Part shown: positions 1-64,000 of the stretch, piece after piece
Layout: each line of letters opens with the position of its first letter
Numbering within the stretch: the stretch's first letter is position 1
Source: Slackia heliotrinireducens DSM 20476
GTDB taxonomy: Bacteria; Actinomycetota; Coriobacteriia; Coriobacteriales; Eggerthellaceae
Reading direction: 5' to 3'
NCBI RefSeq assembly: GCF_000023885.1
Contig: NC_013165.1
Location: forward strand, 1,550,001-1,614,000
DNA length: 64,000 bases
Program-made: the position numbers and the translations under genes
The notes under the pieces: model-generated
The model's input: the letters and a program-made list of their open reading frames with translations, nothing else
What the model was told of the DNA's origin: nothing
Databases searched by the model: none

Positions 1-1707
1 GGTTGCCGGGTTCTTGATACGGTTCGCTTCATCAAGCGCGATGATGTCGAATTCGGACCTATCGTAGAGCTCGATATCACGCCACAGTGCATCGTAGCTG
101 GTCACAAGCACGTCGTGCTCGACAGCGTGAGCGATGTCGAGGGCGCGTTTAGCGCGGGGGCCCACGGCCGCCACCACGTCCATGTCTGGCGCGAAGCGTT
201 CGAACTCTGCCAACCAGTTCTGCACCAACGAGCTCGGGCACACCACCATGCAGGGACGGCTGCGGTTCTTCGTGTTTCGGCGATACACCATGACGACGAT
301 GGTCTGGGCGGTCTTGCCGAGGCCCATCTGGTCGGCCAGAATCGCGCCACCGAACCCGTTCTCCATTCGTGAGTTGAGCCAGGCGAAACCTTCCTGCTGA
401 TATGGGCGCAGCGTGCCGGTAAACGCGATCGGCACCTGGTATTCCGCCTCCTGAACATCCGTTATGCGCGCGAGGTATTCGCCTACGCTGTCGTCGACCT
501 GGGTAGCATATCCCCGGTCGTGTTCGCCGGGTTTCGGCAGAAGCAGAGCCTTGTATCCGGGGAGCTTGGCTTGGCCATCCATCAGGTCATTGTCATCAAG
601 GCCCAGGTCATCGGCTATTTCGTAGACCTGTTGCAACGATTCATCGTCTAGCCTCACGATGCGGCCGTTGGACAGGCGATGGAACTTCTTCTTCAAGCGG
701 TAGGCGTGCAGGATGCGGTTGATGTCCTCGTCAGGCACCTCGTCGCCCGTGATACGCACATTGAGCAGGCCGGATTCGACCGAAACGCCCACCTGCAGTT
801 GCATAGGCGTTGGCTGGCTGATGCGTTTGAACAGATCGGTCACGAACACTTCCCCGAGCCTGGAAAAGTCCTTCACGCCTTCGGTCACGAATTCCATGAG
901 TTGATCGAGCTCCGTGCATTGCTTCAGGAAGAACTCCTCGCCGTCGCAGTGCTCGAAGTCGTGATGGTTAAGAAGCGCATAGGCCTGTTCTTCATGGTCG
1001 CGATCCGGACCTGCAGAAACGGCATCGAGCAGTCCGCGTTTCCTTCCGCCTGAAAGCACGCGGGCGTCGCACCAGATTCTACCGCTGCGGTTAGCGTCGA
1101 AGTAGAATTGCATGACATGCCCCGGATTTCCATCCATGTGCTCAAGCGCCCAAGCGGCGGATGGCGACGGCAGATGGCGCACGTCCCGTACCCAGTCCAT
1201 GGACTGGAACGATTGCCCCTCTTCGGGAACGGTGACGGACAGCGTGCTGTTCCCGAACGGCGATTTGCTGTCGGGGATGCTGATGCGTACCGGTTTAAGC
1301 AGGGGGATGCCGTGTGCCCTGTTTGAGATGAGCATCTCGACCATATGAGGCAACGTGTGCGACAAGGTGTTGTTGTGCCCCTCGAACTCTTCAGGCTTCG
1401 CAACGAACCGCAACGCCAGCGCAACGCCGTAGCTCGACACGTTCTCGGATTTGAATTGGACGTTGTTCACTACCTGAAGCTCTTGCAGAAGGTCGCCCGT
1501 CACGGTGTTGAACTTGACCGCGACAAACGACGGCGTCGCCGCGCTGGCGTTAGGTGCCGTCGCGACAGTGGCCGCGATTACGGTGCACAGCCCCTTGTAT
1601 CCGCAGGACAAGTTTGTAAACAGGGTGAACTTCGTCCTTGAGAGTGCCGACGCTTCGGCGTAGGTCAGCTTGGAAACCTGTTTGCGGATGCGCGACTCGT
1701 CAAGCAT
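1..1707 (-). CDS. SNF2-family DEAD-like helicase, C-terminus cut by window edge
   Basis: This gene starts at 1707 (ATG, AAAGGA upstream) and stays open for 569 codons to the left edge, so the C-terminal half of the helicase is missing. The first 400 or so residues are an uncharacterised N-terminal region without a visible SWIM zinc finger. The SNF2 ATPase follows: Q-like region around residue 430, Walker A DQMGLGKT with Lys465, motif Ia with VVCPSSLVQNW, and motif II LDEANRIKNP at 559-562, with Asn where DEAH proteins have His. Bacterial SNF2 proteins are double-stranded DNA translocases found in stress and defence loci. It faces the same way as the kinase-phosphatase operon at 3159-10433, and its promoter region shares a palindrome with that operon. 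A joint role is inferred. Confidence 0.9.
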   Translation of the reverse strand, partial: MLDESRIRKQVSKLTYAEASALSRTKFTLFTNLSCGYKGLCTVIAATVATAPNASAATPSFVAVKFNTVTGDLLQELQVVNNVQFKSENVSSYGVALALRFVAKPEEFEGHNNTLSHTLPHMVEMLISNRAHGIPLLKPVRISIPDSKSPFGNSTLSVTVPEEGQSFQSMDWVRDVRHLPSPSAAWALEHMDGNPGHVMQFYFDANRSGRIWCDARVLSGGRKRGLLDAVSAGPDRDHEEQAYALLNHHDFEHCDGEEFFLKQCTELDQLMEFVTEGVKDFSRLGEVFVTDLFKRISQPTPMQLQVGVSVESGLLNVRITGDEVPDEDINRILHAYRLKKKFHRLSNGRIVRLDDESLQQVYEIADDLGLDDNDLMDGQAKLPGYKALLLPKPGEHDRGYATQVDDSVGEYLARITDVQEAEYQVPIAFTGTLRPYQQEGFAWLNSRMENGFGGAILADQMGLGKTAQTIVVMVYRRNTKNRSRPCMVVCPSSLVQNWLAEFERFAPDMDVVAAVGPRAKRALDIAHAVEHDVLVTSYDALWRDIELYDRSEFDIIALDEANRIKNPAT

Positions 1708-1765
1708 GATGGATCCTTTCGTGAACGCCCCGAGGGGCTTCTCTTGCGGAACCATCATCCGCTAC

Positions 1766-1788
1766 GCGCAATTCACGAATTGCGCAAT
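1766..1788. promoter_or_regulatory. Palindromic candidate operator upstream of SNF2 gene
   Basis: Within the 233-bp divergent gap 1708-1940, GCGCAATTC (1766-1774) and GAATTGCGC (1777-1785) form a perfect inverted repeat with a 2-bp spacer. It overlaps a second palindrome, ATTGCGCAAT, at 1779-1788. The same 10-mer lies upstream of the VWA operon at 10509-10518 at nearly the same distance from the start codon. No clear -35/-10 pair was identified in the gap. Confidence 0.5.
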
Positions 1789-1940
1789 GCGCCGCCATTC
1801 TGCACGACGAAAATTTCAAGGTTCTGACTTGGGCTGTTAGGCGTACATCAGATTCAGTTCGAAACAAGGTAAGGTTTTGGCCCTGTTTGGAAGCAAGTTT
1901 TACATACGATTCGGCAAGGTTTGACGTGTACGCTGGCACC

Positions 1941-2981
1941 ATGTGTATCTTTATTGGACAGACCGCTATGGATTACTACCGAGCTCATCGCTACGGCGGA
2001 CTCGGTCAGCCCCTTTTTGCCCGCGATGCTAGGCAAGCCGTCGCGTCGAGCAACGCCCATTCCAACATCCTGGATGTCCTAAGTGTAGACCTGCGCAAAT
2101 ATGACATTCTTTGGCCACCTGAGGTTCCGACGGTGCTCGTAACAGACCCGAAGGCAACCCGCAATACCAGCAAGGTGAGCTATCGGCTGTACTCAGAAGC
2201 GATTACTGCCGGGATGATCATCGAACTGGAACGCAATGTGTACATTCCATCTGTGGAATTCCATTTCCTACTATCTGCTAGATACCTGCCACTATGCCAA
2301 CTGGTCGAGCTGGGCTATGAGCTTTGCGGCTGCTACTCTTTGGGTCCGTACGAGAATCCGTTTGCAGACAGGCCCGATCCGCTCACTACACCCTTAAAGT
2401 TGCAACATTTTATAGAAAACCATAAGGGCGTAAAAGGTTCTAGAACAGCCATGCAGGCGGTAAGTAGAATCGCTAGCGGAAGCTGGTCGCCAATGGAATC
2501 GAAGCTTGCGACTTGCATGGCAATGTCCTCCAGGCAAGGTGGATATGAATACGGGTTGCCTAGGTGTAATCATGAAATTCAGCTTTCATCTGCGGAGACT
2601 CCTTTGGATGGCAGACATTCTTTCTATATCGACCTCTTGTTTGTGCATAGGGACAGCCATCAAAAGCTCCATCGGGGTGCACTTGAATACGATGGTAGCC
2701 AACATCGATCTGAGCAGGCCAGAGGCAGGGATCGCGCAAAAACCCATGTGCTGGAAGCGCGAGGAATCGACATCATGCATCTTGCGTTTGAGGATATCAA
2801 TACGTTCAACAAGTTCGACCATCAGATGAAGACGTTTGGAAGAATGATAAAAGTTAAGCGAAACCTGCCCTCGCTGGATGTAATCCAAGCGCGACAGAGA
2901 GTTTACAACACTCTGTTCTCGAAGGCAGGCATGGCAAATCCAGGCGGCTACCAAATTGCTGAGGTCGATGAGGAAGGATAA
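1941..2981 (+). CDS. Hypothetical protein with nuclease-like C-terminal domain
   Basis: The protein has 346 residues from the ATG at 1941. The frame also opens at a TTG at 1887, but the ATG gives the start MCIFIGQTAMDYYR, which looks like a natural N-terminus. The first two thirds match no family I can name. The C-terminal part (about 225-330) reads FYIDLLF, then ALEYDGSQH, then a run RDRAKTHVLEARGIDIMHL. That acidic-strand pattern with a following conserved Glu/Gln-His recalls DUF559/Vsr-like restriction-endonuclease folds. The gene runs opposite to its neighbours and is followed at once by an inverted-repeat element; its TAA stop lies inside the left repeat. It may be cargo that arrived between the SNF2 gene and the kinase operon. 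The nuclease assignment is weak. Confidence 0.6.
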   Translation: MCIFIGQTAMDYYRAHRYGGLGQPLFARDARQAVASSNAHSNILDVLSVDLRKYDILWPPEVPTVLVTDPKATRNTSKVSYRLYSEAITAGMIIELERNVYIPSVEFHFLLSARYLPLCQLVELGYELCGCYSLGPYENPFADRPDPLTTPLKLQHFIENHKGVKGSRTAMQAVSRIASGSWSPMESKLATCMAMSSRQGGYEYGLPRCNHEIQLSSAETPLDGRHSFYIDLLFVHRDSHQKLHRGALEYDGSQHRSEQARGRDRAKTHVLEARGIDIMHLAFEDINTFNKFDHQMKTFGRMIKVKRNLPSLDVIQARQRVYNTLFSKAGMANPGGYQIAEVDEEG

Positions 2982-3117
2982 GCGCCTTTTTTGCATCTAC
3001 TGACCCTCTGAAAGCATTTTGGAGTTGATTATTGACCCTTGAAGGGCCCAAAGCACAACAGTTCAACCCAAAACGACCTTCCAAAGGCGCCTCGGATGCA
3101 AAAAAGGCGCTTATCCT
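2975..3117. repeat. 143-bp element with perfect 23-bp terminal inverted repeats
   Basis: AGGATAAGCGCC-TTTTTT-GCATC (2975-2997) is the exact reverse complement of 3095-3117. Inside, a second imperfect pair occurs (TTTTGGAGTTGA near 3016 and TTCAACCCAAAA near 3061), as do two direct TGACCCT copies. The unit lies between convergent genes and includes the stop codon of the upstream one. It is too long-looped for a usual terminator and looks like a MITE-like or REP-like element, although read-through in either direction would give an oligo-U-flanked stem. Confidence 0.6.
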
Positions 3118-3158
3118 ACCTCAAGCATGATTTAGATTTGGTAATGAGTCGTTCGAGC

Positions 3159-4622
3159 CTAGTCCAAACCATGGTCGCGGAGCCAGGCTTTGGCGATGCC
3201 GAAGCCGATGCGGCCCGAGGCCTCGTCGTCGCGGGCGGATTCCCGGATCCATTCAATGCCTTTGGCCTGGTTGCGGTCAACGCCGTCACCCTCGTACAGC
3301 ATGACGCCGAATGCGTTCTGAGCCAGGATATTGCCCTGTTTAGCCGCTTGGCTGAACAACACGGCAACCCTTTGCGGGTCGCGAGGCAGGCCGCCCAACC
3401 CGTCACGAATGCAAAGCCCCAGGTAATACATTGCCGACGTGTTGCGCTTTGCCTCCTGCTGCATGAATATGGGCACAGCCTTGTCATACATGCCGCAGTT
3501 AAAATAATCCAGCGCATCGATGAACTCGTGGTCTTCCTCGGTGTCGAACTGTGGGTAAGCAACAGTTTCGGCATCAGTGTCGCTGCGGACGTAGCTCAAC
3601 AATGCGTCTGTGAAGAGCCTGTACTCATAATCATCCTTGTTGAGCGGCAGCATCGATTCGAGCGCATCAGGCAACACCCGTACTTTGGGGTCTACGGCAA
3701 GCCCGGCATCCACAGCACGCGAGATGCGTGCGTCCATGGATACGAGAGAATCGGACACTGCGGCCTGCAAATCGGAATCCGATGCAACCTCGCCGAAAGA
3801 TTCGAGAAGTTCCTGACGTACCTTGCCATATAGGCGTGAAACGAAATCCTCGTCGTGGTACAGGCTGCCAAGCGGTGAGTAATCGTCAGCATAACCTGGG
3901 CATATGCCATTAGCGAGCATGGCGTAGAGCGTGGCGCACATGCTGTAGGTATCTGCTTTCAGGCCGCTTGAGGGCATCTGCGTATCGACATCGGCGAACA
4001 TCTGCTCCGGGGCCGCAAAACCGAAAGTGCCCACCGACTCGGAGTTGACGCGCTCATCCTTGCACAGCCCGAAGTCCAGCAGACGCGCCTGCCCGTCGGC
4101 GTTGATGACGATGTTGTCGGGCTTGATGTCGCGATGCGGTATTTGCGTACGGGAGTTGCAGGCGTTCGAGCCGAACCTGACGATCGGTTTGATGTAGGCT
4201 AGCGCCTGCTCGCAGGTCAGTGCAGAGCATGCATCTGGATCGCTCAGAAGCGCACCCAGATTGGTTCCCTCGATGAGCTCCATGACCACCGCAGAGTGGA
4301 GGTCCAGGTCAACAGCCTTATGAAGGGCCAGACCATAGGCGTAGGGACGTGGAACCGTCAGGTCGTTCTCGTGCAGGCGGAGCGCCTGCCACTCGGTTTC
4401 GGCATCGTCCTTATTGGCGTACATCTTGAGAGCGTACCTGCGCCCGTCCAGACTGACGGACAGCACCTGCGCCTGGCCGCCCTTGCCCAGCTCGGCATCG
4501 AGAACGAATCCAAGCCGGCCGTCGAGCAGGGAAAACTCGTCGCCCGACATTCTATCGACGAAGAACACGATATCAGGTTCACTGGTGGGTGATTTCGGCT
4601 GCGGTGTTTGGGTCGGACGCAT
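3159..4622 (-). CDS. Ser/Thr protein kinase with C-terminal Sel1-like repeats
   Basis: This 487-residue protein is an active-looking Hanks-type kinase. Visible motifs are the glycine loop GKGGQAQV (46-53), Lys66 in ALKMY, the catalytic loop HRDIKPDN (163-170) and DFG (183-185), followed by GTFGFAAPEQ as activation segment and APE motif. Residues from about 385 to 470 carry Sel1-type repeats (AMYYLGLCIRDG, AQNAFGVMLYEGDG), a scaffold for protein contacts. There is no membrane segment, so it should act in the cytoplasm. It is the last gene of the six-gene minus-strand operon, 9 bp after the FHA gene, with AGAGGAC before the ATG. The FHA neighbour suggests a phosphothreonine-dependent partner; substrates are unknown. 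Confidence 0.9.
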   Translation of the reverse strand: MRPTQTPQPKSPTSEPDIVFFVDRMSGDEFSLLDGRLGFVLDAELGKGGQAQVLSVSLDGRRYALKMYANKDDAETEWQALRLHENDLTVPRPYAYGLALHKAVDLDLHSAVVMELIEGTNLGALLSDPDACSALTCEQALAYIKPIVRFGSNACNSRTQIPHRDIKPDNIVINADGQARLLDFGLCKDERVNSESVGTFGFAAPEQMFADVDTQMPSSGLKADTYSMCATLYAMLANGICPGYADDYSPLGSLYHDEDFVSRLYGKVRQELLESFGEVASDSDLQAAVSDSLVSMDARISRAVDAGLAVDPKVRVLPDALESMLPLNKDDYEYRLFTDALLSYVRSDTDAETVAYPQFDTEEDHEFIDALDYFNCGMYDKAVPIFMQQEAKRNTSAMYYLGLCIRDGLGGLPRDPQRVAVLFSQAAKQGNILAQNAFGVMLYEGDGVDRNQAKGIEWIRESARDDEASGRIGFGIAKAWLRDHGLD

Positions 4623-4631
4623 GTCAGTCCT

Positions 4632-5921
4632 CTATTTCGCCGCGTCGATCAAAGCGCTTACGTGGCGCTTGTCCTGCTCGCGGATGACAGTCTCAGCATC
4701 CAGGCAATATGCGAAACGTAGCAGGGCGCTTTCAGAATACGGTCCGAATTCGGCGCCCAGATAGCCGCAAACAATCTCGTCGCCGGGTTCCAGGCGCTCG
4801 ACTGGCGACGCCTGTACATATGCGTCGTCGCCCCTGATGAACGTACCGTTGCTGGAATCCAAATCGTAGACGTACCAACGGCCGCCGTCGCACAGCACCA
4901 TGGCGTGGATACCGGAAGCTCCGCCGTTCGCATCAGAAAGCTGGAGCACCTTGGTACGTCGATTCTCGGTCAGGTGGCTGAATTTGAGCTTCTTGACCTT
5001 CGCCTTGTAGTCGTCGGCCTTTCCGTTTCGCCCGATGAATACCACATCGGCATCGGAGAAGGTTCCCATGACGCCGTGCAACCCAGGGGCCCCGTCGAAC
5101 ATCTGGATCAAGGCAATGCTCTTGGCGTCGGCAGGCAGGACGTCGCTTTCCGAAGAGCCGATAACATTTGCATCGGTGACCTGGTAGTTCGGCGGCAGCG
5201 CGGCTTTAGACGACGGGCCGTAGATGACAGCTGAAACCATCCGCTCGATAAGCACGTCGAATACGCTTCCCAAAGAAGGCTTTCCGCCACGCACGGGCGA
5301 CGGTATCTCTACCATATTGTTTGCGTCCATGTCGCGCAGCAACGCCTCGATGCCGTTGGCAAAGGCGTCGATTTCGAATTCTCGGTACCGCTCGGCGCGG
5401 AAGCCCAGCCGCATGGCAGGCAGGATTTCGTCTTCCAACGTTTCCTTCAGGTTGTAGATCCCCTCGAGCGAATCCTTCAGGTACATGAAGCGACAGGCCA
5501 GATCGTCCTGGTCCGCGTCCAGGCTCTCTACTGCGATGCCTGCGAGGCGCGCCACAGTCGCATGTGGGTCGCGCAGCATGACAGACGCATTGCGCAGGGC
5601 GGTCGCGGACTTCCCCACCCCGCCGGCGCCCAGCCAGCATTCCTCAAAGGCTTTGGGCTTGTCGGCAGCCTTCCAGATGTTGGAAAGTCGCGATTTGGAT
5701 TCGAAACGGTCAGTGTTGTTGAATATGGCTGTGGCCAGCAGTTTTGCTGACAGCTTATAGTCGTGGTACGGGTTGTATTCCTCATAGTCGCCGCTGCTCG
5801 ACATGCCCGAAAGGCCGGCGAAGCGTCCGTAGCCGGTAGAGATCTTGCCCAGAGTTTCGCAGAAGGCCTGCAGGCCTGAGTAACATATTTCGATTTCAGG
5901 GTTCATGCTTTTAACGGACAT
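4632..5921 (-). CDS. FHA-domain protein
   Basis: The 429-residue protein starts at 5921, where GGGAGGCG precedes ATG by seven bases. The frame is open upstream to 6005, but that part overlaps the preceding kinase gene and lacks a ribosome site. Residues 1-290 are unassigned and mostly helical in appearance; GAGGVGKS at 98-105 resembles a P-loop but lacks the usual preceding hydrophobic strand and may be chance. The C-terminal FHA domain (about 293-390) has VVFIGRNGK, His339 and DLDSSNGTF (353-361), with PGDEIVCG after it. FHA domains bind phosphothreonine peptides, so this protein is the likely reader of the operon's kinases. It may be dephosphorylated by the PP2C partner. Confidence 0.88.
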   Translation of the reverse strand: MSVKSMNPEIEICYSGLQAFCETLGKISTGYGRFAGLSGMSSSGDYEEYNPYHDYKLSAKLLATAIFNNTDRFESKSRLSNIWKAADKPKAFEECWLGAGGVGKSATALRNASVMLRDPHATVARLAGIAVESLDADQDDLACRFMYLKDSLEGIYNLKETLEDEILPAMRLGFRAERYREFEIDAFANGIEALLRDMDANNMVEIPSPVRGGKPSLGSVFDVLIERMVSAVIYGPSSKAALPPNYQVTDANVIGSSESDVLPADAKSIALIQMFDGAPGLHGVMGTFSDADVVFIGRNGKADDYKAKVKKLKFSHLTENRRTKVLQLSDANGGASGIHAMVLCDGGRWYVYDLDSSNGTFIRGDDAYVQASPVERLEPGDEIVCGYLGAEFGPYSESALLRFAYCLDAETVIREQDKRHVSALIDAAK

Positions 5922-5985
5922 CGTGCGCCTCCCTTTCGTTTTCTGAAATTGTATCAGACGGCGCACGTGAAACCTGGCTCGACGG

Positions 5986-6711
5986 CTAGGCGACATGTGC
6001 TCCAATCAACACCTGAAACGCCTGGTTTGCACGAATGAAGCGCTTGCGGGGGTCGGGGTCTATGCAGCATGCAAGCCAACGGCCCAGTCGGGTGTCGGGA
6101 AGCAAGTTGGGGCTCAGACGGCGTCCGTATCGCGCGGCTACCAGCCCCAGTGCCAGCATGTACAGGTCGGCCTGCTCCAGGCTCAGCGCGGCGTTGGGGC
6201 TGTAGCCGTTGCGGAGCAGCCCCGGGTTGTACGGACCGCCCGTGGTACAGCTGATACCCAGATCGATTATCTTCAAACCTGTTGGCGTGAGCATGATGTT
6301 TCCGGGATGCAGGTCGCGATGGGCCAGCCCGCATCCGTGGAGCACCGACAGCGCGAGGGTGGCGTGCTTGGCGTATTCCAGGGTCTTGCGCTCGCCCAGA
6401 TGGCGGGTGGATTCGATGACGCTCTTGAGGGAATGGCCCTCAAGCAGCTCCATAGCCATGCAGAGGTTACCGTTGAGCTGCGGATACTTCTCGGAGAATA
6501 TGCGCTTGCAGGAATAGACCTCGGGAAAGTACGCGCTGCCGGAAACGGTCTGCAGGGCTCGGTACTCGTGCATGAGTCCGCGCTCGTCCGAACCGCTCGA
6601 ACCGCCGTCCACCTTGAGGGCGACGGTCCGGCGCAGCTCGGAGTCGTAGGCGCGGTAGAGCCTGGCGTATCCGCCGACGGCGAAGGGGGTCGGGCTTTCC
6701 AGGGTCAGCAT
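5986..6711 (-). CDS. Short Ser/Thr protein kinase
   Basis: At 241 residues this is a bare kinase domain without sensor or membrane part. Motifs seen are Gly-rich VGGYARLYRA (12-21), Lys33 in VALKV, catalytic loop HRDLHPGN (131-138) and DLG (150-152) in place of DFG. The catalytic-loop Lys is His here, as in some lipopolysaccharide- and aminoglycoside-kinase-like enzymes, so activity is likely but substrate class is uncertain. The segment after DLG is short and lacks a clear APE motif. GGAGACGG precedes the ATG, and the gene follows the YegI-like kinase gene by 9 bp. It is the third kinase of the same operon, which is unusual. Confidence 0.85.
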   Translation of the reverse strand: MLTLESPTPFAVGGYARLYRAYDSELRRTVALKVDGGSSGSDERGLMHEYRALQTVSGSAYFPEVYSCKRIFSEKYPQLNGNLCMAMELLEGHSLKSVIESTRHLGERKTLEYAKHATLALSVLHGCGLAHRDLHPGNIMLTPTGLKIIDLGISCTTGGPYNPGLLRNGYSPNAALSLEQADLYMLALGLVAARYGRRLSPNLLPDTRLGRWLACCIDPDPRKRFIRANQAFQVLIGAHVA

Positions 6712-6720
6712 GGCCGTCTC

Positions 6721-8292
6721 CTAATACGAGGTGACGATTTCCATCAGGAAGTTCGCCGCCATGCCCGCGAGGTCCAGAACCAAGCCGCCGATCAGGGCGA
6801 AGAACTCCCCTGCGTAGCTTAGGAACGAGGGTTCGACGGCGTACACGACGAACAGGAAGAACAGTGCGGCGAAGACGCCTGCCTTGGCCAGGTCCTTGGA
6901 GAACATGGTGAACAGGTACAGCGCCAATACGCCGACGATGACGGCTTCCATAATCAACACCTCCAGGTCGGTTTCCAACAGAACTGCTACATCGTTCCAG
7001 TTCAGGGCGAAATGCAAGGCCACCGAAGCGAGCATGACCGCGATGACCATCTTGACCGCCAGGGATATGCTATGCGAAGCGGGCTCCATGCATTTCGCAA
7101 TCTGCGTCCGCACGCCCTCGCGCATGCCGTCGATCGCCTTGCGGGCATCGCGCCTGGTTCGCTGCAGCGCCTGGGAGCGCTTCTCACGGGCGGCCTTGCG
7201 TTCCTGGTCAAGCTTGAGCCTTGCGGCTTCGCGCTGCTCGCTACGCTCCTGAATCCGTTCCTCCACGGTGTGCCACTTGGTGCGGATGGCTTCGGCGAAC
7301 TGCCCGGTGGCATCAGTCAAGCGTTCGCCGTCCAAAGGGTTTGCGATGGCCTTGCCTTTGCGGCTGCGCTTCGACCCGCAGTTCGGACAGGCCGCAAGCA
7401 TGTTCGAGTGCTCGAATCCGCAGTTCGAGCAGCACGTGAACTTGGCGTTCAACAGCTCGTTGAGAGCATCGCGCAGCTCGGTCGGCGAAGGCATGGGCCC
7501 GCTCCGCGCGAATGCGCGCTCGAAACATTCGGCCAGGTGCGGCCCGTATGTGTTGACCGGAAGCGCACCCGGGATGCGTTTGTAGGCGAAGTCGCGGTTC
7601 AGGGTGTGTTCGATGCGGGCGTCTACGGGATCCACGTCGGACTCGCGACACTCGAAAGGATGCTCGCCCAAAAACAGCAGCTGGAACACGGCCACTGCAA
7701 GCAAAAACCAGTCGCTCTGGGGCGTGAGCACCACGGCCCCTTCGCTTCGTCCGAGCATCTCAGGCGACTTCTCACGGGATTCGGTGGCTGGGTAGACCAC
7801 GTGGGCAATTCGGTCCTTGACCTGGAAGGAGTCTGCGTCGAGCATCCACATCTGACGCTCTTCCGGATCGAAGACCACGTTTGCCAGCGACAGGTCGCCC
7901 ACCACAAGATCGGCGTCGTGAGCCGCAATGACGCTCTCGCACAGCATGCGTGCGAGCATGACGCGGAAGCTGGGCGAGACCTGGTCGGAGTGGCTCAGTC
8001 GGTTCAGGGACACGCCTTTCACACGCCGCATCAAGTAGCCTGCCCATGCGCCTTGAGAATCGTAGACGTTGCCCTTCGGCAACACCAACATGGAGACGTG
8101 CCCGTCGGCCAAGAAACTGTGGTCGATAAGCCACTGGACCTTGCGGCGGCGGCCTTCGCTCCGAAACATCGGGTCGACGATCTTGCAGACGCAGGACGGC
8201 TGGCCGTCGACTTCGAACACGAAGCCGCGACCACCGTTGTCCATGCAGGTCAGAGCCAGGTTCTTACCGTCTTCTGAGAAGTAGGCGGGCAT
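6721..8292 (-). CDS. YegI-like protein kinase with zinc ribbon and membrane anchor
   Basis: The 523-residue protein has a divergent kinase domain of the type found in TerY-P triads. Lys37 lies in VCKIVD, the catalytic loop reads VVGDLSLANVVF (Asp133, Asn138, no HRD His or Arg) and the metal-binding motif is DADSFQV rather than DFG, which is characteristic of this subgroup. A zinc ribbon with CSNCG and CPNCG follows near residues 307-326, then a charged coiled coil (about 350-400) and three hydrophobic segments up to the C-terminus. It should therefore be tethered to the membrane with the kinase inside. AAGGAG lies eight bases before the ATG. The PP2C gene is 21 bp upstream. Together with the VWA protein these form the core triad. 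Confidence 0.88.
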   Translation of the reverse strand: MPAYFSEDGKNLALTCMDNGGRGFVFEVDGQPSCVCKIVDPMFRSEGRRRKVQWLIDHSFLADGHVSMLVLPKGNVYDSQGAWAGYLMRRVKGVSLNRLSHSDQVSPSFRVMLARMLCESVIAAHDADLVVGDLSLANVVFDPEERQMWMLDADSFQVKDRIAHVVYPATESREKSPEMLGRSEGAVVLTPQSDWFLLAVAVFQLLFLGEHPFECRESDVDPVDARIEHTLNRDFAYKRIPGALPVNTYGPHLAECFERAFARSGPMPSPTELRDALNELLNAKFTCCSNCGFEHSNMLAACPNCGSKRSRKGKAIANPLDGERLTDATGQFAEAIRTKWHTVEERIQERSEQREAARLKLDQERKAAREKRSQALQRTRRDARKAIDGMREGVRTQIAKCMEPASHSISLAVKMVIAVMLASVALHFALNWNDVAVLLETDLEVLIMEAVIVGVLALYLFTMFSKDLAKAGVFAALFFLFVVYAVEPSFLSYAGEFFALIGGLVLDLAGMAANFLMEIVTSY

Positions 8293-8313
8293 GATGCGCT
8301 CCTTGCGGGTCGG

Positions 8314-9414
8314 TTAGATTGACTGAAACAGATTGCGGATACGGGTCAGCGGGCTTTTACGATTGCGGCAGATGCGGCGCGCCACGGCAGGGTTCACCTT
8401 GGCGTAGACGGCCTGCTCGTAGAAAGGCCACTCGTTGCGGACATCCACCGAGTCGCTCCAGACCAGAACCACCGTACGGTCGTCGTCCACTAGGTCGAAG
8501 AGCCCCGGCAGCGGATCGGGCCCGGGTTCGGGCATGGACGGTTCAGCTCCTTCGATGGGTATGGAACGAGCTTTGCTGCGGGCCGCATACGTTTCGGTGT
8601 AGCGTTTCGCGTAGGGACGGTTCGCCGCATGGGTTTCGCCCGGAGCTGCCGGTAGTTGCATGGACCCAGCCTGGAGTTTCGCCGGGTCGTACGCCTGCAG
8701 TGCGACAGGATCCGAAGGCTTCACCAGGGCCGGCGCCTTGAAAATGTCGTCCATGCGCGCGTCCACCTGTGATTGGGTCCACCCCACCGGGTAGGACAGC
8801 AGGTTCTCCCCTTCGAAGCTCACTTCCTGGGTGCCGTGCTCCTGGTTGTACGAGGCTATGCAGTCGCCGATGCCGTCGGTTGCCACGTAAAACGACTGCA
8901 CAAGTTCGATGTGCCCGAAACGCCAATGATCGCAGTCGAGCACCATGAAGGTCTGGTTGGCGTTATCGCCTTTCTGCGGCTGTTCAACCATGAAACACTC
9001 TCCCGCCTGGTTGACGGCGAATCCCCCGTCGCCAACGTAGCCGTAGAACAAATCGCCCGTCTTGACGTTGTAGGCGGCCACCATGAGCGTGGTACCCAAA
9101 TCGCCCAGGTTCCAGCCGTGGTCCAGCTTCGCCTTCTGCAACGCGTTGAACGCGGCTCCGAAGCCAGCTTGAACGGCGGGCATCGCAGTGTAGAGAAACG
9201 CCTCCCTGTCGCATACGATGGTCGAGCATGCCGCAGCGTACGCGGCGCTGCAGGCAATCTCGGCCGCCTGCTCGCCCAGGGCCTCGCCGCCCATGCCGTC
9301 AGCCACCGCCAGGACCACTACATCGTTCGAGCAAACCATCTTGACGCGGTCCTGGTTCGGAAGGCCCTCGGCCCTATGGGAAAGGCCGGTTTCGGACATC
9401 TTGTAATACAGCAT
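8314..9414 (-). CDS. PP2C-family Ser/Thr protein phosphatase
   Basis: The 366-residue protein starts at 9414 with MLYYKMSETG and AGAAAGG upstream; longer readings overlap the VWA gene. PP2C motifs are clear: NQDR (20-23), VADGMGG (37-43), a GYVGDGGF segment and VATDGIGD (about 200-207). These residues bind the two-metal centre used to hydrolyse phosphoserine and phosphothreonine. The C-terminal 100 residues, with a Pro-rich stretch and TVVLVWSDSVDVRN, lie outside the core fold. It sits between the VWA gene (23 bp upstream) and the YegI-like kinase gene, the order of the TerY-P triad. Its likely role is to reverse the kinases of the operon. Confidence 0.92.
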   Translation of the reverse strand: MLYYKMSETGLSHRAEGLPNQDRVKMVCSNDVVVLAVADGMGGEALGEQAAEIACSAAYAAACSTIVCDREAFLYTAMPAVQAGFGAAFNALQKAKLDHGWNLGDLGTTLMVAAYNVKTGDLFYGYVGDGGFAVNQAGECFMVEQPQKGDNANQTFMVLDCDHWRFGHIELVQSFYVATDGIGDCIASYNQEHGTQEVSFEGENLLSYPVGWTQSQVDARMDDIFKAPALVKPSDPVALQAYDPAKLQAGSMQLPAAPGETHAANRPYAKRYTETYAARSKARSIPIEGAEPSMPEPGPDPLPGLFDLVDDDRTVVLVWSDSVDVRNEWPFYEQAVYAKVNPAVARRICRNRKSPLTRIRNLFQSI

Positions 9415-9437
9415 GAACGTGCCTTTCTCTAATGGGG

Positions 9438-10433
9438 CTAGGCGATGATCTGCCATACGCTCTGATCCACGCCAAGGGCGCCGATTTCGGCGAGGGCGGC
9501 CTCGTTGCCCTTGTACTCGACGTTGGGGTTGGAACCCACGTTGCTGGAACGCTTGGCGATCAGGTCGGAAATAAAGCGCCAGCAATCCACGTCGTCATAG
9601 GTCTCGCCCACGTGCTTGATGGCGTGCATGACCTCGTAGGATTTTCCGTTCGCCTTGCTCACCTTGGTGGTCTTGGGACCAAGCGCCCGCAGCAGGTCGT
9701 CGTCCACGTTGCCGAAGCCGATGACGAACATGTTGGTCTTAGACGTTCCGACGCGGTGCAGGATCTCCTGCTTCAAACTTTCGGACAGGTCTTCCTGATA
9801 GCCTTGTGCGTCGGTGTTCTGGGCATCCGTTGCGATGATCTCCAGGCTGGAGGCGCGCATGAGGTGCTTCGCGTCCTGATCGGCCTTCAGGCGGTCGATG
9901 GCGGCGAAATCGCTACGGACCACGCCTTCAAGGTCGGTGCAGCCGCTGGTGTCGATGTGGCCGAAGCCGGCGGCCTTGATGCGTTTAGCCTCTTCCAGAT
10001 CGCAGAAGGGGATGATCTCGCGCTGTCCTCCGTTGAACAGGACCACGCGGATGTTGTAATGGTACCCCTTGTCAAGCGACGCCTTGGTCAGCTCCTGGAA
10101 GATGGCGTCCAGGCCCTTGTCGGCGAAATAACGCACGCCTTCGGGCGGGACCGATGCGCTCATGTCGATGGCGATGTTGACGTTGACCTCCTTGGCAACG
10201 CGGGTGTTGCCGGCCGCATAGCGGCGATACGGCTGCTCGTAGCAGGTGGCAGACGCTTGGATTGCAGTGTTCGGAACAGCCAGGTTCGCAAGCACCTGCG
10301 TGTTGCCGCTCACGTTGTCCCAACCGGCGTTTCCACCAGCCAGAAGCTCGGTAGGACCACCTGCGGGCACCATGCCGTAGGATTGGTCGTCGCCGCCGAG
10401 TCGGTGCCAGATTTTGTTTCCGAAAATGCCCAT
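9438..10433 (-). CDS. VWA-domain protein, TerY-like
   Basis: This first gene of the operon begins at 10433 (GGAGGAACA before ATG) and encodes 331 residues. The metal-ion-dependent adhesion site is visible as DMSAS (90-94), Thr166-Asp167 in SGCTDLEG, and ATDAQ with Asp203. The N-terminal 80 residues include a Gly/Asn-rich region. No signal peptide or membrane span is seen, so it should be cytoplasmic. VWA proteins of the TerY group act as metal-dependent assembly platforms and are encoded with a PP2C phosphatase and a kinase. Here the same trio leads an extended set with FHA and two more kinases. The gene is divergent from the cydDC-like pair. Confidence 0.9.
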   Translation of the reverse strand: MGIFGNKIWHRLGGDDQSYGMVPAGGPTELLAGGNAGWDNVSGNTQVLANLAVPNTAIQASATCYEQPYRRYAAGNTRVAKEVNVNIAIDMSASVPPEGVRYFADKGLDAIFQELTKASLDKGYHYNIRVVLFNGGQREIIPFCDLEEAKRIKAAGFGHIDTSGCTDLEGVVRSDFAAIDRLKADQDAKHLMRASSLEIIATDAQNTDAQGYQEDLSESLKQEILHRVGTSKTNMFVIGFGNVDDDLLRALGPKTTKVSKANGKSYEVMHAIKHVGETYDDVDCWRFISDLIAKRSSNVGSNPNVEYKGNEAALAEIGALGVDQSVWQIIA

Positions 10434-10508
10434 TGTTCCTCCGATCGCTTGTCGACCCCTTCGGGCCGTTTCTGACAGCCCGAATTGTGCCGTGCGGGGC
10501 ATATGCGG

Positions 10509-10518
10509 ATTGCGCAAT
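10509..10518. promoter_or_regulatory. Palindrome ATTGCGCAAT upstream of the VWA operon
   Basis: The perfect 10-bp palindrome lies 75 bp before the VWA start codon. The sequence around it on the minus strand, GCATTGCGCAAT then C/T-CG, matches the region 71 bp before the SNF2 gene at 14 of 15 positions. This spacing and sequence agreement suggests a shared regulator or promoter element. The rest of the 241-bp divergent gap shows no other repeat. Confidence 0.5.
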
Positions 10519-10674
10519 GCCGATTGAGACGTTTTCGGCAGGCGCTTTTGGAGAAGGCGCCCTCTGCATCAACGGTTCGGAAAACGATGCTGCTCAGCGC
10601 TGTGGCGCGGCCGTGAGTCGAAGGGTATTGTGTAAAATATGGTGCATTGCATCCGCCGACGTTAGGACCGCGCC

Positions 10675-12417
10675 ATGATGGATAAATCGCTCTTCTCGCT
10701 GCCCGGCATCATGCCGGTTATGGGAATGCTCGTGGTGTTTGCGCTGGTGCTTTCCGCAAGCATCATCGGCGAGGCGGTTTCGCTATCCGCAGCCATAACC
10801 ACCATGTGGCAAGGCGGCTCTCTCGCACATGCGCTGCCGCATATCGCGTTGTTCTTCGGGTGTTTCGCGCTGCAGGCGCTCGTGCATCACCTGCAAGACG
10901 GCATGCTCGACAGGTTCGCCAACAAACAGGTTGAGTGCCTGCGCGGTGAGCTTCTGGCAGGCCTGTTCCGCACGCGCGGGCAGATGGTGCGTGATAACGG
11001 GACGGCTGCTGTGACTTGGTCGGTGCTTGAAGGCGCCTCGCAGACGGAAAACTACCTGCGCATCATACTGCCCAAGCTCGTTGGCGTGGTAGTAATTCCC
11101 TTTGTGCTTCTGATCTGCTCGTTCGTGCTTGACCTTACGTCGGGCATCATCCTTCTGGTCATGTACCCGGTCATCATCTTCTATATGGTCATGCTGGGCA
11201 AAGTCGCGAAGGCCAGGGCCGAAAACCAGTACGCTAAATACACGCGCATGTCGAACCATTTCGTGGACACGCTGCGCGGCATGGACACCCTTCGGGCTTT
11301 CGGACGCGGTCGCCAAAACGGCGAGCAGATCTATCAGACCAGCGAGGATTTCAGGGTAGCGACCATCGACACATTGAAGGTGGCCACGCTTTCAAGCGCC
11401 GTGCTTGACCTGATAGCAACGCTTGGTGTGGCAGGGGTTGCCATCATGCTGGCATTTCACCTGGTAGACGGTTCCATCGGACTGTTCGCAGCGCTTGCAG
11501 TGCTGGTGCTTTCTCCCGAATACTTCAAACCCATCCGCCAGTTCGGCAGCGACTACCATGCGTCTTTGGACGGTAAGAACGCTTTGGCTGCCATCGTGGG
11601 GATGATCGATGCGGCAAAGGAAACAGTGCCGGCCCGCGAACATGCTGTAGCGCCATGGTCGCCGTATAGCATGCTGGAGCTTGACGAGGTCTCCTACACC
11701 TACCCAGGTGCTGATACACCTGCTTTAAAGGATGTGTACCTGTCTATCGAAGGTTGCCAGAAGGTGGGCGTCGTCGGCGTAAGCGGCTCCGGAAAGTCCA
11801 CTCTGGCAAGTCTGCTTGCGGGTTTTGCATCGCCCGACGGAGGAACAATCACCATCGACGGCGCCACGTTCGACGCCGACGAGGGCGGACTCGGGTTTTC
11901 CGATTGGCAGAATCAAGTGGCCTACATTCCCCAAGACCCATACGTGTTCGGCGTGAGCCTGCGCGACAACATCAGGTTTTACGCGCCGGAATCCACCGAT
12001 GAGCAGGTCATGCGAGCCGTTGAACTTGTCGGCCTGGATGAGCTTCTCGCGCAGCTTCCCGAAGGGCTGGACACGGTGATCGGTGAAGGCGGTCGCGCCT
12101 TGTCGGGCGGCCAGGCGCAGCGCATCGCATTGGCCCGCGTGCTTCTGGACGACTCACGGCGCATCCTCATATTCGACGAGCCCACGGCACATCTGGACAT
12201 CGAAACGGAGCTGGAGCTTAAATCCCGCATGCTGCCGCTGATGGAAGGCAGGTTGGTGATATTCGCCACGCACCGACTGCACTGGCTGGCAGACATGGAT
12301 TGGATCATCGTCATGGAAGATGGCGATGTGGCAGAGCAGGGCGATTATCGCGAGCTCCTGGCCGAGCGGGGCGCGCTTTGGCGCTTGGTCGAGAACATGA
12401 ACGGGGGTGCACGATGA
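10675..12417 (+). CDS. ABC exporter half-transporter, CydD-like
   Basis: The 580-residue protein has an N-terminal six-helix membrane domain (about 1-310) and a C-terminal ATPase domain. Walker A GVSGSGKST, signature LSGGQAQR, Walker B ILIFDEPT and switch His in FATHR are present. The loop TIDTLKVATLSSAVLDLIAT in the membrane domain is the hallmark of CydD proteins. The known CydDC heterodimer exports cysteine and glutathione to the cell exterior and is needed for cytochrome bd assembly. AGGA precedes the ATG at 10675; the codon at 10678 is also ATG. Its stop overlaps the next start (ATGA). No cydAB is adjacent, so the substrate remains inferred. Confidence 0.85.
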   Translation: MMDKSLFSLPGIMPVMGMLVVFALVLSASIIGEAVSLSAAITTMWQGGSLAHALPHIALFFGCFALQALVHHLQDGMLDRFANKQVECLRGELLAGLFRTRGQMVRDNGTAAVTWSVLEGASQTENYLRIILPKLVGVVVIPFVLLICSFVLDLTSGIILLVMYPVIIFYMVMLGKVAKARAENQYAKYTRMSNHFVDTLRGMDTLRAFGRGRQNGEQIYQTSEDFRVATIDTLKVATLSSAVLDLIATLGVAGVAIMLAFHLVDGSIGLFAALAVLVLSPEYFKPIRQFGSDYHASLDGKNALAAIVGMIDAAKETVPAREHAVAPWSPYSMLELDEVSYTYPGADTPALKDVYLSIEGCQKVGVVGVSGSGKSTLASLLAGFASPDGGTITIDGATFDADEGGLGFSDWQNQVAYIPQDPYVFGVSLRDNIRFYAPESTDEQVMRAVELVGLDELLAQLPEGLDTVIGEGGRALSGGQAQRIALARVLLDDSRRILIFDEPTAHLDIETELELKSRMLPLMEGRLVIFATHRLHWLADMDWIIVMEDGDVAEQGDYRELLAERGALWRLVENMNGGAR

Positions 12418-14138
12418 GCCGTAGCGAAGACAGGTGGGTTCGCCCCTACTTCAGCAAGTATCGCAAGCCGTTGGTAGCAGCGCTGTTCCTGGGTGTTGTT
12501 ACGTATGTGGCCGCGACCATGCTCATGTTCGAATCGGGGTACGCCATTAGCGCCACCGGCGAGCGGCCCGAAGGCGGCGTGCTGACCGTATTCATCCCTA
12601 TCGTCATCGTACAGGTGTGCGCGTTAGGCAAACCCGTCACGCATTATTTCGAGCGGCTCTTCAGCCACGATTGGGTATTCCGCATGACAAGCGACATGCG
12701 CCGGCGCCTGTACGATGTGATCGAGCGGAACGCCGTCCGCATGCGCGGCACGCACCGCACCGGTGATTACCTGGGATACATCGCCGAAGACATCGGGCAC
12801 GTGCAGAACCTGTACCTGCGCACCATCTTCCCCACGGTTATCGCGTGGCTGGTGTATGCGCTGTTGATTGCCGCGCTGGGGCTTTTCGATATTCGGTTCG
12901 CGCTTGCCATGGCGTTGATACTTGCAGCCACCTGCGTGCTTCTGCCTTTAGCATCGATGCTGGTCAACCGGGCCCGCATAGAGCGCCGCAAGAGTTTGCG
13001 CAGCAGCCTGTATGGGGATCTGGCAGACAACGTGCTGGGCGCAACCGACTGGGTGTTCTCGGGCCGGTCCGGAGAATGCCAAGGGCGCACGCAGGCGGCT
13101 GCAGCTCAGGAACGCGCCGTGCAAGCGTCGCTCAACCGGTACGAGCGAGGCAACAACCTGGTGCTTTCGATTGTGTTCGCCATCGGCGTATGTGTGGTGC
13201 TGGTGTGGGCAGGCGGAGGCCTGGGCTACGACCCAGGCATCGAAGCGAACTACATCGCGGCGTTCGCGCTGGGGTTCTTCCCGCTCATCGACGCCTTCAC
13301 TCCCCTCTCTCCCGCGTTGACTCAGGTCAACATCTACCGCGACACGATCGACAGGCTGAACGCGCTGCCGCCAGAGGAGCTTAGGCGGGACTGCGGCAAG
13401 ACACCCGCTTCGGCAGATATGCACGTCGACGGCGTGGGTTTTTCCTACCCTGGTACCGAGCGTCTTGTCCTAAATCAGGTGAGCCTACATATACCCGCAG
13501 GTCAGAAGGTGGCAATCCTCGGTCGAAGCGGTTCGGGCAAATCCACGCTGGCATCGCTCATACGTGGAGAATATGCTCCCGATACGGGAAGCGTTTGCAT
13601 CGGCGGCGTTCCCACGTTCGAATTAAGCGATGCTCTGACACAATACATCGGCGTGATCCAGCAGAATCCTTATCTGTTCAATAAAACGTTGCGCGACAAC
13701 CTTAAGCTGGGTAACCCCGAAGCCACCGATGAGCAGGTGCTTGACGCATTGGAACGCGTACACCTAGGCGGGCTGGTGGCTGGACTGCCTGACGGCCTGG
13801 ATACCATGGTTGACGAAGCCGGCAAACGATTCTCAGGAGGTGAGCGGCATCGTATCGCCATCGCGCGAATCCTTCTGGCAAACACGCCCGTCGTGCTGCT
13901 GGATGAGCCGACAGTGGGCCTTGACCCCATAACCGAGCAAGCCTTGCTGGAGACGCTGTTCGAGACCTGTGCGGACCGCACGCTCATCATGATCACGCAC
14001 CATCTGCAAGGCGCCGACATGTTCGACCGCATCGTGTTCATCGAGGATGGTGCCTTGGCGATGGACGGCTCCCCCGCCCACCTTGCCGCCACCGAGGAAC
14101 GCTATCGCAACCTCCTCGCTTTCGACCGCGGCCTCTAA
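12414..14138 (+). CDS. ABC exporter half-transporter, CydC-like
   Basis: This partner of the preceding gene starts at 12414 in an ATGA overlap, implying translational coupling, and has 574 residues. Membrane helices occupy about 20-310. The ATPase domain has Walker A GRSGSGKST, signature FSGGERHR, Walker B VVLLDEPT and His in MITHH. EPTVGLD is a normal Walker B/D-loop. The pair should form a heterodimer in the cytoplasmic membrane. Identification as CydC rests on the pairing and the membrane-domain pattern more than on one diagnostic motif. The gene is followed by a repeat element rather than a clear terminator. Confidence 0.82.
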   Translation: MSRSEDRWVRPYFSKYRKPLVAALFLGVVTYVAATMLMFESGYAISATGERPEGGVLTVFIPIVIVQVCALGKPVTHYFERLFSHDWVFRMTSDMRRRLYDVIERNAVRMRGTHRTGDYLGYIAEDIGHVQNLYLRTIFPTVIAWLVYALLIAALGLFDIRFALAMALILAATCVLLPLASMLVNRARIERRKSLRSSLYGDLADNVLGATDWVFSGRSGECQGRTQAAAAQERAVQASLNRYERGNNLVLSIVFAIGVCVVLVWAGGGLGYDPGIEANYIAAFALGFFPLIDAFTPLSPALTQVNIYRDTIDRLNALPPEELRRDCGKTPASADMHVDGVGFSYPGTERLVLNQVSLHIPAGQKVAILGRSGSGKSTLASLIRGEYAPDTGSVCIGGVPTFELSDALTQYIGVIQQNPYLFNKTLRDNLKLGNPEATDEQVLDALERVHLGGLVAGLPDGLDTMVDEAGKRFSGGERHRIAIARILLANTPVVLLDEPTVGLDPITEQALLETLFETCADRTLIMITHHLQGADMFDRIVFIEDGALAMDGSPAHLAATEERYRNLLAFDRGL

Positions 14139-14144
14139 GGCGAT

Positions 14145-14394
14145 GTGTCAGTAGGGACGTATTGTTTTGACACATTTTTGTGTCAGTGGGGACAGTTTGG
14201 GGCGACGAGGGGCTGTCCACTATTGCCCATGTATCAGCGTGCCAGTCTGTACGTTTCAAATTGAGGCATTCCTGCATCATTGCGGACGGATCTGCTACTG
14301 GATAAATGGCTACGCCCGCTGCCCCCTGTCTCAATCTGTCCCTTCTGACACAAAAATGCAAAAATGTGTCAGAAGGAAACGTCCCTAGTGACAC
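14145..14394. repeat. MITE-like element with imperfect 50-60 bp inverted ends
   Basis: The left end (14145-14194) starts GTGTCAGTAGGGACGT and continues with TTGACACATTTTTGTG. The right end (14336-14394), read on the other strand, starts GTGTCACTAGGGACGT and continues with CTGACACATTTTTGCA. The right arm also folds on itself (TTCTGACACA and TGTGTCAGAA). The internal 140 bp encode nothing. Ends of the GGGGACG...TGACAC type occur next to Y1/REP-type transposase genes; none is present here, so this is a non-autonomous copy or remnant. Confidence 0.6.
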
Positions 14395-14415
14395 ACACGC
14401 CCCCGACTCATTGGG

Positions 14416-15210
14416 TTAGTGGCGGATGGCATCGAGGATACGGCGTTTGGCGTCGGCGTAGGCATAGGTCAGCTCGAACTCGTCGAGGGGCAGGTCGCCG
14501 CGGTCGATGGTTATTTCGTCGGCGATGCGTGACGGGGTCCCATGGGAAGGGCTTCCTGAAAGCACGTACACGCGGCTTGAAAGGCATACGGCCTCATCCA
14601 CATCGTGGGTGATGATTAAAGCCGAAAGACCCAAGTCCTTCACTATCCCTAAGAACCATTCGCGCATGTCCATACGCGTCATGGCGTCAAGCGCGCTGAA
14701 CGGTTCGTCCAAAAGGATGCAGTCGTTGCCCATAAGATGGGTTCGCAGAAGCGCCGCCCTCTGCCGCATGCCGCCCGAAAGCTGATGAGGCCACTTCATC
14801 TGGGTTCCCGCCAGCCCGAACCGCTCGAACAACGGCTCGGCAGCAGCCCGCGCCTCTCGTTTCGAAACCCCTTTAAGAACCAAAGGCAAGGCGACGTTGT
14901 CTATGACGCGCCGCTGTTCAAGCAGAAGGTCTTTTTGCAGCATGTAGCTCACGCGCCCCGGCTTTCCCGTGACGTCACAGCCATGCACCAGCACCCGTCC
15001 CGAAACAGGCTTCGTCAAGCCCGCCAAAGCATGCAGAATGGTTGTTTTTCCGCAGCCGGACTTGCCGACAAGGCAGCACACCTCCCCTGGAAGCACGTGC
15101 AGTGAAACTTCCTCAGTCACCACGACGTCCTCCCAGGCAAGGGTGAGTCTATCCGCCGTCAAAACGGATTCAGGCTGAATCAAGGTTTTGTCCAGATTCC
15201 GATCAGGCAT
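14416..15210 (-). CDS. thiZ: ABC transporter ATPase for thiamine precursor, ThiZ-like
   Basis: The 264-residue ATPase starts at 15210 (MPDRNLDKT) and is the last gene of the TPP-riboswitch operon, 14 bp after the binding-protein gene. Motifs are Walker A GKSGCGKTT, Q-loop MLQKDLL, signature LSGGMRQR, Walker B CILLDEPFSALD and switch His in IITHD. The pattern is that of the NitT/TauT branch of importers. Riboswitch control and the NMT1-like binding protein point to uptake of a hydroxymethylpyrimidine precursor of thiamine. The ATPase energises the permease at 16277-17071 from the cytoplasmic side. The specific ligand is inferred. Confidence 0.85.
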   Translation of the reverse strand: MPDRNLDKTLIQPESVLTADRLTLAWEDVVVTEEVSLHVLPGEVCCLVGKSGCGKTTILHALAGLTKPVSGRVLVHGCDVTGKPGRVSYMLQKDLLLEQRRVIDNVALPLVLKGVSKREARAAAEPLFERFGLAGTQMKWPHQLSGGMRQRAALLRTHLMGNDCILLDEPFSALDAMTRMDMREWFLGIVKDLGLSALIITHDVDEAVCLSSRVYVLSGSPSHGTPSRIADEITIDRGDLPLDEFELTYAYADAKRRILDAIRH

Positions 15211-15224
15211 GGTCCAGACAACCG

Positions 15225-16274
15225 CTATGCAAGGTAGTCGTTGGTGTAGCCGGCGTCTACTGCGAGCTCGGTTGCAACCAGCTTCTCGTCGTTGAGCCAC
15301 TGGTAGTAGGCAGCCCAGCGATCCGCATCGAATTCGCCCCAACGCTCGGCATCGCTGATATACTGCCCTGCCAAATACTCCTGGCTTTCGGCAACAAGCT
15401 CAGGATCGAGCTCGGGCACGGCCTCGACAAGAATGTCGGCAGCAGCCTGCGGGTCGCTGACCGCGAACTCGTAGCCTTTGGCCGTGGCGCGCAGGAATGC
15501 CTTCACCACATCGGGGTTCGCAGCCATGAACTCGTCGTTGACAGCGATGACCGGCGTGTAGAAGTCCAGCGCGGAGTCGAATTCGATAAACGGGAAGTAG
15601 TTGTATTCGAAGTCCTGGATCTTGGCATTCTGGACGGCCCAACCCTCGTACACCCACACGGTGTCGAAAGCTTTGGTGCGCAGGCCGGCAACGTCGTCGT
15701 CAACGGCGTAGGGAACCATTTCGACCTTGCTGAAATCGCCGCCGTCAGCTTCCACCACGTCGCGGATGGTGGCCTGCTCAACATCCAGGTTCCAGGTGGC
15801 GTAGGTATGGCCTTCCATCTTCTTGGGGCTGGTGATGTTGTCTTCGGCGCGGGACATAATGCCGCTGGTGTTGTGCTGCACCACGGCAGCCACAGCCGTG
15901 TAGGGCATCGGCGTTTCGCTGGCAAGGTAGTTCGCCATGGTGTCTTGGTAGGTTACGCCGAACTGCGCGCCACCCGATCCGATAAGCGCATCGGCGCCGT
16001 CCTCGGGCGGCATGACGATGGTCACGGCCAAGCCTTCCTCCTCGTAGTAACCGTTGGCAATGGCCACGTACACGCCGGTATGGTTGGTATTGGGGGTGTA
16101 GTCGAGCACGAAGGAAATTTCCGTAAGGCCGTCCGTGTTTGCGGGGGCGCCATCTCCACCCTGCTGGGCGCATCCGACTGAAAGCCCTGCTGCGGCGATA
16201 ACCGATGCAGCACCTGCAACCTTCATGAACGATCGACGGGACAAGCCAGCAAGAGATGCGGGATTGATAGACAT
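15225..16274 (-). CDS. thiY: Thiamine-precursor binding lipoprotein, ThiY-like
   Basis: The 349-residue protein begins at 16274 after GGAAAGGAAAT, 2 bp past the permease stop. The N-terminus has the twin-arginine pattern LSRRSFMKVAG and a lipobox ending LSVGC, so it should be exported folded by Tat and lipid-anchored outside. The mature part is of the NMT1/THI5 type: FVLDYTPNTNHTGVYVA, then GYYEEEGL and a GGAQFGVTYQD segment. Such proteins bind pyrimidine thiamine precursors or related compounds. The operon order binding protein, ATPase, permease and the TPP riboswitch support ThiXYZ function. Taurine or nitrate specificity is the less likely alternative. Confidence 0.87.
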   Translation of the reverse strand: MSINPASLAGLSRRSFMKVAGAASVIAAAGLSVGCAQQGGDGAPANTDGLTEISFVLDYTPNTNHTGVYVAIANGYYEEEGLAVTIVMPPEDGADALIGSGGAQFGVTYQDTMANYLASETPMPYTAVAAVVQHNTSGIMSRAEDNITSPKKMEGHTYATWNLDVEQATIRDVVEADGGDFSKVEMVPYAVDDDVAGLRTKAFDTVWVYEGWAVQNAKIQDFEYNYFPFIEFDSALDFYTPVIAVNDEFMAANPDVVKAFLRATAKGYEFAVSDPQAAADILVEAVPELDPELVAESQEYLAGQYISDAERWGEFDADRWAAYYQWLNDEKLVATELAVDAGYTNDYLA

Positions 16275-16276
16275 GT

Positions 16277-17071
16277 TTATTTCCTTTCCTGAGGCTTCCA
16301 AGGCATGCAAACCTTTTGAAGCAGGTCGATGAGCTTCATAAGAACCAGCGACAGCGCGCTGATCACGATGATGACCGCGAACATGCGGTCATAGGAGAAC
16401 GATTTGCGGACGCGCGTCATATAGACGCCCAAGCCCGCGTTTCCGCCGAGCCATTCGGCGATGACTGCGCCGACGATGGCATAGGTGGCGCTGATTTTCA
16501 GGCCCGCGAAGAACTGGTCGCTGGCAGCTGGGATCTTCGCATACAGGAAGATCTGCCAGCGCGAAGCGTTCATCGTGCGCATCAGGTCCACCACGTCGGG
16601 ATCCACCGATTTGAATCCCGACACCAGCGAAACGGTGATCGGGAAGAAAGTGGTCACGATGATGAGCACGATCTTCGGAAGCAAACCGTAGCCGAGCCAC
16701 AAAACCAGCAGAGGTGCGATCGCGATGGTCGGCACCGTTTGGGAGATGGTTACGACGGGCTCAAGCGCCAGGTACAGCGTTTCGAAACGGTCCATGGCCA
16801 CGGCAACGATGAATCCCAGAAGCACGCCGAGAGCCAAGCCCACAGCGGCCTCCAACAGCGTGGTCGCCGCATGGTGCGCCAGCAGTTGCCAGTCGTTTGC
16901 GAGGGACGCCACAACCTGCGTAGGCGTAGGCAGAAGGAAATTCGGGATGAACCCGAAATCCACAGACCCTTGCCACACCAACAGGATGAGCGCAAGCGTA
17001 GCCAATGGAACGGCAATTCGCTTCATGCCGCTTCGGCCTTGCCTGTTCTGTATGTTCTTCAGCCCGGCCAC
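16277..17071 (-). CDS. thiX: ABC transporter permease, ThiX-like
   Basis: The 264-residue BPD_transp_1-type permease has about six hydrophobic helices and the cytoplasmic EAA-type loop around DLMRTMNASRWQIFLYAKIPAA. The longest reading uses a GTG at 17071, one base after the preceding stop, with no good ribosome site; an ATG at 17026 gives a start (MKRIAVPLATLAL) just before the first helix and may be the real one. It forms the membrane channel for the ThiY and ThiZ components and lies in the TPP-controlled operon. Confidence 0.87.
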   Translation of the reverse strand: MAGLKNIQNRQGRSGMKRIAVPLATLALILLVWQGSVDFGFIPNFLLPTPTQVVASLANDWQLLAHHAATTLLEAAVGLALGVLLGFIVAVAMDRFETLYLALEPVVTISQTVPTIAIAPLLVLWLGYGLLPKIVLIIVTTFFPITVSLVSGFKSVDPDVVDLMRTMNASRWQIFLYAKIPAASDQFFAGLKISATYAIVGAVIAEWLGGNAGLGVYMTRVRKSFSYDRMFAVIIVISALSLVLMKLIDLLQKVCMPWKPQERK

Positions 17072-17072
17072 G

Positions 17073-17405
17073 TTATGCGATGTTGCGAACTGAGAATTCG
17101 GAATCCGTCGGATGGTACTTGCCTATCTTGTCATCCGTAGACATGACACGTCCGCCCGGGCGCCAGCTGATCTTCACATAGCTCGCGCTCTCTTTGCACC
17201 CAGCGGCGGCACCCGCTTCCAAACAAGTCTTCAGCAGCGCCATGCAGCTGTCGAAGTCGCCCTCCACGGTGGTTTCGAACGGGCCGACGTAATAGTCAAG
17301 TCCGCTGGCGTCGATGGCGGCTATCACCTCGTCAACCACTCGACAGGTTTCGGCATCGCTCGTCGAATCCATAGGCAGATATTGGAGGGCAATGGCACAT
17401 TCCAT
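17073..17405 (-). CDS. Small thiamine-binding (MTH1187/YkoF-type) protein
   Basis: This 110-residue protein starts at 17405 with AAAGGGGTG upstream and is the first gene after the riboswitch. The pattern CAIALQYLPM, a central VGPFETTVEGDFD and a C-terminal SYVKISWRPG resembles the thiamine-binding MTH1187/YkoF fold, a ferredoxin-like dimer. YkoF of Bacillus binds thiamine or its pyrimidine moiety and lies with the ykoEDC transporter, so a cytoplasmic ligand-binding or carrier role in salvage is likely. No catalytic motif is visible. Confidence 0.75.
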   Translation of the reverse strand: MECAIALQYLPMDSTSDAETCRVVDEVIAAIDASGLDYYVGPFETTVEGDFDSCMALLKTCLEAGAAAGCKESASYVKISWRPGGRVMSTDDKIGKYHPTDSEFSVRNIA

Positions 17406-17448
17406 GGTGCACCCCTTTCTGGCCTTTCGGCCGTCCACGGGGCCCGAT

Positions 17449-17477
17449 GAAAAAGGCCCCGCGCCAAAGCAGGGCCT
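17449..17477 (-). terminator. Intrinsic terminator of the TPP riboswitch leader
   Basis: On the minus strand GGCCCTGC and GCGGGGCC form a GC-rich stem with a short loop, followed by TTTTT. It lies between the aptamer and the first gene, the position of a riboswitch expression platform. A small second hairpin (GGCC-TTTC-GGCC, about 17421-17432) lies just before the ribosome site. Confidence 0.8.
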
Positions 17478-17492
17478 TGATTGCGAAAACGC

Positions 17493-17581
17493 ACTCCCTA
17501 CGCTGGCATTATCCAGACAGGTTCAGCGGGTCGAAGGCCGTCGCGCCTTCCTCTCAGCCGAGCGATCGTCTCAGCTCCCCG
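17493..17581 (-). promoter_or_regulatory. TPP (thi-box) riboswitch aptamer
   Basis: Read on the minus strand the leader contains GGGGAGC, CTGAGA, the segment GACCCGCTGAACCTG and GGATAATGCCAGCGTAGGGA. These are the conserved P2/P3 and P4/P5 blocks of the thiamine pyrophosphate aptamer. A terminator follows. TPP binding should therefore stop transcription of the downstream thiamine-precursor uptake operon. Confidence 0.95.
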
Positions 17582-17656
17582 TTAAGGTGATGCAACTATA
17601 GCACAGCACGCCTTGATGCGCATCGTTACGAGAGGCAGTAAACGGGCAGTATTGTC

Positions 17657-17809
17657 CCGTGTGCGGCAAATCGTATGGAGGCAGGAAGGATGCGTTGCTG
17701 TACGGTTACGCGCGGGACAATGGGGACGGAGCCTTTTGTCCAGTTACATTTCCCCGCGTGCGGCAATTCGCGTAAGAGTCGGAATATGAGTTGCTGTACG
17801 GTTGCGCGG
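17657..17809. repeat. Imperfect 56-bp direct repeat in the long riboswitch-modD gap
   Basis: The segments 17657-17714 and 17754-17809 share GTGCGGCAA near the start and TTGCTGTACGGTT(A/G)CGCG at the end. Between them is GGGACGGAGCCTTTTGTCC, similar to ends of Y1-transposase-type repeats. The 430-bp stretch 17582-18011 holds no gene I can support. A weak hairpin (GCCGAT...ATCGGC, about 17848-17879) and an AT-rich promoter-like region (17915-17945) precede modD. Confidence 0.45.
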
Positions 17810-18011
17810 ATACCGTCAAGGGGGCGTTGCATAAATACCAGCCCATGCCGATTCAGAAAGAAAGCAAGCGGAGATCGGCAAATGCCTATTTATAAGATTG
17901 TGGGAAACGTTAGTTTCAGTTATTCTTATGCATGTTTAATCATGTTCGAGGAGCAAGCAACGTCCGCCGCATTCTGGATTCCGGCGCAGCTTGCTTAAGG
18001 GGGCCGACGTC

Positions 18012-18851
18012 ATGTTCATTCCGGAAAACCGCATCGACTATCTGATCGCCGAAGACGTGCCGTATCTTGACCTGACCAGCGAAGTTCTGGGCGTGGCAGA
18101 CCAGCCGGGCACCATGGAGTATTTCACGCGCGAAGCATGCGTGCTTGCTGGCGTCGATGTGGTCAGGTGCATGGCGCATGCCCTGAACTGCCAGGTGACG
18201 GACTCGCGTTGCAACGGCGAGCAGTTAGCCGAAGGCGACACCATCATGACGGTCGAGGGCACAGCGGCAGATTTGCATCAACTGTGGAAGGTGGGGCTGA
18301 ACATGTTCGATCACCTGTCCGCTGTTGCCACGAAAACACGAACGATGGTCGATGCCGCACACGGAGAAAACCCTGGATGCGAAATCCTGGTCACCCGCAA
18401 AAGCATGCCCGGCGTCAAGGACCTGTTGCTGGATGCTGTCCGCATCGGCGGCGCCTTCCCCCACCGGCTCGGCCTTTCCGAAACCGTGCTGGTGTTCGAA
18501 CACCACCTCACGTTCATGGGCGGATTCGATGCATTCCTTGAGAAGCTTCCGGAAATCCGCAGCCGTTGCATCGAGAAGAAGCTCTTCGTGGAGGCGGATG
18601 CGGAGCATGCGCGAATTCTGGCCAAGGCGGGCGTTGACGGCGTGCAGCTGGACAAGCTCCCTGCGGCGGAAATGGCCGAATTGGTGAAGGAGCTTCGCTC
18701 GATAGACCCGCATCTCACAATAATCGCCGCCGGCGGCATCAACCCGTCGAACGCTGCGGAGTATGCAGCTACAGGCGTCGACGGCTTGGCCACCACAGCC
18801 CCGTTCACGGCGAAGCCCATCGATATGAGCATCCGTATGAGCCAGCGGTAG
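18012..18851 (+). CDS. modD: ModD-like phosphoribosyltransferase-family protein
   Basis: The 279-residue protein starts at 18012 with AGGGGG nine bases upstream. It has the quinolinate phosphoribosyltransferase (NadC) fold: LTSEVLG near the start, the catalytic-region TRKSMPGVKDLLLDAVRIGGAFPHR, a VEADAEHARILAKAGVDGVQLDK barrel segment (part) and AAGGINPSNAAEYAATGVDGL at the C-terminus. The TRKxxPG-K pattern with 'GGxxPHR' instead of the NadC 'GGxxNHR' fits ModD, a molybdenum-utilisation protein of unknown reaction usually near modABC. No molybdate transporter is adjacent. A NadC identity is less likely because nadA and nadB are absent. Confidence 0.8.
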   Translation: MFIPENRIDYLIAEDVPYLDLTSEVLGVADQPGTMEYFTREACVLAGVDVVRCMAHALNCQVTDSRCNGEQLAEGDTIMTVEGTAADLHQLWKVGLNMFDHLSAVATKTRTMVDAAHGENPGCEILVTRKSMPGVKDLLLDAVRIGGAFPHRLGLSETVLVFEHHLTFMGGFDAFLEKLPEIRSRCIEKKLFVEADAEHARILAKAGVDGVQLDKLPAAEMAELVKELRSIDPHLTIIAAGGINPSNAAEYAATGVDGLATTAPFTAKPIDMSIRMSQR

Positions 18852-18912
18852 CGCATAGCACCCGCACCCTCAATCAACACGACAAAGAAGGCTTCGCAGT
18901 TTTGTAACAACG

Positions 18913-18918
18913 TATAAT
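18913..18918 (+). promoter_or_regulatory. -10 hexamer TATAAT upstream of the PucR gene
   Basis: A perfect TATAAT occurs 76 bp before the PucR start codon. No convincing -35 box is seen 16-18 bp upstream. A transcript starting here would begin near an ATG at 18927 that opens a short frame overlapping the PucR start. Confidence 0.4.
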
Positions 18919-18994
18919 CTGATACCATGCAATTTGACGTTGCAACCAGCCCTGCCACGGATCTTTCGGTCTCCCGAAACGAACAGGAGCAGCC

Positions 18995-20176
18995 ATGTAT
19001 TACACGGTATCCGATTTCTCAAACGCATTCGAAAGCAACCTGACACTCATCGCCGGCAGCGGCGGCATGGCCCGAACCGTACGGGAGGTTGGCATTCTTG
19101 ATTACGAGCTCATGCCGGGCATAAAGACCACCTATCAGCGAGTGAATTTCTACGAGAACCAGCTGGTTCTGACAACGTTCCTGTACGCGAAGGACAACCC
19201 GTACCTCATTCTGGACGCAATAAAATACCTGGTGGCGCAGGGTACAAGCGGATTGGTCATCAAGAACGTGCTGCATCTTGCAATTCCTGAAGCCGCCATT
19301 CGGTACGCTAACGCCCGCAACTTTCCGGTGTTCACGACCCACGGCGAGCTCATGTTCGACAACGTGATAATGGATGTCGGCAATGCTGTAAAGCGCATGG
19401 GAACGACGGCTTTCGTGCAGCAGCAGATCGATGCGCTGCTGCAAGCGCAAGAAGAATCCGAGCAGAAGCATCTGACGTTGCAGCTCAACCCGTCGTTGCG
19501 TGGCGAAGTGGCAGCGTTGTACTCCCCTGCCGAAGACGAACTTATCGCCGATCAGTTCGCACGCTACCAGTCACGTTTCGAGCGTAGCAAGCTTTTCGGT
19601 CCAGGATCTTCGCTCCTGTGCTACCGCAACGGCCTGCTTCTGATTGTGTCCCGCGACGAAGAAGGGCCTCTGGACATCGACCGCTCACATGCCATGCTGC
19701 GGGCCGACATCCTGAACCTTGAAGAAAGCACGATCGTCGGCATAAGCTCGATTCACTTCGGCCCTGCCGAAACAGCCGCTGCCATCACAGAAGCGCTGCA
19801 GTGCGCCTGCATCGCGCGGTTGCGAGAGGTGCCGGAAGTGCGTTATGACTCGCTGGGACCCTTGCAGGCACTGTTGCCCCACGCTCAATCGCCGCAGATG
19901 AATCGCTATGCCGAACGGATTCTCAATCCTATCCGCGAGTTCGATGCGGAAAACAACGGCCAGATCATGGTAACCTTGCAGTCTTATTGCGATCACGGGC
20001 AGAACATCGCCCAGGCAGCCGAGGCGCTCGGGCAGCACCCCAACACCATTCGCTACCGTCTGGAGAAGGTATATGCAGAAACGGGGCTCTCGTACAAGAA
20101 CCCTGCTGACATGCAACAGCTCGCCTTGGCGTGCAATATCGAATTCTGTAGGCGTGTCGGCCAAGAGGTCGGCTAA
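18995..20176 (+). CDS. PucR-family transcriptional regulator
   Basis: The 393-residue protein starts at 18995 behind AGGAG. The N-terminal PucR-type ligand domain (about 10-120) contains GIKTTYQRVNFYENQLVLTT (part) and GLVIKN. The C-terminal 70 residues form the PucR helix-turn-helix: YCDHGQNIAQAAEALGQHPNTIRYRLEKV is its core (described in two parts, 336-352 and 353-364). Members control purine, amino-acid or aromatic catabolic genes. It ends 14 bp from the convergent ornithine-cyclodeaminase-like gene and lies downstream of modD; either could be its target, but no operator was recognised. Confidence 0.88.
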   Translation: MYYTVSDFSNAFESNLTLIAGSGGMARTVREVGILDYELMPGIKTTYQRVNFYENQLVLTTFLYAKDNPYLILDAIKYLVAQGTSGLVIKNVLHLAIPEAAIRYANARNFPVFTTHGELMFDNVIMDVGNAVKRMGTTAFVQQQIDALLQAQEESEQKHLTLQLNPSLRGEVAALYSPAEDELIADQFARYQSRFERSKLFGPGSSLLCYRNGLLLIVSRDEEGPLDIDRSHAMLRADILNLEESTIVGISSIHFGPAETAAAITEALQCACIARLREVPEVRYDSLGPLQALLPHAQSPQMNRYAERILNPIREFDAENNGQIMVTLQSYCDHGQNIAQAAEALGQHPNTIRYRLEKVYAETGLSYKNPADMQQLALACNIEFCRRVGQEVG

Positions 20177-20190
20177 CCTGAACGTCGTCA

Positions 20191-21213
20191 TTAGAGCGCC
20201 ACGACCGAGCCCAAGCCAAGTTCGACTGCGTGATCGTACACCAGTTTGCACGAAGCCAGGTCTTGAACGGCAATGCCGCTCGTATCGAACAGAGTGATTT
20301 GGTCGTCTGCGGTCCTGCCAGGCACCTGGCCGACGATGACCTGCCCGAGTTCGCCCGCTATGTCGTCAGGACTGATTGCGCCTTCTTTCACGGGGATTTC
20401 CAGCTCGCCGGAGGCCATCGACTGCTCACGGTCGTCCACGAACAGCTTCGCCGCCGCCTGCAAGGCGCTTTCGGTCTCCTGCTTACCTTCCATGTCGGCG
20501 CCGACCGTGGAAATGTGCGTGCCCGGCTTCACCCATTCGGCCTTAAGGAACGGGTTATAGGAGGGAGTCGCTGTAATGATGGCGTCTGCTTCGGCGCAGG
20601 CAGATTCGCCATCGGCGACGGCCACGATGTCGAAGTCGCGATCAATCCCCGCGTCGGTCAGAACCGCATGCACCGTTTCTTCCGCTAGCGTCAAGCGGGC
20701 AACAGGAGCTTCCGATTTCGAAGGGTTCCAGAGCAGCACCCGGCTCACGCTGGGGCACGCAGCCAACGTTGCTGCGACGCAGTACGCGCTCATGTGTCCC
20801 GTACCTGCCATGAGCAGGCTTTTCGGATTCTTGCGCGCAAGATGCTTGATGCCCAGGGCAGCTGCGGCCCCCGTCCGAAGCGCGGTAATGGCGCTTGCGT
20901 TCAGCAGAGCAAGTGGCTCGCCCGTAATGTCGCTGCAGATTAAGGTGGTACCGAAGATCTCAGGCAGGCCGTTGGAGGGGTTCTTGCTGAACCATGCCGT
21001 GAGTTTCAGTCCGAACAGCCCGCTTCCTGCCAGTTCGCCGCTGCGGATGTCCATATCGGCGACACCGGGCTCGAACTGGGCATACACCATCGGCCATGCC
21101 TTGCCGGTGCCGTTCGCCTTTTGTGCGTAAGCGTCCTCGACGGCCTTCAGCGCGTCGGTAACGGTGAAGACCTTTGCGATGTCCTCTGCAGAAAGAATGC
21201 GGATCTCAGACAT
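20191..21213 (-). CDS. Ornithine cyclodeaminase/mu-crystallin family enzyme
   Basis: The 340-residue protein starts at 21213 with GAGAGGAAA upstream. An N-terminal substrate region has conserved DMDIRSGEL and GLKLTAWF; the Rossmann part includes LNASAITALRTGAAAALG and LLMAGTGHMSAY, where the GTGHM loop binds NAD(P). TATPSYNPFL and GTHISTVGADMEGKQE are typical of the family. Members deaminate ornithine to proline or act as alanine, lysine or imine reductases, so the substrate cannot be set from sequence. The usual GxGxQ loop reads GTGHMS. It has its own promoter region and lies convergent to the PucR regulator. Confidence 0.87.
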   Translation of the reverse strand: MSEIRILSAEDIAKVFTVTDALKAVEDAYAQKANGTGKAWPMVYAQFEPGVADMDIRSGELAGSGLFGLKLTAWFSKNPSNGLPEIFGTTLICSDITGEPLALLNASAITALRTGAAAALGIKHLARKNPKSLLMAGTGHMSAYCVAATLAACPSVSRVLLWNPSKSEAPVARLTLAEETVHAVLTDAGIDRDFDIVAVADGESACAEADAIITATPSYNPFLKAEWVKPGTHISTVGADMEGKQETESALQAAAKLFVDDREQSMASGELEIPVKEGAISPDDIAGELGQVIVGQVPGRTADDQITLFDTSGIAVQDLASCKLVYDHAVELGLGSVVAL

Positions 21214-21454
21214 TGTTTTTCCTCTCTCGTCTCCTCTATGGGGAAGTCATCTGACGTTTTAAAGGTACCCTCTAAAACAAATCATTTCGAGCAGAGGTCC
21301 TTGAACGCAATTACAAATACGTGCTGCGCAGATAATATAGAACTCCAACGCGGTTACGAATGGCTATTCCAAGCGGCTACCATGTAAAATCCCACGGCTT
21401 CGTACGTTGCCCTTTTTTCCGAAGGTTACTGATAACCATGATTCCACAACAAAG

Positions 21455-21475
21455 AAGCCGCCCCGAAGGACGGCT
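21455..21475 (-). terminator. Terminator of tRNA-Asp
   Basis: On the minus strand AGCCGTCC-TTCG-GGGCGGCT forms a stem with a UUCG-type tetraloop, followed by TCTTTG. It begins 12 bp after the CCA end of the tRNA. Confidence 0.8.
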
Positions 21476-21487
21476 CTCGAATTCAGA

Positions 21488-21564
<77 letters not shown>

Positions 21565-21582
21565 GTGTTTTGCAGCCCGTTT

Positions 21583-21611
21583 AGAATACCAGTTCTCGAC
21601 AAGTCAGGCAA
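21583..21611 (-). promoter_or_regulatory. Promoter of tRNA-Asp
   Basis: Minus-strand TTGCCT (21611-21606) and TATTCT (21588-21583) are separated by 17 bp. The predicted start lies about 10 bp before the mature tRNA 5' end. Confidence 0.6.
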
Positions 21612-21650
21612 GAAGAAATTCGGTTCCTCTAAATCTTGACAAGTCCCGGA

Positions 21651-22241
21651 CTACTCTGCAGGTAGCGCCTCTGCCCCAAGCGATTGAAGCTTGGTCCGCA
21701 CTTCTTTAAGTTCATCCAAACGCCGACGCATGTCATCCACCGTATAGGCGTAATCGCACGACCAAATGATATGACTCCTGAGCTTGGCATCATCGGTGTC
21801 CGAGGCAAGACTCTGCCCCTGAACATCAGCATCGATGGCCTGGGTGCGCGCCAGGTGATTCCCAACCTCATCAATACCCCAATCGATGTAATCGACAATG
21901 GTCTGCATTTCCAAATGCCCCATCAGCATAAGCTTCATGAAGTAGGTGTTGATGGCGCTGTGCGTCCATTCAAGTTTGAAGCGCTCTGTGAGCCACTCGT
22001 TGAGGGTCTTAAGCCCGCTTTCGGTGATCGTGTAGCACTTCATGCTGGGCTTGTTCTCCTGAGGTATCAGCTCGCTGACCAGGTATCCCTTCTCCTTCAA
22101 ACGTTTAAGCGTAGGGTAAATCTGGCTGTTGTGAACCGTGAAGATGAAACCGACGGAGTTGTTCACCACTGTTTTGAGGCGATATCCTGATACATGCGGA
22201 TTCATACGTATAAGTCCAAGCATAACGTAGTCAAGCTGCAT
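21651..22241 (-). CDS. PadR-family transcriptional regulator
   Basis: The 196-residue protein starts with MQLDYVMLGLIRMNPHVSGY, the N-terminal winged helix of PadR proteins, followed by IYPTLKRLKEKGYL as recognition helix and wing. The C-terminal half (about 85-180) is the Vir-type helical dimerisation domain. PadR proteins repress genes for phenolic-acid or drug response and often their own. The gene is divergent from the secreted acidic protein gene; an inverted repeat TATACA-N4-TGTATA lies between them. Its regulon is unknown. Confidence 0.88.
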   Translation of the reverse strand: MQLDYVMLGLIRMNPHVSGYRLKTVVNNSVGFIFTVHNSQIYPTLKRLKEKGYLVSELIPQENKPSMKCYTITESGLKTLNEWLTERFKLEWTHSAINTYFMKLMLMGHLEMQTIVDYIDWGIDEVGNHLARTQAIDADVQGQSLASDTDDAKLRSHIIWSCDYAYTVDDMRRRLDELKEVRTKLQSLGAEALPAE

Positions 22242-22303
22242 ATCATCCGCCCCTCGAGCCAGTTGGCAATCTCAGTGTATGTACCGATGTTTATCTCTTT
22301 TAG

Positions 22304-22319
22304 TATACACCACTGTATA
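22304..22319. promoter_or_regulatory. Candidate PadR operator
   Basis: TATACA (22304-22309) and TGTATA (22314-22319) form a perfect inverted repeat spaced by 4 bp, 62 bp upstream of the PadR start. PadR operators commonly have ATAC/GTAT-type dyads. A degenerate half-site (GTGTATGTAC) lies at about 22275-22284. Confidence 0.5.
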
Positions 22320-22486
22320 TCCCGTCGTTTATATTCCGCATCATATCCGCATGGCATCACGCTGAATCGCATCGCCTACTCAGGCGTTCAACCATGCTGA
22401 TGTCAGCTCGTGTTTCTCAGGAAATTCTCAGCAAAACAATGCATTCTGTATTTGTTCGAAACCACCTCTACGAGAAAGGACATGTC

Positions 22487-23092
22487 ATGACAGGAAATGC
22501 GAAGCGCGTTGCGTGCATGGTGGCAATCGTCTCTGCTGTGCTTGCCCTAGGAATCGGCGGCGTATCGTACGCACTTGATTCCCCTGCTGCAAAGCAGGCA
22601 CCTCCGAAAGAGGCACACGGACCTTTGGTAATCACCGTTGGGGAACTGGCATATGCCGAATACCAGGATGCACTGCAAGAAGCGGAAGAGGACCGTATCG
22701 AAGCTGACTTGGCAATGCGAATGAACGCACCGGACAAGTATGAAGAAGCTGCAGAGGCTGAGCAATCGGCCCGCGAAGCCGAAGCTGCTCGCCAGTTCTA
22801 TGAGAAGTACAAGGACGATAAGACGCCCGTAACCGTCTATCGCGACAACGACGATGGCGATGCCGATGACGTTTGGGACTACGACATGGAAGGCCCATGG
22901 GACGATGTGTTCGACATCGATGACCAATCCGTTGGCACCGCAAATGCACCGTCCGCATATTCCCAGAACAACGGGGGTGCCACATGGTACGATAACGATG
23001 GTTGGGACGACGACGATTGGGACGATGACGACGATTATGACGACCTGGACGACGACGATGACGACGACTGGGATGATGAGTACGACGACTAA
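22487..23092 (+). CDS. Secreted Asp-rich low-complexity protein
   Basis: The 201-residue protein starts at 22487 behind AAAGGAC. A signal peptide is evident: KR near the start, then a hydrophobic core VACMVAIVSAVLALGIGG and a likely cleavage after SYA. The middle is Glu/Ala-rich and helical in appearance (about 60-120). From about 125 it becomes Asp-rich, ending in a 35-residue run of Asp with regular Trp and Tyr. No family is recognised. The tail could bind divalent cations or cationic peptides. The gene precedes a two-component system whose sensor has a similar Asp-rich outer domain, so the proteins probably share a stimulus or ligand. Confidence 0.8.
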   Translation: MTGNAKRVACMVAIVSAVLALGIGGVSYALDSPAAKQAPPKEAHGPLVITVGELAYAEYQDALQEAEEDRIEADLAMRMNAPDKYEEAAEAEQSAREAEAARQFYEKYKDDKTPVTVYRDNDDGDADDVWDYDMEGPWDDVFDIDDQSVGTANAPSAYSQNNGGATWYDNDGWDDDDWDDDDDYDDLDDDDDDDWDDEYDD

Positions 23093-23112
23093 CTAGGTCG
23101 GATTAATGGTTG

Positions 23113-23137
23113 GGACGCCGGCTGATGGCCGGCGTCC
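23113..23137 (+). terminator. Strong hairpin between acidic protein gene and response regulator
   Basis: GGACGCCGGC and GCCGGCGTCC form a perfect 10-bp stem with loop TGATG. It lacks an oligo-T tract. It lies 20 bp after the acidic gene stop and 22 bp before the regulator start, so it may attenuate expression or stabilise the upstream mRNA rather than terminate fully. Confidence 0.45.
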
Positions 23138-23159
23138 GCGTTATGGAGAGGCGTCAGCC

Positions 23160-23837
23160 ATGCGAGTATTGATTGTTGAAGACGATCCGAACATCGCCGA
23201 ATACCTACGCAAAAGCCTGGAGTCGGAAGGCTTTACGACCGATGTGGCGTATGACGGTCCGACCGGCTTCGACATGGCACTCGCAAACCCCTACGACGCC
23301 ATAACACTCGACATTATCCTTCCTGGTAAAAACGGGTATACGGTGTGCAAAGAGCTTCGCGATTCCGGTGTCACCACCCCGATCCTCATGCTAACGGCCA
23401 AAGACGGTGAATACGACGAGGCCGATGCCTTCGATACGGGTGCAGACGACTTCCTTCGCAAACCGTTTTCCCTGGTCGTATTGCTTGCACGGCTGCGGGC
23501 GCTGGTCCGTCGCGGCGGCGTAGCCAAAGGATCGGTTCTTAAGGCTTCCGACTTAATGCTAGATACACGCACGAAACGCGTCACCAGAGCAGGAAGGGAA
23601 ATCGAGCTTACGCCACGCGAATTCGCTTTGCTTGAGCTGCTTTTGATGAACGCCGGCAACGCCCTACCCAAACAACTGCTGCTCGAACGCGTATGGGGCT
23701 ACGCCATACTTGCAGATGAGAACGTAGTCGAGGTATACATCAGCTACCTCCGCAGGAAGGTGGACGCGCCCTTCGACAAGAAGCTCATCCGAACCGTGCG
23801 CGGCGTAGGCTATTGCATAGACAAGGACCCGGAATGA
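23160..23837 (+). CDS. OmpR-family response regulator
   Basis: The 225-residue regulator starts at 23160 with GGAGAGG upstream. The receiver has acidic pocket residues Asp8-Asp9, phospho-acceptor Asp51 in TLDIILPG and Lys in RKPFSL. The C-terminal winged helix (about 125-222) contains LTPREFALLELLL, the VWGYAI segment and VEVYISYLRRKVD, ending RTVRGVGYCI. It is a DNA-binding activator or repressor controlled by the overlapping sensor kinase gene. Likely targets include the adjacent secreted acidic protein. Confidence 0.95.
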   Translation: MRVLIVEDDPNIAEYLRKSLESEGFTTDVAYDGPTGFDMALANPYDAITLDIILPGKNGYTVCKELRDSGVTTPILMLTAKDGEYDEADAFDTGADDFLRKPFSLVVLLARLRALVRRGGVAKGSVLKASDLMLDTRTKRVTRAGREIELTPREFALLELLLMNAGNALPKQLLLERVWGYAILADENVVEVYISYLRRKVDAPFDKKLIRTVRGVGYCIDKDPE

Positions 23838-25630
23838 ATACACCGACACCTAAGAGCATACGCGGCAAGATGACGCTGTTTTCAGCCGTCGCGACCTTTG
23901 TCGCCATGGTGCTTGTTGTGGCGTTCATGGGTGTGGCCATGCGCCTGATTCTTGAAGACGCGCTGTCCGACGCACTGCATCAGCGTATGGATCAGGCCGC
24001 TGTCTTCGTCGAACAAGGCAACTACACGCAGGCCGTGGATTCGTTCGGTGTAGAGATCGTCCAGTTGCTGGATGCCGACGGACGCGTGGTCGCCGAATCC
24101 GACAACGCCCGGGGCATGCGCCCGATCGGCGACTCATATTCCTTCGACGCAGATGGCGAAACGAGGGTTTCGCAACTGCACTTGCAGCTTGGCGAAGCCA
24201 TCGAGGACAACGCCGACGACATTGATGACGACGAGGATGACGAAGACACCGCATCCAAGTCTGCGGCCTCGAACGGAACGTTGCAATCGGAACCGGATGA
24301 TGACGCCGACGAAGATTCGGTTGAAACATACAGTTACGACGACAGCAGCTCGGATGCTGATGACGATGCGTACTCGAAAAGCGCCTCGTACGAAGATGAC
24401 TCGGCCGATTACGACGTCGATTACGACACGGACGACGATCAGGACTACGATACAGACTACGACGAGGACAGCGGCATCGACAGCTCCAGAGCAACGTTTT
24501 TCGATCGCCTGCTCAAGCAGGCCAATCGCGTCAACGTGCTTCCCATCGGCATCGCGTGGGCCGACACGCCGAGCCAGAGCGAAACCCAACAGTCAGGACA
24601 CACGATCGAGGCTTCGAGTGTGCTGGGCGACAACGGGCCGTACCTTATCGTACGCGAGGCGGTCAGCGGACCCGACGGCCCCATGACGCTCATAGCGGTC
24701 ACCTCCCTCGCATCCGCCTTCGAATTGGCCAAGCGCATGACCGTCATCCTTACCCTGGTCATGTTCGCGCTGCTCGTATCTGTCGTAGGAATCGCGTGGG
24801 CCATCACGGGCTGGACCCTTCGACCTGTCGAACACATGAGGTCCGAGGCTGCAACCATTACGGCCGAAAGCCTGGACAGGCGCATCGACGCGCCTGACGG
24901 CGACAAGGACCTGTCGAGGCTTGCCGAGACGCTCAACCACATGCTCGCGCGAATCCAGCGATCGGTTGACGAGCAGAAACGCTTCGTGTCGGACGCATCC
25001 CATGAGCTCAAGAGTCCTATTGCGGCAACATCTATCATCCTGGATTCCATGTCGACGCACCCGGAAAACGTCGATGTACCCAAGGCGATTGCGGATCTGA
25101 AGAACGAAAACGTACGCATGTCTTCCATCGTTGGCGACATGCTCACGCTTACACGACATGACGAAGGCAGGCTTGCCTGCCGCCCGGAGCCGGTTGATTT
25201 GATGGACATGCTGATAGAAGAGGTCATGGCCAGCAAATCGCACACTTCCGTCAACTTCGACATCAGCGGTATCCAGCCGGTCGTTTGCAAGGTCGACCCC
25301 GATTTGCTTTCCCATGCGGTACGGAATCTTCTCGAAAACGCAGTCCGCTATGCAGAATCGACGGTGAAGGTCTCCTGCTCGCAAGATGGCGAAGGCGCCG
25401 TTTCGATCAGGGTCAGCGACGACGGATGCGGCATCCCCCCTGAAGACAGGGAACGCGTTTTCGGAAGGTTCGTATGCCTGGGCGAAAACCGTGCAGATTC
25501 GAAGGGCGGAACAGGGCTGGGCCTGGCTGTGGTGAAGAGCATAGTCGAATCACATGGGGGCACGGTTGCGTTCGTCGAGCCCGAGCTTTCGGGCGCCACA
25601 GCCGAGATTCGACTCCCGCTTGGTGCATAA
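23834..25630 (+). CDS. Sensor histidine kinase with Asp-rich extracytoplasmic domain
   Basis: The 598-residue kinase starts at 23834, overlapping the regulator stop (ATGA). Membrane helices are at about 14-38 and 301-325. The outer domain of some 260 residues contains an unusual Asp/Ser/Tyr-rich stretch at 125-216 (blocks such as DDDEDDEDT and YDVDYDTDDDQDYD). HAMP follows at about 326-378. His390 lies in FVSDASHELKSPI; the ATPase has NLLENAVRYAE, DDGCGIP and GGTGLGLAVV. It should autophosphorylate His390 and pass phosphate to Asp51 of the regulator. The acidic domain suggests sensing of divalent metals or cationic peptides; this is inference. Confidence 0.93.
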   Translation: MNTPTPKSIRGKMTLFSAVATFVAMVLVVAFMGVAMRLILEDALSDALHQRMDQAAVFVEQGNYTQAVDSFGVEIVQLLDADGRVVAESDNARGMRPIGDSYSFDADGETRVSQLHLQLGEAIEDNADDIDDDEDDEDTASKSAASNGTLQSEPDDDADEDSVETYSYDDSSSDADDDAYSKSASYEDDSADYDVDYDTDDDQDYDTDYDEDSGIDSSRATFFDRLLKQANRVNVLPIGIAWADTPSQSETQQSGHTIEASSVLGDNGPYLIVREAVSGPDGPMTLIAVTSLASAFELAKRMTVILTLVMFALLVSVVGIAWAITGWTLRPVEHMRSEAATITAESLDRRIDAPDGDKDLSRLAETLNHMLARIQRSVDEQKRFVSDASHELKSPIAATSIILDSMSTHPENVDVPKAIADLKNENVRMSSIVGDMLTLTRHDEGRLACRPEPVDLMDMLIEEVMASKSHTSVNFDISGIQPVVCKVDPDLLSHAVRNLLENAVRYAESTVKVSCSQDGEGAVSIRVSDDGCGIPPEDRERVFGRFVCLGENRADSKGGTGLGLAVVKSIVESHGGTVAFVEPELSGATAEIRLPLGA

Positions 25631-25680
25631 AGACCCATTCCTCCGCTTGGGTTTAGTCGTTATCGACGGTTTCGCATTGC

Positions 25681-25686
25681 TATAAT
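25681..25686 (+). promoter_or_regulatory. -10 box placing transcription start at the permease ATG
   Basis: TATAAT ends 6 bp before the ATG at 25693, and no ribosome site precedes that ATG. A start 6-7 bp downstream of the -10 would give a leaderless mRNA. The -35 region is poor. Confidence 0.45.
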
Positions 25687-25692
25687 GGCACG

Positions 25693-26814
25693 ATGCTCGA
25701 TCGGCTGGTGACATTCCTGAGAAACGAAGCGGTGCTCTGCATCGCCTTTATATGCGCATGTATTTCCATGGCGCTCACAGGAGACGTCGAGGCCGCCCCT
25801 TCCTATATAGACTGGCGGGTCATTATTCTGCTGTTCTGCCTGATGGCGGCTGTGGCCGGCCTACGTGAAAGCGGCGTTTTAGCAAGAATCGCACAGACGC
25901 TCGTCTCGGGCAGACGGACGAAGCGGGTCGTGTGCTTGGCCTTGGTCATGCTCCCCTTCGTCACGTCTATGCTCATCACCAACGATGTTGCATTGCTCAC
26001 GTTCGTGCCCATTGCGATTCTCGCCCTTGAGACCGCCGGTTGGCAAGACGGCTTGGTGCGCGTGATCGTCCTGCAGGCAATCGCAGCTAACCTTGGCGGC
26101 ATGGTCACGCCTGTGGGAAACCCTCAGAACCTGTTCATCTTCACGACATACGATCTTACGCTGGCTGACTTCTTCATGACGCTTGCTCCCTTCGGAGCCT
26201 TGGCCTTCGTTCTGATAGCAGCCGCATGCCTGGCATTCGGCCCTACGAAGGCCGATGTCGAACTCGCCGTCGACAAACACTCCGTCCAATACCGCAGATT
26301 CGCGCTGCATGCGTGCCTGTTCGCGATAAGCCTGCTGGCGGTTTTCCACGTGTTCGACCATTTGGTCCTACTGACTGCGGTCGTAGCGGCGCTCTTTCTG
26401 TTCGACAGGAGAATATTCCTCGAGGTCGACTACGCGTTGCTCGTCACGTTCGTGTGCTTCTTCGTGTTCTCGGGCAACATGGCGCACATGCCTGCCATGC
26501 AGGAGTTCCTGGGCGGGCTTATGGGAAACCACCCCATGCTGACCAGCCTGTTCGCGAGCCAAATCATCAGCAACGTCCCATCAGCCGTACTGCTGGCAGG
26601 GTTCACCCAGAACTGGCACTCGCTTCTGATAGGCGTCGACCTGGGCGGACTGGGCACCCCGATAGCATCTCTCGCGAGCCTCATCGCCTTCCGCTGCTAC
26701 ACGCACACTCGCGATGCGGACATTCTCCGGTTCATGCGCGAATTCAGCATCGCAAACGTATTCGTTCTGGCGTGCATGGTGCTGCTCTACACGGTCTTGT
26801 TTGTGACTTTCTAA
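25693..26814 (+). CDS. SLC13/ArsB-type anion permease
   Basis: The 373-residue membrane protein has about ten hydrophobic helices. Conserved ion-transporter features are LPFVTSMLITNDVALLTFVP (helix-loop with ITND) and NLGGMVTPVGNPQN, mirrored in the second half by QIISNVPSAVLLAGF and GGLGTPIASLAS. This inverted repeat of hairpin motifs is typical of ArsB, NhaD and SLC13 dicarboxylate or sulfate carriers. The length is slightly under the usual 400-450 residues. The substrate is not determined. A TATAAT box directly before the ATG suggests leaderless translation. Confidence 0.82.
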   Translation: MLDRLVTFLRNEAVLCIAFICACISMALTGDVEAAPSYIDWRVIILLFCLMAAVAGLRESGVLARIAQTLVSGRRTKRVVCLALVMLPFVTSMLITNDVALLTFVPIAILALETAGWQDGLVRVIVLQAIAANLGGMVTPVGNPQNLFIFTTYDLTLADFFMTLAPFGALAFVLIAAACLAFGPTKADVELAVDKHSVQYRRFALHACLFAISLLAVFHVFDHLVLLTAVVAALFLFDRRIFLEVDYALLVTFVCFFVFSGNMAHMPAMQEFLGGLMGNHPMLTSLFASQIISNVPSAVLLAGFTQNWHSLLIGVDLGGLGTPIASLASLIAFRCYTHTRDADILRFMREFSIANVFVLACMVLLYTVLFVTF

Positions 26815-26916
26815 AATCGACCACACATACACGACCGGCCGGAACCTTTGAACCTGCTTCCATATCGTGTCTTAAACGCGAAAACGGCAGGTATGCGCTT
26901 AGTCGAGAATCGCACG

Positions 26917-27810
26917 CTACCCGATGATCAGACCTTCGCGGCCCTTAGATGGAACCCGATTGAGCTGCCAATCGGTGTAGTCATTCAGTCCCTCTTGCAG
27001 CTCCTGCAGCAAAGTGTCCTTGTCCTGGGGAAGCATGCCGTCGACCCCCACCGGGTTCGAAATATGCAGCCCGAAGAACCGACAGTCCTCAACATCAAGC
27101 CTTTTCAGGAACTCCATCTCCTCGGTGACGTAATCCCGCAGAGTGCACTCTTTGAACTGGCCCTTTTCAATCATCTCTTCGAGCTCGGTATGAGGATCGA
27201 CATGGAGCGGCGATACGAACACGAGCGTAGGCTTGGCTTCGTTGACGATTTCCGCGTTAGCAATGGCCTGATCGACACAGCGGTCGGGTCCTGCAGCTGC
27301 CAGGATGATGTTCAGATTGAAAGGCATCCCCGCTTCATTCAGCCAAGCGAATGCCTGGCGAGCCTGCGCCAACGTATAGCCTTTGTTCATGAACGCCAAG
27401 GTCTCGTCGCTTCCCGATTCCAACCCAACGTTGAAGTCCGCGTATCCCAAATCCTTCAGTTTCCGCAGCTCATCAACGCTTTTCGTGAGTATGTTGTTGA
27501 CGGAAGCATATCCGCCGATTGTTTCCACCCTCGGCAGGTACTTGTGGATGAGCTCGGCGATCTTCACCAACTGCTCGAAGGGCAGGCAGAATGCATCGCC
27601 GTTCACCAAGAACACCCTCGTGTATAACCTCGGACGTGCCGCAACCTCTGCCAGGTCGGCCTCGATTTCCTCGATGGGAGAAACCTCGAACGGCACGTCG
27701 CGGTACATGCTGCAGAACGTGCAGCGGTTATGCGAACAGCCCGTGGTCACCTGCAGCAGCAAGGAATACGCCTCGTACGGAGGCCTGAACGTCGTACCTG
27801 TGTAATGCAT
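26917..27810 (-). CDS. Radical SAM protein
   Basis: The 297-residue protein starts at 27810 (GGGGAGTTGCC before ATG). The [4Fe-4S]-binding CX3CX2C motif is CSHNRCTFCSMY near residue 25. Further radical SAM barrel motifs are VFLVNGDAF, GGYASVNN, FNVGLESGSDETL and NLNIILAAAG. The arrangement resembles Elp3/MiaB-like enzymes without a recognisable extra domain. The substrate is unknown. It lies convergent to the anion permease and 200 bp downstream of the FAD reductase gene, with a terminator between, so it is probably an independent unit. Confidence 0.87.
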   Translation of the reverse strand: MHYTGTTFRPPYEAYSLLLQVTTGCSHNRCTFCSMYRDVPFEVSPIEEIEADLAEVAARPRLYTRVFLVNGDAFCLPFEQLVKIAELIHKYLPRVETIGGYASVNNILTKSVDELRKLKDLGYADFNVGLESGSDETLAFMNKGYTLAQARQAFAWLNEAGMPFNLNIILAAAGPDRCVDQAIANAEIVNEAKPTLVFVSPLHVDPHTELEEMIEKGQFKECTLRDYVTEEMEFLKRLDVEDCRFFGLHISNPVGVDGMLPQDKDTLLQELQEGLNDYTDWQLNRVPSKGREGLIIG

Positions 27811-27938
27811 GGCAACTCCCCTTCGATTGCTTCTGGTATACCCGTCCATCATAGCAGCACGCATCGACGCATCCTGTCGCAAGCCGCAACACGACTCGCG
27901 CAAACCATAAGGCATGCACCGAATGCGCCAATATAAGA

Positions 27939-27960
27939 AAGGGCGCCACTAGGCGCCCTT
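27939..27960 (-). terminator. Terminator downstream of the FAD reductase gene
   Basis: Minus-strand AAGGGCGCC-TAGT-GGCGCCCTT followed by TCTTAT forms a strong stem-loop, 55 bp after the reductase stop codon. Confidence 0.8.
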
Positions 27961-28014
27961 CCGTGATTGCGGCCGGCAAGCGGAGGGTGCGCCGGCATTC
28001 AGCAATCGCTGCGG

Positions 28015-29658
28015 TTACAAGCTGGCGAGATATTCTCCAGCGTTCTTCATGGCCAGACGGCCGGAGTTGATGGCCCAGGATGCCTGGCTGCCAGGTGCGG
28101 TGGCCACGTCATAGGAGTCGCCGTAGAGGCTGCCGGTGTCGCATCCGCCGACGTAGAGACCCTTGATGGGCATATGCTCGTTGTCGATGGCTTCCAGCTT
28201 CTCGTTGATCTCCAGGCCGCCCACGGTGGTGTAGTAGCCGTCGGCAACTTCAAGAATCCAGAACGGGCCCTCGTCAATCGGGGTCAGATACTCGGCTGCC
28301 TTGCCGAAGATCGGGTCCTCACCCGCTTCGCAGAAGCCGTTGTACTCGTCAACGGTGGCCTTCAGGGCAGCGGGATCCAGACCGACGGATTCGGCCAGTT
28401 CCTCAACGGTGTCGGCAACATGCACCGAGCCGAGGGATTCAAGCTGGCTGCGAGCCTCGTCCATGGGAACGCCCGGGGTGCCGAAGGTGAAGACGGTACC
28501 GTACGGTCCGTTGGCCTCCCAAGCGGCCAGGTCCTGCTCACGGAAGATGACGTAGGTCAGCTCCTGGTCACGGCAGGCGATGCCGCCCGCGGCGAAGTTG
28601 CCGATCCACAGATCCTCGGCGATGAAACGCTTGGCGTTCTGGTTGACCCACAGGGTGGGCTGGACGGATGCGGAATAGGCATCGGTGGCCCACTGAGCGC
28701 CGATGGCGGCAGGTCCGCACCACATGACGGTGCCGTAGCCCTCGGACAGGGCGACGCCTGCGTCAACGCCCATCTTGATGCCGTCGCCGTCGCGGCCGGG
28801 AGCGCCCAGGGACACCAGGTTCTTGTTCACCGTGTACGGCGAAACGGCATGCAGGAACTCCATGTTGCTGGAATAGCCGCCGGAAGCAAGCATGACGACC
28901 GGGGCGTTGACCTGGATGACCTTGCCGTCGGAGTCGGCAGCGATAACGCCGGTCACAGCGCCGTTGTCCACCAGGATCTTCTTAGCGCCGGTGTTCAGCA
29001 GAATATTGGCGTTGGTGGCTTCGGTGGCAACACGCAGGCTATCCGTGAAGTATGCGCCGGGGCTGGAGGCGTTCTCGTCATAGTAGTAGACATGCCAAGC
29101 CAAGTTTCCACCGTAATCGACGACTGCGCGGAACGTGCAGTCGTGCTCTTCCAGCCAGTCGATGGTCTCGGCGGTCTGGTTGAAGAAGTTGTAGTACAGC
29201 TCCGTCGAGGGGATGTAGTGGTGATAGTTCACGCAACGGCGGACGGCCTCGCCCACGGTGCCGTGTTCGCCGGCTTCTTCCTGCCAGTGAGAACCGACGC
29301 CGAACATGCCTTCTGTAGCGGAGAATGCGCCGCCCAGAGCTCCTGCCTTCTCAAGCAGGACAACATTGAGGCCCTGCTCGGTGGCCTGGATGGTTGCGGC
29401 CATGCCGGTGCCGCCTCCGCCGATGACGCAGACGTCGCAATCGATGGTCTCGGTGGGCTCGCCCACCACTTCGAGCGCCCAGACGGAATCGTCGACGGCC
29501 GTGGGGTTCGTCGCAGTGCTTCCCTCAGCAGCAGCGGTTTCTTCGCTGGCGGCCGGCGTACCGGACGAGCAGCCGAGCATCGAGACGGCGGCGGCACCTG
29601 CTGCGGCCACGCTCGCACCGGTAAGGAAGTTACGACGGGTGATTCCAGATTTGATCAT
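28015..29658 (-). CDS. Tat-exported FAD-dependent fumarate reductase-like lipoprotein
   Basis: The 547-residue protein starts at 29658 behind GGGAGG. It has a twin-arginine signal (TRRNFLTGASVAAAGAAA) and a lipobox ending MLGC. The FAD_binding_2 domain begins with DVCVIGGGGTGMAATIQA and LLEKAGALGGAFSATEG. GGYSSNMEF and the C-terminal GGLEINEK and GGCDTGSLYGDSYDVATAPG (part) are typical of flavocytochrome-c-like reductases. No haem or FMN domain is fused, so electrons must come from a partner. Such enzymes reduce fumarate, urocanate or other enoates in the cell envelope of Eggerthellaceae. The divergent LysR gene is the probable regulator. Confidence 0.9.
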   Translation of the reverse strand: MIKSGITRRNFLTGASVAAAGAAAVSMLGCSSGTPAASEETAAAEGSTATNPTAVDDSVWALEVVGEPTETIDCDVCVIGGGGTGMAATIQATEQGLNVVLLEKAGALGGAFSATEGMFGVGSHWQEEAGEHGTVGEAVRRCVNYHHYIPSTELYYNFFNQTAETIDWLEEHDCTFRAVVDYGGNLAWHVYYYDENASSPGAYFTDSLRVATEATNANILLNTGAKKILVDNGAVTGVIAADSDGKVIQVNAPVVMLASGGYSSNMEFLHAVSPYTVNKNLVSLGAPGRDGDGIKMGVDAGVALSEGYGTVMWCGPAAIGAQWATDAYSASVQPTLWVNQNAKRFIAEDLWIGNFAAGGIACRDQELTYVIFREQDLAAWEANGPYGTVFTFGTPGVPMDEARSQLESLGSVHVADTVEELAESVGLDPAALKATVDEYNGFCEAGEDPIFGKAAEYLTPIDEGPFWILEVADGYYTTVGGLEINEKLEAIDNEHMPIKGLYVGGCDTGSLYGDSYDVATAPGSQASWAINSGRLAMKNAGEYLASL

Positions 29659-29897
29659 GATTGACCCTCCCATTCTGGTTTTCAGCGGGCCCTCCTGCCC
29701 GCCTGCCGCCATTGTGGCAACCGAAATGAAGTTAGACAAGGTGTACTTCTTCAACAATGAGTTCCAGCTTTCATCCAATAGTTGATGGAATTGTGGAGAG
29801 AAATTGTATAGGATATATTGATGGGCCATGACAGTTCTAAGCATTCGGAAACGTGAAGGCAATTCAGTTCAATCCGTCATTGAGCAGGAGGGGCAAA

Positions 29898-30797
29898 ATG
29901 AACGGCGAACAATTGCGCTACTTTGCATTGGCGTATCGGTTGGAGAGCTTTTCGGCCGCCGCGAAACGTATCCCCATGTCACCCCAGGGGTTGACGAAGG
30001 CCGTTCGATCTTTGGAGACGGAGCTCGGCGTTCCTTTGTTCCTAACGGCCGCAAGCGGCAAGCTTGAGCCCACTCCTTACGCCGCAGAGCTCATGGATTT
30101 CGTGAACGACTACCGTATACGGTTCGCGCAGCTCACCAATTCCTTTGAAGCCATCCGCAAGCACGAAAGCCACGAAGTGAACGTAGGCATAGGCTTGGGG
30201 ATCTTAGGCTATCTTGGGCCCGGGTTCATCAAGCGGTTCAACGAGCAACACCCGGAAATCACCCTGCGGTATGAAGAGCTGAACGACAAGGCTTGCGACG
30301 AGGGTTTGAAACGGGGCAAATACGACCTGGCGCTGTGCGTGACCCCTTTCGACCCGGATTTCCTCTGCGAGCAGCTCTACTGCACGAACATGTGCTTCTG
30401 GGTCAGCAAGAGCAATCCGCTTTCGGAAAGAGACGTTCTGACCATCAAGGATTTCGACGGCGAAGGCGTAGCGTTGCCCGGTCAGGACTTCAAATGCTTC
30501 GAGTACCTGCAATCCCGCGCCGTCGATGCCGGCGTCGAGTTCTCTGAGGTGTTCGCATCTGCAGAGATCTTCCGGCTGTTCGAGTATGCCCGCATGGGCA
30601 AGGGGCTGGGCTTCAGCGCACAGCACCTCGTGGATATGCCTCTGTTCAAGGAAGACGAGAGCGTCGTCGGCATTCCGCTTGAAGGAGCCACCTGGGGGTT
30701 CGGCATTGCGTGCCAGCCTACGAACAGCTTAAACGACGATGCGCAGGCATTTTTCGATTACTGCGTCGAGAACGTTCCCAAACGCGGCCAGGAGTAG
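29898..30797 (+). CDS. LysR-family transcriptional regulator
   Basis: The 299-residue protein starts at 29898 with GGAGGGG upstream. The winged HTH reads LRYFALAYRLESFSAAAKR followed by MSPQGLTKAVRSLETELGVPLF (in part), residues 5-45. The effector domain occupies about 90-290. Typical LysR control is of a divergent target; the divergent gene here is the exported FAD reductase, separated by 239 bp. The ligand is likely the reductase substrate, which is unknown. Confidence 0.9.
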   Translation: MNGEQLRYFALAYRLESFSAAAKRIPMSPQGLTKAVRSLETELGVPLFLTAASGKLEPTPYAAELMDFVNDYRIRFAQLTNSFEAIRKHESHEVNVGIGLGILGYLGPGFIKRFNEQHPEITLRYEELNDKACDEGLKRGKYDLALCVTPFDPDFLCEQLYCTNMCFWVSKSNPLSERDVLTIKDFDGEGVALPGQDFKCFEYLQSRAVDAGVEFSEVFASAEIFRLFEYARMGKGLGFSAQHLVDMPLFKEDESVVGIPLEGATWGFGIACQPTNSLNDDAQAFFDYCVENVPKRGQE

Positions 30798-30804
30798 GCC
30801 TGAT

Positions 30805-31674
30805 CTAGCAATACCGAACCGCTGCGTCCGGCTTGCAGGGCAGCGTTCGCGCTAGACGGTTCTTCAAAACGTCGGTACCGACAGGATGAATCGAATCGGT
30901 GCTGACGACTGCGGAGGCCACTTCGCACCCCTCGAATACCAGTGCAAAGCCGTACAGGTCGCCGCCTATTTCGAGCTCGAGGTCCGCTTCGCCTGACTGG
31001 TAGTCCGCGAAAACCCATGCTGGATCGCGCAGTTCCTGGGCCCGCGAATGAATCGATTCGGTCATGGCCGCTTGTTCCGCATTGGCATGCGAACTGCACA
31101 CGAAGGCCTCGAGAACCCGCTCTGTGGTCAGTCCGGGAGCCGCCTGCGCAAGGTTGGAAACCCGTGAGCGGACAGACCGAATGCCGTGTTTGGCAAGCTT
31201 CATGGGCGAAGGGCGGAGAGCCTGCTCGAGCACTGCCAAATCGACATCTACCATGATTGTGCCGTGTTGGATGAGCCGGCCGTCGAAACGTTCCGCAAGG
31301 CCACCAACCTTCACGCCCCCGACCACGATATCGTTTCTCCCGCTTATCGACGCGAACACGCCAAGCGTCGCCAAGGAATCGATTGCCCACCCGGCAGCGC
31401 CGTCGGCTTTCGGTTCGTCGCAAACGACCGAGTAGTTCAGATTCCCTCCGTCCTGATACACGGCTCCGCCGCCGCTCAAACGCCGCGCCAAAGCGATGCC
31501 TTGCGATTCGAGAAACACAAGGTCGACTTCCTGATACGGGTTCTGGTTGCGGCCGATCACGACGCACGGGTCGTTCACCCAAAGGAATGCCGATTCCCCG
31601 TCGAGCCGTAATAGGGATTCCTCGAACGCAAGGTTCTCGAAGATGTCGTGGCTTTCGGAAACGAACAGACGCAT
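30805..31674 (-). CDS. lplA: Lipoate-protein ligase A family
   Basis: The 289-residue protein has the lipoate ligase signatures CVVIGRNQNPYQEV, RRLSGGGAVYQDGGNLNYS (20 residues in part) and VGGVKVGG. The enzyme activates lipoate with ATP and attaches it to a lysine of a lipoyl domain. The gene starts 1 bp after the stop of the Lpd gene, which carries such a lipoyl domain with target lysine in VETSKRAV. The pair therefore probably works together: LplA modifies the domain fused to Lpd and perhaps others. A C-terminal accessory domain (about 245-289) is short. Confidence 0.88.
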   Translation of the reverse strand: MRLFVSESHDIFENLAFEESLLRLDGESAFLWVNDPCVVIGRNQNPYQEVDLVFLESQGIALARRLSGGGAVYQDGGNLNYSVVCDEPKADGAAGWAIDSLATLGVFASISGRNDIVVGGVKVGGLAERFDGRLIQHGTIMVDVDLAVLEQALRPSPMKLAKHGIRSVRSRVSNLAQAAPGLTTERVLEAFVCSSHANAEQAAMTESIHSRAQELRDPAWVFADYQSGEADLELEIGGDLYGFALVFEGCEVASAVVSTDSIHPVGTDVLKNRLARTLPCKPDAAVRYC

Positions 31675-31675
31675 G

Positions 31676-33370
31676 CTACTCGTGCAGCGCCCCGAAAGTC
31701 AGGTCGCACGCCGCCTCGTAGATGGCCTCCGACGTGGTCGGATGTGCGAATACTGCTTCGCGAACCTGCTCGCCGGAAAGACCTGCCGATATTGCAAGCC
31801 CGATGTATCCGATGAGGGCGGATGCATGTCCTCCGACGATAGTGGCGCCTTTCAAGACGTCGTCCGCGTCGCTCACCAACGCCACATAGCCCTGACCTGA
31901 GTTTTCGGCGAGCGCCTTGCCGTTGTGCGCGAATGAGAACGTCCCAACCCTGTAGCGGGATGGGTCTTTCCTGGCATCGTCGGCAGAAAGCCCTACGGCA
32001 GCTACTTCGGGGTCGGTGTAGGCAACGCTGGGTATGATTTCAGGGCGGAACGAGACCGAATTGCCCAGGATGTCATCAACCGCGATGCGTCCTTGGTATG
32101 ACGCGGCGTGAGCAAGCATAGCAAGCCCGTTCACATCGCCGATGGCATACACATGAGCGACGTTCGTCCTCATGCGCCCATCCACCAGGATGGCACCGGT
32201 CGAAGCGTCCAGCTCCACATCGGTGTTCTGGATTCGCATGTCATCGGTGTTGGGCACCCGCCCGCCAGCCAAAAGCACGTAGCCGTTGTCCACAAAGTGC
32301 AATTCGCCGTCGACCTCGTACACGGTGCGGACGCTTCCGTTCTGCATCATGCTGAAGCACTTCACATCGGCATTCGGTATGATGCGGATCCCTCGGTTTT
32401 CTGCGGCGCGTGTTATTTCTGCCGAAGCTTCCTGATCGAACATGTGCAGAATGCGGGGGCGTCGTGCCAGGACGGTCACATCCACCCCAAGGTTCGCGTA
32501 CAGGAAGGCAAACTCCATACCGGTTACCCCGCCACCCACTATGACAACAGATTCGGGAAGCTCTTTACAGTCCAGAGCCTCGTCGGTGGTATGGACCTTG
32601 GGCAAGTCGGTGCCTGGCAGCGAAACCGGGCGAATGCACGAACCCGTAGCGACGATGCAGTCGTCAAAAGTGAGTTTCAGCACGTCGCAGCCGCATTCGA
32701 CGGAAACTTCGCCGTTGCCTTCGAACCGCGCTGTGCCGTTGATCACGCGAATGCGGTTTTCGTCCATGAGGTACTCGATGCCGCCTACCAGCTCATCCAC
32801 AACGCTGCTCTTGCGGTCGATGATGGCTTCCATGTTGGGCCGCACATGCCCCGAAACTTCGATGCCCCATTCGTCCGCACGAAGGACCCTGCTGTACAGG
32901 TCCGCAGATGATATAAGCGTCTTCGTGGGAATGCATCCCCTGTTCAGGCAGGTTCCGCCAAGCTTGTCCTGCTCGACAAGCGTCACGTGCTTCCCCATTT
33001 TCGAAGCATACAGGGCCGCAACGTATCCGCCGGTGCCGCCGCCGATGATCAGCAGCTCAGCATGGTCGTCGTCCGCTTCTTTCCGATGTTCTTCCGGCGC
33101 CGTTTCAGAAGAGGGCGCCAGCGTCTGGGCAACGGACTCGGCTTCATCAAGATGTGCCAACACATCTCCTGCGGCAACTTCATCACCTTCGCACACCAGC
33201 ACCCGCGAAACCACGCCATCGGCGGGAGCCTTTATAGGCACGGCTCGCTTGCTCGTCTCAACGTTGAAGAGCTCCTGCCCTTCTGCAACGGCGTCTCCCG
33301 TTTTCACCAGGACGCTCGCAACGATGTTAGGTTTGTTCCCTGGCAACGCCGGCATGGTAATGGCGATCAT
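31676..33370 (-). CDS. lpdA: Dihydrolipoyl dehydrogenase with N-terminal lipoyl domain
   Basis: The 564-residue protein starts at 33370 (MIAITMPALPG). Residues 1-75 are a lipoyl domain with lysine in VETSKRA. After a linker, the disulfide oxidoreductase begins with LLIIGGGTGGYVAALYASK and has the redox pair in GGTCLNRGCIPTK. NAD binding is by VVIVGGGVTGMEFA; the C-terminal dimer domain has SVAYTDPEVAAVG and HPTTSE. The enzyme reoxidises dihydrolipoyl groups with NAD+. No E1/E2 or glycine-cleavage genes are adjacent. The start's ribosome site is weak (GAGGTAT). Confidence 0.9.
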   Translation of the reverse strand: MIAITMPALPGNKPNIVASVLVKTGDAVAEGQELFNVETSKRAVPIKAPADGVVSRVLVCEGDEVAAGDVLAHLDEAESVAQTLAPSSETAPEEHRKEADDDHAELLIIGGGTGGYVAALYASKMGKHVTLVEQDKLGGTCLNRGCIPTKTLISSADLYSRVLRADEWGIEVSGHVRPNMEAIIDRKSSVVDELVGGIEYLMDENRIRVINGTARFEGNGEVSVECGCDVLKLTFDDCIVATGSCIRPVSLPGTDLPKVHTTDEALDCKELPESVVIVGGGVTGMEFAFLYANLGVDVTVLARRPRILHMFDQEASAEITRAAENRGIRIIPNADVKCFSMMQNGSVRTVYEVDGELHFVDNGYVLLAGGRVPNTDDMRIQNTDVELDASTGAILVDGRMRTNVAHVYAIGDVNGLAMLAHAASYQGRIAVDDILGNSVSFRPEIIPSVAYTDPEVAAVGLSADDARKDPSRYRVGTFSFAHNGKALAENSGQGYVALVSDADDVLKGATIVGGHASALIGYIGLAISAGLSGEQVREAVFAHPTTSEAIYEAACDLTFGALHE

Positions 33371-33435
33371 GAAATACCTCGATCCGCATAGCACGAAGCA
33401 GCAAACTGCATTGGTTTCGCGACTGCCTATAGATA

Positions 33436-33468
33436 AAGCCGCATGGCGTAAGGGAAATGCCATGCGGC
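33436..33468 (-). terminator. Hairpin terminator between OsmC and Lpd genes
   Basis: Minus-strand GCCGCATGGC and GCCATGCGGC make a perfect 10-bp stem around an 11-nt loop, followed by TTTATC. It would stop transcription leaving the OsmC gene, 27 bp upstream. Confidence 0.7.
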
Positions 33469-33495
33469 CCTGCAACTATGATTCAGAATGAGTGG

Positions 33496-33933
33496 TTAAG
33501 CCACCGTGTTGGAATAGGTGACCTTGACGCCCTCGGCAAAGGTGCAGCACAGCGGGCAGGTCTCCTCCATGAACTTGGTGAACTCGTCGCACTTTTCCTG
33601 GGGCTCGGAGGTCTTGTAGTTCACGTTGAAGCGAATGGCCTGGAAGCCCTTAGGCACGTCGGCGATGCCCATGAAGCCGTCGGGGTCCACGTCGCCTTCG
33701 AGGTCGATGCTGAAGGATTCGTAGGTGAAGCCCTTGGCCTGGGCGAAGGATGCGGCGACAATTCCGAGGCAGGCGCCGGTTGCGCACAGGGCGCCTTCCA
33801 GCGGATTCATGCCTTCATTCATACCGCCGGCTTCCTGGGGCTCGTCAAGAATGAATTTGAAGCCGCGAGACTCGCACTGCATCTGGACGCCTTTGCCGGT
33901 GGGCTGTACGTTCGCCTTCATGGTAGTAAGCAT
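33496..33933 (-). CDS. OsmC-family protein
   Basis: The 145-residue protein starts at 33933 behind GGAGGATC. It has the OsmC/Ohr fold pattern: NPLEGALCATGACLGIVAASFAQAKG with the first conserved Cys (near 61) and TCPLCCTFAEGVKV with the second region. Such proteins reduce organic peroxides with Cys pairs, or are YhfA-like with one Cys motif. The CPLCC segment fits the YhfA/SufE-linked branch. Its partner reductant is often lipoylated protein and Lpd; the lpd/lplA pair lies directly downstream, which makes a lipoate-driven peroxidase route plausible, as known for Ohr/OsmC in other actinobacteria. Confidence 0.85.
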   Translation of the reverse strand: MLTTMKANVQPTGKGVQMQCESRGFKFILDEPQEAGGMNEGMNPLEGALCATGACLGIVAASFAQAKGFTYESFSIDLEGDVDPDGFMGIADVPKGFQAIRFNVNYKTSEPQEKCDEFTKFMEETCPLCCTFAEGVKVTYSNTVA

Positions 33934-34158
33934 GTGATCCTCCAGTCGTTGAGGGGTTGAATTGCCGGCCGCATGCCGCACGACACGACGATGCCGTACT
34001 GAATCCAAAGCCGGCCCTATGAATTCCAGTATACAGAACTGCAGGCTTAAACTGAACGCGATTAGTTAAATATTGACTCTGAGTTGGATTTTCTTCTGTA
34101 CCGAATACGGGTCATGCATTAGCAATCATAATGTGCATTGTATTTCCTGATAGATAAG

Positions 34159-34962
34159 CTATTCTTCAGGATCGAACATCTCAACTTCCAAGTCATCCAT
34201 ACGCTTGTATTCAGCATGCAGCATGCCCGCCAAAAACGCCGAACGCTTCTTGGCGGTCTTCGTGCCGGAACCCGCATCGATAAGCGTCACCGGGATGTTT
34301 CGACTTTTGCAGAAGTCACCGAATTCACGGATCTGCCAGTTCTCGCGGCCGGTGGAATTGCGGTTGTACCGCCCGTCGGAAAGAAGGTAGACGGAAAGGT
34401 CCTCATCACGCATGCGCTCCAGCAGGTTGCCCGCTATGCCGAGGGCGTCCACCATCGGCGTGGACCCGCCGCCCTTAAGCTCGTCGATGCGCTCCGCAGC
34501 CAGCTCCGCCGACGTGGTGAACGGAAGCACGAGCCTGGCCTTGCCGCCGCCGTAACTGATGATGGCGACGCGCACGCGTTTCGAATACGCGCTTTCCAGA
34601 AGCGAGATGACGCACCCCTTCACCTTCGCGAACCTGTCATCCGCAACCATAGATCCGCTGCTGTCGATAATGAAGAGAATGTTTCGACGTCCGCGACCCG
34701 CAATCTTTTGGTACCGCAGGTTGCTTTCCTCGATGCCGTTTCCCAGCCCTTCGCCCTGTGAAAGCTGCGCCAGGATGCTGCCGGGCAGGTGTACACGACC
34801 CGAGGCCGGGTTTGTGGTCGGCCCTATCACATGGCCTTTGGCCACACCCTTCATGCGAAGCCCCTTCCGGGCTTCTTGGGCACGCCTCACTCGGCTTTGT
34901 GTTGTCTCCAGCGGCTTCGCCTGAAACGGCATCGTCGGGACGTCATACTGCGGCAGCTCCAC
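34159..34962 (-). CDS. VWA protein of magnesium-chelatase (ChlD) type
   Basis: The 267-residue protein has a VWA domain with MIDAS motif DSSGSM near 100, GGGSTPM with the second metal ligand Thr, and LLSDGRYN. The N-terminal 90 residues are basic and lack the AAA domain of full ChlD. The start is a GTG at 34962, 14 bp after the AAA gene stop with AGGGG upstream; an ATG at 34932 is an alternative. It works with the adjacent AAA ATPase as a chelatase-like or MoxR-like remodelling pair. No large chelatase subunit (ChlH/CobN) is seen nearby. Confidence 0.82.
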   Translation of the reverse strand: MELPQYDVPTMPFQAKPLETTQSRVRRAQEARKGLRMKGVAKGHVIGPTTNPASGRVHLPGSILAQLSQGEGLGNGIEESNLRYQKIAGRGRRNILFIIDSSGSMVADDRFAKVKGCVISLLESAYSKRVRVAIISYGGGKARLVLPFTTSAELAAERIDELKGGGSTPMVDALGIAGNLLERMRDEDLSVYLLSDGRYNRNSTGRENWQIREFGDFCKSRNIPVTLIDAGSGTKTAKKRSAFLAGMLHAEYKRMDDLEVEMFDPEE

Positions 34963-34976
34963 AGCGGGTGCTGCCC

Positions 34977-36005
34977 CTACCCTTTTTTTGCGACGTCCGC
35001 TCCCCCATCGTCGGCAGGTTCGTCGGCCTCGACCACAAGGGCCACGGGGCCTGCAACGGCAACCTGCTCAGGCTCGGGCTCCTTGTGCAACGCGGTGGCG
35101 GCCTTTTCGAGCATCTTGTCGGTCATGCCCATGTCCTCGAAGGGAAGCTTCTTCAGACGATGCGGCAGAACGAACCTAGCAGCCAGAAGCACGTCTTCTT
35201 CGGTCACCTCGGTTCGGCCTTCAAGGGCCGCCGCTGCACGCGCGGTGCGCATCATCGTGATATCGCCGCGGTAGCCGTCCACTTCGAACTCGACGCACAG
35301 GCCCGTCGCGAACTCGATGATGTCGTCGGGGACAAACACATCGGCATACAGCTTCGCGGCTTTCTGGATGCGCTGTGCCAGCAGGTTCTCCTGCTCCTGC
35401 CATTCACGCACGAAAGCTTCCGGGTCGTTCTCAAAGGCGGTATGGCGACGAATAAGGGTGAGGCGTTCCTCCTTGTTCAGGCTGCCGCTTACCTTGACGG
35501 ACAGCCCGAATCGGTCAAGCAGCTGCGGACGCAGGGTGCCTTCCTCAGGGTTCATGGTGCCGATGAGCACGAATTTTGCCGGATAGCGCAGCGACATGCC
35601 TTCGCGCTCAACTCGGCACACGCCGGTTGCGGCGGCGTCCAGCAGCAAGTCGACGATCGAATCTTCCAGCAGGTTGATCTCGTCCACATACAGAATGTGC
35701 CCGTTCGCTTCGGCCATAAGACCTGGCACAAATTCGCGCTCGCCGCTCTTCATAAGGGTACCCAACTGAAGCGTACCTACCACGCGGTCCTCCGAAGCGT
35801 TCAATGGAAGCTCGATCACGCGGGTCTCGCCCCCGAGCAACGCAGGCAAGGCGCGCACGGCAGTTGTTTTGGCCGTGCCGCGTTCTCCGTAGATGAGCAC
35901 GCCGCCGATGGCCGGCTGTACCGAAATAAGGCTGAGGGCAAGCTTCATGTCCTCTTGTCCAACGATGGCGCTGAACGGGTAGTTCCTCTGCGTACTTGCT
36001 GGCAT
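34977..36005 (-). CDS. Magnesium-chelatase ChlI-type AAA ATPase
   Basis: The 342-residue ATPase starts at 36005 (GGGGGAC upstream; MPASTQRNYPFSAIVGQEDM). It has Walker A GERGTAKTT, Walker B GHILYVDEINLL, sensor 1 VLIGTMNPEEG and the sensor 2 region with RGDITMMRTARAAAALEGR. Members insert metal ions into tetrapyrroles with ChlD and ChlH, or act as MoxR-like chaperones when ChlH is absent. The Glu after Walker B Asp is present, so ATPase activity is expected. The gene is first in a two-gene operon; the VWA gene follows by 14 bp. Confidence 0.88.
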   Translation of the reverse strand: MPASTQRNYPFSAIVGQEDMKLALSLISVQPAIGGVLIYGERGTAKTTAVRALPALLGGETRVIELPLNASEDRVVGTLQLGTLMKSGEREFVPGLMAEANGHILYVDEINLLEDSIVDLLLDAAATGVCRVEREGMSLRYPAKFVLIGTMNPEEGTLRPQLLDRFGLSVKVSGSLNKEERLTLIRRHTAFENDPEAFVREWQEQENLLAQRIQKAAKLYADVFVPDDIIEFATGLCVEFEVDGYRGDITMMRTARAAAALEGRTEVTEEDVLLAARFVLPHRLKKLPFEDMGMTDKMLEKAATALHKEPEPEQVAVAGPVALVVEADEPADDGGADVAKKG

Positions 36006-36110
36006 GGCATGTCCCCCATACGTATGAGTCAACGAATGTTTCGTAGATTATAAATGCAAACCCGCGATCCGCGAAACACCCTTTGCAGTTTCAGTCTGCG
36101 TGCGGCTTCA

Positions 36111-36131
36111 AGGTATCGAAAATCGATACCT
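36111..36131. promoter_or_regulatory. Palindromic candidate operator upstream of exported FAD enzyme
   Basis: AGGTATCGA and TCGATACCT form a perfect 9-bp inverted repeat with an AAA spacer in the 299-bp divergent gap 36006-36304. A related half-site GTATCGAAAG occurs at about 36177-36187. The binding protein is unknown; no regulator gene is adjacent. Confidence 0.5.
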
Positions 36132-36304
36132 AGCGATCATAAAGAACAACATAGGCGTATGACCAGGCATTTCTCAGTATCGAAAGTATTCGAAACCGCC
36201 ATCTTCCCGCCTGTTCCAACCGGTTTTATAGTGCGAGCCAACGAAGAAGGGATCGCGTAAGCCCCGCAAGCGACCGGCCCTGCGGGGCGAAAGGGAGGTT
36301 CACC

Positions 36305-37978
36305 ATGAGTAAGCACATGAGCAGACGTGACATGTTCAAGCTGGGCGGCATCGCCGGCCTTTCCGCAATGGCGGCTGCAAGTCTTGCAGGTTGCGGCGGA
36401 CAGCCCCGGGTTGCGGGCGAAGGCGGCGGCCAGGCTGTCGCATCCGACGTTTCCGACATCACCTGGGATGAAGAGGCGGACGTCGTGGTCATCGGCAGCG
36501 GTACGGGTTCGTACACCGCCATGCGCTGCGCCAACGACGGGCTCGATGTAATCGTGCTCGAAAAGAACGCGCAGGCTGGCGGCTCGACCATCTTCTCCTC
36601 CAGCGTCGTGTGGGCGCCTTGCAACGACCTGTCTGTTGCCGAAGGCATCGAAGACAGCCGCGAAGAGGCCCTGACCTATATCGAAGCGCTGTCGGGCGAC
36701 ACCTTCATGCCGGATGAGGCCGCAGCCTACATCGACAACGTGAACGCTGCCGTGCGCAACTCCACCGAGATCGCCGGTGTGGAATGGGCCATCTGGCCTG
36801 CCGGCATCGACTACAGCGTCTTTTTGCCTGGCGGCAAGGAGCGAGGCCGCGCCATCCTGCCGAAGGTTCCCGAAGGCGAAACCAGCATCGGCAAGTTCAA
36901 CGGCCCCATCATCGAGGCTGCTCAGAACCTGGGCGCGCGCTACATGACCAGCACGCCCGCCAAGAGCTTCATCAGCCGCACCAACGAGGACGGCACCATC
37001 GAGGTGCTGGGCGTGGCCGCCGAAAGCAACGGCAAGCGCATCAACGTGCGCGCCCGTAAGGCCGTGGTGCTGGCCAGCGGCGGGTTCGACTGGAACATGT
37101 CCATGATGGAGAATTACCTGCGCACGCCCGCCCGATACAGCTGGGGCATCGCCACCGACGAAGGAGACGGCCAGAAGATGGCTATGCGCCTGGGCGCCGA
37201 CCTTCGTTTCATGGCCGAAGCGTTCCTCTCCCCTGGCTACAAGAAGGAATTCGAAGATGCGCACGAACAGGGCATGTCGCAGCTTTCCACCCTCATCCGC
37301 GACGATGCCAAGCGCGGCATCATCTTCGTGAACAAGCACGGCAAGCGCTTCACCAACGAGTGCGCCAGCTATGACTGCGTGGGCCGCAGCTTCGGCGGTT
37401 TCGAGAACAACGGCGAGAACCGCGGCTGGGCGAACCTGCCTGCCTGGGCCATCATCGACCAGGAGGCGGCCGACAACCACACGTTCAACAGCGGCGAGCT
37501 GGGAACGCCGGGCAACAGCTACACCAAGTACGACACGCTGGAGGAACTGGCCGACGCCTGCGGCATCGACAAGGAAGGCCTGCTTGAGGAAATCGCCCGC
37601 TTCAACGAGAACGCCGAGCAGGGCCTGGACCCCGACTTCGGCCGCGGCCAGGACTATTACGGCCAGAACTCCATCTACACCTCCACCGACTACGAGGGCG
37701 CGTTCCGCACGCTGCAGCCCATCGCGACCCCGCCGTTCTATGCTGCCGAGATCGTGCCGGTGGTGCTGGGCACAATGGGCGGCGCGAAGACGAATGCAAA
37801 CGCAGAAGTCGTCGATACAGACGGCAATGTGATCTCCCGCCTGTATGCCCAGGGCAACGTGTCCGGCATCGGTGCCGGCGGTGCTTGCTACGTCGGCGGC
37901 GGCGGGACGATCGGCCCCGGCATCGCTTATGGCGAAATCGCTGCCAATCAGATTCAGAATCTGACCGACTGGCAGTAG
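36305..37978 (+). CDS. Tat-exported FAD-dependent oxidoreductase, KstD-like
   Basis: The 557-residue protein has AAAGGGAGG upstream. Its signal contains SRRDMFKLGG and a lipobox ending SLAGC. FAD binding is shown by ADVVVIGSGTGSYTAMRCA and VLEKNAQAGGSTIFSSSV. The C-terminal GGAKTNANAEVVDTDG, LYAQGNVSG and GGGGTIGPGIAYGEIAA are typical of the 3-ketosteroid dehydrogenase and fumarate reductase superfamily. Substrate is unknown; steroid, fumarate-like or other activated alkenes are possible. The gene stands alone, followed by two hairpins, with a palindromic operator candidate upstream. Confidence 0.88.
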   Translation: MSKHMSRRDMFKLGGIAGLSAMAAASLAGCGGQPRVAGEGGGQAVASDVSDITWDEEADVVVIGSGTGSYTAMRCANDGLDVIVLEKNAQAGGSTIFSSSVVWAPCNDLSVAEGIEDSREEALTYIEALSGDTFMPDEAAAYIDNVNAAVRNSTEIAGVEWAIWPAGIDYSVFLPGGKERGRAILPKVPEGETSIGKFNGPIIEAAQNLGARYMTSTPAKSFISRTNEDGTIEVLGVAAESNGKRINVRARKAVVLASGGFDWNMSMMENYLRTPARYSWGIATDEGDGQKMAMRLGADLRFMAEAFLSPGYKKEFEDAHEQGMSQLSTLIRDDAKRGIIFVNKHGKRFTNECASYDCVGRSFGGFENNGENRGWANLPAWAIIDQEAADNHTFNSGELGTPGNSYTKYDTLEELADACGIDKEGLLEEIARFNENAEQGLDPDFGRGQDYYGQNSIYTSTDYEGAFRTLQPIATPPFYAAEIVPVVLGTMGGAKTNANAEVVDTDGNVISRLYAQGNVSGIGAGGACYVGGGGTIGPGIAYGEIAANQIQNLTDWQ

Positions 37979-37991
37979 CCCTCATTCGTAA

Positions 37992-38054
37992 ATCAGGGCA
38001 TAAACCCTGCATATTGCCCTGATCGAAATGCCCGCTAACATGAGCGGGCATTTC
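37992..38054 (+). terminator. Two consecutive terminator hairpins
   Basis: ATCAGGGCA (37992-38000) pairs with TGCCCTGAT (38015-38023). GAAATGCCCGCT (38025-38036) pairs with AGCGGGCATTTC (38043-38054) around AACATG. They directly follow the FAD enzyme gene. The second has T-rich flanks. Confidence 0.7.
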
Positions 38055-38164
38055 GCATTGCTATTCGCAACCCGCTTCCAGCGCGCAGGCAACGATCAAA
38101 CCCGCTATCATCTGGGATGATACAATAGCCGAGAAGAATACCATTCGCTTGTAAGGGGCGCGCA

Positions 38165-39481
38165 GTGAAACAATCCGTTCAGTTGCTAGATACGCCGCAG
38201 TTCAAAGAGCTCGTTCGCGCTGCATGGCTGGCCCCCGTCCGACGCTCTGACATCGTGCCGGAATATGTTCCAGGCGGTTTTTCTGCAGACCAGGTATGGG
38301 ATGCCCTCACTGCGATCCGATACGCCCAATCCTACAGAAGCCCGGTTTCGCTCGCCGGCGCCAGTCACTCTTCGGGCAATTGGCACAACTTCACCGTGCG
38401 GCTCCAGGACACCTGCAGGCAGATTGCAGATCTTACGTACAAGGGGTCCGACCTGGACATCATCGCCCGAGACAGGGCGGGTACCGCATTCATCACGCAG
38501 CAATACATCGAGGAGATGGTGACAAACCTCGACTTCGACGGCTTCACGGCGAATTACGAAGACGTCCGAGCCGTATTGGTCGGCGACCGCCCGCCGGTCG
38601 ATGCCGCGGAAACGATTGCGGCCAATTACCACTCGCTCATGGTTGAGCTTGGTGACATGGTTGATAGCCCGTTCGATGAGCAAACGCTGGGCGACATGTA
38701 CGCCCGTCTTGCGCATGGCATCGAAGACGAGGTTCGCCGCATCGAACAAGCCGACATCTCAACGGGCTGCAAGGTGCCCCGATCTCCGCTCCAGGACCAC
38801 TACCGCGCAGCAGGCTCCGCACCCGAATCGTCGATCGCGCTGCCCATCGACATCGCCAACGGACGCGCCGAAGCACCCAGACGCCACCCGATTATGGAAT
38901 CGATGCTCGTCAACTGCCAGTTTTGGCGCACGAACCTGTATCCGGCGCTCAACAACCTCATGGGCTGCATTGCAAGCAGGTTCTATCTGGTACGTGAAGG
39001 CTACCCCGTCATGCGCTACGTGCCGAAGATTCGCATTCTCGAAAAATGGCGCTACGGGGCGTATGACGGCATTGCATCGTTTTCGTTCGACGAAGCCATG
39101 GCAATCGCGCACGAAAACGGCGACTGGACGGCATACTACGATGCAGTCATGTCGCTTCTGCTGCTTGAGATACAGGACATGAAGCGATCGCTGCTGCACC
39201 GCGCCGCCATCGACGAGCGTGCGATGTCCGGCATCGGCAACATTCCGTATCTGACCCACCGCCAGCGGGATGTGTTGAAGCAAGCTGTTCTTGCTCCCGA
39301 AACCGAATTCGCCATAGCCGCGCATCAGAAGACGTACGGCATCGCCTATTCGACAGCCCGAGCCGACCTGGAGAAACTTGCAGATGCGGGATATCTCACG
39401 CGTTTCATGTCCGGTAGTGCATACCACTACCGCGCTGCTGCAAATCTGCGTACGACGCTGGCAGCGAAATGCCCGGCGTAA
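38165..39481 (+). CDS. Fic-like protein with degenerate motif and C-terminal HTH
   Basis: The 438-residue protein starts with GTG at 38165 behind AAGGGGCG. Residues around 120-170 (QYIEEMVTNLDFDGFTANYEDVRAVLVG in part) align in pattern with the N-terminal inhibitory helix and linker of Fic proteins. A region near 243-290 starts with HP but lacks the catalytic HPFxxGNGR. The C-terminal 80 residues look like a winged helix (LTHRQRDVLKQAV, AYSTARADLEKLADAGYL). It could be a Fic-derived DNA-binding regulator without AMP-transferase activity. The relation is by pattern only; another wHTH family is possible. Confidence 0.55.
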   Translation: MKQSVQLLDTPQFKELVRAAWLAPVRRSDIVPEYVPGGFSADQVWDALTAIRYAQSYRSPVSLAGASHSSGNWHNFTVRLQDTCRQIADLTYKGSDLDIIARDRAGTAFITQQYIEEMVTNLDFDGFTANYEDVRAVLVGDRPPVDAAETIAANYHSLMVELGDMVDSPFDEQTLGDMYARLAHGIEDEVRRIEQADISTGCKVPRSPLQDHYRAAGSAPESSIALPIDIANGRAEAPRRHPIMESMLVNCQFWRTNLYPALNNLMGCIASRFYLVREGYPVMRYVPKIRILEKWRYGAYDGIASFSFDEAMAIAHENGDWTAYYDAVMSLLLLEIQDMKRSLLHRAAIDERAMSGIGNIPYLTHRQRDVLKQAVLAPETEFAIAAHQKTYGIAYSTARADLEKLADAGYLTRFMSGSAYHYRAAANLRTTLAAKCPA

Positions 39482-39498
39482 GCGCCTAGCAAATGCAC

Positions 39499-40329
39499 CT
39501 ACGAATTGCCGCTTAAAGCTCGCAGGGCTTGCGCCAGCTCTTGATCGGTCAACAATCCGTTCTGATGAAGCCTATTGAGCTCAAGCACATCAGCGGCCGT
39601 TGTATCAGATCCTGCAGATTGAACAGAGGCGATTCCTCCAACAGGCGCACTATGCGACGATGCCGCACCCTCTCCAGGAATAGCGGTGAGCCACTTTGCA
39701 GAAAGGCACAGGAGCAGGGTCACGAAAAGCGAGTTCAGCATATTCGGCAGACCCACGCACAGGAAGTTCATCGCGCCCATTGCCGCATCGGTGCCGGAAG
39801 CAACCATAGAAACAAAAGTAGAGAGAGCGTATGCCACCTGCACCAAGCATGCGAGGACTGCGAAAACCATGACGAACCCACGAAGAACGCCATGCGAAGA
39901 ACGGACTCCTATGAAGGACAGGACGACAATACCGATGAAAGCGAAAGCGGCGATTATATTGCCAACAGCGCCGAAGTAAACATACACAGGAACCCACGTC
40001 ATGCTGGTTAAGCTGATCAGCTGAAACACCGACAGAGCTAAGATTACCGCACAAACGCCTGCGCCGACAGCAACAACGGGGCGATTGCACATGAAAGAAC
40101 CGACTATCAAAACCAGCATGCCGATGGTCAAGATGATGTTGTAGGGGTTTACTACAATCGGGGCCACCTCAGAGGCCCAGCCATACAAATATCCCAGCAA
40201 AACCTGGCCAAGGATTCCTAATGCGCTGCATGCGAGGGCAAGTATTCCCATGACGCCGGCGATTCGGGCCGCACTGCGAATACGCGGGTCGATCGTTTGG
40301 TTCTGCGTGGGGGTTGCGATTACGGTCAC
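39499..40329 (-). CDS. Multi-pass membrane protein with SHOCT-like tail
   Basis: The 276-residue protein starts with GTG at 40329, with AGGAGG seven bases upstream. Hydrophobic segments occur at about 24-48, 63-83, 87-110, 118-142, 150-175 and 185-215. The last 30 residues (VLELNRLHQNGLLTDQELAQALRAL) match the SHOCT pattern of short C-terminal oligomerisation motifs. Function is unknown. The upstream gene, 10 bp away, encodes another small membrane protein with a SHOCT-like helix pair, so the two likely form one membrane complex. Confidence 0.75.
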   Translation of the reverse strand: MTVIATPTQNQTIDPRIRSAARIAGVMGILALACSALGILGQVLLGYLYGWASEVAPIVVNPYNIILTIGMLVLIVGSFMCNRPVVAVGAGVCAVILALSVFQLISLTSMTWVPVYVYFGAVGNIIAAFAFIGIVVLSFIGVRSSHGVLRGFVMVFAVLACLVQVAYALSTFVSMVASGTDAAMGAMNFLCVGLPNMLNSLFVTLLLCLSAKWLTAIPGEGAASSHSAPVGGIASVQSAGSDTTAADVLELNRLHQNGLLTDQELAQALRALSGNS

Positions 40330-40339
40330 GACATGCCTC

Positions 40340-40885
40340 CTAATAGTAAGAGTTCATAATGATGAGCGGCAGCACGGCCGAAAGGATGCCGAGAAGCACC
40401 GATAGCACGACAGACACGATGACGCCGATAAGCGCACCTTTGCCTGCAGCTTTCGCCGTTATCGGGCGGTCGTCCTTCCATACCAGGTACAGAATCAGAC
40501 CCACCATCGGGAAGAAGAATCCGAGGGCCGCCCATCCGAATCCGCCCGTATCGGGAGCAGCTGCAGCCTGCTGAACCGCAGCGGACGCATTGGCCTGCTG
40601 CCGCGCGTTTGCGAAGGTTGCGAGCGCCTGCGCCTTGCTCGATTCGTACGTCTCCTGCGTTATCGAACCGCTTTCCAACAGGTCGCTCAACCGCTGAAGC
40701 TCGATGCTCAACGCGGTTACTTCCGGACTTGTGTTTTGCGCAGCCTGCTGTTCAGAAGCCGGCGCGACGATAGGCTCCGGCGTTTCTGCAACGGTCGTGA
40801 AACCGGTGCCGCAACCCGTGCAGAAACGAGCTTCGGCAGGCAGTTCGCGACCGCACTCGGGGCAGTATTTTGTGGCGCTTGTCAT
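40340..40885 (-). CDS. Zinc-ribbon membrane protein with SHOCT-like segment
   Basis: The 181-residue protein starts at 40885 with AAGGAGAAC upstream. An N-terminal zinc ribbon (CPECG and CTGCG, about 8-29) is followed by a Pro/Ala-rich linker, a SHOCT-like helix (LSDLLESGSITQETYESSK, about 85-103) and two hydrophobic segments (about 125-145 and 155-178). The charged WKDDRPITAKAAGKGA lies between them. The domain order zinc ribbon, SHOCT, double membrane helix is common in small actinobacterial envelope proteins of unknown function. Confidence 0.78.
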   Translation of the reverse strand: MTSATKYCPECGRELPAEARFCTGCGTGFTTVAETPEPIVAPASEQQAAQNTSPEVTALSIELQRLSDLLESGSITQETYESSKAQALATFANARQQANASAAVQQAAAAPDTGGFGWAALGFFFPMVGLILYLVWKDDRPITAKAAGKGALIGVIVSVVLSVLLGILSAVLPLIIMNSYY

Positions 40886-41141
40886 GCTGTCGTTCTCCTT
40901 CGCTAATGGCATGTCGCTTGTCTATACGCAGTATAGATTACAGAGTCGTGCGCTTCGTTGCACAACTTTCCAATATGCATGTCTCGGACGGTTTCCAGTG
41001 CGCACCATTACCGAACCATTGGAATGTCCGAGAAGTGCTGCTATGGTGGTATCTATGAGGTGCAACGGCGAGCTATCTCTCAGAGATGCCGACATCGCCG
41101 ATACTTTCGCGTGCATCTAGGACCGCTCGAAAGGACAGGCT

Positions 41142-41744
41142 ATGGGTAGAAAGAACAGATCTCGCGTCCCTGTATATCTGAATTCCGAAGATGCAAACAT
41201 TACTCCAGAAGAGTTGGCGATTATTCTTCACGGTGCCGGCACCGTCGTTCACAGGGGCGGCCGATCCCTGCTCGTCAAACTACTAAAGGGATCACGGGAC
41301 AAGAAACTCCTTGAACTGGGGCTGGACGCCGACGAATCATACGGTGCGCTCTCACACCTCACCCTCGACGCCATTTCGCGTAAGGTCGACTGGACCATCG
41401 AGGAGGGGTTTCTAAGCTACTACTACGACTGGAGAAATCCCCTGCTCATGTATACCGAACTCGGTTGGGAGCTCGAAAGGCCGCAGGCCGCATACAGCAA
41501 GTTCAAGAAGTTCTGCAACGATATCGAAACCGGCGAGTTTCGCATGGCGGAACGTATGGCCAACATGGAGAATGAGCTTCAGTTCGACGTTATCGACCTT
41601 ATTGCGCAGCGTTGCGATGAACGTTGTTTCGACCACCTTGAGGTATGGTCGAAGTCAGCCACGAAGCGCATCCGCAAAAAGATCGCCTGGGCCCAAAGGA
41701 CGATTTCATCACGCAAATCGGACGGCATGTCCGACGGAGCATAA
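41142..41744 (+). CDS. RQC-minor-type DNA-binding protein
   Basis: The 200-residue protein starts at 41142 with GAAAGGACAGG upstream. The core ELAIILHGAGTVVHRGGRSLLVKLLKGSRDKKLLELGLD (in part, about 24-62) and DAISRKVDWTIEEGFL then LLMYTELGWELER correspond to the RQC-minor winged-helix family. This is a stand-alone relative of the RecQ C-terminal DNA-binding domain, found in genome-conflict loci. The C-terminal 80 residues are helical and may form a dimer. It lies just left of the island border. Its target is unknown. Confidence 0.7.
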   Translation: MGRKNRSRVPVYLNSEDANITPEELAIILHGAGTVVHRGGRSLLVKLLKGSRDKKLLELGLDADESYGALSHLTLDAISRKVDWTIEEGFLSYYYDWRNPLLMYTELGWELERPQAAYSKFKKFCNDIETGEFRMAERMANMENELQFDVIDLIAQRCDERCFDHLEVWSKSATKRIRKKIAWAQRTISSRKSDGMSDGA

Positions 41745-42016
41745 TTCGGAAAGAAGCATCATCGGCAGAAGCAGAATGCCGCATCGAAAAGATTGTTCAT
41801 GGCCTAAAACATGTTGATGCTTCTGCTTGTGAACGAGGCCGTGTCTGGTCACCTGCCTTCTCGCTCTGCAACTTTTCCCGAAATTTTCTTGGGTATATTC
41901 GCAACAACTGAGGAGTGGCGCTCGGGCGGCTCCCAAGTCGTACACTACGGGAAATTCTTGGCGCAGAAGGGGGTTTTGGCCGAAAGAAGTGGGCAGACCG
42001 CGGCCACAGATACAGC
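41745..42016. other. Intergenic stretch without a supported gene
   Basis: Short frames here lack ribosome sites and coding bias. I see no repeat or structured element before the terminator at 42017. Confidence 0.6.
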
Positions 42017-42042
42017 AAAAAGCCAGGGAACATTCCCTGGCT
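42017..42042 (-). terminator. tRNA-style terminator left of the island border
   Basis: Minus-strand AGCCAGGGAA and TTCCCTGGCT form a perfect 10-bp stem followed by TTTTGC. It lies 10 bp downstream of the CCA end of the tRNA fragment, the same layout as at the intact tRNA-Asp, but in unrelated sequence. Confidence 0.85.
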
Positions 42043-42046
42043 TGAT

Positions 42047-42092
42047 TTCAGATGGCGGGATGTACGAGACTTGAACTCGCGACCTCCGACGT
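42047..42092 (-). repeat. Attachment-site copy: 3' half of tRNA-Asp
   Basis: These 46 bp are identical to 21482-21527, covering 6 bp of downstream flank, the encoded CCA, acceptor 3' strand, T arm, variable loop and 3' anticodon stem. Identity stops inside the anticodon loop, where the next base differs (the triplet would read GTT), and the 5' half of a tRNA is absent. Crossover in the anticodon loop or T arm is usual for tyrosine-integrase elements. With a minus-strand tRNA the inserted element lies on the higher-coordinate side of this fragment. Confidence 0.8.
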
Positions 42093-42118
42093 AACAGTTG
42101 GTTGAGCGGGTGGGAACG

Positions 42119-42302
42119 GATGGTTTCAAATAGTGTGCAATGTGCGCTTGAACAGGGTAAACTGTGAACAGATGGTTTCAAACGGAATCGAAAAGATTCG
42201 CGCGTTGGCTTAGCATTGGCTTAGGATTGGCTGAATTGAAAAGGTGGTCACGAATTCTGACCCGATTGGCTTAGCCGAAAAGGTAGTCACGAATGAATGA
42301 CG
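42119..42302. repeat. Cluster of short direct repeats next to the attachment site
   Basis: GATGGTTTCAAA occurs at 42119-42130 and 42171-42182. TTGGCTTAG occurs at 42205, 42216 and 42266. Units 42225-42263 and 42264-42302 are 39-bp tandem copies sharing GATTGGCT, GAAAAGGT and GTCACGAAT. They could be integrase arm-type sites or debris of insertion-sequence ends. No gene is supported between 42093 and 42352. Confidence 0.5.
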
Positions 42303-42352
42303 ACCGCTTACGCGAGAATTAATCGATTTCCCTGTCGAAAGAGAGCGTTGAT

Positions 42353-42667
42353 ATGTGCATGAATGCAGACTGGAATCACCTACGGGAAGAGCACGAGATA
42401 GCTTATCTGCGAGCCGATATTTGCCTGGGCTCTCCTCAGTCTTATAGCCTGGAAGAAAAGCGTCAAATCTACGAAGACATGGATGCCAGCACGAAGGCCA
42501 TTGATGCTGCAATGCGTGCAGACTTCTGGTCCATGCCGGCTGAAGTAAGAAGCCGCCTCCTCGACATGCTTGGTTCTTCAGGTTGCGAGACAAGGCAGTG
42601 GTGGGAAGATTTACTGGGCGCCCATCCGAGCGATTTGTCGCAAGAGAATCGAATGACGTTCCAGTAG
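42353..42667 (+). CDS. Small hypothetical protein
   Basis: The 104-residue protein has ATG codons at 42353 and 42359 and a moderate GAGAGCG upstream. It is acidic and helical in appearance, with two Trp-rich patches (FWSMPAEVR, RQWWEDLLG). No family is recognised. It is the only plus-strand gene in this part of the island and lies convergent to the TPR/cold-shock gene. It may be cargo or a regulator of the neighbouring pair. Confidence 0.45.
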   Translation: MCMNADWNHLREEHEIAYLRADICLGSPQSYSLEEKRQIYEDMDASTKAIDAAMRADFWSMPAEVRSRLLDMLGSSGCETRQWWEDLLGAHPSDLSQENRMTFQ

Positions 42668-42788
42668 CGTTGGCTCAAAGCATGCAAACAAGGCGGTTAA
42701 GCAACCGACTGCCTATGGAAATTGAGGGCGGAGATCATTCTCTCCGCCCTTCATTTACTGACTATTTCTTTGCGCTGGTCAACTAGGC

Positions 42789-45041
42789 TCAATCAATAAT
42801 TTCCGTAACTCTCCAACCCCAACGATTCTTCTTTCGATCCCATGATTTCTCCGCGACAAAATCGATAGTCTTGTAATCAGTCAGGTGATGCAGTTCGATG
42901 AGTTTGGCTGGCACATAGTACTCATCGCCCGTATTCTCGTCTTCTACAAAGCCAAAGTCTTTCTTGGCATATCGGCTTCTTGCAAATTGGAACCTGCCAG
43001 TTCCTTTGAGCTTATAGCTGTCTTCCTCTGCTTCAGCTCCAAGTTCAAGAGTTGTCGCTTCCCACTCCCATGTCCCTTTGACCAAAGCTGACTTCGGTGG
43101 CTTGTAGGTCTTGCGACATGATCCGCTAGCTTGCTGGAACTGCTTTGCCTGCTTACCATCGAGCAGTGCGGGCGAAACCCAAACCCGCATTTGCCTTGAA
43201 TTGACAAATCCGAAGTTTTGAACGAGATCGATTTGACCTGAGTACGTGGACGTAAATTGCTTGGCCATCGTGGCCTCAGGAAAAGGCTCAATCGCGCCAA
43301 TTATTGATTTATGCTCTGAACCGAAGCGACCACGATAGCATAAGCCATTGGAAACGCATGATGCTATGTCTTCCCGCTTTACAGCGATGCGGAAATAGCA
43401 ATCGCGCGAAGGGTCATCCACGACGATATGTGCAAGGTTTTGGTCCGCTATTACCTTGTCGACATAGAACTGGGTCCAGGGCAATTCCTCAGCAACTAGC
43501 TCAGTTGCTCCCTGGGAAAGCTGGGAATATAGCAATTCGTTGCTATCTACTGATTCAGTATTAGCGAACCAATCCTCTTGCTTCAAAATGCCTGCGCCCT
43601 CAGAGGTGCGCCATCCGTTTGCTTCACATAGCTTATCCAATAGAAGAACCTCGGCTTTCGCCTCTGGGTATCTACCGGTACGAGCAAACAAAACCGCTGC
43701 ATCTTCGTGGAGGCTGCGCGAGAATTGGTCGTTATTCGAAATGGATAACCCCATGAAAAGGCATTTCTCGTAATTATCTGGAGCTTCCGTTTCCCATGTT
43801 TTTGCATATGCTCGCCAAGCCCATGGCTCTGTCTGACTCTTGGCCACGATTGGGGCAAGCCTTTCACGAGCCTCAGAATACCTGCCCACTTCGCAGAGAA
43901 GCTTTCCGAGCTTATACGGTTCCCATATCCAATCGGAACACCTCGGGTCGTCGAGTAAAGGTATCACCCGCTCGCACCCAGCGTTTTTAATCTCGATAGT
44001 GGCGATTGGATTTCCAGAAGCGTCGTTAGACATCAGGGCGTCAAGATATGCTTTGACCAAGTCCTGCGCATGGGAAGGCATTTGCTTGCCCTCGTACTCC
44101 CTCGGCTGGAATGCGTCGCGATCGAGAGCATCAAGACCGTACCATTCTACGAGCTGCAACACATCAACGGGTCTTTCCTGCAGGCTGACGAAGAACATGG
44201 TCAGCACTTCTTGACGATGCAAGGCTGTACCTCGCCCCCAGTGAACAGCTTCGTTGAGCATTTCTTCGATTTGGCCAAGGCTCTTTCTCTCTCGGAGCTT
44301 CCATCCTATGCCCGCAAACTTTCCCGCTGCATATGCAGCGGCCTCGTGCGTATCGAACACGTCCGGGATAATCGCTCGGATGGCTGAAAGGGTGTAGATG
44401 AAACCGCGAAGGTTCATGCCATTCCCTTGCTCGTTGCCAGCGTATGACTTCAGGTCATCGTAGAAAGCCCACGCAAGTGCGTTGCCTGCGATTTCGCTTG
44501 GCACTCGCACCTGGGTCTGGCCGGAAACGATAGCGGACCATGGAGCGTCTGCAATTCCCAGCCATCTCACAACAGCAGATGATTGATCGTATGGTTTTAG
44601 GCAAACAATCAGCATCCTAGCAATGTCCTCCGTGTAAAGTGGAGACCTCGGTCGCCAGAGGCATATTTCGCTGCAAAGGATTTGCAGGTCGTTGATCTTG
44701 TTGTTCTTCCTGAGCGCCCATCCCACTTTGAGAACGTGCTTTTCGAGGTTTTCAACGAACATCTCATCTCGAGACGGATTTGTTGGAAACTTCCGAATTT
44801 GCGCGAGGACACTGCAATATGCCCGAATATCACCACAGAACTTTGTATTGGTCTCGTAGTATCGCTTCAAGCAGTCGTACAGAACCCACGTGTACGCTTG
44901 CATGAACGTCTCTTCTCTATTACCTCGTGAGTAATAGCTTTTCGCAAGGTTATATGCGTCTTTGAGCTGACCGCCTTTTCGCAGATCGGTGATCCTGCTA
45001 GCCTCTTCACTCGGCTCGTATCTTCTGCTTCCGTAAGCCAT
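42789..45041 (-). CDS. TPR-repeat protein with C-terminal cold-shock-like OB domains
   Basis: The 750-residue protein starts at 45041 with GGCGGAG upstream, 25 bp after the helicase gene. Residues 1-500 are helical with TPR-like repeats (for example GKLLCEVGRYSEARERLAPI). Near residues 595-640 a cold-shock-like segment reads TSTYSGQIDLVQNFGFVNSR; a second one near 665-745 has GTGRFQFARS, KDFGFVEDENTG and YYVPAKLI. FGFV is the RNP-1-like core of nucleic-acid-binding OB folds. It should be cytoplasmic and bind RNA or single-stranded DNA. Operon pairing with a NERD helicase suggests a defence or RNA-quality-control system. No catalytic domain is seen. Confidence 0.75.
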   Translation of the reverse strand: MAYGSRRYEPSEEASRITDLRKGGQLKDAYNLAKSYYSRGNREETFMQAYTWVLYDCLKRYYETNTKFCGDIRAYCSVLAQIRKFPTNPSRDEMFVENLEKHVLKVGWALRKNNKINDLQILCSEICLWRPRSPLYTEDIARMLIVCLKPYDQSSAVVRWLGIADAPWSAIVSGQTQVRVPSEIAGNALAWAFYDDLKSYAGNEQGNGMNLRGFIYTLSAIRAIIPDVFDTHEAAAYAAGKFAGIGWKLRERKSLGQIEEMLNEAVHWGRGTALHRQEVLTMFFVSLQERPVDVLQLVEWYGLDALDRDAFQPREYEGKQMPSHAQDLVKAYLDALMSNDASGNPIATIEIKNAGCERVIPLLDDPRCSDWIWEPYKLGKLLCEVGRYSEARERLAPIVAKSQTEPWAWRAYAKTWETEAPDNYEKCLFMGLSISNNDQFSRSLHEDAAVLFARTGRYPEAKAEVLLLDKLCEANGWRTSEGAGILKQEDWFANTESVDSNELLYSQLSQGATELVAEELPWTQFYVDKVIADQNLAHIVVDDPSRDCYFRIAVKREDIASCVSNGLCYRGRFGSEHKSIIGAIEPFPEATMAKQFTSTYSGQIDLVQNFGFVNSRQMRVWVSPALLDGKQAKQFQQASGSCRKTYKPPKSALVKGTWEWEATTLELGAEAEEDSYKLKGTGRFQFARSRYAKKDFGFVEDENTGDEYYVPAKLIELHHLTDYKTIDFVAEKSWDRKKNRWGWRVTEIID

Positions 45042-45066
45042 CGCTCCGCCTTAGTGTCGTTTTGGG

Positions 45067-47967
45067 CTAGTCGAGTGCGTAATACGTCTTTATCGCAGAG
45101 ACGATGTGTTCGTACAGGGTCATGCTTCCAGACAGGTATTTGAAATTGCTCACCGTCTGGTCTTTTCTATAGTTTGCGCGGATGATGACGCTCTCGCTGT
45201 CTTGGCATGCCTTCAGGATGTCCAGATAGTTTGATGACTCCTCGATTTCGAGCACCGAATCAGCAAGTGCGCCTTCATTCAGGTGGTCATACAACCATTT
45301 CATCGGGGTGGTACTAGCTTGGCTTTGGTCGTCCTGGCCGTTTCCGAATGCAGCCCTGAAATCGGCGAACAATTCCTTGTCGCCCGTGGACAGAGTCAGT
45401 CTTGTGACCTCACCTTTCTTGTTGTAGTAGAAGATAACTTTAGCTGTAGTCGTGTCTTTTTCGATTTCGCAAATCACCTGGTATTGTGCCAGCTTGCTCG
45501 AAGACACCTTGAACCCATCCGGTTCAAGGGTTCCCACGGCCGCAAGTATCTCCGAGGCAATATCGTCTCCGGTTGCTCGGAAGATCACATCGTTGCACGC
45601 CGAAGGAGCACCTTGGCCGCTCGTGCCAAATTCCGTCTTCTCAAACGGCGACACGGGCTCCCAACGGACAAGGTTGACATGTTCCTCGGCACGACTGATT
45701 CCGGTGTAAAGGAAGCGGAAATAGTTTTCGTTGCGCCTTCCTCCATCTATCCTGGTTGAGAAGGTCACGGTGTTCCATTTGTACGACATAGCCTTATGGA
45801 CGGTCATGCACCATCCGTATTTGACTTGCGCCGCATTGGACCACAGATAGTATTCCGTTCCCCGTGTCAGGCTCTTCTTCTGAACCTCTCGGCGGTGCTT
45901 CTCCTCATACGAGGTTCGCCTCCTCTTGTCTTTCGGGTCCCGGTAGACGCCCTCTTTGGTTTCGACGAAGTCGCCATTATCGATCATCTCTTTGTAGTAG
46001 CTGCTCTTTTCGAAAGGATTCCTCGCCAAAGCCTCTCTGAAGAGCTTTTCTACATGTATTCGCAGGGCAATGTCCTCCATCGTGCTCAGCTTTGAGTCTT
46101 CCGATTCGAGGAGTTCCTTGATGAAGCGTATCTCGAGCGTTTCGTCGAAGCCGTCAACGTTTAACCGTACATCAGCCTCGACCAGCGTAAGCCTAATCGG
46201 AGCATCGCTACCATTGATGTCCACATCAATTGATGTCTCGTTTCCAAGTCCGACGATGGTTCCAAATGTGCCGTTGGGAATTCTCGTTGGTTCAGGCGAT
46301 CCGAATTGGAAGACAGACCCTTCCTCGGAAGAGGCGCTCGACGACGAAGGGTAAGCTAGAACCTCGTTCTCGAAGATGATTATGTCTCCAATTGAACAGC
46401 GAGGGCCGTTTTGCCTGATTCGCCTCTTGATGTATCCATTAAGACCGCATGACTGGCTGTTGGTGTACGAGAGAACCTTGTGTGAGCGCCAGTCGCTCTC
46501 AGCTTCCCTCAAGAGCTTAGCTTCGTCGTTCTGTCCGCAAATGGCGAGCTGATCATTGGCGGTTAACACGAGATGGGAAAGGCGTCCGATCCTGATTGCG
46601 TTTGCTATATCAAGGCAGACTTGCTGGATTCCCGTTGGAGTTTGAGTGTCCGGCAATTCTATCGATGTCATGCTGATTCGGCCACGATAGTACTCAGGGT
46701 TGAGACACGATTCGCTCCATGAGCCAAAACCGAGCTGGAACTTGTCGCCGACGAACACGACTTTGTTGCCTGCGAGCTTGTCCTCGCCGATTCCAAGATG
46801 TTCGAGAAGGTCGCTGAGAAGCTTCCCGGATCCAAATTGAATGGCTTCGCCCACGCGCATTGAGTCTGTAACCATCTGGCTCTCGTAGATGATGAAGGCT
46901 GTCTTCGCAGGCTTATCGTCAGCGGGCATTGCGCCATCCAAGTCGTCAAAAGCCCTTGGTTCTTCGAGTTCTGCAAGGGGAATGAACTTGCTACCATCCT
47001 CGGCGACTTTCGTCGACGAGAAATCGAATATCGCCGAATAAAGGCTCTCGACCTCATCGATGCTTCCGAGCAGGTTGTGTTTGACCCTATTCGACAGGGC
47101 GAATACTCTCGCCGACGAAAAACCGGCGTCTAATGCCGCCTCTCTAATCTCGGAAGAAATGGCCGCCTTCCCAGATCCGACGGTTCCAGTAATTGCAAGG
47201 ACGGGGATGTCGCTCACGAAGAACTCAGCCACCCTGTCTTTGATTGTTTCGTCGATGGACGATTTTCCTTCAGGGACAATCGGCTTAGGTAGCACCCCGA
47301 GCGATTCGGGAGTAATCGTCAGGTCGTATTCTTCAGACTTGAAAACCCGATCATTGAAGTAATCGAGGAATTTGCTGCCGAGCAGGCCAGCGGGTTCGTC
47401 GCCAACTGAAACGATGTCGTATAGCTTTTCGAGGTAATTACCTCTGTCGGCTATAAAGAAGCATGGCCTATATTGCCCTGGTATCACGCCGAATACATCC
47501 ATCTCCCCCTGGAAACACACCATGGTGGTAATGTGCCGGGGATTGAACTTGCTCAGATTACGACAGAAGGTTTCAAGGATTCTTGCCAGGCGTTCTCTTT
47601 GCAAGCCCGTTTGATAGAAGGGATTAGGGCTGCTTCCGCCCTTTACCTGGATTCCCGCCGACGTCTCCCATCGACCTCTTCTGAAATCTTGCTCATCGGG
47701 AAGGGTTAGTTCGCCAGAGTAGTCCTTGAAATCGATGATTATCATCTTGCTGTCTGTGATAAGAAGCGCATCAATTTGAAGGTCTTGGTTTACAAGGCAT
47801 TTTGGCATGCCGATCAGAAGAGCGTCGATACCCTTCTTTTCAAAGAAAGCCTTAACCGCTCTCGCGAAGTAGCGGAAGAACTCGTTTTCGTGAGATTTGT
47901 CTGCAATGCCGCAGCGTACGTTAACTATATCCTCGGACATCTCGCAACCCAACCATTCAAATGCCAT
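45067..47967 (-). CDS. NERD-domain SF1 helicase with altered Walker motifs
   Basis: The 966-residue protein opens with a NERD-type nuclease-like domain (about 15-150): Asp66 in LQIDALLI, then IIIDFKDYSG with Asp79 and Lys81. The SF1 helicase follows: Walker A GTVGSGKA (261-268) has Ala where Thr/Ser normally binds Mg-ATP; the Walker B region IIYESQM (359-365) has Tyr for the first Asp but keeps Glu362; motif III is FVGDKFQLGFG; late motifs TVHKAMSYKWN and YTGISRAEEHVNLV are intact. Candidate starts are 47967 and 47940, neither with a good ribosome site. A TATAAT (47994-47989) precedes both. The TPR/cold-shock gene is the operon partner. Confidence 0.8.
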   Translation of the reverse strand: MAFEWLGCEMSEDIVNVRCGIADKSHENEFFRYFARAVKAFFEKKGIDALLIGMPKCLVNQDLQIDALLITDSKMIIIDFKDYSGELTLPDEQDFRRGRWETSAGIQVKGGSSPNPFYQTGLQRERLARILETFCRNLSKFNPRHITTMVCFQGEMDVFGVIPGQYRPCFFIADRGNYLEKLYDIVSVGDEPAGLLGSKFLDYFNDRVFKSEEYDLTITPESLGVLPKPIVPEGKSSIDETIKDRVAEFFVSDIPVLAITGTVGSGKAAISSEIREAALDAGFSSARVFALSNRVKHNLLGSIDEVESLYSAIFDFSSTKVAEDGSKFIPLAELEEPRAFDDLDGAMPADDKPAKTAFIIYESQMVTDSMRVGEAIQFGSGKLLSDLLEHLGIGEDKLAGNKVVFVGDKFQLGFGSWSESCLNPEYYRGRISMTSIELPDTQTPTGIQQVCLDIANAIRIGRLSHLVLTANDQLAICGQNDEAKLLREAESDWRSHKVLSYTNSQSCGLNGYIKRRIRQNGPRCSIGDIIIFENEVLAYPSSSSASSEEGSVFQFGSPEPTRIPNGTFGTIVGLGNETSIDVDINGSDAPIRLTLVEADVRLNVDGFDETLEIRFIKELLESEDSKLSTMEDIALRIHVEKLFREALARNPFEKSSYYKEMIDNGDFVETKEGVYRDPKDKRRRTSYEEKHRREVQKKSLTRGTEYYLWSNAAQVKYGWCMTVHKAMSYKWNTVTFSTRIDGGRRNENYFRFLYTGISRAEEHVNLVRWEPVSPFEKTEFGTSGQGAPSACNDVIFRATGDDIASEILAAVGTLEPDGFKVSSSKLAQYQVICEIEKDTTTAKVIFYYNKKGEVTRLTLSTGDKELFADFRAAFGNGQDDQSQASTTPMKWLYDHLNEGALADSVLEIEESSNYLDILKACQDSESVIIRANYRKDQTVSNFKYLSGSMTLYEHIVSAIKTYYALD

Positions 47968-48038
47968 CCACGTCAAATGATGGTTTCAATTATAAATGAT
48001 TGCGAGGTCAAGTTGGTTTCTGCTTGAGATGGATGCTT

Positions 48039-49430
48039 TTACAGAGAGGTTATATATCCTGGCGTCCCAGCCGCGTCAATGCGCATGTACGTATAGCTAG
48101 TATTCGAGCTAGACCACACCGTCCCGTTGCCGCCAACAAGCGACGTGGAACATGCATAGAAGCACTGTGACCCGCTGATGCCGCTCAAAGGCAGCGCCCA
48201 CGTGGAGTCGGCGTAGATAGTGGCAAGCGAGGAGCAGCTGGAGAACGCGTAGTACAGGTCCGTCAGCGTCGACGGGTCGAAGCCCCGGAAGTCCAGCGTG
48301 GTAACCGCGCACGAGGCAAACATGAACCGCATCGAGCGTACTCCAGAGAGGTTGCTCAGTCCCGATACGCTCGCTAGGTTCGTGCAGCTGTAGAACAGGT
48401 ACTGGAAGTTCAGGTACGTGAATCCCGCCATGTCCGCCGCGAACGTCGCGCTCGTGAGTTGCTGCCGGTGCGTCGGCCCGGTGACGCCGTCCCAGGGCGT
48501 GAAGCCGAGCCCCACGTACTTCGCTTCCGCGCAGATGCGCCCAGATGCGACTAGCGTGCGGTTACTGTCTGGAGTGGCCGATGCCGTGAGTACGCCCTCG
48601 CCGTCGTCGTAGTAGTGAGCGTAGAACCAGTGCCGCCCGTCGTTGTTCGGGTCGGTAAGCACGCCGCCGCTTCCGAGCTTGCACACGCTCGCACCGCTCG
48701 TGCTGGACGGCACAAAGCCGTCGGTGCCGCCGACCAGGCGATTGCACCCGTTGAACATGAGCGACCCGGAAAGCCCCACGTTGCTGAACGACGTGGCGAA
48801 GATCGTCTCCAGCGCAGGGCAGCTCGTGAACATCTGGACCGCGCTCGTGATGCCGGAGAGGTTCTCGAAGCCCGAGACCTCGGTCATGCTCTGGAACGAG
48901 TTGAACAGGTAGCTCGCGTTGGTCATGCCCACCTGCGTCCAGGAGGAGTGGATCACGACCTTCTTCACCTGCAGCTTGATTGAGTCGTAGGGCCTCGCAG
49001 ACGCCGAGGAGTAGCCAGCGGGGTTGATCTCCCATGCGTCCACCGGCACGCCGCCCGAGTAGCAGTGCCGTCCGTCCACGTAGTTGAACTCCAACGTGCC
49101 AAGCGAGGTCAGCACCGCGCGGGGCTTCAGGCCCACGTCCCAGTTCAACGCCAGTATCGCTGCCGCCATGTCTCCTGGCCGGTACTGAGTTGATAGCCCG
49201 TTCTGCCCGCGTATCGCATCAGCGATATCCTCAAATACCGAATCGGAGAGCACGCCGCTCTGAAGTTGCTTATACTGCTGCGCCTGGTAGTTGCCAGCGT
49301 TCGTCCCGTCGAGGGCGGTGATGGCAGCCGCCATCTGCCCGGGCTTGTACAGCGTGGCAACGCCAGCCTGGAAGCGTATCGCGTTGGCGATGTCGGTGAG
49401 TATCGATGTCGCTATCGTTCCAACGGCCAT
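48039..49430 (-). CDS. BspA-like leucine-rich phage tail-associated protein
   Basis: The 463-residue protein begins with two copies of a 45-residue motif (IADAIRxQxG...YxPGxMAAAIxAL, about 8-38 and 66-92), which also occurs in tail proteins of gut phages. The remainder carries DUF285/BspA-type repeats: YLFNSFQSMTEVSGFENLSG, FMFASCAVTTLDFRGFD and related units. Such repeats mediate surface adhesion. It starts 2 bp after the fibre gene stop and is last of the structural block. It probably forms a tip or receptor-binding protein. Confidence 0.75.
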   Translation of the reverse strand: MAVGTIATSILTDIANAIRFQAGVATLYKPGQMAAAITALDGTNAGNYQAQQYKQLQSGVLSDSVFEDIADAIRGQNGLSTQYRPGDMAAAILALNWDVGLKPRAVLTSLGTLEFNYVDGRHCYSGGVPVDAWEINPAGYSSASARPYDSIKLQVKKVVIHSSWTQVGMTNASYLFNSFQSMTEVSGFENLSGITSAVQMFTSCPALETIFATSFSNVGLSGSLMFNGCNRLVGGTDGFVPSSTSGASVCKLGSGGVLTDPNNDGRHWFYAHYYDDGEGVLTASATPDSNRTLVASGRICAEAKYVGLGFTPWDGVTGPTHRQQLTSATFAADMAGFTYLNFQYLFYSCTNLASVSGLSNLSGVRSMRFMFASCAVTTLDFRGFDPSTLTDLYYAFSSCSSLATIYADSTWALPLSGISGSQCFYACSTSLVGGNGTVWSSSNTSYTYMRIDAAGTPGYITSL

Positions 49431-49432
49431 GA

Positions 49433-51247
49433 TCAGAAGCTTTCGTTCGAGAGGTCGTCAAGTGCGGCAATGGCGTCGTCCACGTACTTCTTCGTGGCGA
49501 AGTTCGCATCAGCGGTCGGTGTGATACCCGAAACGGCCCCAGTGAATGTGGCACCCGTAAGCGCGGCATAACCGGAGAGGTCAATCGAGAGCACGCCGTT
49601 GGAGAGCGAAAGCGGCGACGATGCCGTGAATGCAGCAGCCACGTCGTATATGTTGCAAAGCCCCGTCACGGTAAGAGAGGTCGCGGCGATTCTGCTGGCG
49701 GGAGCCGCTTCGGCGGTGTTAATCATCAAGTTGCCTGTCGTGGTGTTCAGGAAGACGCAGTCGGCGGGCACCGAGTAGAAGTCACCGGCAGGAATCGTCA
49801 CCGCCTCCGTATCGCCCGGGTCTACGTCGAAGTCGGTGGTCGTCTCGAACTTGCGCATCAAACCGAACTCGGCCACGCGCTGCAGGATCGCGCTCGCGTA
49901 CCCGCTGTTCTTCGACACCATCGTTATCACGTCGAGCTCGCGATATTGCCCGTTGAAGATCATGTCGTATGAGCGGTATCCCTGACTCGTGTCCTGCCCG
50001 AGCGAGACCCAGTAGCGGCCCTCGCTGTCCGGGTGGCGCGGATAAGTCCACTTCTGCCAGAACGTCGGCGCTAAATGCTGGGTATCCGTGTTTGCAGATA
50101 AATCGACGGATAGTTCGCCGTTCGAAAGCGAAAGCGGGTTCTGCGGAGTGAATGTCGTGCCGTCAGCGCCAGCGGGACCCGTAGCTCCTGTAGCGCCGGT
50201 TGGCCCCTGCGGCCCAACAAGGTCGGCGGAGCTCGTGCCCGATGCGCTCGTGACGGAAAGCACGGTTCCATTCCACGAATGCGTGCAGCTCACGCCGTCG
50301 CTGCCGGCTGCTCCAGTCGCACCGGTTTCGCCCTTGGGACCTGTTTCACCCTGGATGCCCTGCGGCCCCTGTGCGCCCGTATCACCCTTTGGCCCCTTTG
50401 GTCCTGTAGCACCAGTTGCGCCCGTTTCTCCGGTTTCGCCTTTAGGTCCCTGAGCACCGGTAGCCCCTGTATCGCCCTTATCTCCCTTGGGTCCGGTCTC
50501 ACCCTGAATTCCCTGAGGTCCACGATCTCCGGTGTCACCCTTGTCGCCTTTCGGACCCTGCTCGCCGGTATCGCCCTTGTCTCCCTTTGCGCCTTTAGAG
50601 ACATCGGCCGTCGTAGTGCCGTTCTTGTCGGTGATGGTAATGGTCACGCCATCGGCGGTCTGCGTCACAGTGGCAGTCGGGCTGAACCCGTCAGCGCCAT
50701 CGGCTCCATCGAAATCCCCGCGCTGGGCGGCATCCTGCAAGTCGCTAACGGCTTGGTTTGCCGCCTCTGCCGCCTCATTGGCTGCCTCAGCGGCTTCCGT
50801 GCTGATGTCCGCTGCATTCTCGTATGCTGCAATGGCCTGCACAAACAGCGTGAACCCATCCTCGGGTTCCAAACCATCAATCAAAACCTTCTCGACTCGG
50901 ATGTTGAAGTTGCGCGTGGAAAAGTAGCGGTCATCGCCCAGCGACAACATGATGCTCGCATCCACGACACCAGCAGCCTCGCACATCGCTGCCGGGTAGA
51001 ACACCTTGAACGTGCCGACAGAAGCATCGACCGCATCGAACTCGGTAGTCCCACGTTTGCCGTTCTGCCTATGCGTCCAGACGAGATATGCCGTAGCGCC
51101 GGTCAGGTTCGCCGCAGCTCCGGCTTAACGGACGGAGAGCGCGATCCCGCGCCCCTCGGCGTCCATAGGCGAGGCAACCAGTATGTCGCTGATTGTCTGG
51201 TCGGCCACATTCCAGACGAGTTCGTGCAATCCGTAGTTATCAAGCAT
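49433..51247 (-). pseudogene. Collagen-like phage tail fibre (BppU-type) interrupted by TAA
   Basis: The natural start is ATG 51247, coupled to the previous stop (TGATG). It reads MLDNYGLHELVWNVADQT and reaches an in-frame TAA at 51127-51125 after 40 codons. The same frame continues with AGAAANLTGATAYLVWTHRQ, the expected middle of a BppU-like N-terminal domain, and stays open for 563 more codons. A GTG at 51004 might allow a 523-residue restart product. The remainder has an Ala-rich helix, about 34 Gly-X-Y triplets, an OB-like shaft and a C-terminal NGVLSIDLSGYAALTGATFTG pattern (part) typical of fibre tips. One point mutation could restore it. Confidence 0.8.
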
Positions 51248-52466
51248 CAGAAATCAACTCCGCTCAAATCGTCCAGCTCGTCGATGGCCTCGGTCACCGT
51301 TTCCTGCACGTAGACCGTGCTCGTCGCAACGCTCAGGTTGCCGTCGATGCCAGCAACGTCGTTCTGAAGCGCAGCCACATCTGCGGCCAGGGAGGCGGTC
51401 TTCGCATAGTCGACGGGCTGCACCGTGCCGATGGTCACACGGGCAAGCACGCCATCCCCGAACGTGCGCATCCGCCTAACCACCCGCGCCTTCAGCCGCC
51501 ATTCGGGAGTGCGGGAGGAATCGATAACAGCAACCTCATCACCGAGCTCGCAGTCCCCGCCATCCAGCGCAGCGACGTCGATCTCGTAGCTCACCTTGGG
51601 CTGCACAGCTTCGCGGAGCGCCTTCCTCGTAAGCGCCAGCAGCTTCGCAGGGTCCTCGCAATCCGAGAACGTCACCTGCCCAAACGAATGGACCTTGGCC
51701 GTCCTATCTGCATTCCAGCGTCCCCAGGCCAGTAGCGCATCCTCGTCGCCGACCCAATTGACGCCGCCGTTCACGGATCCGAAGGTCAGCTTCTTGCGAT
51801 AACCGCCCGTGTAGCGCCCGTCCTCGTCAGTGAGCGGCAGTCCGGCACCGAAGCCGTAAAGAGCCGTGTACACGTCCTGCTCGAGCACCGTGCGCGTGCA
51901 TCCTGCAATGTTCTTGCCATACGTGAAGCGAAGGCCATGCCATGATCCTCGCTGCGCATCGAGCCGTACCGAACGCGAAGTAACACGCCCGCCCGAAACC
52001 GAAATGACCGGTGTCACCTCGCCGCCCCATACCTCCGCAACGCGCCGCAGCGCCCAAAGCGCGTTCACGTGGTACAGCACGCATCCTGCTGTGCCGGTCA
52101 CGTTGCAACTCGCGACCGCCCACCTCGTGGGAGCCAATGCGTAGCCCAGCGCCTGAACGGCCGTCCGCGATACAAGGTGTTCCTCCTCGATGAAATCGTC
52201 CAGCAGCTCGCAGAGCGACGATTCCGCATACACCGAGCACAGCTCCTCTAGCGGCTCGTCAGTGCGCACCACGACGTGCTCGTGCCAAGTCGCTCCGTCT
52301 TGCCATAGCAGCCGATCGCCTTTGCGGGAACTTCGTACGTCTGGAACTCCAAGATATCCTCGCCGTTGAGCTCCTCGGTATGTACCAGCTCGCCGATAAC
52401 GGGCAGGATGCCGATGCGGTCATCGAACCGGTCGAACCAGAAGAGTGTGGGAATCGCGCCGGCCAT
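51247..52466 (-). pseudogene. Phage tail-hub/endopeptidase (Tal-like) gene with a frameshift
   Basis: The start at 52466 overlaps the Dit gene stop. The first 49 codons (MAGAIPTLFWFDRFDD to VPAK) are followed by a frame change at about 52320; the -1 frame continues KGDRLLWQDGATWHEHVVV and runs to 51247 in agreement with the prophage tail family (PF06605-like). The total of 1220 bp is one short of a multiple of three, so loss of one A in an AAAA run (now AAA) is the simplest cause. The C-terminal 50 residues are a helical stem. It would have linked distal tail protein to the fibre. Confidence 0.75.
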
Positions 52467-53179
52467 CACAGCCACCTCTCCCGAAACGTCACCTCGAAGC
52501 TCGTGCAACCTGTGACCAATAGGTCACAAAACCCAGGCGACAAAGCGAAGAAATCGCTCGAGAGCGTCACGTCCGCACGTGCGTCAACCCCGTTGATAGC
52601 AACGGACTCCCTCTCGCAATCGATGGCAATAACCTCGCCTCCGAGAAACGCATGCTCGATGCGGAGAAGCTTGCCGCCATAACAAACCTGCACGGCAGCT
52701 CCCGCAGACGCCGAAAGCTCGAACACCGGCCACGTCGGCCAGCTTCCGCCGACCCCAAAACTCGCCGAGTGCTCGTTACGCTCCATTCCATAAGCGACAG
52801 GGTCGTACAGCGTGAACGCAACTCCGCCGTGCCCGTCCTCAAACAGCGAAGACCATGCTCCCGCATCGGTGCACACGGCATCGTGATAGAAGAGCTCCGG
52901 CTCGTCAGGCAACACCAACGTGCCGCCGTCGGGATGGCAGAGCGCGGCGTACAACTTGTGCCGGGCATCCGCCAGGCCATTCACATCGGGTTTGAACCCG
53001 GCATCCAAGAACAATCGAACGCGAACCATCCTCGGCGGCACGTGCCCCGAAACAATCATCGCACCAGCGCGGCCAGGAACCGCAAGCGCGTCAGACACGA
53101 CTGGCTGCGCAACCTTCTCGACGACTTCAGCCGAGCAGATGCTGGAAAGATCAACCCCGTTGTAGACGATCGACCTCAT
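52466..53179 (-). CDS. Phage distal tail (Dit-like) protein
   Basis: The 237-residue protein begins MRSIVYNGVDLSSI, the usual start of Sipho_tail/Dit proteins, with VPGRAGAMIVSG after it. A central strand region includes LFLDAGFKPDVNGLADARHK (part) and FTLYDPVAYG. Dit forms a hexameric hub at the tail tip. Start and stop overlap its neighbours (ATGA and TGATG), so translation is coupled. No tape-measure gene precedes it. Confidence 0.8.
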   Translation of the reverse strand: MRSIVYNGVDLSSICSAEVVEKVAQPVVSDALAVPGRAGAMIVSGHVPPRMVRVRLFLDAGFKPDVNGLADARHKLYAALCHPDGGTLVLPDEPELFYHDAVCTDAGAWSSLFEDGHGGVAFTLYDPVAYGMERNEHSASFGVGGSWPTWPVFELSASAGAAVQVCYGGKLLRIEHAFLGGEVIAIDCERESVAINGVDARADVTLSSDFFALSPGFCDLLVTGCTSFEVTFRERWL

Positions 53180-53331
53180 ACGTTGCCCCTCGCACGTCCG
53201 TAAGCGATGGCCCTTCTCTGGGAAGCCAGGGAATAGGCGTCGACAGCTACTATGGCGGTTCTGGCATCCTTGCCGACGATGCGCGTATTGTCCTTGCGCT
53301 CATCCTTCTCCTTGCCGTCCTTATCGCTCAT
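53176..53331 (-). CDS. 51-residue hypothetical phage protein
   Basis: The short protein starts MSDKDGKEKDERKDNTR and ends RAIAYGRARGNV. It overlaps both neighbours by four bases or fewer (TGATG at 53331, ATGA at 53179). It sits where a tape measure and tail-tube genes are expected. It is basic at the C-terminus and matches no family I know. Confidence 0.6.
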   Translation of the reverse strand: MSDKDGKEKDERKDNTRIVGKDARTAIVAVDAYSLASQRRAIAYGRARGNV

Positions 53332-53714
53332 AGCGCCCTCACCACCGTGCAAGCCGCTTCGAACGCCCAGACAAAACGCCCAGAACCGTCGCGCTCCTTG
53401 AATGCCGGTGCAGTCGTATCGATGCCCACGATGCGCCATGGCCAGGCTTCAGCGAAGGGCTCCCATTCCGCCCCATGCACAGTCTTCTCGCAAGAGACAG
53501 CCATCGCTTCGGCATCGGCTGCGACATCGCGCACAACCAACACTGTCACGGGCAGCGTTCCGCGTTCCTCTTCAGGCAGCCGCGCCTCACGCGAAAATTC
53601 GCCCTGGGACACGACGATGGGCTCGGCGCATTCCAAGGCGCTGGGAATTGTTGAGAATACGTTTGAGAATCCGCTGCTCAGAAGCATATTCTTTATTTGG
53701 TCGGCTACGTTCAT
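53328..53714 (-). CDS. Phage tail terminator or connector-like protein
   Basis: The 128-residue protein starts at 53714 (MNVADQIKNMLL). Features are PIVVSQGEFSREARLPEEER and LPVTVLVVRDVAADAEAMA, the pattern of minor capsid/tail-completion proteins that join head and tail in siphophages. Position after two connector-like genes supports this. Its start overlaps the preceding gene. Confidence 0.6.
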   Translation of the reverse strand: MNVADQIKNMLLSSGFSNVFSTIPSALECAEPIVVSQGEFSREARLPEEERGTLPVTVLVVRDVAADAEAMAVSCEKTVHGAEWEPFAEAWPWRIVGIDTTAPAFKERDGSGRFVWAFEAACTVVRAL

Positions 53715-54037
53715 CTCACCACCAGCTCCCAATGGTGCACCTTGCCGCCAAAGCCTTCGCACCGCTTGCATTCGGCAACCAGATACGAATGCCCTCTAAT
53801 CTCGACTCGCGACCCAGCGGGAACCTCAAACGCTCCCGTGCTGTTCACCGCATCCAGGTACACCTTCCCGGTACCCGCATCGGCCGAACGATGCCCGTCA
53901 TCACAAACAGACTGCTTCCGCACGAAACGCACGTGCGATATCTCCACGGCATCGTCTAAGTCGCCAAACGAATCGGGCGTGCGAACCAGCATGGAATCCG
54001 GCAAGAACCGCCTCGGTATGGCCGACAGTGCGCCCAT
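53711..54037 (-). CDS. Phage minor capsid/head-closure-like protein
   Basis: The 108-residue protein starts at 54037 within the stop of the preceding gene, behind GGGGTGAGG. It is strand-rich with ISHVRFVRKQSVCDD, VYLDAVNST, GSRVEIRGHSYLVAECKRCE (part). The pattern fits minor capsid proteins that close the portal. Assignment rests mainly on length and gene order. Confidence 0.55.
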   Translation of the reverse strand: MGALSAIPRRFLPDSMLVRTPDSFGDLDDAVEISHVRFVRKQSVCDDGHRSADAGTGKVYLDAVNSTGAFEVPAGSRVEIRGHSYLVAECKRCEGFGGKVHHWELVVR

Positions 54038-54378
54038 TACCTCACCCCGCAGAAAGCCATGCCCGTATCCGCCAGTTCGCGCAGAGCGGCTCTCGTCGCC
54101 ATGTCCTCGCCAGTAGCCGCATCGTCGACGGCATAGCGTCTGACCTCGAAGTCGCCGAGCTTGAACCCGTTGGTCTCGCCGCTTCCGAATTCCGTAAACG
54201 CATCGCATGCGGCACAAACTGCCCGTTTGTAGGCGGCGCAGTAATTTCGTACGCGTTTTCCCGAGCACAGCCATCTCACGTGCGATTCGGCAAGTCCGAT
54301 TGAATCGCCGAAGGCGGCCTCAGAAAGACCGCCCCCGTATACTTCAGAGTAAAACTGGTATGTGACCGAAGCCGCCAT
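54037..54378 (-). CDS. Phage head-tail adaptor-like protein
   Basis: The 113-residue protein starts 1 base into the capsid-gene stop region and is helical, with YGGGLSEAAFGDSIGLAESH and CAAYKRAVCAACDAFTEFG (parts). Proteins of this size directly after the major capsid gene are DNA-packaging adaptors. No diagnostic motif is seen. Confidence 0.55.
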   Translation of the reverse strand: MAASVTYQFYSEVYGGGLSEAAFGDSIGLAESHVRWLCSGKRVRNYCAAYKRAVCAACDAFTEFGSGETNGFKLGDFEVRRYAVDDAATGEDMATRAALRELADTGMAFCGVR

Positions 54379-55415
54379 TAGGACGTGCTCGCGCTCACGT
54401 AAATGCCGTCGAGCTTGTTGTCGAAAAGCTCCACGATGCCGTATTTGCGGTACTTCATCATGTAAGAGTCGAGCGACTCCAGCTCGTCGGGCGAGAACAC
54501 TCGCGAGGCTACGTGCTTGTCGAACTTGATGACCGCCGATTTTTCCACGACCATGAAGTTGATGTCGCAGCCAGGCGTAGTCGTCATTTCGTAGTAGGTG
54601 CCGAGATTCGCTTTCGTAGGACTCGCGACTTCGGTGTACACGTATGGGCTCGCGGAAGTGCCGCTGCCAGAACGCGTGTAGTACGTCTTGGAGGAGTCGA
54701 CCTCAGTGTCCTCGGTGAGCTCGTAGACCGCTGCACGCTTCTGGTAGCCGAAGCCGTCGTCCCCGCCGGATAGCAAATCGATCGCCGTATAGAAGCGCAC
54801 CTGCGGCACCTCAACGACACGGCTGAAGCGTTCCAGTACGCGGTTGGAGCGGTTCGGGTTTGCAAGCGAGAAGTCGTCGAGCATGCCCTTAAGAGTCGGT
54901 GTGATGAACAGGATACGGCTTCCCATGGATACCTGGTCCTCGTCCATGTCGCTTGTCACCTCGCGGAGCCGCTCAAGAAGCGTCTCAGCTGTTGCGGATG
55001 CGTAGCTCTCGCTTTCGCTTGTGACACCAGCGTGCCCTGCGATTTTCGCGAAGGTGAAGGCGTCGGCCTCCGGTGCCACCTGGGTGCGTTGCAGCTCCGC
55101 TCCAGCCTCGACGAACCAGTCCAAAACGCCGGCCTCCTCTACGTCCATGACATCGGCCATCAAGCGGATTCCACGGTCGTAGTTGAAGGTCTTCGTCTCG
55201 AAGGCGTAGTTAATGCTGCCCGTCTTGTAGCCGACGTTGCGGGTGTAATCGCCCAGCCCTGAGACCTCGATTTTCGGAATCATGATCTCCTTGGCATTGC
55301 GGCCGGCTCGAACCATGCGCCGCCCGCTGGTCAGTACGCCCGATACGGATGCACGTTGGTAAACGGCGTCAAGGATCGAGGTGTAGTTCTGAGTGTATGC
55401 AATAGAGTTGGACAT
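54378..55415 (-). CDS. Phage major capsid protein
   Basis: The 345-residue protein follows the scaffold gene. It contains YTQNYTSILDAVYQRASVSG at the start (20 residues), IPKIEVSGLGDYTRN and TFNYDRGIRLMADVMDVEEAG (part), the pattern of P22-coat/HK97-fold capsid proteins of gut phages. An inserted segment at about 235-280 (VYELTEDTEVDSSKTYYTR in part) is a small surface domain also seen in other capsids. The frame is intact. Without portal and terminase genes it cannot make a functional particle by itself. Confidence 0.82.
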   Translation of the reverse strand: MSNSIAYTQNYTSILDAVYQRASVSGVLTSGRRMVRAGRNAKEIMIPKIEVSGLGDYTRNVGYKTGSINYAFETKTFNYDRGIRLMADVMDVEEAGVLDWFVEAGAELQRTQVAPEADAFTFAKIAGHAGVTSESESYASATAETLLERLREVTSDMDEDQVSMGSRILFITPTLKGMLDDFSLANPNRSNRVLERFSRVVEVPQVRFYTAIDLLSGGDDGFGYQKRAAVYELTEDTEVDSSKTYYTRSGSGTSASPYVYTEVASPTKANLGTYYEMTTTPGCDINFMVVEKSAVIKFDKHVASRVFSPDELESLDSYMMKYRKYGIVELFDNKLDGIYVSASTS

Positions 55416-55427
55416 TCGTCAGCCCTC

Positions 55428-55916
55428 CTATTCGTCGCCGGAATCATCCAAGCCGGCGAGCTTCCGCCAGCGTTTCACGGTCTTGCCCTCGTCGGCACTC
55501 GTGCCTGCATTGGGAAGCCCCGTCTTGCCGCTCTGCTTATGTGTCGCATCGGCGAACAGCCATGGCTCCGCTTCCTTGAGCGCAGCAACGTCACCATCGT
55601 GTTCATCGAGGATGGCGCGTGCAGCCTTCACGTTGCGCACGCCTGCAAGCCGCAGCTCGAATTCGATGCGGTCGGATTCGCCCTGAGCTTTCAGTTCCTC
55701 AATTTGGGATTTCAGCGCCTCGGTCGCCTCCGCAGTCTTCGCAGCCTCTGCGACTTGCGCCTCAAGCTCCTTGATGCGCCCGTCACGTTCGACGATCTGC
55801 GCCTCATAAGCAGATGCGTCCACGCCGGATGCTACCGGCTGCGCTTGCGGTTCTTGCGTCCCGTCTTCCCGCTGCGCACCCTGCGTCTCTTCCGAGTCAT
55901 GGTCTTTCTCTTTCAT
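55428..55916 (-). CDS. Phage scaffolding protein (GP20-like)
   Basis: The 162-residue protein starts at 55916 with AAAGGC ten bases upstream. An acidic Gln/Glu-rich N-terminus leads into a coiled coil (about 45-95; IVERDGRIKELEAQVAEAAK), followed by FELRLAGVRNVKAARAILDE and a conserved LPNAGTSADEGKT tail. This matches scaffolding proteins encoded directly before the major capsid gene. They assemble inside the procapsid. The gene follows 98 bp after the radical SAM gene; this gap holds nothing recognisable. Confidence 0.8.
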   Translation of the reverse strand: MKEKDHDSEETQGAQREDGTQEPQAQPVASGVDASAYEAQIVERDGRIKELEAQVAEAAKTAEATEALKSQIEELKAQGESDRIEFELRLAGVRNVKAARAILDEHDGDVAALKEAEPWLFADATHKQSGKTGLPNAGTSADEGKTVKRWRKLAGLDDSGDE

Positions 55917-56014
55917 GAGTGTTTTGCCTTTCAACTTGCAGACTGCACAAGTCCATCTGCCCAGTTAGTTACAAGGCAAGAGTACTGTCATGTCGCAAAG
56001 TGGAATGAGGTCAG

Positions 56015-56785
56015 CTAGTCCGCCGTGCCGTTCTTGATGTGGTAATCGATACCATGACTAGCGCAGAACTCGATTACCTTTCGCGCCGATTCGTTGTAGA
56101 ACGCCTTGGCGTCTGCGTATTCGTTCGCACGCTTGTCGTAATGCACGCGGCCAAAAACAATTCGGTCAACGAAGGAGACCCTTTCGAGGATGATGTCGAG
56201 ATCTTGTTCGCATATGTTGGGCGTTGGATATGGCTCCATGCTTATCCAGGTCTTGCAACCGGCTTCGCCAAGCGCCTTCAACGATTCAAGCCTATCTTCG
56301 ATGCACGCTGCTCCTGGTTCCATATCTTTACGGAATATCTCAGACAGCGAAACGAGAGTGATGCCGTACTGATTAATCTTTGGCAGCTCAGTAAGTGATT
56401 TGGGAAGCACGCCTTTGGTAAGCACGACGCAAGGTATGCCATAGCTATTGATAAGCTTGATTGCCTCGACGCTCATTTGCTCAACATCTGGGTATCCCAT
56501 CATGAACGGATCGGTGGTGAAGCAGAGCTGAACCTGTTTGATCTCGTCCTTGTGTTTCGGTAATTCCTTCTTGAGCAAATCGATAGTATTGTCGACAATT
56601 GAAGGGCGTAGCCAGTCTTCGTAAGTCTTCACGCGCCCGAAACGCCGCGCCATCATGAATGCATAACACGGATATAGGCAGCCGTGAGTGCATCCCTGTA
56701 CGTGGTTCATTGCCCAATCGCCGTACTCAACCTTTGTTTGGTAGAGCATGGTTTTACGCGTGATATGTCCTAGTCCTTGATCCAT
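56015..56785 (-). CDS. Radical SAM protein of the TcmP-associated (Gp37/Gp68-like) type
   Basis: From the ATG at 56785 the protein has 256 residues; a TTG at 56821 adds 12 but lies on a TATAAT box. The cysteine cluster GCTHGCLYPCYAF is the CX3CX3C-like [4Fe-4S] site of this branch. Further motifs are CFTTDPFMMGY, VVLTKGVLPKSL and WISMEPYPTPN. Relatives occur in phages and defence-linked loci beside TcmP. Here the gene follows TcmP by about 30-66 bp on the same strand. The reaction is unknown; it is perhaps a nucleic-acid or peptide modification. Confidence 0.8.
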   Translation of the reverse strand: MDQGLGHITRKTMLYQTKVEYGDWAMNHVQGCTHGCLYPCYAFMMARRFGRVKTYEDWLRPSIVDNTIDLLKKELPKHKDEIKQVQLCFTTDPFMMGYPDVEQMSVEAIKLINSYGIPCVVLTKGVLPKSLTELPKINQYGITLVSLSEIFRKDMEPGAACIEDRLESLKALGEAGCKTWISMEPYPTPNICEQDLDIILERVSFVDRIVFGRVHYDKRANEYADAKAFYNESARKVIEFCASHGIDYHIKNGTAD

Positions 56786-56851
56786 CCAGCCTATATCAGT
56801 TTCGTCGTTGTTGCTTGTCAATTATAAATACAGCTCGCAAAGTGCCTTTCC

Positions 56852-57997
56852 CTAAGGTAAGAGGAACGCATACGTTGTTGTGCTGTACGCATTTCGTCTG
56901 ACCTTGGTCTCTTTGACCAGCTTTCCTTCGTCTATTAGAGGCTGCAGTACATGCCTGTTGAAGTGCGCTTTGCGCAGCATCGTACGCTCAAGAAGGAAAG
57001 CCGATATCGTATCGTATTTAACATGCTCTTGTCCCTGGAACTCTTCAAAGAGCAATTCTTGCGCGTCAGGCGCGTAGAGGTCAGCTCGTACATCTTCGAA
57101 CTCATCGAAATCGAAAAGCGATTGTTGTACTCGGAGCTTCCCTTTGTTGCGATGGTTCTCCGCGCCTTTGAAGACATCCCAGAGCGCATCTTTGAGCTTC
57201 TCAAGCCCTTTATCGCTTGGCGTCAGGAAAATAATCTGGTAGAGCTCCACGTTGGATACGATGCGGAACGGATAGCTGAACACGTAGCGAATGTCGCCGA
57301 CCCTCAGAGCATCAGCAACAGCCTTTGTTGCATTGCCACCTTCGGGTACTACCAAGCCATCAAAGCAGTCATAAATTGCTTGATCGTTCTTGTTCCTGTT
57401 AAGGTCACTCGAGAACCAATTGAAAAGCACCTCACAATAATGCGCCTTGATGAATTGCACCATTGCATCGAGATGAACGGTTCTCGCGTTGTAGGGATCG
57501 ACGAATAAGAGAACCGCGTTCCCATAACCTCGCGGTATCTTTCCGGAAGTCGCTGCATCCTCAAGGAAGTCGTTTACGTCCATGCTTGCGTAGATGAGGT
57601 GGACGTTCGGGCAATCGTCAGTTGCTAGATAATCGCATACATCAAGGCATGCCTTAACGCGTGCTTCATCGCAATCGTTTATGAACAGGCAAAATTTGAT
57701 ATCGCGATGTTGCTTGGCGAATTCGATGAACAGTTTACAAACTTCCGTGGCGGTACCCAGCTCACCGTCAAGATAGATTCCGGCATTGGTCATTGCGTCA
57801 ATGAAGGTGATGGTCTTGATGTCGGGATTGTTCACCCATACGTAAAGCCACTTTTCAACATAGCTGCGGACGTATTCGATTTTCTTTGTGGTGTGTTCCT
57901 TCTTGTCATCGAGAATGCGTGGATCGATCCCGAGCTCTTGGATAAGGCTTGGTTCTCCATTCATGCTACCGGTGTTTTCGTTGTTGACTCGATTCAT
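56852..57997 (-). CDS. tcmP: Three-Cys-motif partner protein TcmP
   Basis: The 381-residue protein starts at 57997 with GGAAG upstream. The pattern HTTKKIEYVRSYVEKWLYVW, TFIDAMTNAGIYLDGELGT (parts), LFVDPYNARTV and CEVLFNWFSSDLNRN matches the TcmP family. The order of TFIDAMTNAG, FCLFINDCDE and LLFVDPYN resembles a methyltransferase-type Rossmann fold. A C-terminal winged helix (about 320-380) is suggested by LRKAHFNRHVLQPLIDEGKL. TcmP is consistently coded with the three-Cys-motif radical SAM protein, which follows here. The Type ISP-like gene ends 45 bp upstream, so all three may be one operon. Confidence 0.82.
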   Translation of the reverse strand: MNRVNNENTGSMNGEPSLIQELGIDPRILDDKKEHTTKKIEYVRSYVEKWLYVWVNNPDIKTITFIDAMTNAGIYLDGELGTATEVCKLFIEFAKQHRDIKFCLFINDCDEARVKACLDVCDYLATDDCPNVHLIYASMDVNDFLEDAATSGKIPRGYGNAVLLFVDPYNARTVHLDAMVQFIKAHYCEVLFNWFSSDLNRNKNDQAIYDCFDGLVVPEGGNATKAVADALRVGDIRYVFSYPFRIVSNVELYQIIFLTPSDKGLEKLKDALWDVFKGAENHRNKGKLRVQQSLFDFDEFEDVRADLYAPDAQELLFEEFQGQEHVKYDTISAFLLERTMLRKAHFNRHVLQPLIDEGKLVKETKVRRNAYSTTTYAFLLP

Positions 57998-58042
57998 GCA
58001 TCTTCCAATTGGTCGTATTTCTTGATGTCAGGTGCAAAGTGA

Positions 58043-61000
58043 TTACTTATCAGCTTCTTCCATCTCGTCGATGGGCGGCAGGGTGCTTAGTGTCTCAAGC
58101 GTCTCCATCGACACCCTTACAACCTTTTTCAAGAGATCGATGATGTACATAGGGTCATCTGAGTAATCGTTCGGATTGTTCTCGATTCCCGATTTGCCTT
58201 TCACATCGCTTTGTACGGCGTATTCTTTAACAATCCACTCAATCGCACTTCTGCCCTTAATGCGGTATTCGTATGCCTTAAGAGGTATGTCGCTTATTAC
58301 GACCTTGTCATTCACTACGATGCGCGTCATGTCTTTCTCGCCAGCGCGCTTTCCAAATTTCATTTGGCGCACTTCGCTGTTCCCGGAGACAATAGGAACG
58401 TTCGTTTTCAGCGGGTATGGTTCAATTTTTTCGTAGCCAGTGTGAAGCTCTACAAGCTTTCGTCCAGCCGAAGAGAAAGCTTTGAAATGCTTTGATAGCG
58501 GTATTCTCGGTATTTGTTTTTTAAGATCATTGCCAAATCGTTCTTTGTATTCTGGTGAGTTTAGAATTCCATATACGTAGTAGAAGATGTCATCCTTGCT
58601 TATCGTAATGTCGCCGTAGGCGGCCCTAAACTTCTCGAGAGCCCAATCAGTTATTCCGTCGTGCTCAATAATTCCACCTTCATCATTACCAAAAAGCCCA
58701 CCTAAAGGTTCTTGTTTCTCAAACCATTTAAGCGGAACCCACTGGCTTCCTTCGCTGCCGCCAAAAGAGGAATTCGCGACTCTGTCAACAATGAATGCGA
58801 AGCTTTCTGTTGAGCCAGGAGAATTGAATCCGATTGCAAGGTTCCGTTTTCTCGTCATTCCGAAATATGTGTCTTGTTGCCCGGGCACTTCGTTTAAGTC
58901 TCGTGAATAGTAAAGCCATCTTTTTGAAAAGGGTCGATACTCTGATGACACAATGTGTTTCTTGTTGAAGCGTAGTCTGTTACCGCGTTTTGCTTTGCCC
59001 AGCAATCCACGAGTCCACTTGATATGGGCGGGATCGCTATCGACAAATGAGCGAATATCACTCGGAGCTCCGGCCTTGTGATATCTATCCGTTTCATCGT
59101 TGTAAGCCTCTATGAGCCTAGCCATATTGGCTGCGACTTTTTCTTTGGAATAGTTGTATGCCCAGGCGTCGCGATTCGTAACCACCCCATTCGTAATACG
59201 GCTAAACAAACCTCGTCCGTCATCCGAATATATTGGAATGAAGCTTGCATAAGAAATGTCGCGTTGATTAATCCAATCGCCAAGCTCATTGGGCTTGATG
59301 ACAGTCCAAAATCCTTCGTCGTCTGGATTAAACGTTGCGATAGAAAGCTCTTCGAGCTTTTCCTCTGCACTCATACCGTCAGCCACTTCGTGGTATTTGA
59401 TGACAGCAGGTCCTTTATGGTCAGGGTTTTTGACGAGCATTGTAATAGCAATTCCAGCTTGAGAGCCGCTGCCGAATACTTTCCCGCCTTCAGCTTTCCA
59501 GTTAACGCTCTTCTGATTCCCGCGCAAATTGTAGATATAAACAGTTGAGTATTCGGCCTCCATCGCTTTTCTGAATCCATCCATGCTACGCGTATCGAGC
59601 CATCCTGAGTTGGTCACAAAGCAGATTATGCCTCTGTCGCCTATACGATCACCCGACCATCTGAACGCCCTGATATATGGGTCGTAAAGACTCTTGACCA
59701 GTCCTGCTTCGGACTGTTTCGCGTAAGTGTCAGATATCCTTCCGTCAAGCGTTTTGTACTTCATGTTTTGGTTGTTGTCGTTAGCGTTCTTCTGCCCGAT
59801 TGAATAAGGCGGATTGCCGATTATGACTCGAACCGGCAGTCTGTTTTGCTCTACAACGCGTTTAGAATTCTGGGTAAAAACCTCGAGATCGAGAGGGTCT
59901 CCCTCTTCGGTCATTTGGAAGGTGTCGGTCAACACTGCTCCAGGGAAGGGAATGTAATCTCCCTCGATACGTGAATGGTAGGCGTGCTCGATGTTGATCG
60001 TCGCAATGTAATAAGCCAAGAGCATAATCTCATTGCAGTGCAGTTCGTTAGCGTATTTGTATTCAATCTTGTCGCTCGGCATGAGGGCGTCGTCGTTAAG
60101 CAGATTTACAATAAACGTTCCCGTTCCGGTAAACGGGTCGAGAATATGCACGCCTTCGTCAGCGAATGTTTGACCGAACTCGTGATGGAGAAGCGCATTC
60201 GTTGATCGCAATATGAAATCGACGATTTGGTTGGGAGTGTAGACGATTCCCATCTTTTCGCTCGTCTTGGTGAATGCCTGGCTGAAGAACTTTTCGTACA
60301 ATTCTTTGATGATCCTCTGTCTGCCTGAGTCGGTGTGGATTGATTCTGCTCTGATTTCCACGCTGCGGTATAGTTCGGCAAGTTCTCTTTTCTCGTCTTC
60401 CGTCTCGAGCGTGTATTCACGCAGGGCGTCGATCATCTTTTCCATTGCGATTGATACCGGATTGCTGTCCGCAAACTGTGCGCCTCGGAATAATGCTTCG
60501 AATACAGGAAGCGTGATGATATGCTGCGCGAGCATGTCGACGGCTTCCGGTTCGGTAATGCCGTCATTTAGCGAATCACGAAGCCCTTTCAAGAATCTTT
60601 CAAACGGCTCTCGCGCAATACCGCCAATGCTCACAAGTTCCTCAATGCGCGAAATGTGACGTTTCGCAATCTGGGCGATATCCTTTGCCCATTCTTCCCA
60701 ATAGACTTTCGTCCCGCATTTGCGGACGATCATTGCGTTCACGGCTTCCTGAAGTTCTTGTTCGCTGAAGTAAATCTTCAGCTGCTCGTGTTTCGCTTTT
60801 GCCTCTTCTTCGGCAATCTGTTGTGCCAGGTCGATGATATCGACAACGTCTTTGCCAGTACCGTCCTTGTCGTAAGGCAGGGCATTGATAGTTGCATCCA
60901 GACGTTCATCGTGGCTTCGCAGCGCCTTCAGGACCTGCCATACAACAGCATATGGCTCGCTTTCATCGAGTGCCTCGACGGCAGTCATGCCCGCTGGAAC

Positions 61001-63586
61001 AACTATGGGCAGAATGATATAGCCGTATTCCTTGCCCTCGAACTTGCGCATAACGCGACCAACGGCTTGGATGATGTCGATTTGGCTTTTCTTCGGCTGG
61101 AGGAATAATACGGCATCAAGATTCGGGACATCGATACCTTCAGCTAGGCATCGAGCGTTAGATAGAATTCGACACCGTTCTTCGTCGACATCCGCCAACC
61201 AAGCTAGCTTGTCTTTGCGGTCCTTCGCATTCATGGACCCGTCAACATGCTGGATGTCGCAATAGAATTCAGGAAGATCTACGCCTTTCTCTTCCCGTTC
61301 ATAATTTATGTATGAGGCGACTGTCCGCGTAAAGAATTTCTCGATTCGTTGGCTTTCGCGAATAGTCGAACAGAATGCAACCGCATTCTTCAGGCGAGTT
61401 CCTCCTTCTTTTCTACCCTGGTCTAGCAGTCCTTTCCAGCACCCTATAATCTTGGCTGCATCTGGAATCTCAAAGCCAGTGTCACCAGCCATTGCCATTT
61501 GATATACGGCGTCGACCATGCTCTCGCTGACGGTGAGCGCGATAACTTTGTAATCAGTGAGCAATTGCTCATCAACGGCTTGGCCAAACGTCAACCTATG
61601 GAACTCAGGGCCGTATACCGTTTCGTCATCCATTGATGCAACAACATAATCATCTGCTTTGGCGACTTTCTTGATGTTGTCGCCATAGATTCGTGGCGTA
61701 GCCGTCATATACAAACGCTTCTTCGCAATGATGATGCTGTTGTCGTGCACTTTTACATACTGACTAATATCTTCTTTAGCAGCTGAGGCTTCTTTGGCTC
61801 CCGTTGTTCTGTGCGCTTCGTCGCAAATGACGAGATCGAATTCTGGCAATCCCATTGCTTGCGCATCCGATACAACCTGTATCGACTGATAGGTGCTAAA
61901 GACAACCGTCAATCCATCGGACGCAATCTTCCTGTTCATCTGCGCAAAGAGCAAATCAGGGTTCGTCGTAGCTGGATATGGTAAATCCTTGAGGGATGTA
62001 TCCCAAGTATCGCCCTCCACAGATGACGCCTTCTCGTCTGAGCAGACAACGGCAACCCTCATGGGCAATTTCGATTGATTAATCCATGCACGCATCGATT
62101 GCCCGACAAGTGAAATGGAAGGCGCTAGGAACAATATGAATCCACCTTTGCCGACGAGCTTTTCAGTTAGCCTAAGGCTCGTCAACGTCTTGCCCGTTCC
62201 ACAGGCCATAATGAGTTTGCCACGGTCGCTAATACTGAATCCTCGGATGCAGTCTTCGATGGCGCGCTCTTGATGCGGTAGTGGGTCGTAAACACTGCGT
62301 TCGGCAATTTCCTTGCCCTCGATGAACGGCTGCCAGTCAATCTCGGCCTGGTCCATCTCGCTAGGGAATAGCCGCACGGTGCTCCAGTCGGTCAGAACCT
62401 TGTCGAGGTTCGGCGTCAGGTTCTCCGTCGTCGAGATCAGCATGTTGTGCGCGTACGTGTCGTTGTTGCCCTGCGCTCCGAAGAACGTGGAGACCGTCTT
62501 GTAGTCGAGCGTCGACTCCTCGTCGTAGCACTTGCACTGGATGGCCCAGTAGCTGCCGTCCTCGGCGTCCTGGGCGACCAAATCGATGCCGATGTCGTGG
62601 CCGTTGTTCGTGGGAGCGTCCTTCCACATCCAGACGTCGGTGAAACGCGCCGAATACAGCGGGTCGTTCTTCAGGTAGTAGCGGCTCGCGCGTTCGAACT
62701 TCGTTCCCTTGTCCGATTCCGATTCCGCCGTGTCGCGAATCCAGTCGATGACGTAGTAGATCGTCTGGCTCGGCTCCTTGCTCCAGTTAACGCGCTGAGC
62801 CTTGTGCTTTTCGAAACCGAGGATGTCGGTCTGGATCTGGTCGAGAACATCCTCATCGAGGTCCAGCACGTCTATCGTCCACGACTTGTTCAAGCGCGGG
62901 TTGTAGAAGCCGAGCTTTCGAATCGGCTTGAACTCTTCCTTCGAGCTGCGAAGCGAGAGCAGGTAGTACACGGCGAGCTGAAGCGTGTCAGCCGGGCTCG
63001 GCTTGTCCTTGGAAGTCTTCAGGTCCCAGAGAGTGTCCTCCGTCAGCAGGTCGGCGTCCCCGGAGTCGAGCACGTCGCCGTAGCCGCCCTCGAACGTAAT
63101 CCCGGCATCGACGACAGGGCCGTTCTCCTCGAAGAAGGAAACGGTACGCCTCACGAGCGTGCGGATGTCCGAAACCGTCTTCTCGTCGACCTCTGCGCCC
63201 TCGTTCGGGTTGTGCGACTTGGCACCTGCCCGATAGGCTGCGTCGTATCGTGCGAGCCTCACGGCGTTCCGGATGTCGTTATCGGTAAGCTCTCCGGAGT
63301 CGATGGCGTCCTGAAGCTGGTTCGCAAGGTCGTTGGCGTAGCCGGTCTCCTTGGCTCCAATGATGTGAGCGCCCATGATGGCAATCTCGAAAGCCTTCTT
63401 CACGGAGAAGCCGAGAAGCGCACGCGAAAGGTAATCCACGGTCGTACCCAGCGTGCCCGGAACGATGCTGTACTCCCCGTGGAAGGGAAGCCCGTCCTCG
63501 AAGGCGTGCTCGTCGAATCTCTCGAGGTTGATGTAACCGCCACGCGGCTGATGCGCCCTGCTCGTGATATGCGTTACGGAAGCCAT
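58043..63586 (-). CDS. Giant Type ISP-like restriction-modification enzyme with two nuclease domains
   Basis: The 1847-residue protein starts at 63586 (AGGAG before ATG). Domains in order: an extra N-terminal PD-(D/E)XK-like domain (about 1-255; GDADLLTEDTLWDLKTSK, Asp179/Asp188-x-Lys190); an Mrr-like nuclease (about 290-385; GIDLVAQ with Asp335, AIQCKC with Gln350 and Lys352); an SF2 translocase (Walker A ACGTGKT 461-467, DEAH 589-592); a helical region; an N6-adenine methyltransferase (DPFTGTGTF near 1149, NPPYS near 1257); and a target-recognition C-terminus. Single-chain nuclease, translocase, methylase and recognition domains define the Type ISP (LlaGI-like) family, usually near 1600 residues. 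The first 400 codons are more GC-rich than the rest, suggesting a chimera. Confidence 0.88.
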   Translation of the reverse strand: MASVTHITSRAHQPRGGYINLERFDEHAFEDGLPFHGEYSIVPGTLGTTVDYLSRALLGFSVKKAFEIAIMGAHIIGAKETGYANDLANQLQDAIDSGELTDNDIRNAVRLARYDAAYRAGAKSHNPNEGAEVDEKTVSDIRTLVRRTVSFFEENGPVVDAGITFEGGYGDVLDSGDADLLTEDTLWDLKTSKDKPSPADTLQLAVYYLLSLRSSKEEFKPIRKLGFYNPRLNKSWTIDVLDLDEDVLDQIQTDILGFEKHKAQRVNWSKEPSQTIYYVIDWIRDTAESESDKGTKFERASRYYLKNDPLYSARFTDVWMWKDAPTNNGHDIGIDLVAQDAEDGSYWAIQCKCYDEESTLDYKTVSTFFGAQGNNDTYAHNMLISTTENLTPNLDKVLTDWSTVRLFPSEMDQAEIDWQPFIEGKEIAERSVYDPLPHQERAIEDCIRGFSISDRGKLIMACGTGKTLTSLRLTEKLVGKGGFILFLAPSISLVGQSMRAWINQSKLPMRVAVVCSDEKASSVEGDTWDTSLKDLPYPATTNPDLLFAQMNRKIASDGLTVVFSTYQSIQVVSDAQAMGLPEFDLVICDEAHRTTGAKEASAAKEDISQYVKVHDNSIIIAKKRLYMTATPRIYGDNIKKVAKADDYVVASMDDETVYGPEFHRLTFGQAVDEQLLTDYKVIALTVSESMVDAVYQMAMAGDTGFEIPDAAKIIGCWKGLLDQGRKEGGTRLKNAVAFCSTIRESQRIEKFFTRTVASYINYEREEKGVDLPEFYCDIQHVDGSMNAKDRKDKLAWLADVDEERCRILSNARCLAEGIDVPNLDAVLFLQPKKSQIDIIQAVGRVMRKFEGKEYGYIILPIVVPAGMTAVEALDESEPYAVVWQVLKALRSHDERLDATINALPYDKDGTGKDVVDIIDLAQQIAEEEAKAKHEQLKIYFSEQELQEAVNAMIVRKCGTKVYWEEWAKDIAQIAKRHISRIEELVSIGGIAREPFERFLKGLRDSLNDGITEPEAVDMLAQHIITLPVFEALFRGAQFADSNPVSIAMEKMIDALREYTLETEDEKRELAELYRSVEIRAESIHTDSGRQRIIKELYEKFFSQAFTKTSEKMGIVYTPNQIVDFILRSTNALLHHEFGQTFADEGVHILDPFTGTGTFIVNLLNDDALMPSDKIEYKYANELHCNEIMLLAYYIATINIEHAYHSRIEGDYIPFPGAVLTDTFQMTEEGDPLDLEVFTQNSKRVVEQNRLPVRVIIGNPPYSIGQKNANDNNQNMKYKTLDGRISDTYAKQSEAGLVKSLYDPYIRAFRWSGDRIGDRGIICFVTNSGWLDTRSMDGFRKAMEAEYSTVYIYNLRGNQKSVNWKAEGGKVFGSGSQAGIAITMLVKNPDHKGPAVIKYHEVADGMSAEEKLEELSIATFNPDDEGFWTVIKPNELGDWINQRDISYASFIPIYSDDGRGLFSRITNGVVTNRDAWAYNYSKEKVAANMARLIEAYNDETDRYHKAGAPSDIRSFVDSDPAHIKWTRGLLGKAKRGNRLRFNKKHIVSSEYRPFSKRWLYYSRDLNEVPGQQDTYFGMTRKRNLAIGFNSPGSTESFAFIVDRVANSSFGGSEGSQWVPLKWFEKQEPLGGLFGNDEGGIIEHDGITDWALEKFRAAYGDITISKDDIFYYVYGILNSPEYKERFGNDLKKQIPRIPLSKHFKAFSSAGRKLVELHTGYEKIEPYPLKTNVPIVSGNSEVRQMKFGKRAGEKDMTRIVVNDKVVISDIPLKAYEYRIKGRSAIEWIVKEYAVQSDVKGKSGIENNPNDYSDDPMYIIDLLKKVVRVSMETLETLSTLPPIDEMEEADK

Positions 63587-63807
63587 GTGAACTCCTACCA
63601 AATCGCCTAACAACGCGGAAAACCGCGCTCGTCAAATTATATCCCGCCGAGCTGCCATTGCGATGACTCCACGGTGAACATCTCGATAGAATGCCCCGAT
63701 GATATGGTTGCAGAAAAGTCCTCAGCATGTGTCCCATCCCCCGTACTCCTAGCCACCTTCCGTCAGCTACCATGCAGGTATCAGGTTCACGAAGGGAAGG
63801 AATCGCC

Positions 63808-64000
63808 ATGAGCAATGACTTCTTCAACAACCATCCATTCCTTGGCGGAATGTTCGACTTAGATCGCGACGGTTCGCTCGACCTCGGTGAAGCTGCATTC
63901 ATGGGAGGCATGGGCGCGATGTTCGCTAGTGAAATGGAACGCTCCACTCGTGAAGCTGAACGCGAAAGCTACCCATGGGACGACGATGACGACGAATACG
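63808..64000 (+). CDS. Small EF-hand protein, cut by window edge
   Basis: The gene starts at 63808 with AAGGGAAGG upstream and is open for 64 codons to the edge. It contains FDLDRDGSLDLGEAAF, an EF-hand calcium loop with ligands at positions 1, 3, 5 and 12 (DLDRDGSLDLGE). Met-rich helices follow, then an acidic end (DDDDDEY). The family is unassigned. The gap 63587-63807 holds no other recognisable element. Confidence 0.75.
   Translation, partial: MSNDFFNNHPFLGGMFDLDRDGSLDLGEAAFMGGMGAMFASEMERSTREAERESYPWDDDDDEY

What the first reader, a model, noticed from the sequence alone, without database searches (positions are those of the whole stretch)
1..10433. Extended TerY-P-like phospho-signalling cluster linked to a SNF2 helicase
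Six co-directional genes encode a VWA protein, a PP2C phosphatase, a YegI-like membrane kinase, a second kinase, an FHA phosphothreonine reader and a Sel1-repeat kinase, with a SNF2 translocase downstream on the same strand. The VWA/PP2C/YegI-like core corresponds to the known TerY-P triad. Three different kinases plus a reader plus a SNF2 helicase in one locus go beyond that triad. A model is a metal- or stress-sensing kinase relay that licenses the SNF2 translocase, possibly as phage defence.
Basis: partly seen in the sequence, partly recalled or inferred. Interest (0 to 1): 0.75.

Follow-up and report, generated by a model that had tools for sequence, protein, structure and literature searches.

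The report
Six-gene protein-phosphorylation switch in Slackia
A rumen bacterium carries a six-gene operon that adds two more kinases and a phosphate-reading protein to a known kinase-phosphatase-metal-binding trio; a distant relative keeps the same six genes in shuffled order, so the set looks like a real unit, but the neighbouring helicase does not belong to it.

Summary
The window's genome (3,165,038 bp) has the size published for Slackia heliotrinireducens. Six tightly packed minus-strand genes (10433-3159) encode VWA, PP2C, a membrane kinase with zinc ribbon, a small kinase (KIN2), an FHA protein and a kinase-Sel1 protein (SEL1K). SNF2 is on the same strand, but 1400 nt away behind an opposite-strand nuclease-like gene. 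The first three genes are a divergent TerY-P-type triad (order as in plasmid triads, kinase tree 100/99, profile matches 98.4% and 99.95%). The set is not a chance neighbourhood: Slackia piriformis has all six (27-44% identity) with blocks [VWA-PP2C-kinase-KIN2] and [FHA-SEL1K] swapped and other flanks. G767 (same family) has the triad beside a SEL1K-family kinase, another kinase and an FHA protein. A MAG of another family has the four-gene block alone. Four of five more distant triads in the order sit with FHA plus kinase-RyR genes. SNF2 is unlinked: relatives in 11 of 12 Slackia genomes, module in 2, and about 644 kb apart in S. piriformis. Best reading: a membrane-anchored write/erase/read phospho-switch derived from TerY-P, with no effector of its own; stress or phage defence undecided. 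New variant of a known kind.

The parts
9438..10433 (-). VWA protein, TerY-like (331 aa); MIDAS residues D90, S92, S94, T166, D203 kept in the four relatives aligned
8314..9414 (-). PP2C phosphatase (366 aa), metal-binding aspartates kept
6721..8292 (-). TerY-P-type (YegI-like) kinase (523 aa): kinase domain, zinc-ribbon-like CxxC...CxxC, charged linker, C-terminal hydrophobic segments
5986..6711 (-). KIN2, small soluble Ser/Thr kinase (241 aa), HRDLHPGN loop intact
4632..5921 (-). FHA protein (429 aa from the ATG at 5921 with a Shine-Dalgarno-like GGGAGG; ORF open to 6005): N-terminal region without a known family plus C-terminal FHA domain
3159..4622 (-). SEL1K, Ser/Thr kinase with C-terminal Sel1 repeats (487 aa)
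1887..2981 (+). Not part of the module: DUF2726 / MTES_1575 REase-like protein gene between the operon and SNF2
2969..3123 (.). Not part of the module: 46-nt inverted repeat (80%), possibly a two-way terminator between the convergent genes
1..1758 (-). Not part of the module: SNF2 helicase (907 aa in full; continues outside the window)

Best explanation
The six genes form one operon for a membrane-anchored protein-phosphorylation switch built on a TerY-P-type triad. Shown: the six families, active-site residues kept, hydrophobic segments on the triad kinase, tight co-directional packing, and conservation as two blocks, [VWA-PP2C-triad kinase-KIN2] and [FHA-SEL1K], whose order is exchanged in S. 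piriformis. Inferred: the metal-binding VWA protein assembles with or gates the membrane kinase; the triad kinase and KIN2 write phosphothreonines; the PP2C protein erases them; the FHA protein reads them and brings SEL1K (Sel1 repeats as docking surface) to the membrane complex, which relays or amplifies the signal to cell proteins. No effector enzyme is encoded, so output is either phosphorylation of house-keeping clients or assembly of the complex itself. SNF2 is not a partner.
For: Operon packing. All six genes in S. piriformis, co-directional, blocks swapped, 27-44% identity, different flanks. Quartet in G277 with a KIN2 that groups with those of Slackia. G767: triad, a divergent SEL1K-family kinase, and a convergent group of FhaA_N protein, second PP2C, kinase-Sel1 and FHA protein. 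Kinase tree: triad kinases 100/99, KIN2 of three genomes 100/99. FHA-kinase neighbours recur: relatives of the Slackia FHA protein lie (convergently) next to kinase-RyR genes in G375, G286, G239; triad + FHA + kinase-RyR in G015, G182, G281, G341. FHA domain within 15 kb of 7 of 9 triads in the order, chance 1.6e-7; by genus 4 of 6, 1.8e-4.
Against: Only two genomes have exactly these six genes; G277 lacks FHA and SEL1K on its 18-kb contig, and G030 has a bare triad. The SEL1K group (94/96) also holds kinases that have no triad beside them, and within it the G767 kinase falls with those of G207/G222 (84/71), not with the Slackia SEL1K pair. The 15-kb limit was set after seeing distances of about 11 kb; within 10 kb the count is 4 of 9. 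The FHA proteins beside the g48, G341 and G767 triads match the Slackia FHA protein over little more than the FHA domain. No biochemical or expression data; no convincing promoter found. The AlphaFold model of the FHA protein was too poor to use (pLDDT 42).
Confidence: 0.65

Rival explanations
1. An anti-phage system of TerY-P type: as for TerY-P triads that stop phages, infection triggers the kinases and the phosphorylated state stops infection; the extra kinases and FHA are sensors or signal boosters.
For: The triad matches TerY-P triads by order, profile and tree; TerY-P protects Pseudomonas aeruginosa, with activity against Autographiviridae (PMC10889362, passages), and is described as acting against T7-like phages (PMC7699616, passage). 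Patchy distribution, 4 of 395 genomes of the order with this VWA type, and different flanks fit an accessory gene set. In the window the neighbours include an SNF2 helicase, whose part in the window matches PADLOC profiles such as ZorD and DpdE (general helicase similarity), and a REase-like protein with a weak hit to candidate PDC-S37 (E 4.5e-5).
Against: Named Pfam hits among the flanking genes scanned in Sp, G767, G277 and the far side of SNF2 are transport, metabolic or housekeeping; the window beyond 14138 was not scanned. No relative in the phage records (triad kinase) or viral contigs (VWA and FHA, narrow patterns). The TerY-P-like modules shown to act alone carry an OB-fold on the kinase (PMC11090510, passage), not hydrophobic segments.
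Confidence: 0.3
2. Two independent functional units, the quartet and the FHA-SEL1K pair, that merely tend to sit together.
For: Blocks are swapped between the two Slackia species; G277 has the quartet alone; FHA relatives occur beside kinase-RyR genes with no triad found in the 13-19 kb read around them.
Against: Both blocks are adjacent in both Slackia species at 27-44% identity, and FHA plus extra kinases recur beside triads in other genera.
Confidence: 0.2
3. One reading: the kinase relay licenses the SNF2 translocase, all seven genes being one unit.
For: Same strand and next on that strand.
Against: 1400-nt gap with an opposite-strand gene and an inverted repeat; SNF2 relatives in 11 of 12 Slackia genomes, module VWA in 2 of 12; in S. 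piriformis SNF2 lies at 894-896 kb, the module at 1541-1548 kb.
Confidence: 0.03

Closest known systems
TerY-P triad (VWA + PP2C + Ser/Thr kinase)
   Same: VWA-PP2C-kinase in that order; MIDAS motif kept; kinase in the same clade as plasmid triad kinases; zinc ribbon after the kinase domain in the window's protein (definition from PMC11090510, passages)
   Different: Kinase ends in hydrophobic (membrane) segments; two further kinases and an FHA reader in the operon; no TerY_C domain; S. piriformis lacks the zinc ribbon
Actinobacterial kinase-PP2C-vWA sets beside GAP1-N2 GTPases (PMC7159879, passages)
   Same: Active kinase fused to zinc ribbon or TM helices, PP2C and stand-alone vWA in adjacent genes, actinobacterial
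   Different: No GAP1-N2 GTPase recognised among the neighbours scanned; FHA and two more kinases not mentioned in the passages read
Type VI secretion threonine-phosphorylation pathway (PpkA kinase, PppA PP2C, Fha reader; recalled)
   Same: Logic of membrane kinase, PP2C eraser and FHA reader
   Different: No T6SS genes recognised among the flanking genes scanned; the TagH model reaches 20.6 bits against a cut-off of 120.25
TerY-P in Type II/III-A CoCoNuTs (PMC11090510, passages)
   Same: TerY-P triad used as part of a larger operon
   Different: No CoCoNuT-type genes recognised among the flanking genes scanned

Membership tests
TerY-P triad | VWA protein with intact MIDAS motif DxSxS...T...D | tested here: met
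   D90, S92, S94, T166, D203 invariant in four relatives; profile match to seven VWA proteins of other triads 98.4%, E 5.6e-15
TerY-P triad | Adjacent PP2C phosphatase | tested here: met
   PF13672, E 1.8e-24; gap 23 nt
TerY-P triad | Ser/Thr kinase of the triad clade, with C-terminal zinc ribbon | tested here: met
   Profile match 99.95% over kinase and CxxC region, tree 100/99, two CxxC pairs in the window's protein and in G277. S. piriformis has none and G767 one CxxC
TerY-P triad | Gene order VWA-PP2C-kinase | tested here: met
   Same order in the window and in plasmid records L065, L067, L069; L066 the same with its VWA annotated hypothetical; the fifth opened, L068, has the kinase hit upstream of VWA-PP2C. 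Order is not universal: G341 has kinase-VWA-PP2C
TerY proper | TerY_C domain (PF15616) | tested here: not met
   Only hit in the genome is at 467944-468093, below the cut-off, not in the module
TerY-P anti-phage system | Protection against phage | not testable with these tools
   Needs plating assays; PADLOC gave no TerY hit, but on known plasmid triads it gave one marginal TerY hit (E 0.0018) and none for PP2C
GAP1-N2 system | GAP1-N2 GTPase gene next to the triad | tested here: not met
   No such Pfam hit among the adjacent genes scanned
T6SS threonine-phosphorylation pathway | Linked T6SS structural genes | tested here: not met
   None among flanking genes scanned; the rest of the genome was not searched for T6SS

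The most novel reading that the evidence does not exclude
Probability: 0.4. Interest if true: 0.65.

Novelty: new variant of a known kind. Interest (0 to 1): 0.45.

Why it matters
TerY-P triads occur in many bacteria and some stop phages, but what they phosphorylate and who reads the mark is not known to me. A version that carries its own reader and extra kinases in one operon gives a self-contained set in which writer, eraser, reader and relay can be tested in vitro. The FHA-kinase cassette, with Sel1 or RyR domain, predicts how the triad is wired to different partners.

Tried and rejected
SNF2 as partner: rejected. Defence database labels: hits of KIN2 and SEL1K to PD-T4-6, mad6 and the like are generic kinase similarity, as are those of SNF2 to helicase profiles; PADLOC did little better on two known plasmid triads, so its silence on the VWA and PP2C says nothing. 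FHA protein fold: AlphaFold on two sequences gave pLDDT 42; no fold search was made with it and the second structure job was not used. PDB sequence searches with the triad kinase (E up to 0.01) and the VWA protein (E up to 0.1) found nothing.

These used narrow peptide patterns and do not show absence elsewhere. Viral contigs with VWA and FHA alignments: none. Plasmids: VWA none, FHA none, triad kinase 19 records, SEL1K 127 records (15 listed, kinase-level similarity), operon DNA none. Phages, triad kinase: none. Phylum sample with the VWA profile, 6 of 396 genomes, of which 4 are weak matches.

Not in print: papers searched with the terms did not list a VWA-PP2C-kinase-KIN2-FHA-Sel1 kinase operon; the library holds only open-licence papers, and the paper that I recall as founding TerY-P (Anantharaman 2012) is not held, so this is a weak negative.

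Dropped before counts: genomes G305 and G347 (weak VWA hits; no triad gene found by tblastn) and the second VWA hits of G182 and G277 were left out; G563 and G553 belong to another family of the phylum and were left out. The own genome's SEL1K paralogue at 1094176 was used only in the tree.
Full report
What is there. The window belongs to a single-contig genome of 3,165,038 bp, the size given for Slackia heliotrinireducens RHS 1T (PMC3035243, passages read); the species name is inferred from that. On the minus strand, from 10433 down to 3159, six genes follow with gaps of 23, 21, 9, 64 and 9 nt: VWA, PP2C, a YegI-like kinase, a 241-aa kinase (KIN2), an FHA protein and a kinase with Sel1 repeats (SEL1K) (Pfam). 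The triad kinase and the VWA protein are divergent: Pfam gave no kinase hit for the first and a below-cut-off hit for the second.

The SNF2 gene. It lies on the same strand but starts at 1758 and runs out of the window (907 aa). Between it and SEL1K are 1400 nt with a plus-strand gene for a DUF2726/MTES_1575 REase-like protein (1887-2981) and a 46-nt inverted repeat. SNF2 relatives are found in 11 of 12 Slackia genomes, whereas the module's VWA gene is in 2 of these 12. In S. piriformis the SNF2 relative is at 894-896 kb and the module at 1541-1548 kb. SNF2 is therefore a neighbour, not a part.

The triad. tblastn of the kinase against 72,556 plasmid records hit 19. I opened five neighbourhoods: L065, L067 and L069 have VWA-PP2C-kinase in that order (VWA and PP2C annotated), L066 has the same with its VWA annotated as hypothetical (hit by the S. 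piriformis VWA at E 0.001), and L068 has the kinase hit upstream of VWA-PP2C. Profile comparison gave 98.4% (E 5.6e-15) for VWA and 99.95% (E 1.3e-37) for the kinase including the CxxC region. In a tree of 24 kinase domains the 11 triad kinases form one group (100/99), and those of the window, S. piriformis, G767 and G277 a sub-group (100/99). The VWA metal site D90-S92-S94-T166-D203 is kept. TerY_C is absent.

Active sites. In both Slackia species the triad kinase keeps K37, GDLSLxN and D152/D154; KIN2 keeps K33, E49, HRDxHPGN and D150; SEL1K keeps K66, E77, HRDIKPxN and DFG; the PP2C keeps its DG and GD aspartates and DDRT. The FHA domain keeps GR, S..H and NGT; which of these residues do the chemistry or touch phosphothreonine is recalled. 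So the six proteins look functional by sequence.

Conservation of the six-gene set. A class-wide search with the VWA protein gave 3 of 396 genomes; a family-wide profile search added G767 (192 bits; 4 of 138 genomes with a match, one of them weak). An order-wide search with a profile built from these four VWA proteins matched 11 of 395 genomes: the four themselves above 400 bits, by construction, and seven others at 49 bits or less. In S. piriformis YIT 12062 (G072, named through) the six genes are present and co-directional, but as FHA-SEL1K-VWA-PP2C-kinase-KIN2: the blocks [VWA-PP2C-kinase-KIN2] and [FHA-SEL1K] are exchanged. Identities are 27-44%. The flanks differ: an ABC ATPase gene by Pfam, with EcfT- and DedA-like genes read by eye. 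In G277 (MAG RUG13628, another family) the quartet stands without FHA or SEL1K on an 18-kb contig; its KIN2 groups with those of Slackia (100/99, long branch). In G767 (same family) the triad lies beside a divergent SEL1K-family kinase and a convergent group of an FhaA_N protein, a second PP2C, a kinase-Sel1 and an FHA protein. That SEL1K-family kinase groups with kinases of two Slackia genomes that have no triad (84/71) rather than with the Slackia SEL1K pair, so it is a family match, not a shown ortholog. A class-wide search with the FHA protein matched 67 of 396 genomes, mostly over the FHA domain alone.

Wider pattern. Among the weak VWA matches five are ordinary triads: G030, G015, G182, G281 and G341. 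In four of them (G015, G182, G281, G341) an FHA protein is followed at once by a kinase-RyR protein (HRD[LV]RxxN loop in those of G015, G182, G341 and G375; 33-37% identical between genera); G030 has a bare triad. Relatives of the Slackia FHA protein in G375, G286 and G239 lie convergently next to the same kinase-RyR family, with no triad found in the stretch read; in G363 a kinase gene lies 1.3 kb from it beyond one other gene. An FHA domain lies within 15 kb of 7 of 9 triads (chance 1.6e-7), or 4 of 6 genera (1.8e-4). The 15-kb limit was chosen after seeing the distances; at 10 kb it is 4 of 9. FHA proteins beside the g48, G341 and G767 triads share little more than the FHA domain with the Slackia protein.

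How it most likely works. Inference from families: membrane kinase plus VWA as sensor-writer, KIN2 as second writer, PP2C as eraser, FHA as reader bringing SEL1K. It resembles in logic the T6SS PpkA-PppA-Fha pathway (recalled). Whether it serves defence is open: TerY-P protects Pseudomonas aeruginosa with activity against Autographiviridae (PMC10889362, passages) and is described as acting against T7-like phages (PMC7699616, passage). Against that, no defence island was recognised around it (only SNF2 and the REase-like gene in the window could be read so; the window beyond 14138 was not scanned), and its kinase has hydrophobic segments where the TerY-P-like kinases shown to act alone have an OB-fold (PMC11090510, passage).

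Novelty. The triad is known; a kinase with zinc ribbon or TM helices beside PP2C and vWA in actinobacteria is known (PMC7159879, passages). I found no description of the six-gene set or of the FHA-kinase cassette in the searches listed, which cover open-licence papers only.

Noticed in passing
window 1887-2981 (+): Opposite-strand gene for a DUF2726/MTES_1575 REase-like protein between the operon and SNF2; its 3' end lies inside a 46-nt inverted repeat whose 21-nt core occurs only in these two arms within the window.
   Followed up: partly
L059:299-7118 and L060:5673-12847 (two other Slackia genomes): Four-gene sets: a protein with no Pfam family (595-663 aa), two SEL1K-related kinases in tandem and an OmpA-family protein, suggesting an envelope link of the SEL1K family.
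   Followed up: partly
L086:3163-16339: Triad followed by a TrwB/VirD4-like ATPase, a transglutaminase-like protein, a 1010-aa FHA protein and a kinase-RyR protein.
   Followed up: partly
L035:10286-11905, L088:1951-4515, L086:14813-16339: A kinase-RyR protein family in Coriobacteriia that lies next to FHA proteins.
   Followed up: partly
L064:1061-2458: FhaA_N-domain protein at the head of the second phospho-gene group in G767.
   Followed up: no
L061:8045-8755: SprT-like metallopeptidase-looking protein (HELLH motif, CxxC pairs) just upstream of the G277 triad; judged by eye.
   Followed up: no
G000:C1:1707244-1709115: A second SNF2 relative in the own genome, outside the window, with one in-frame TAA in the matched stretch.
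   Followed up: no
window 42001-48000 and 56001-62000: G+C drops to 46-52% against 60.2% published for the genome; possible foreign DNA.
   Followed up: no
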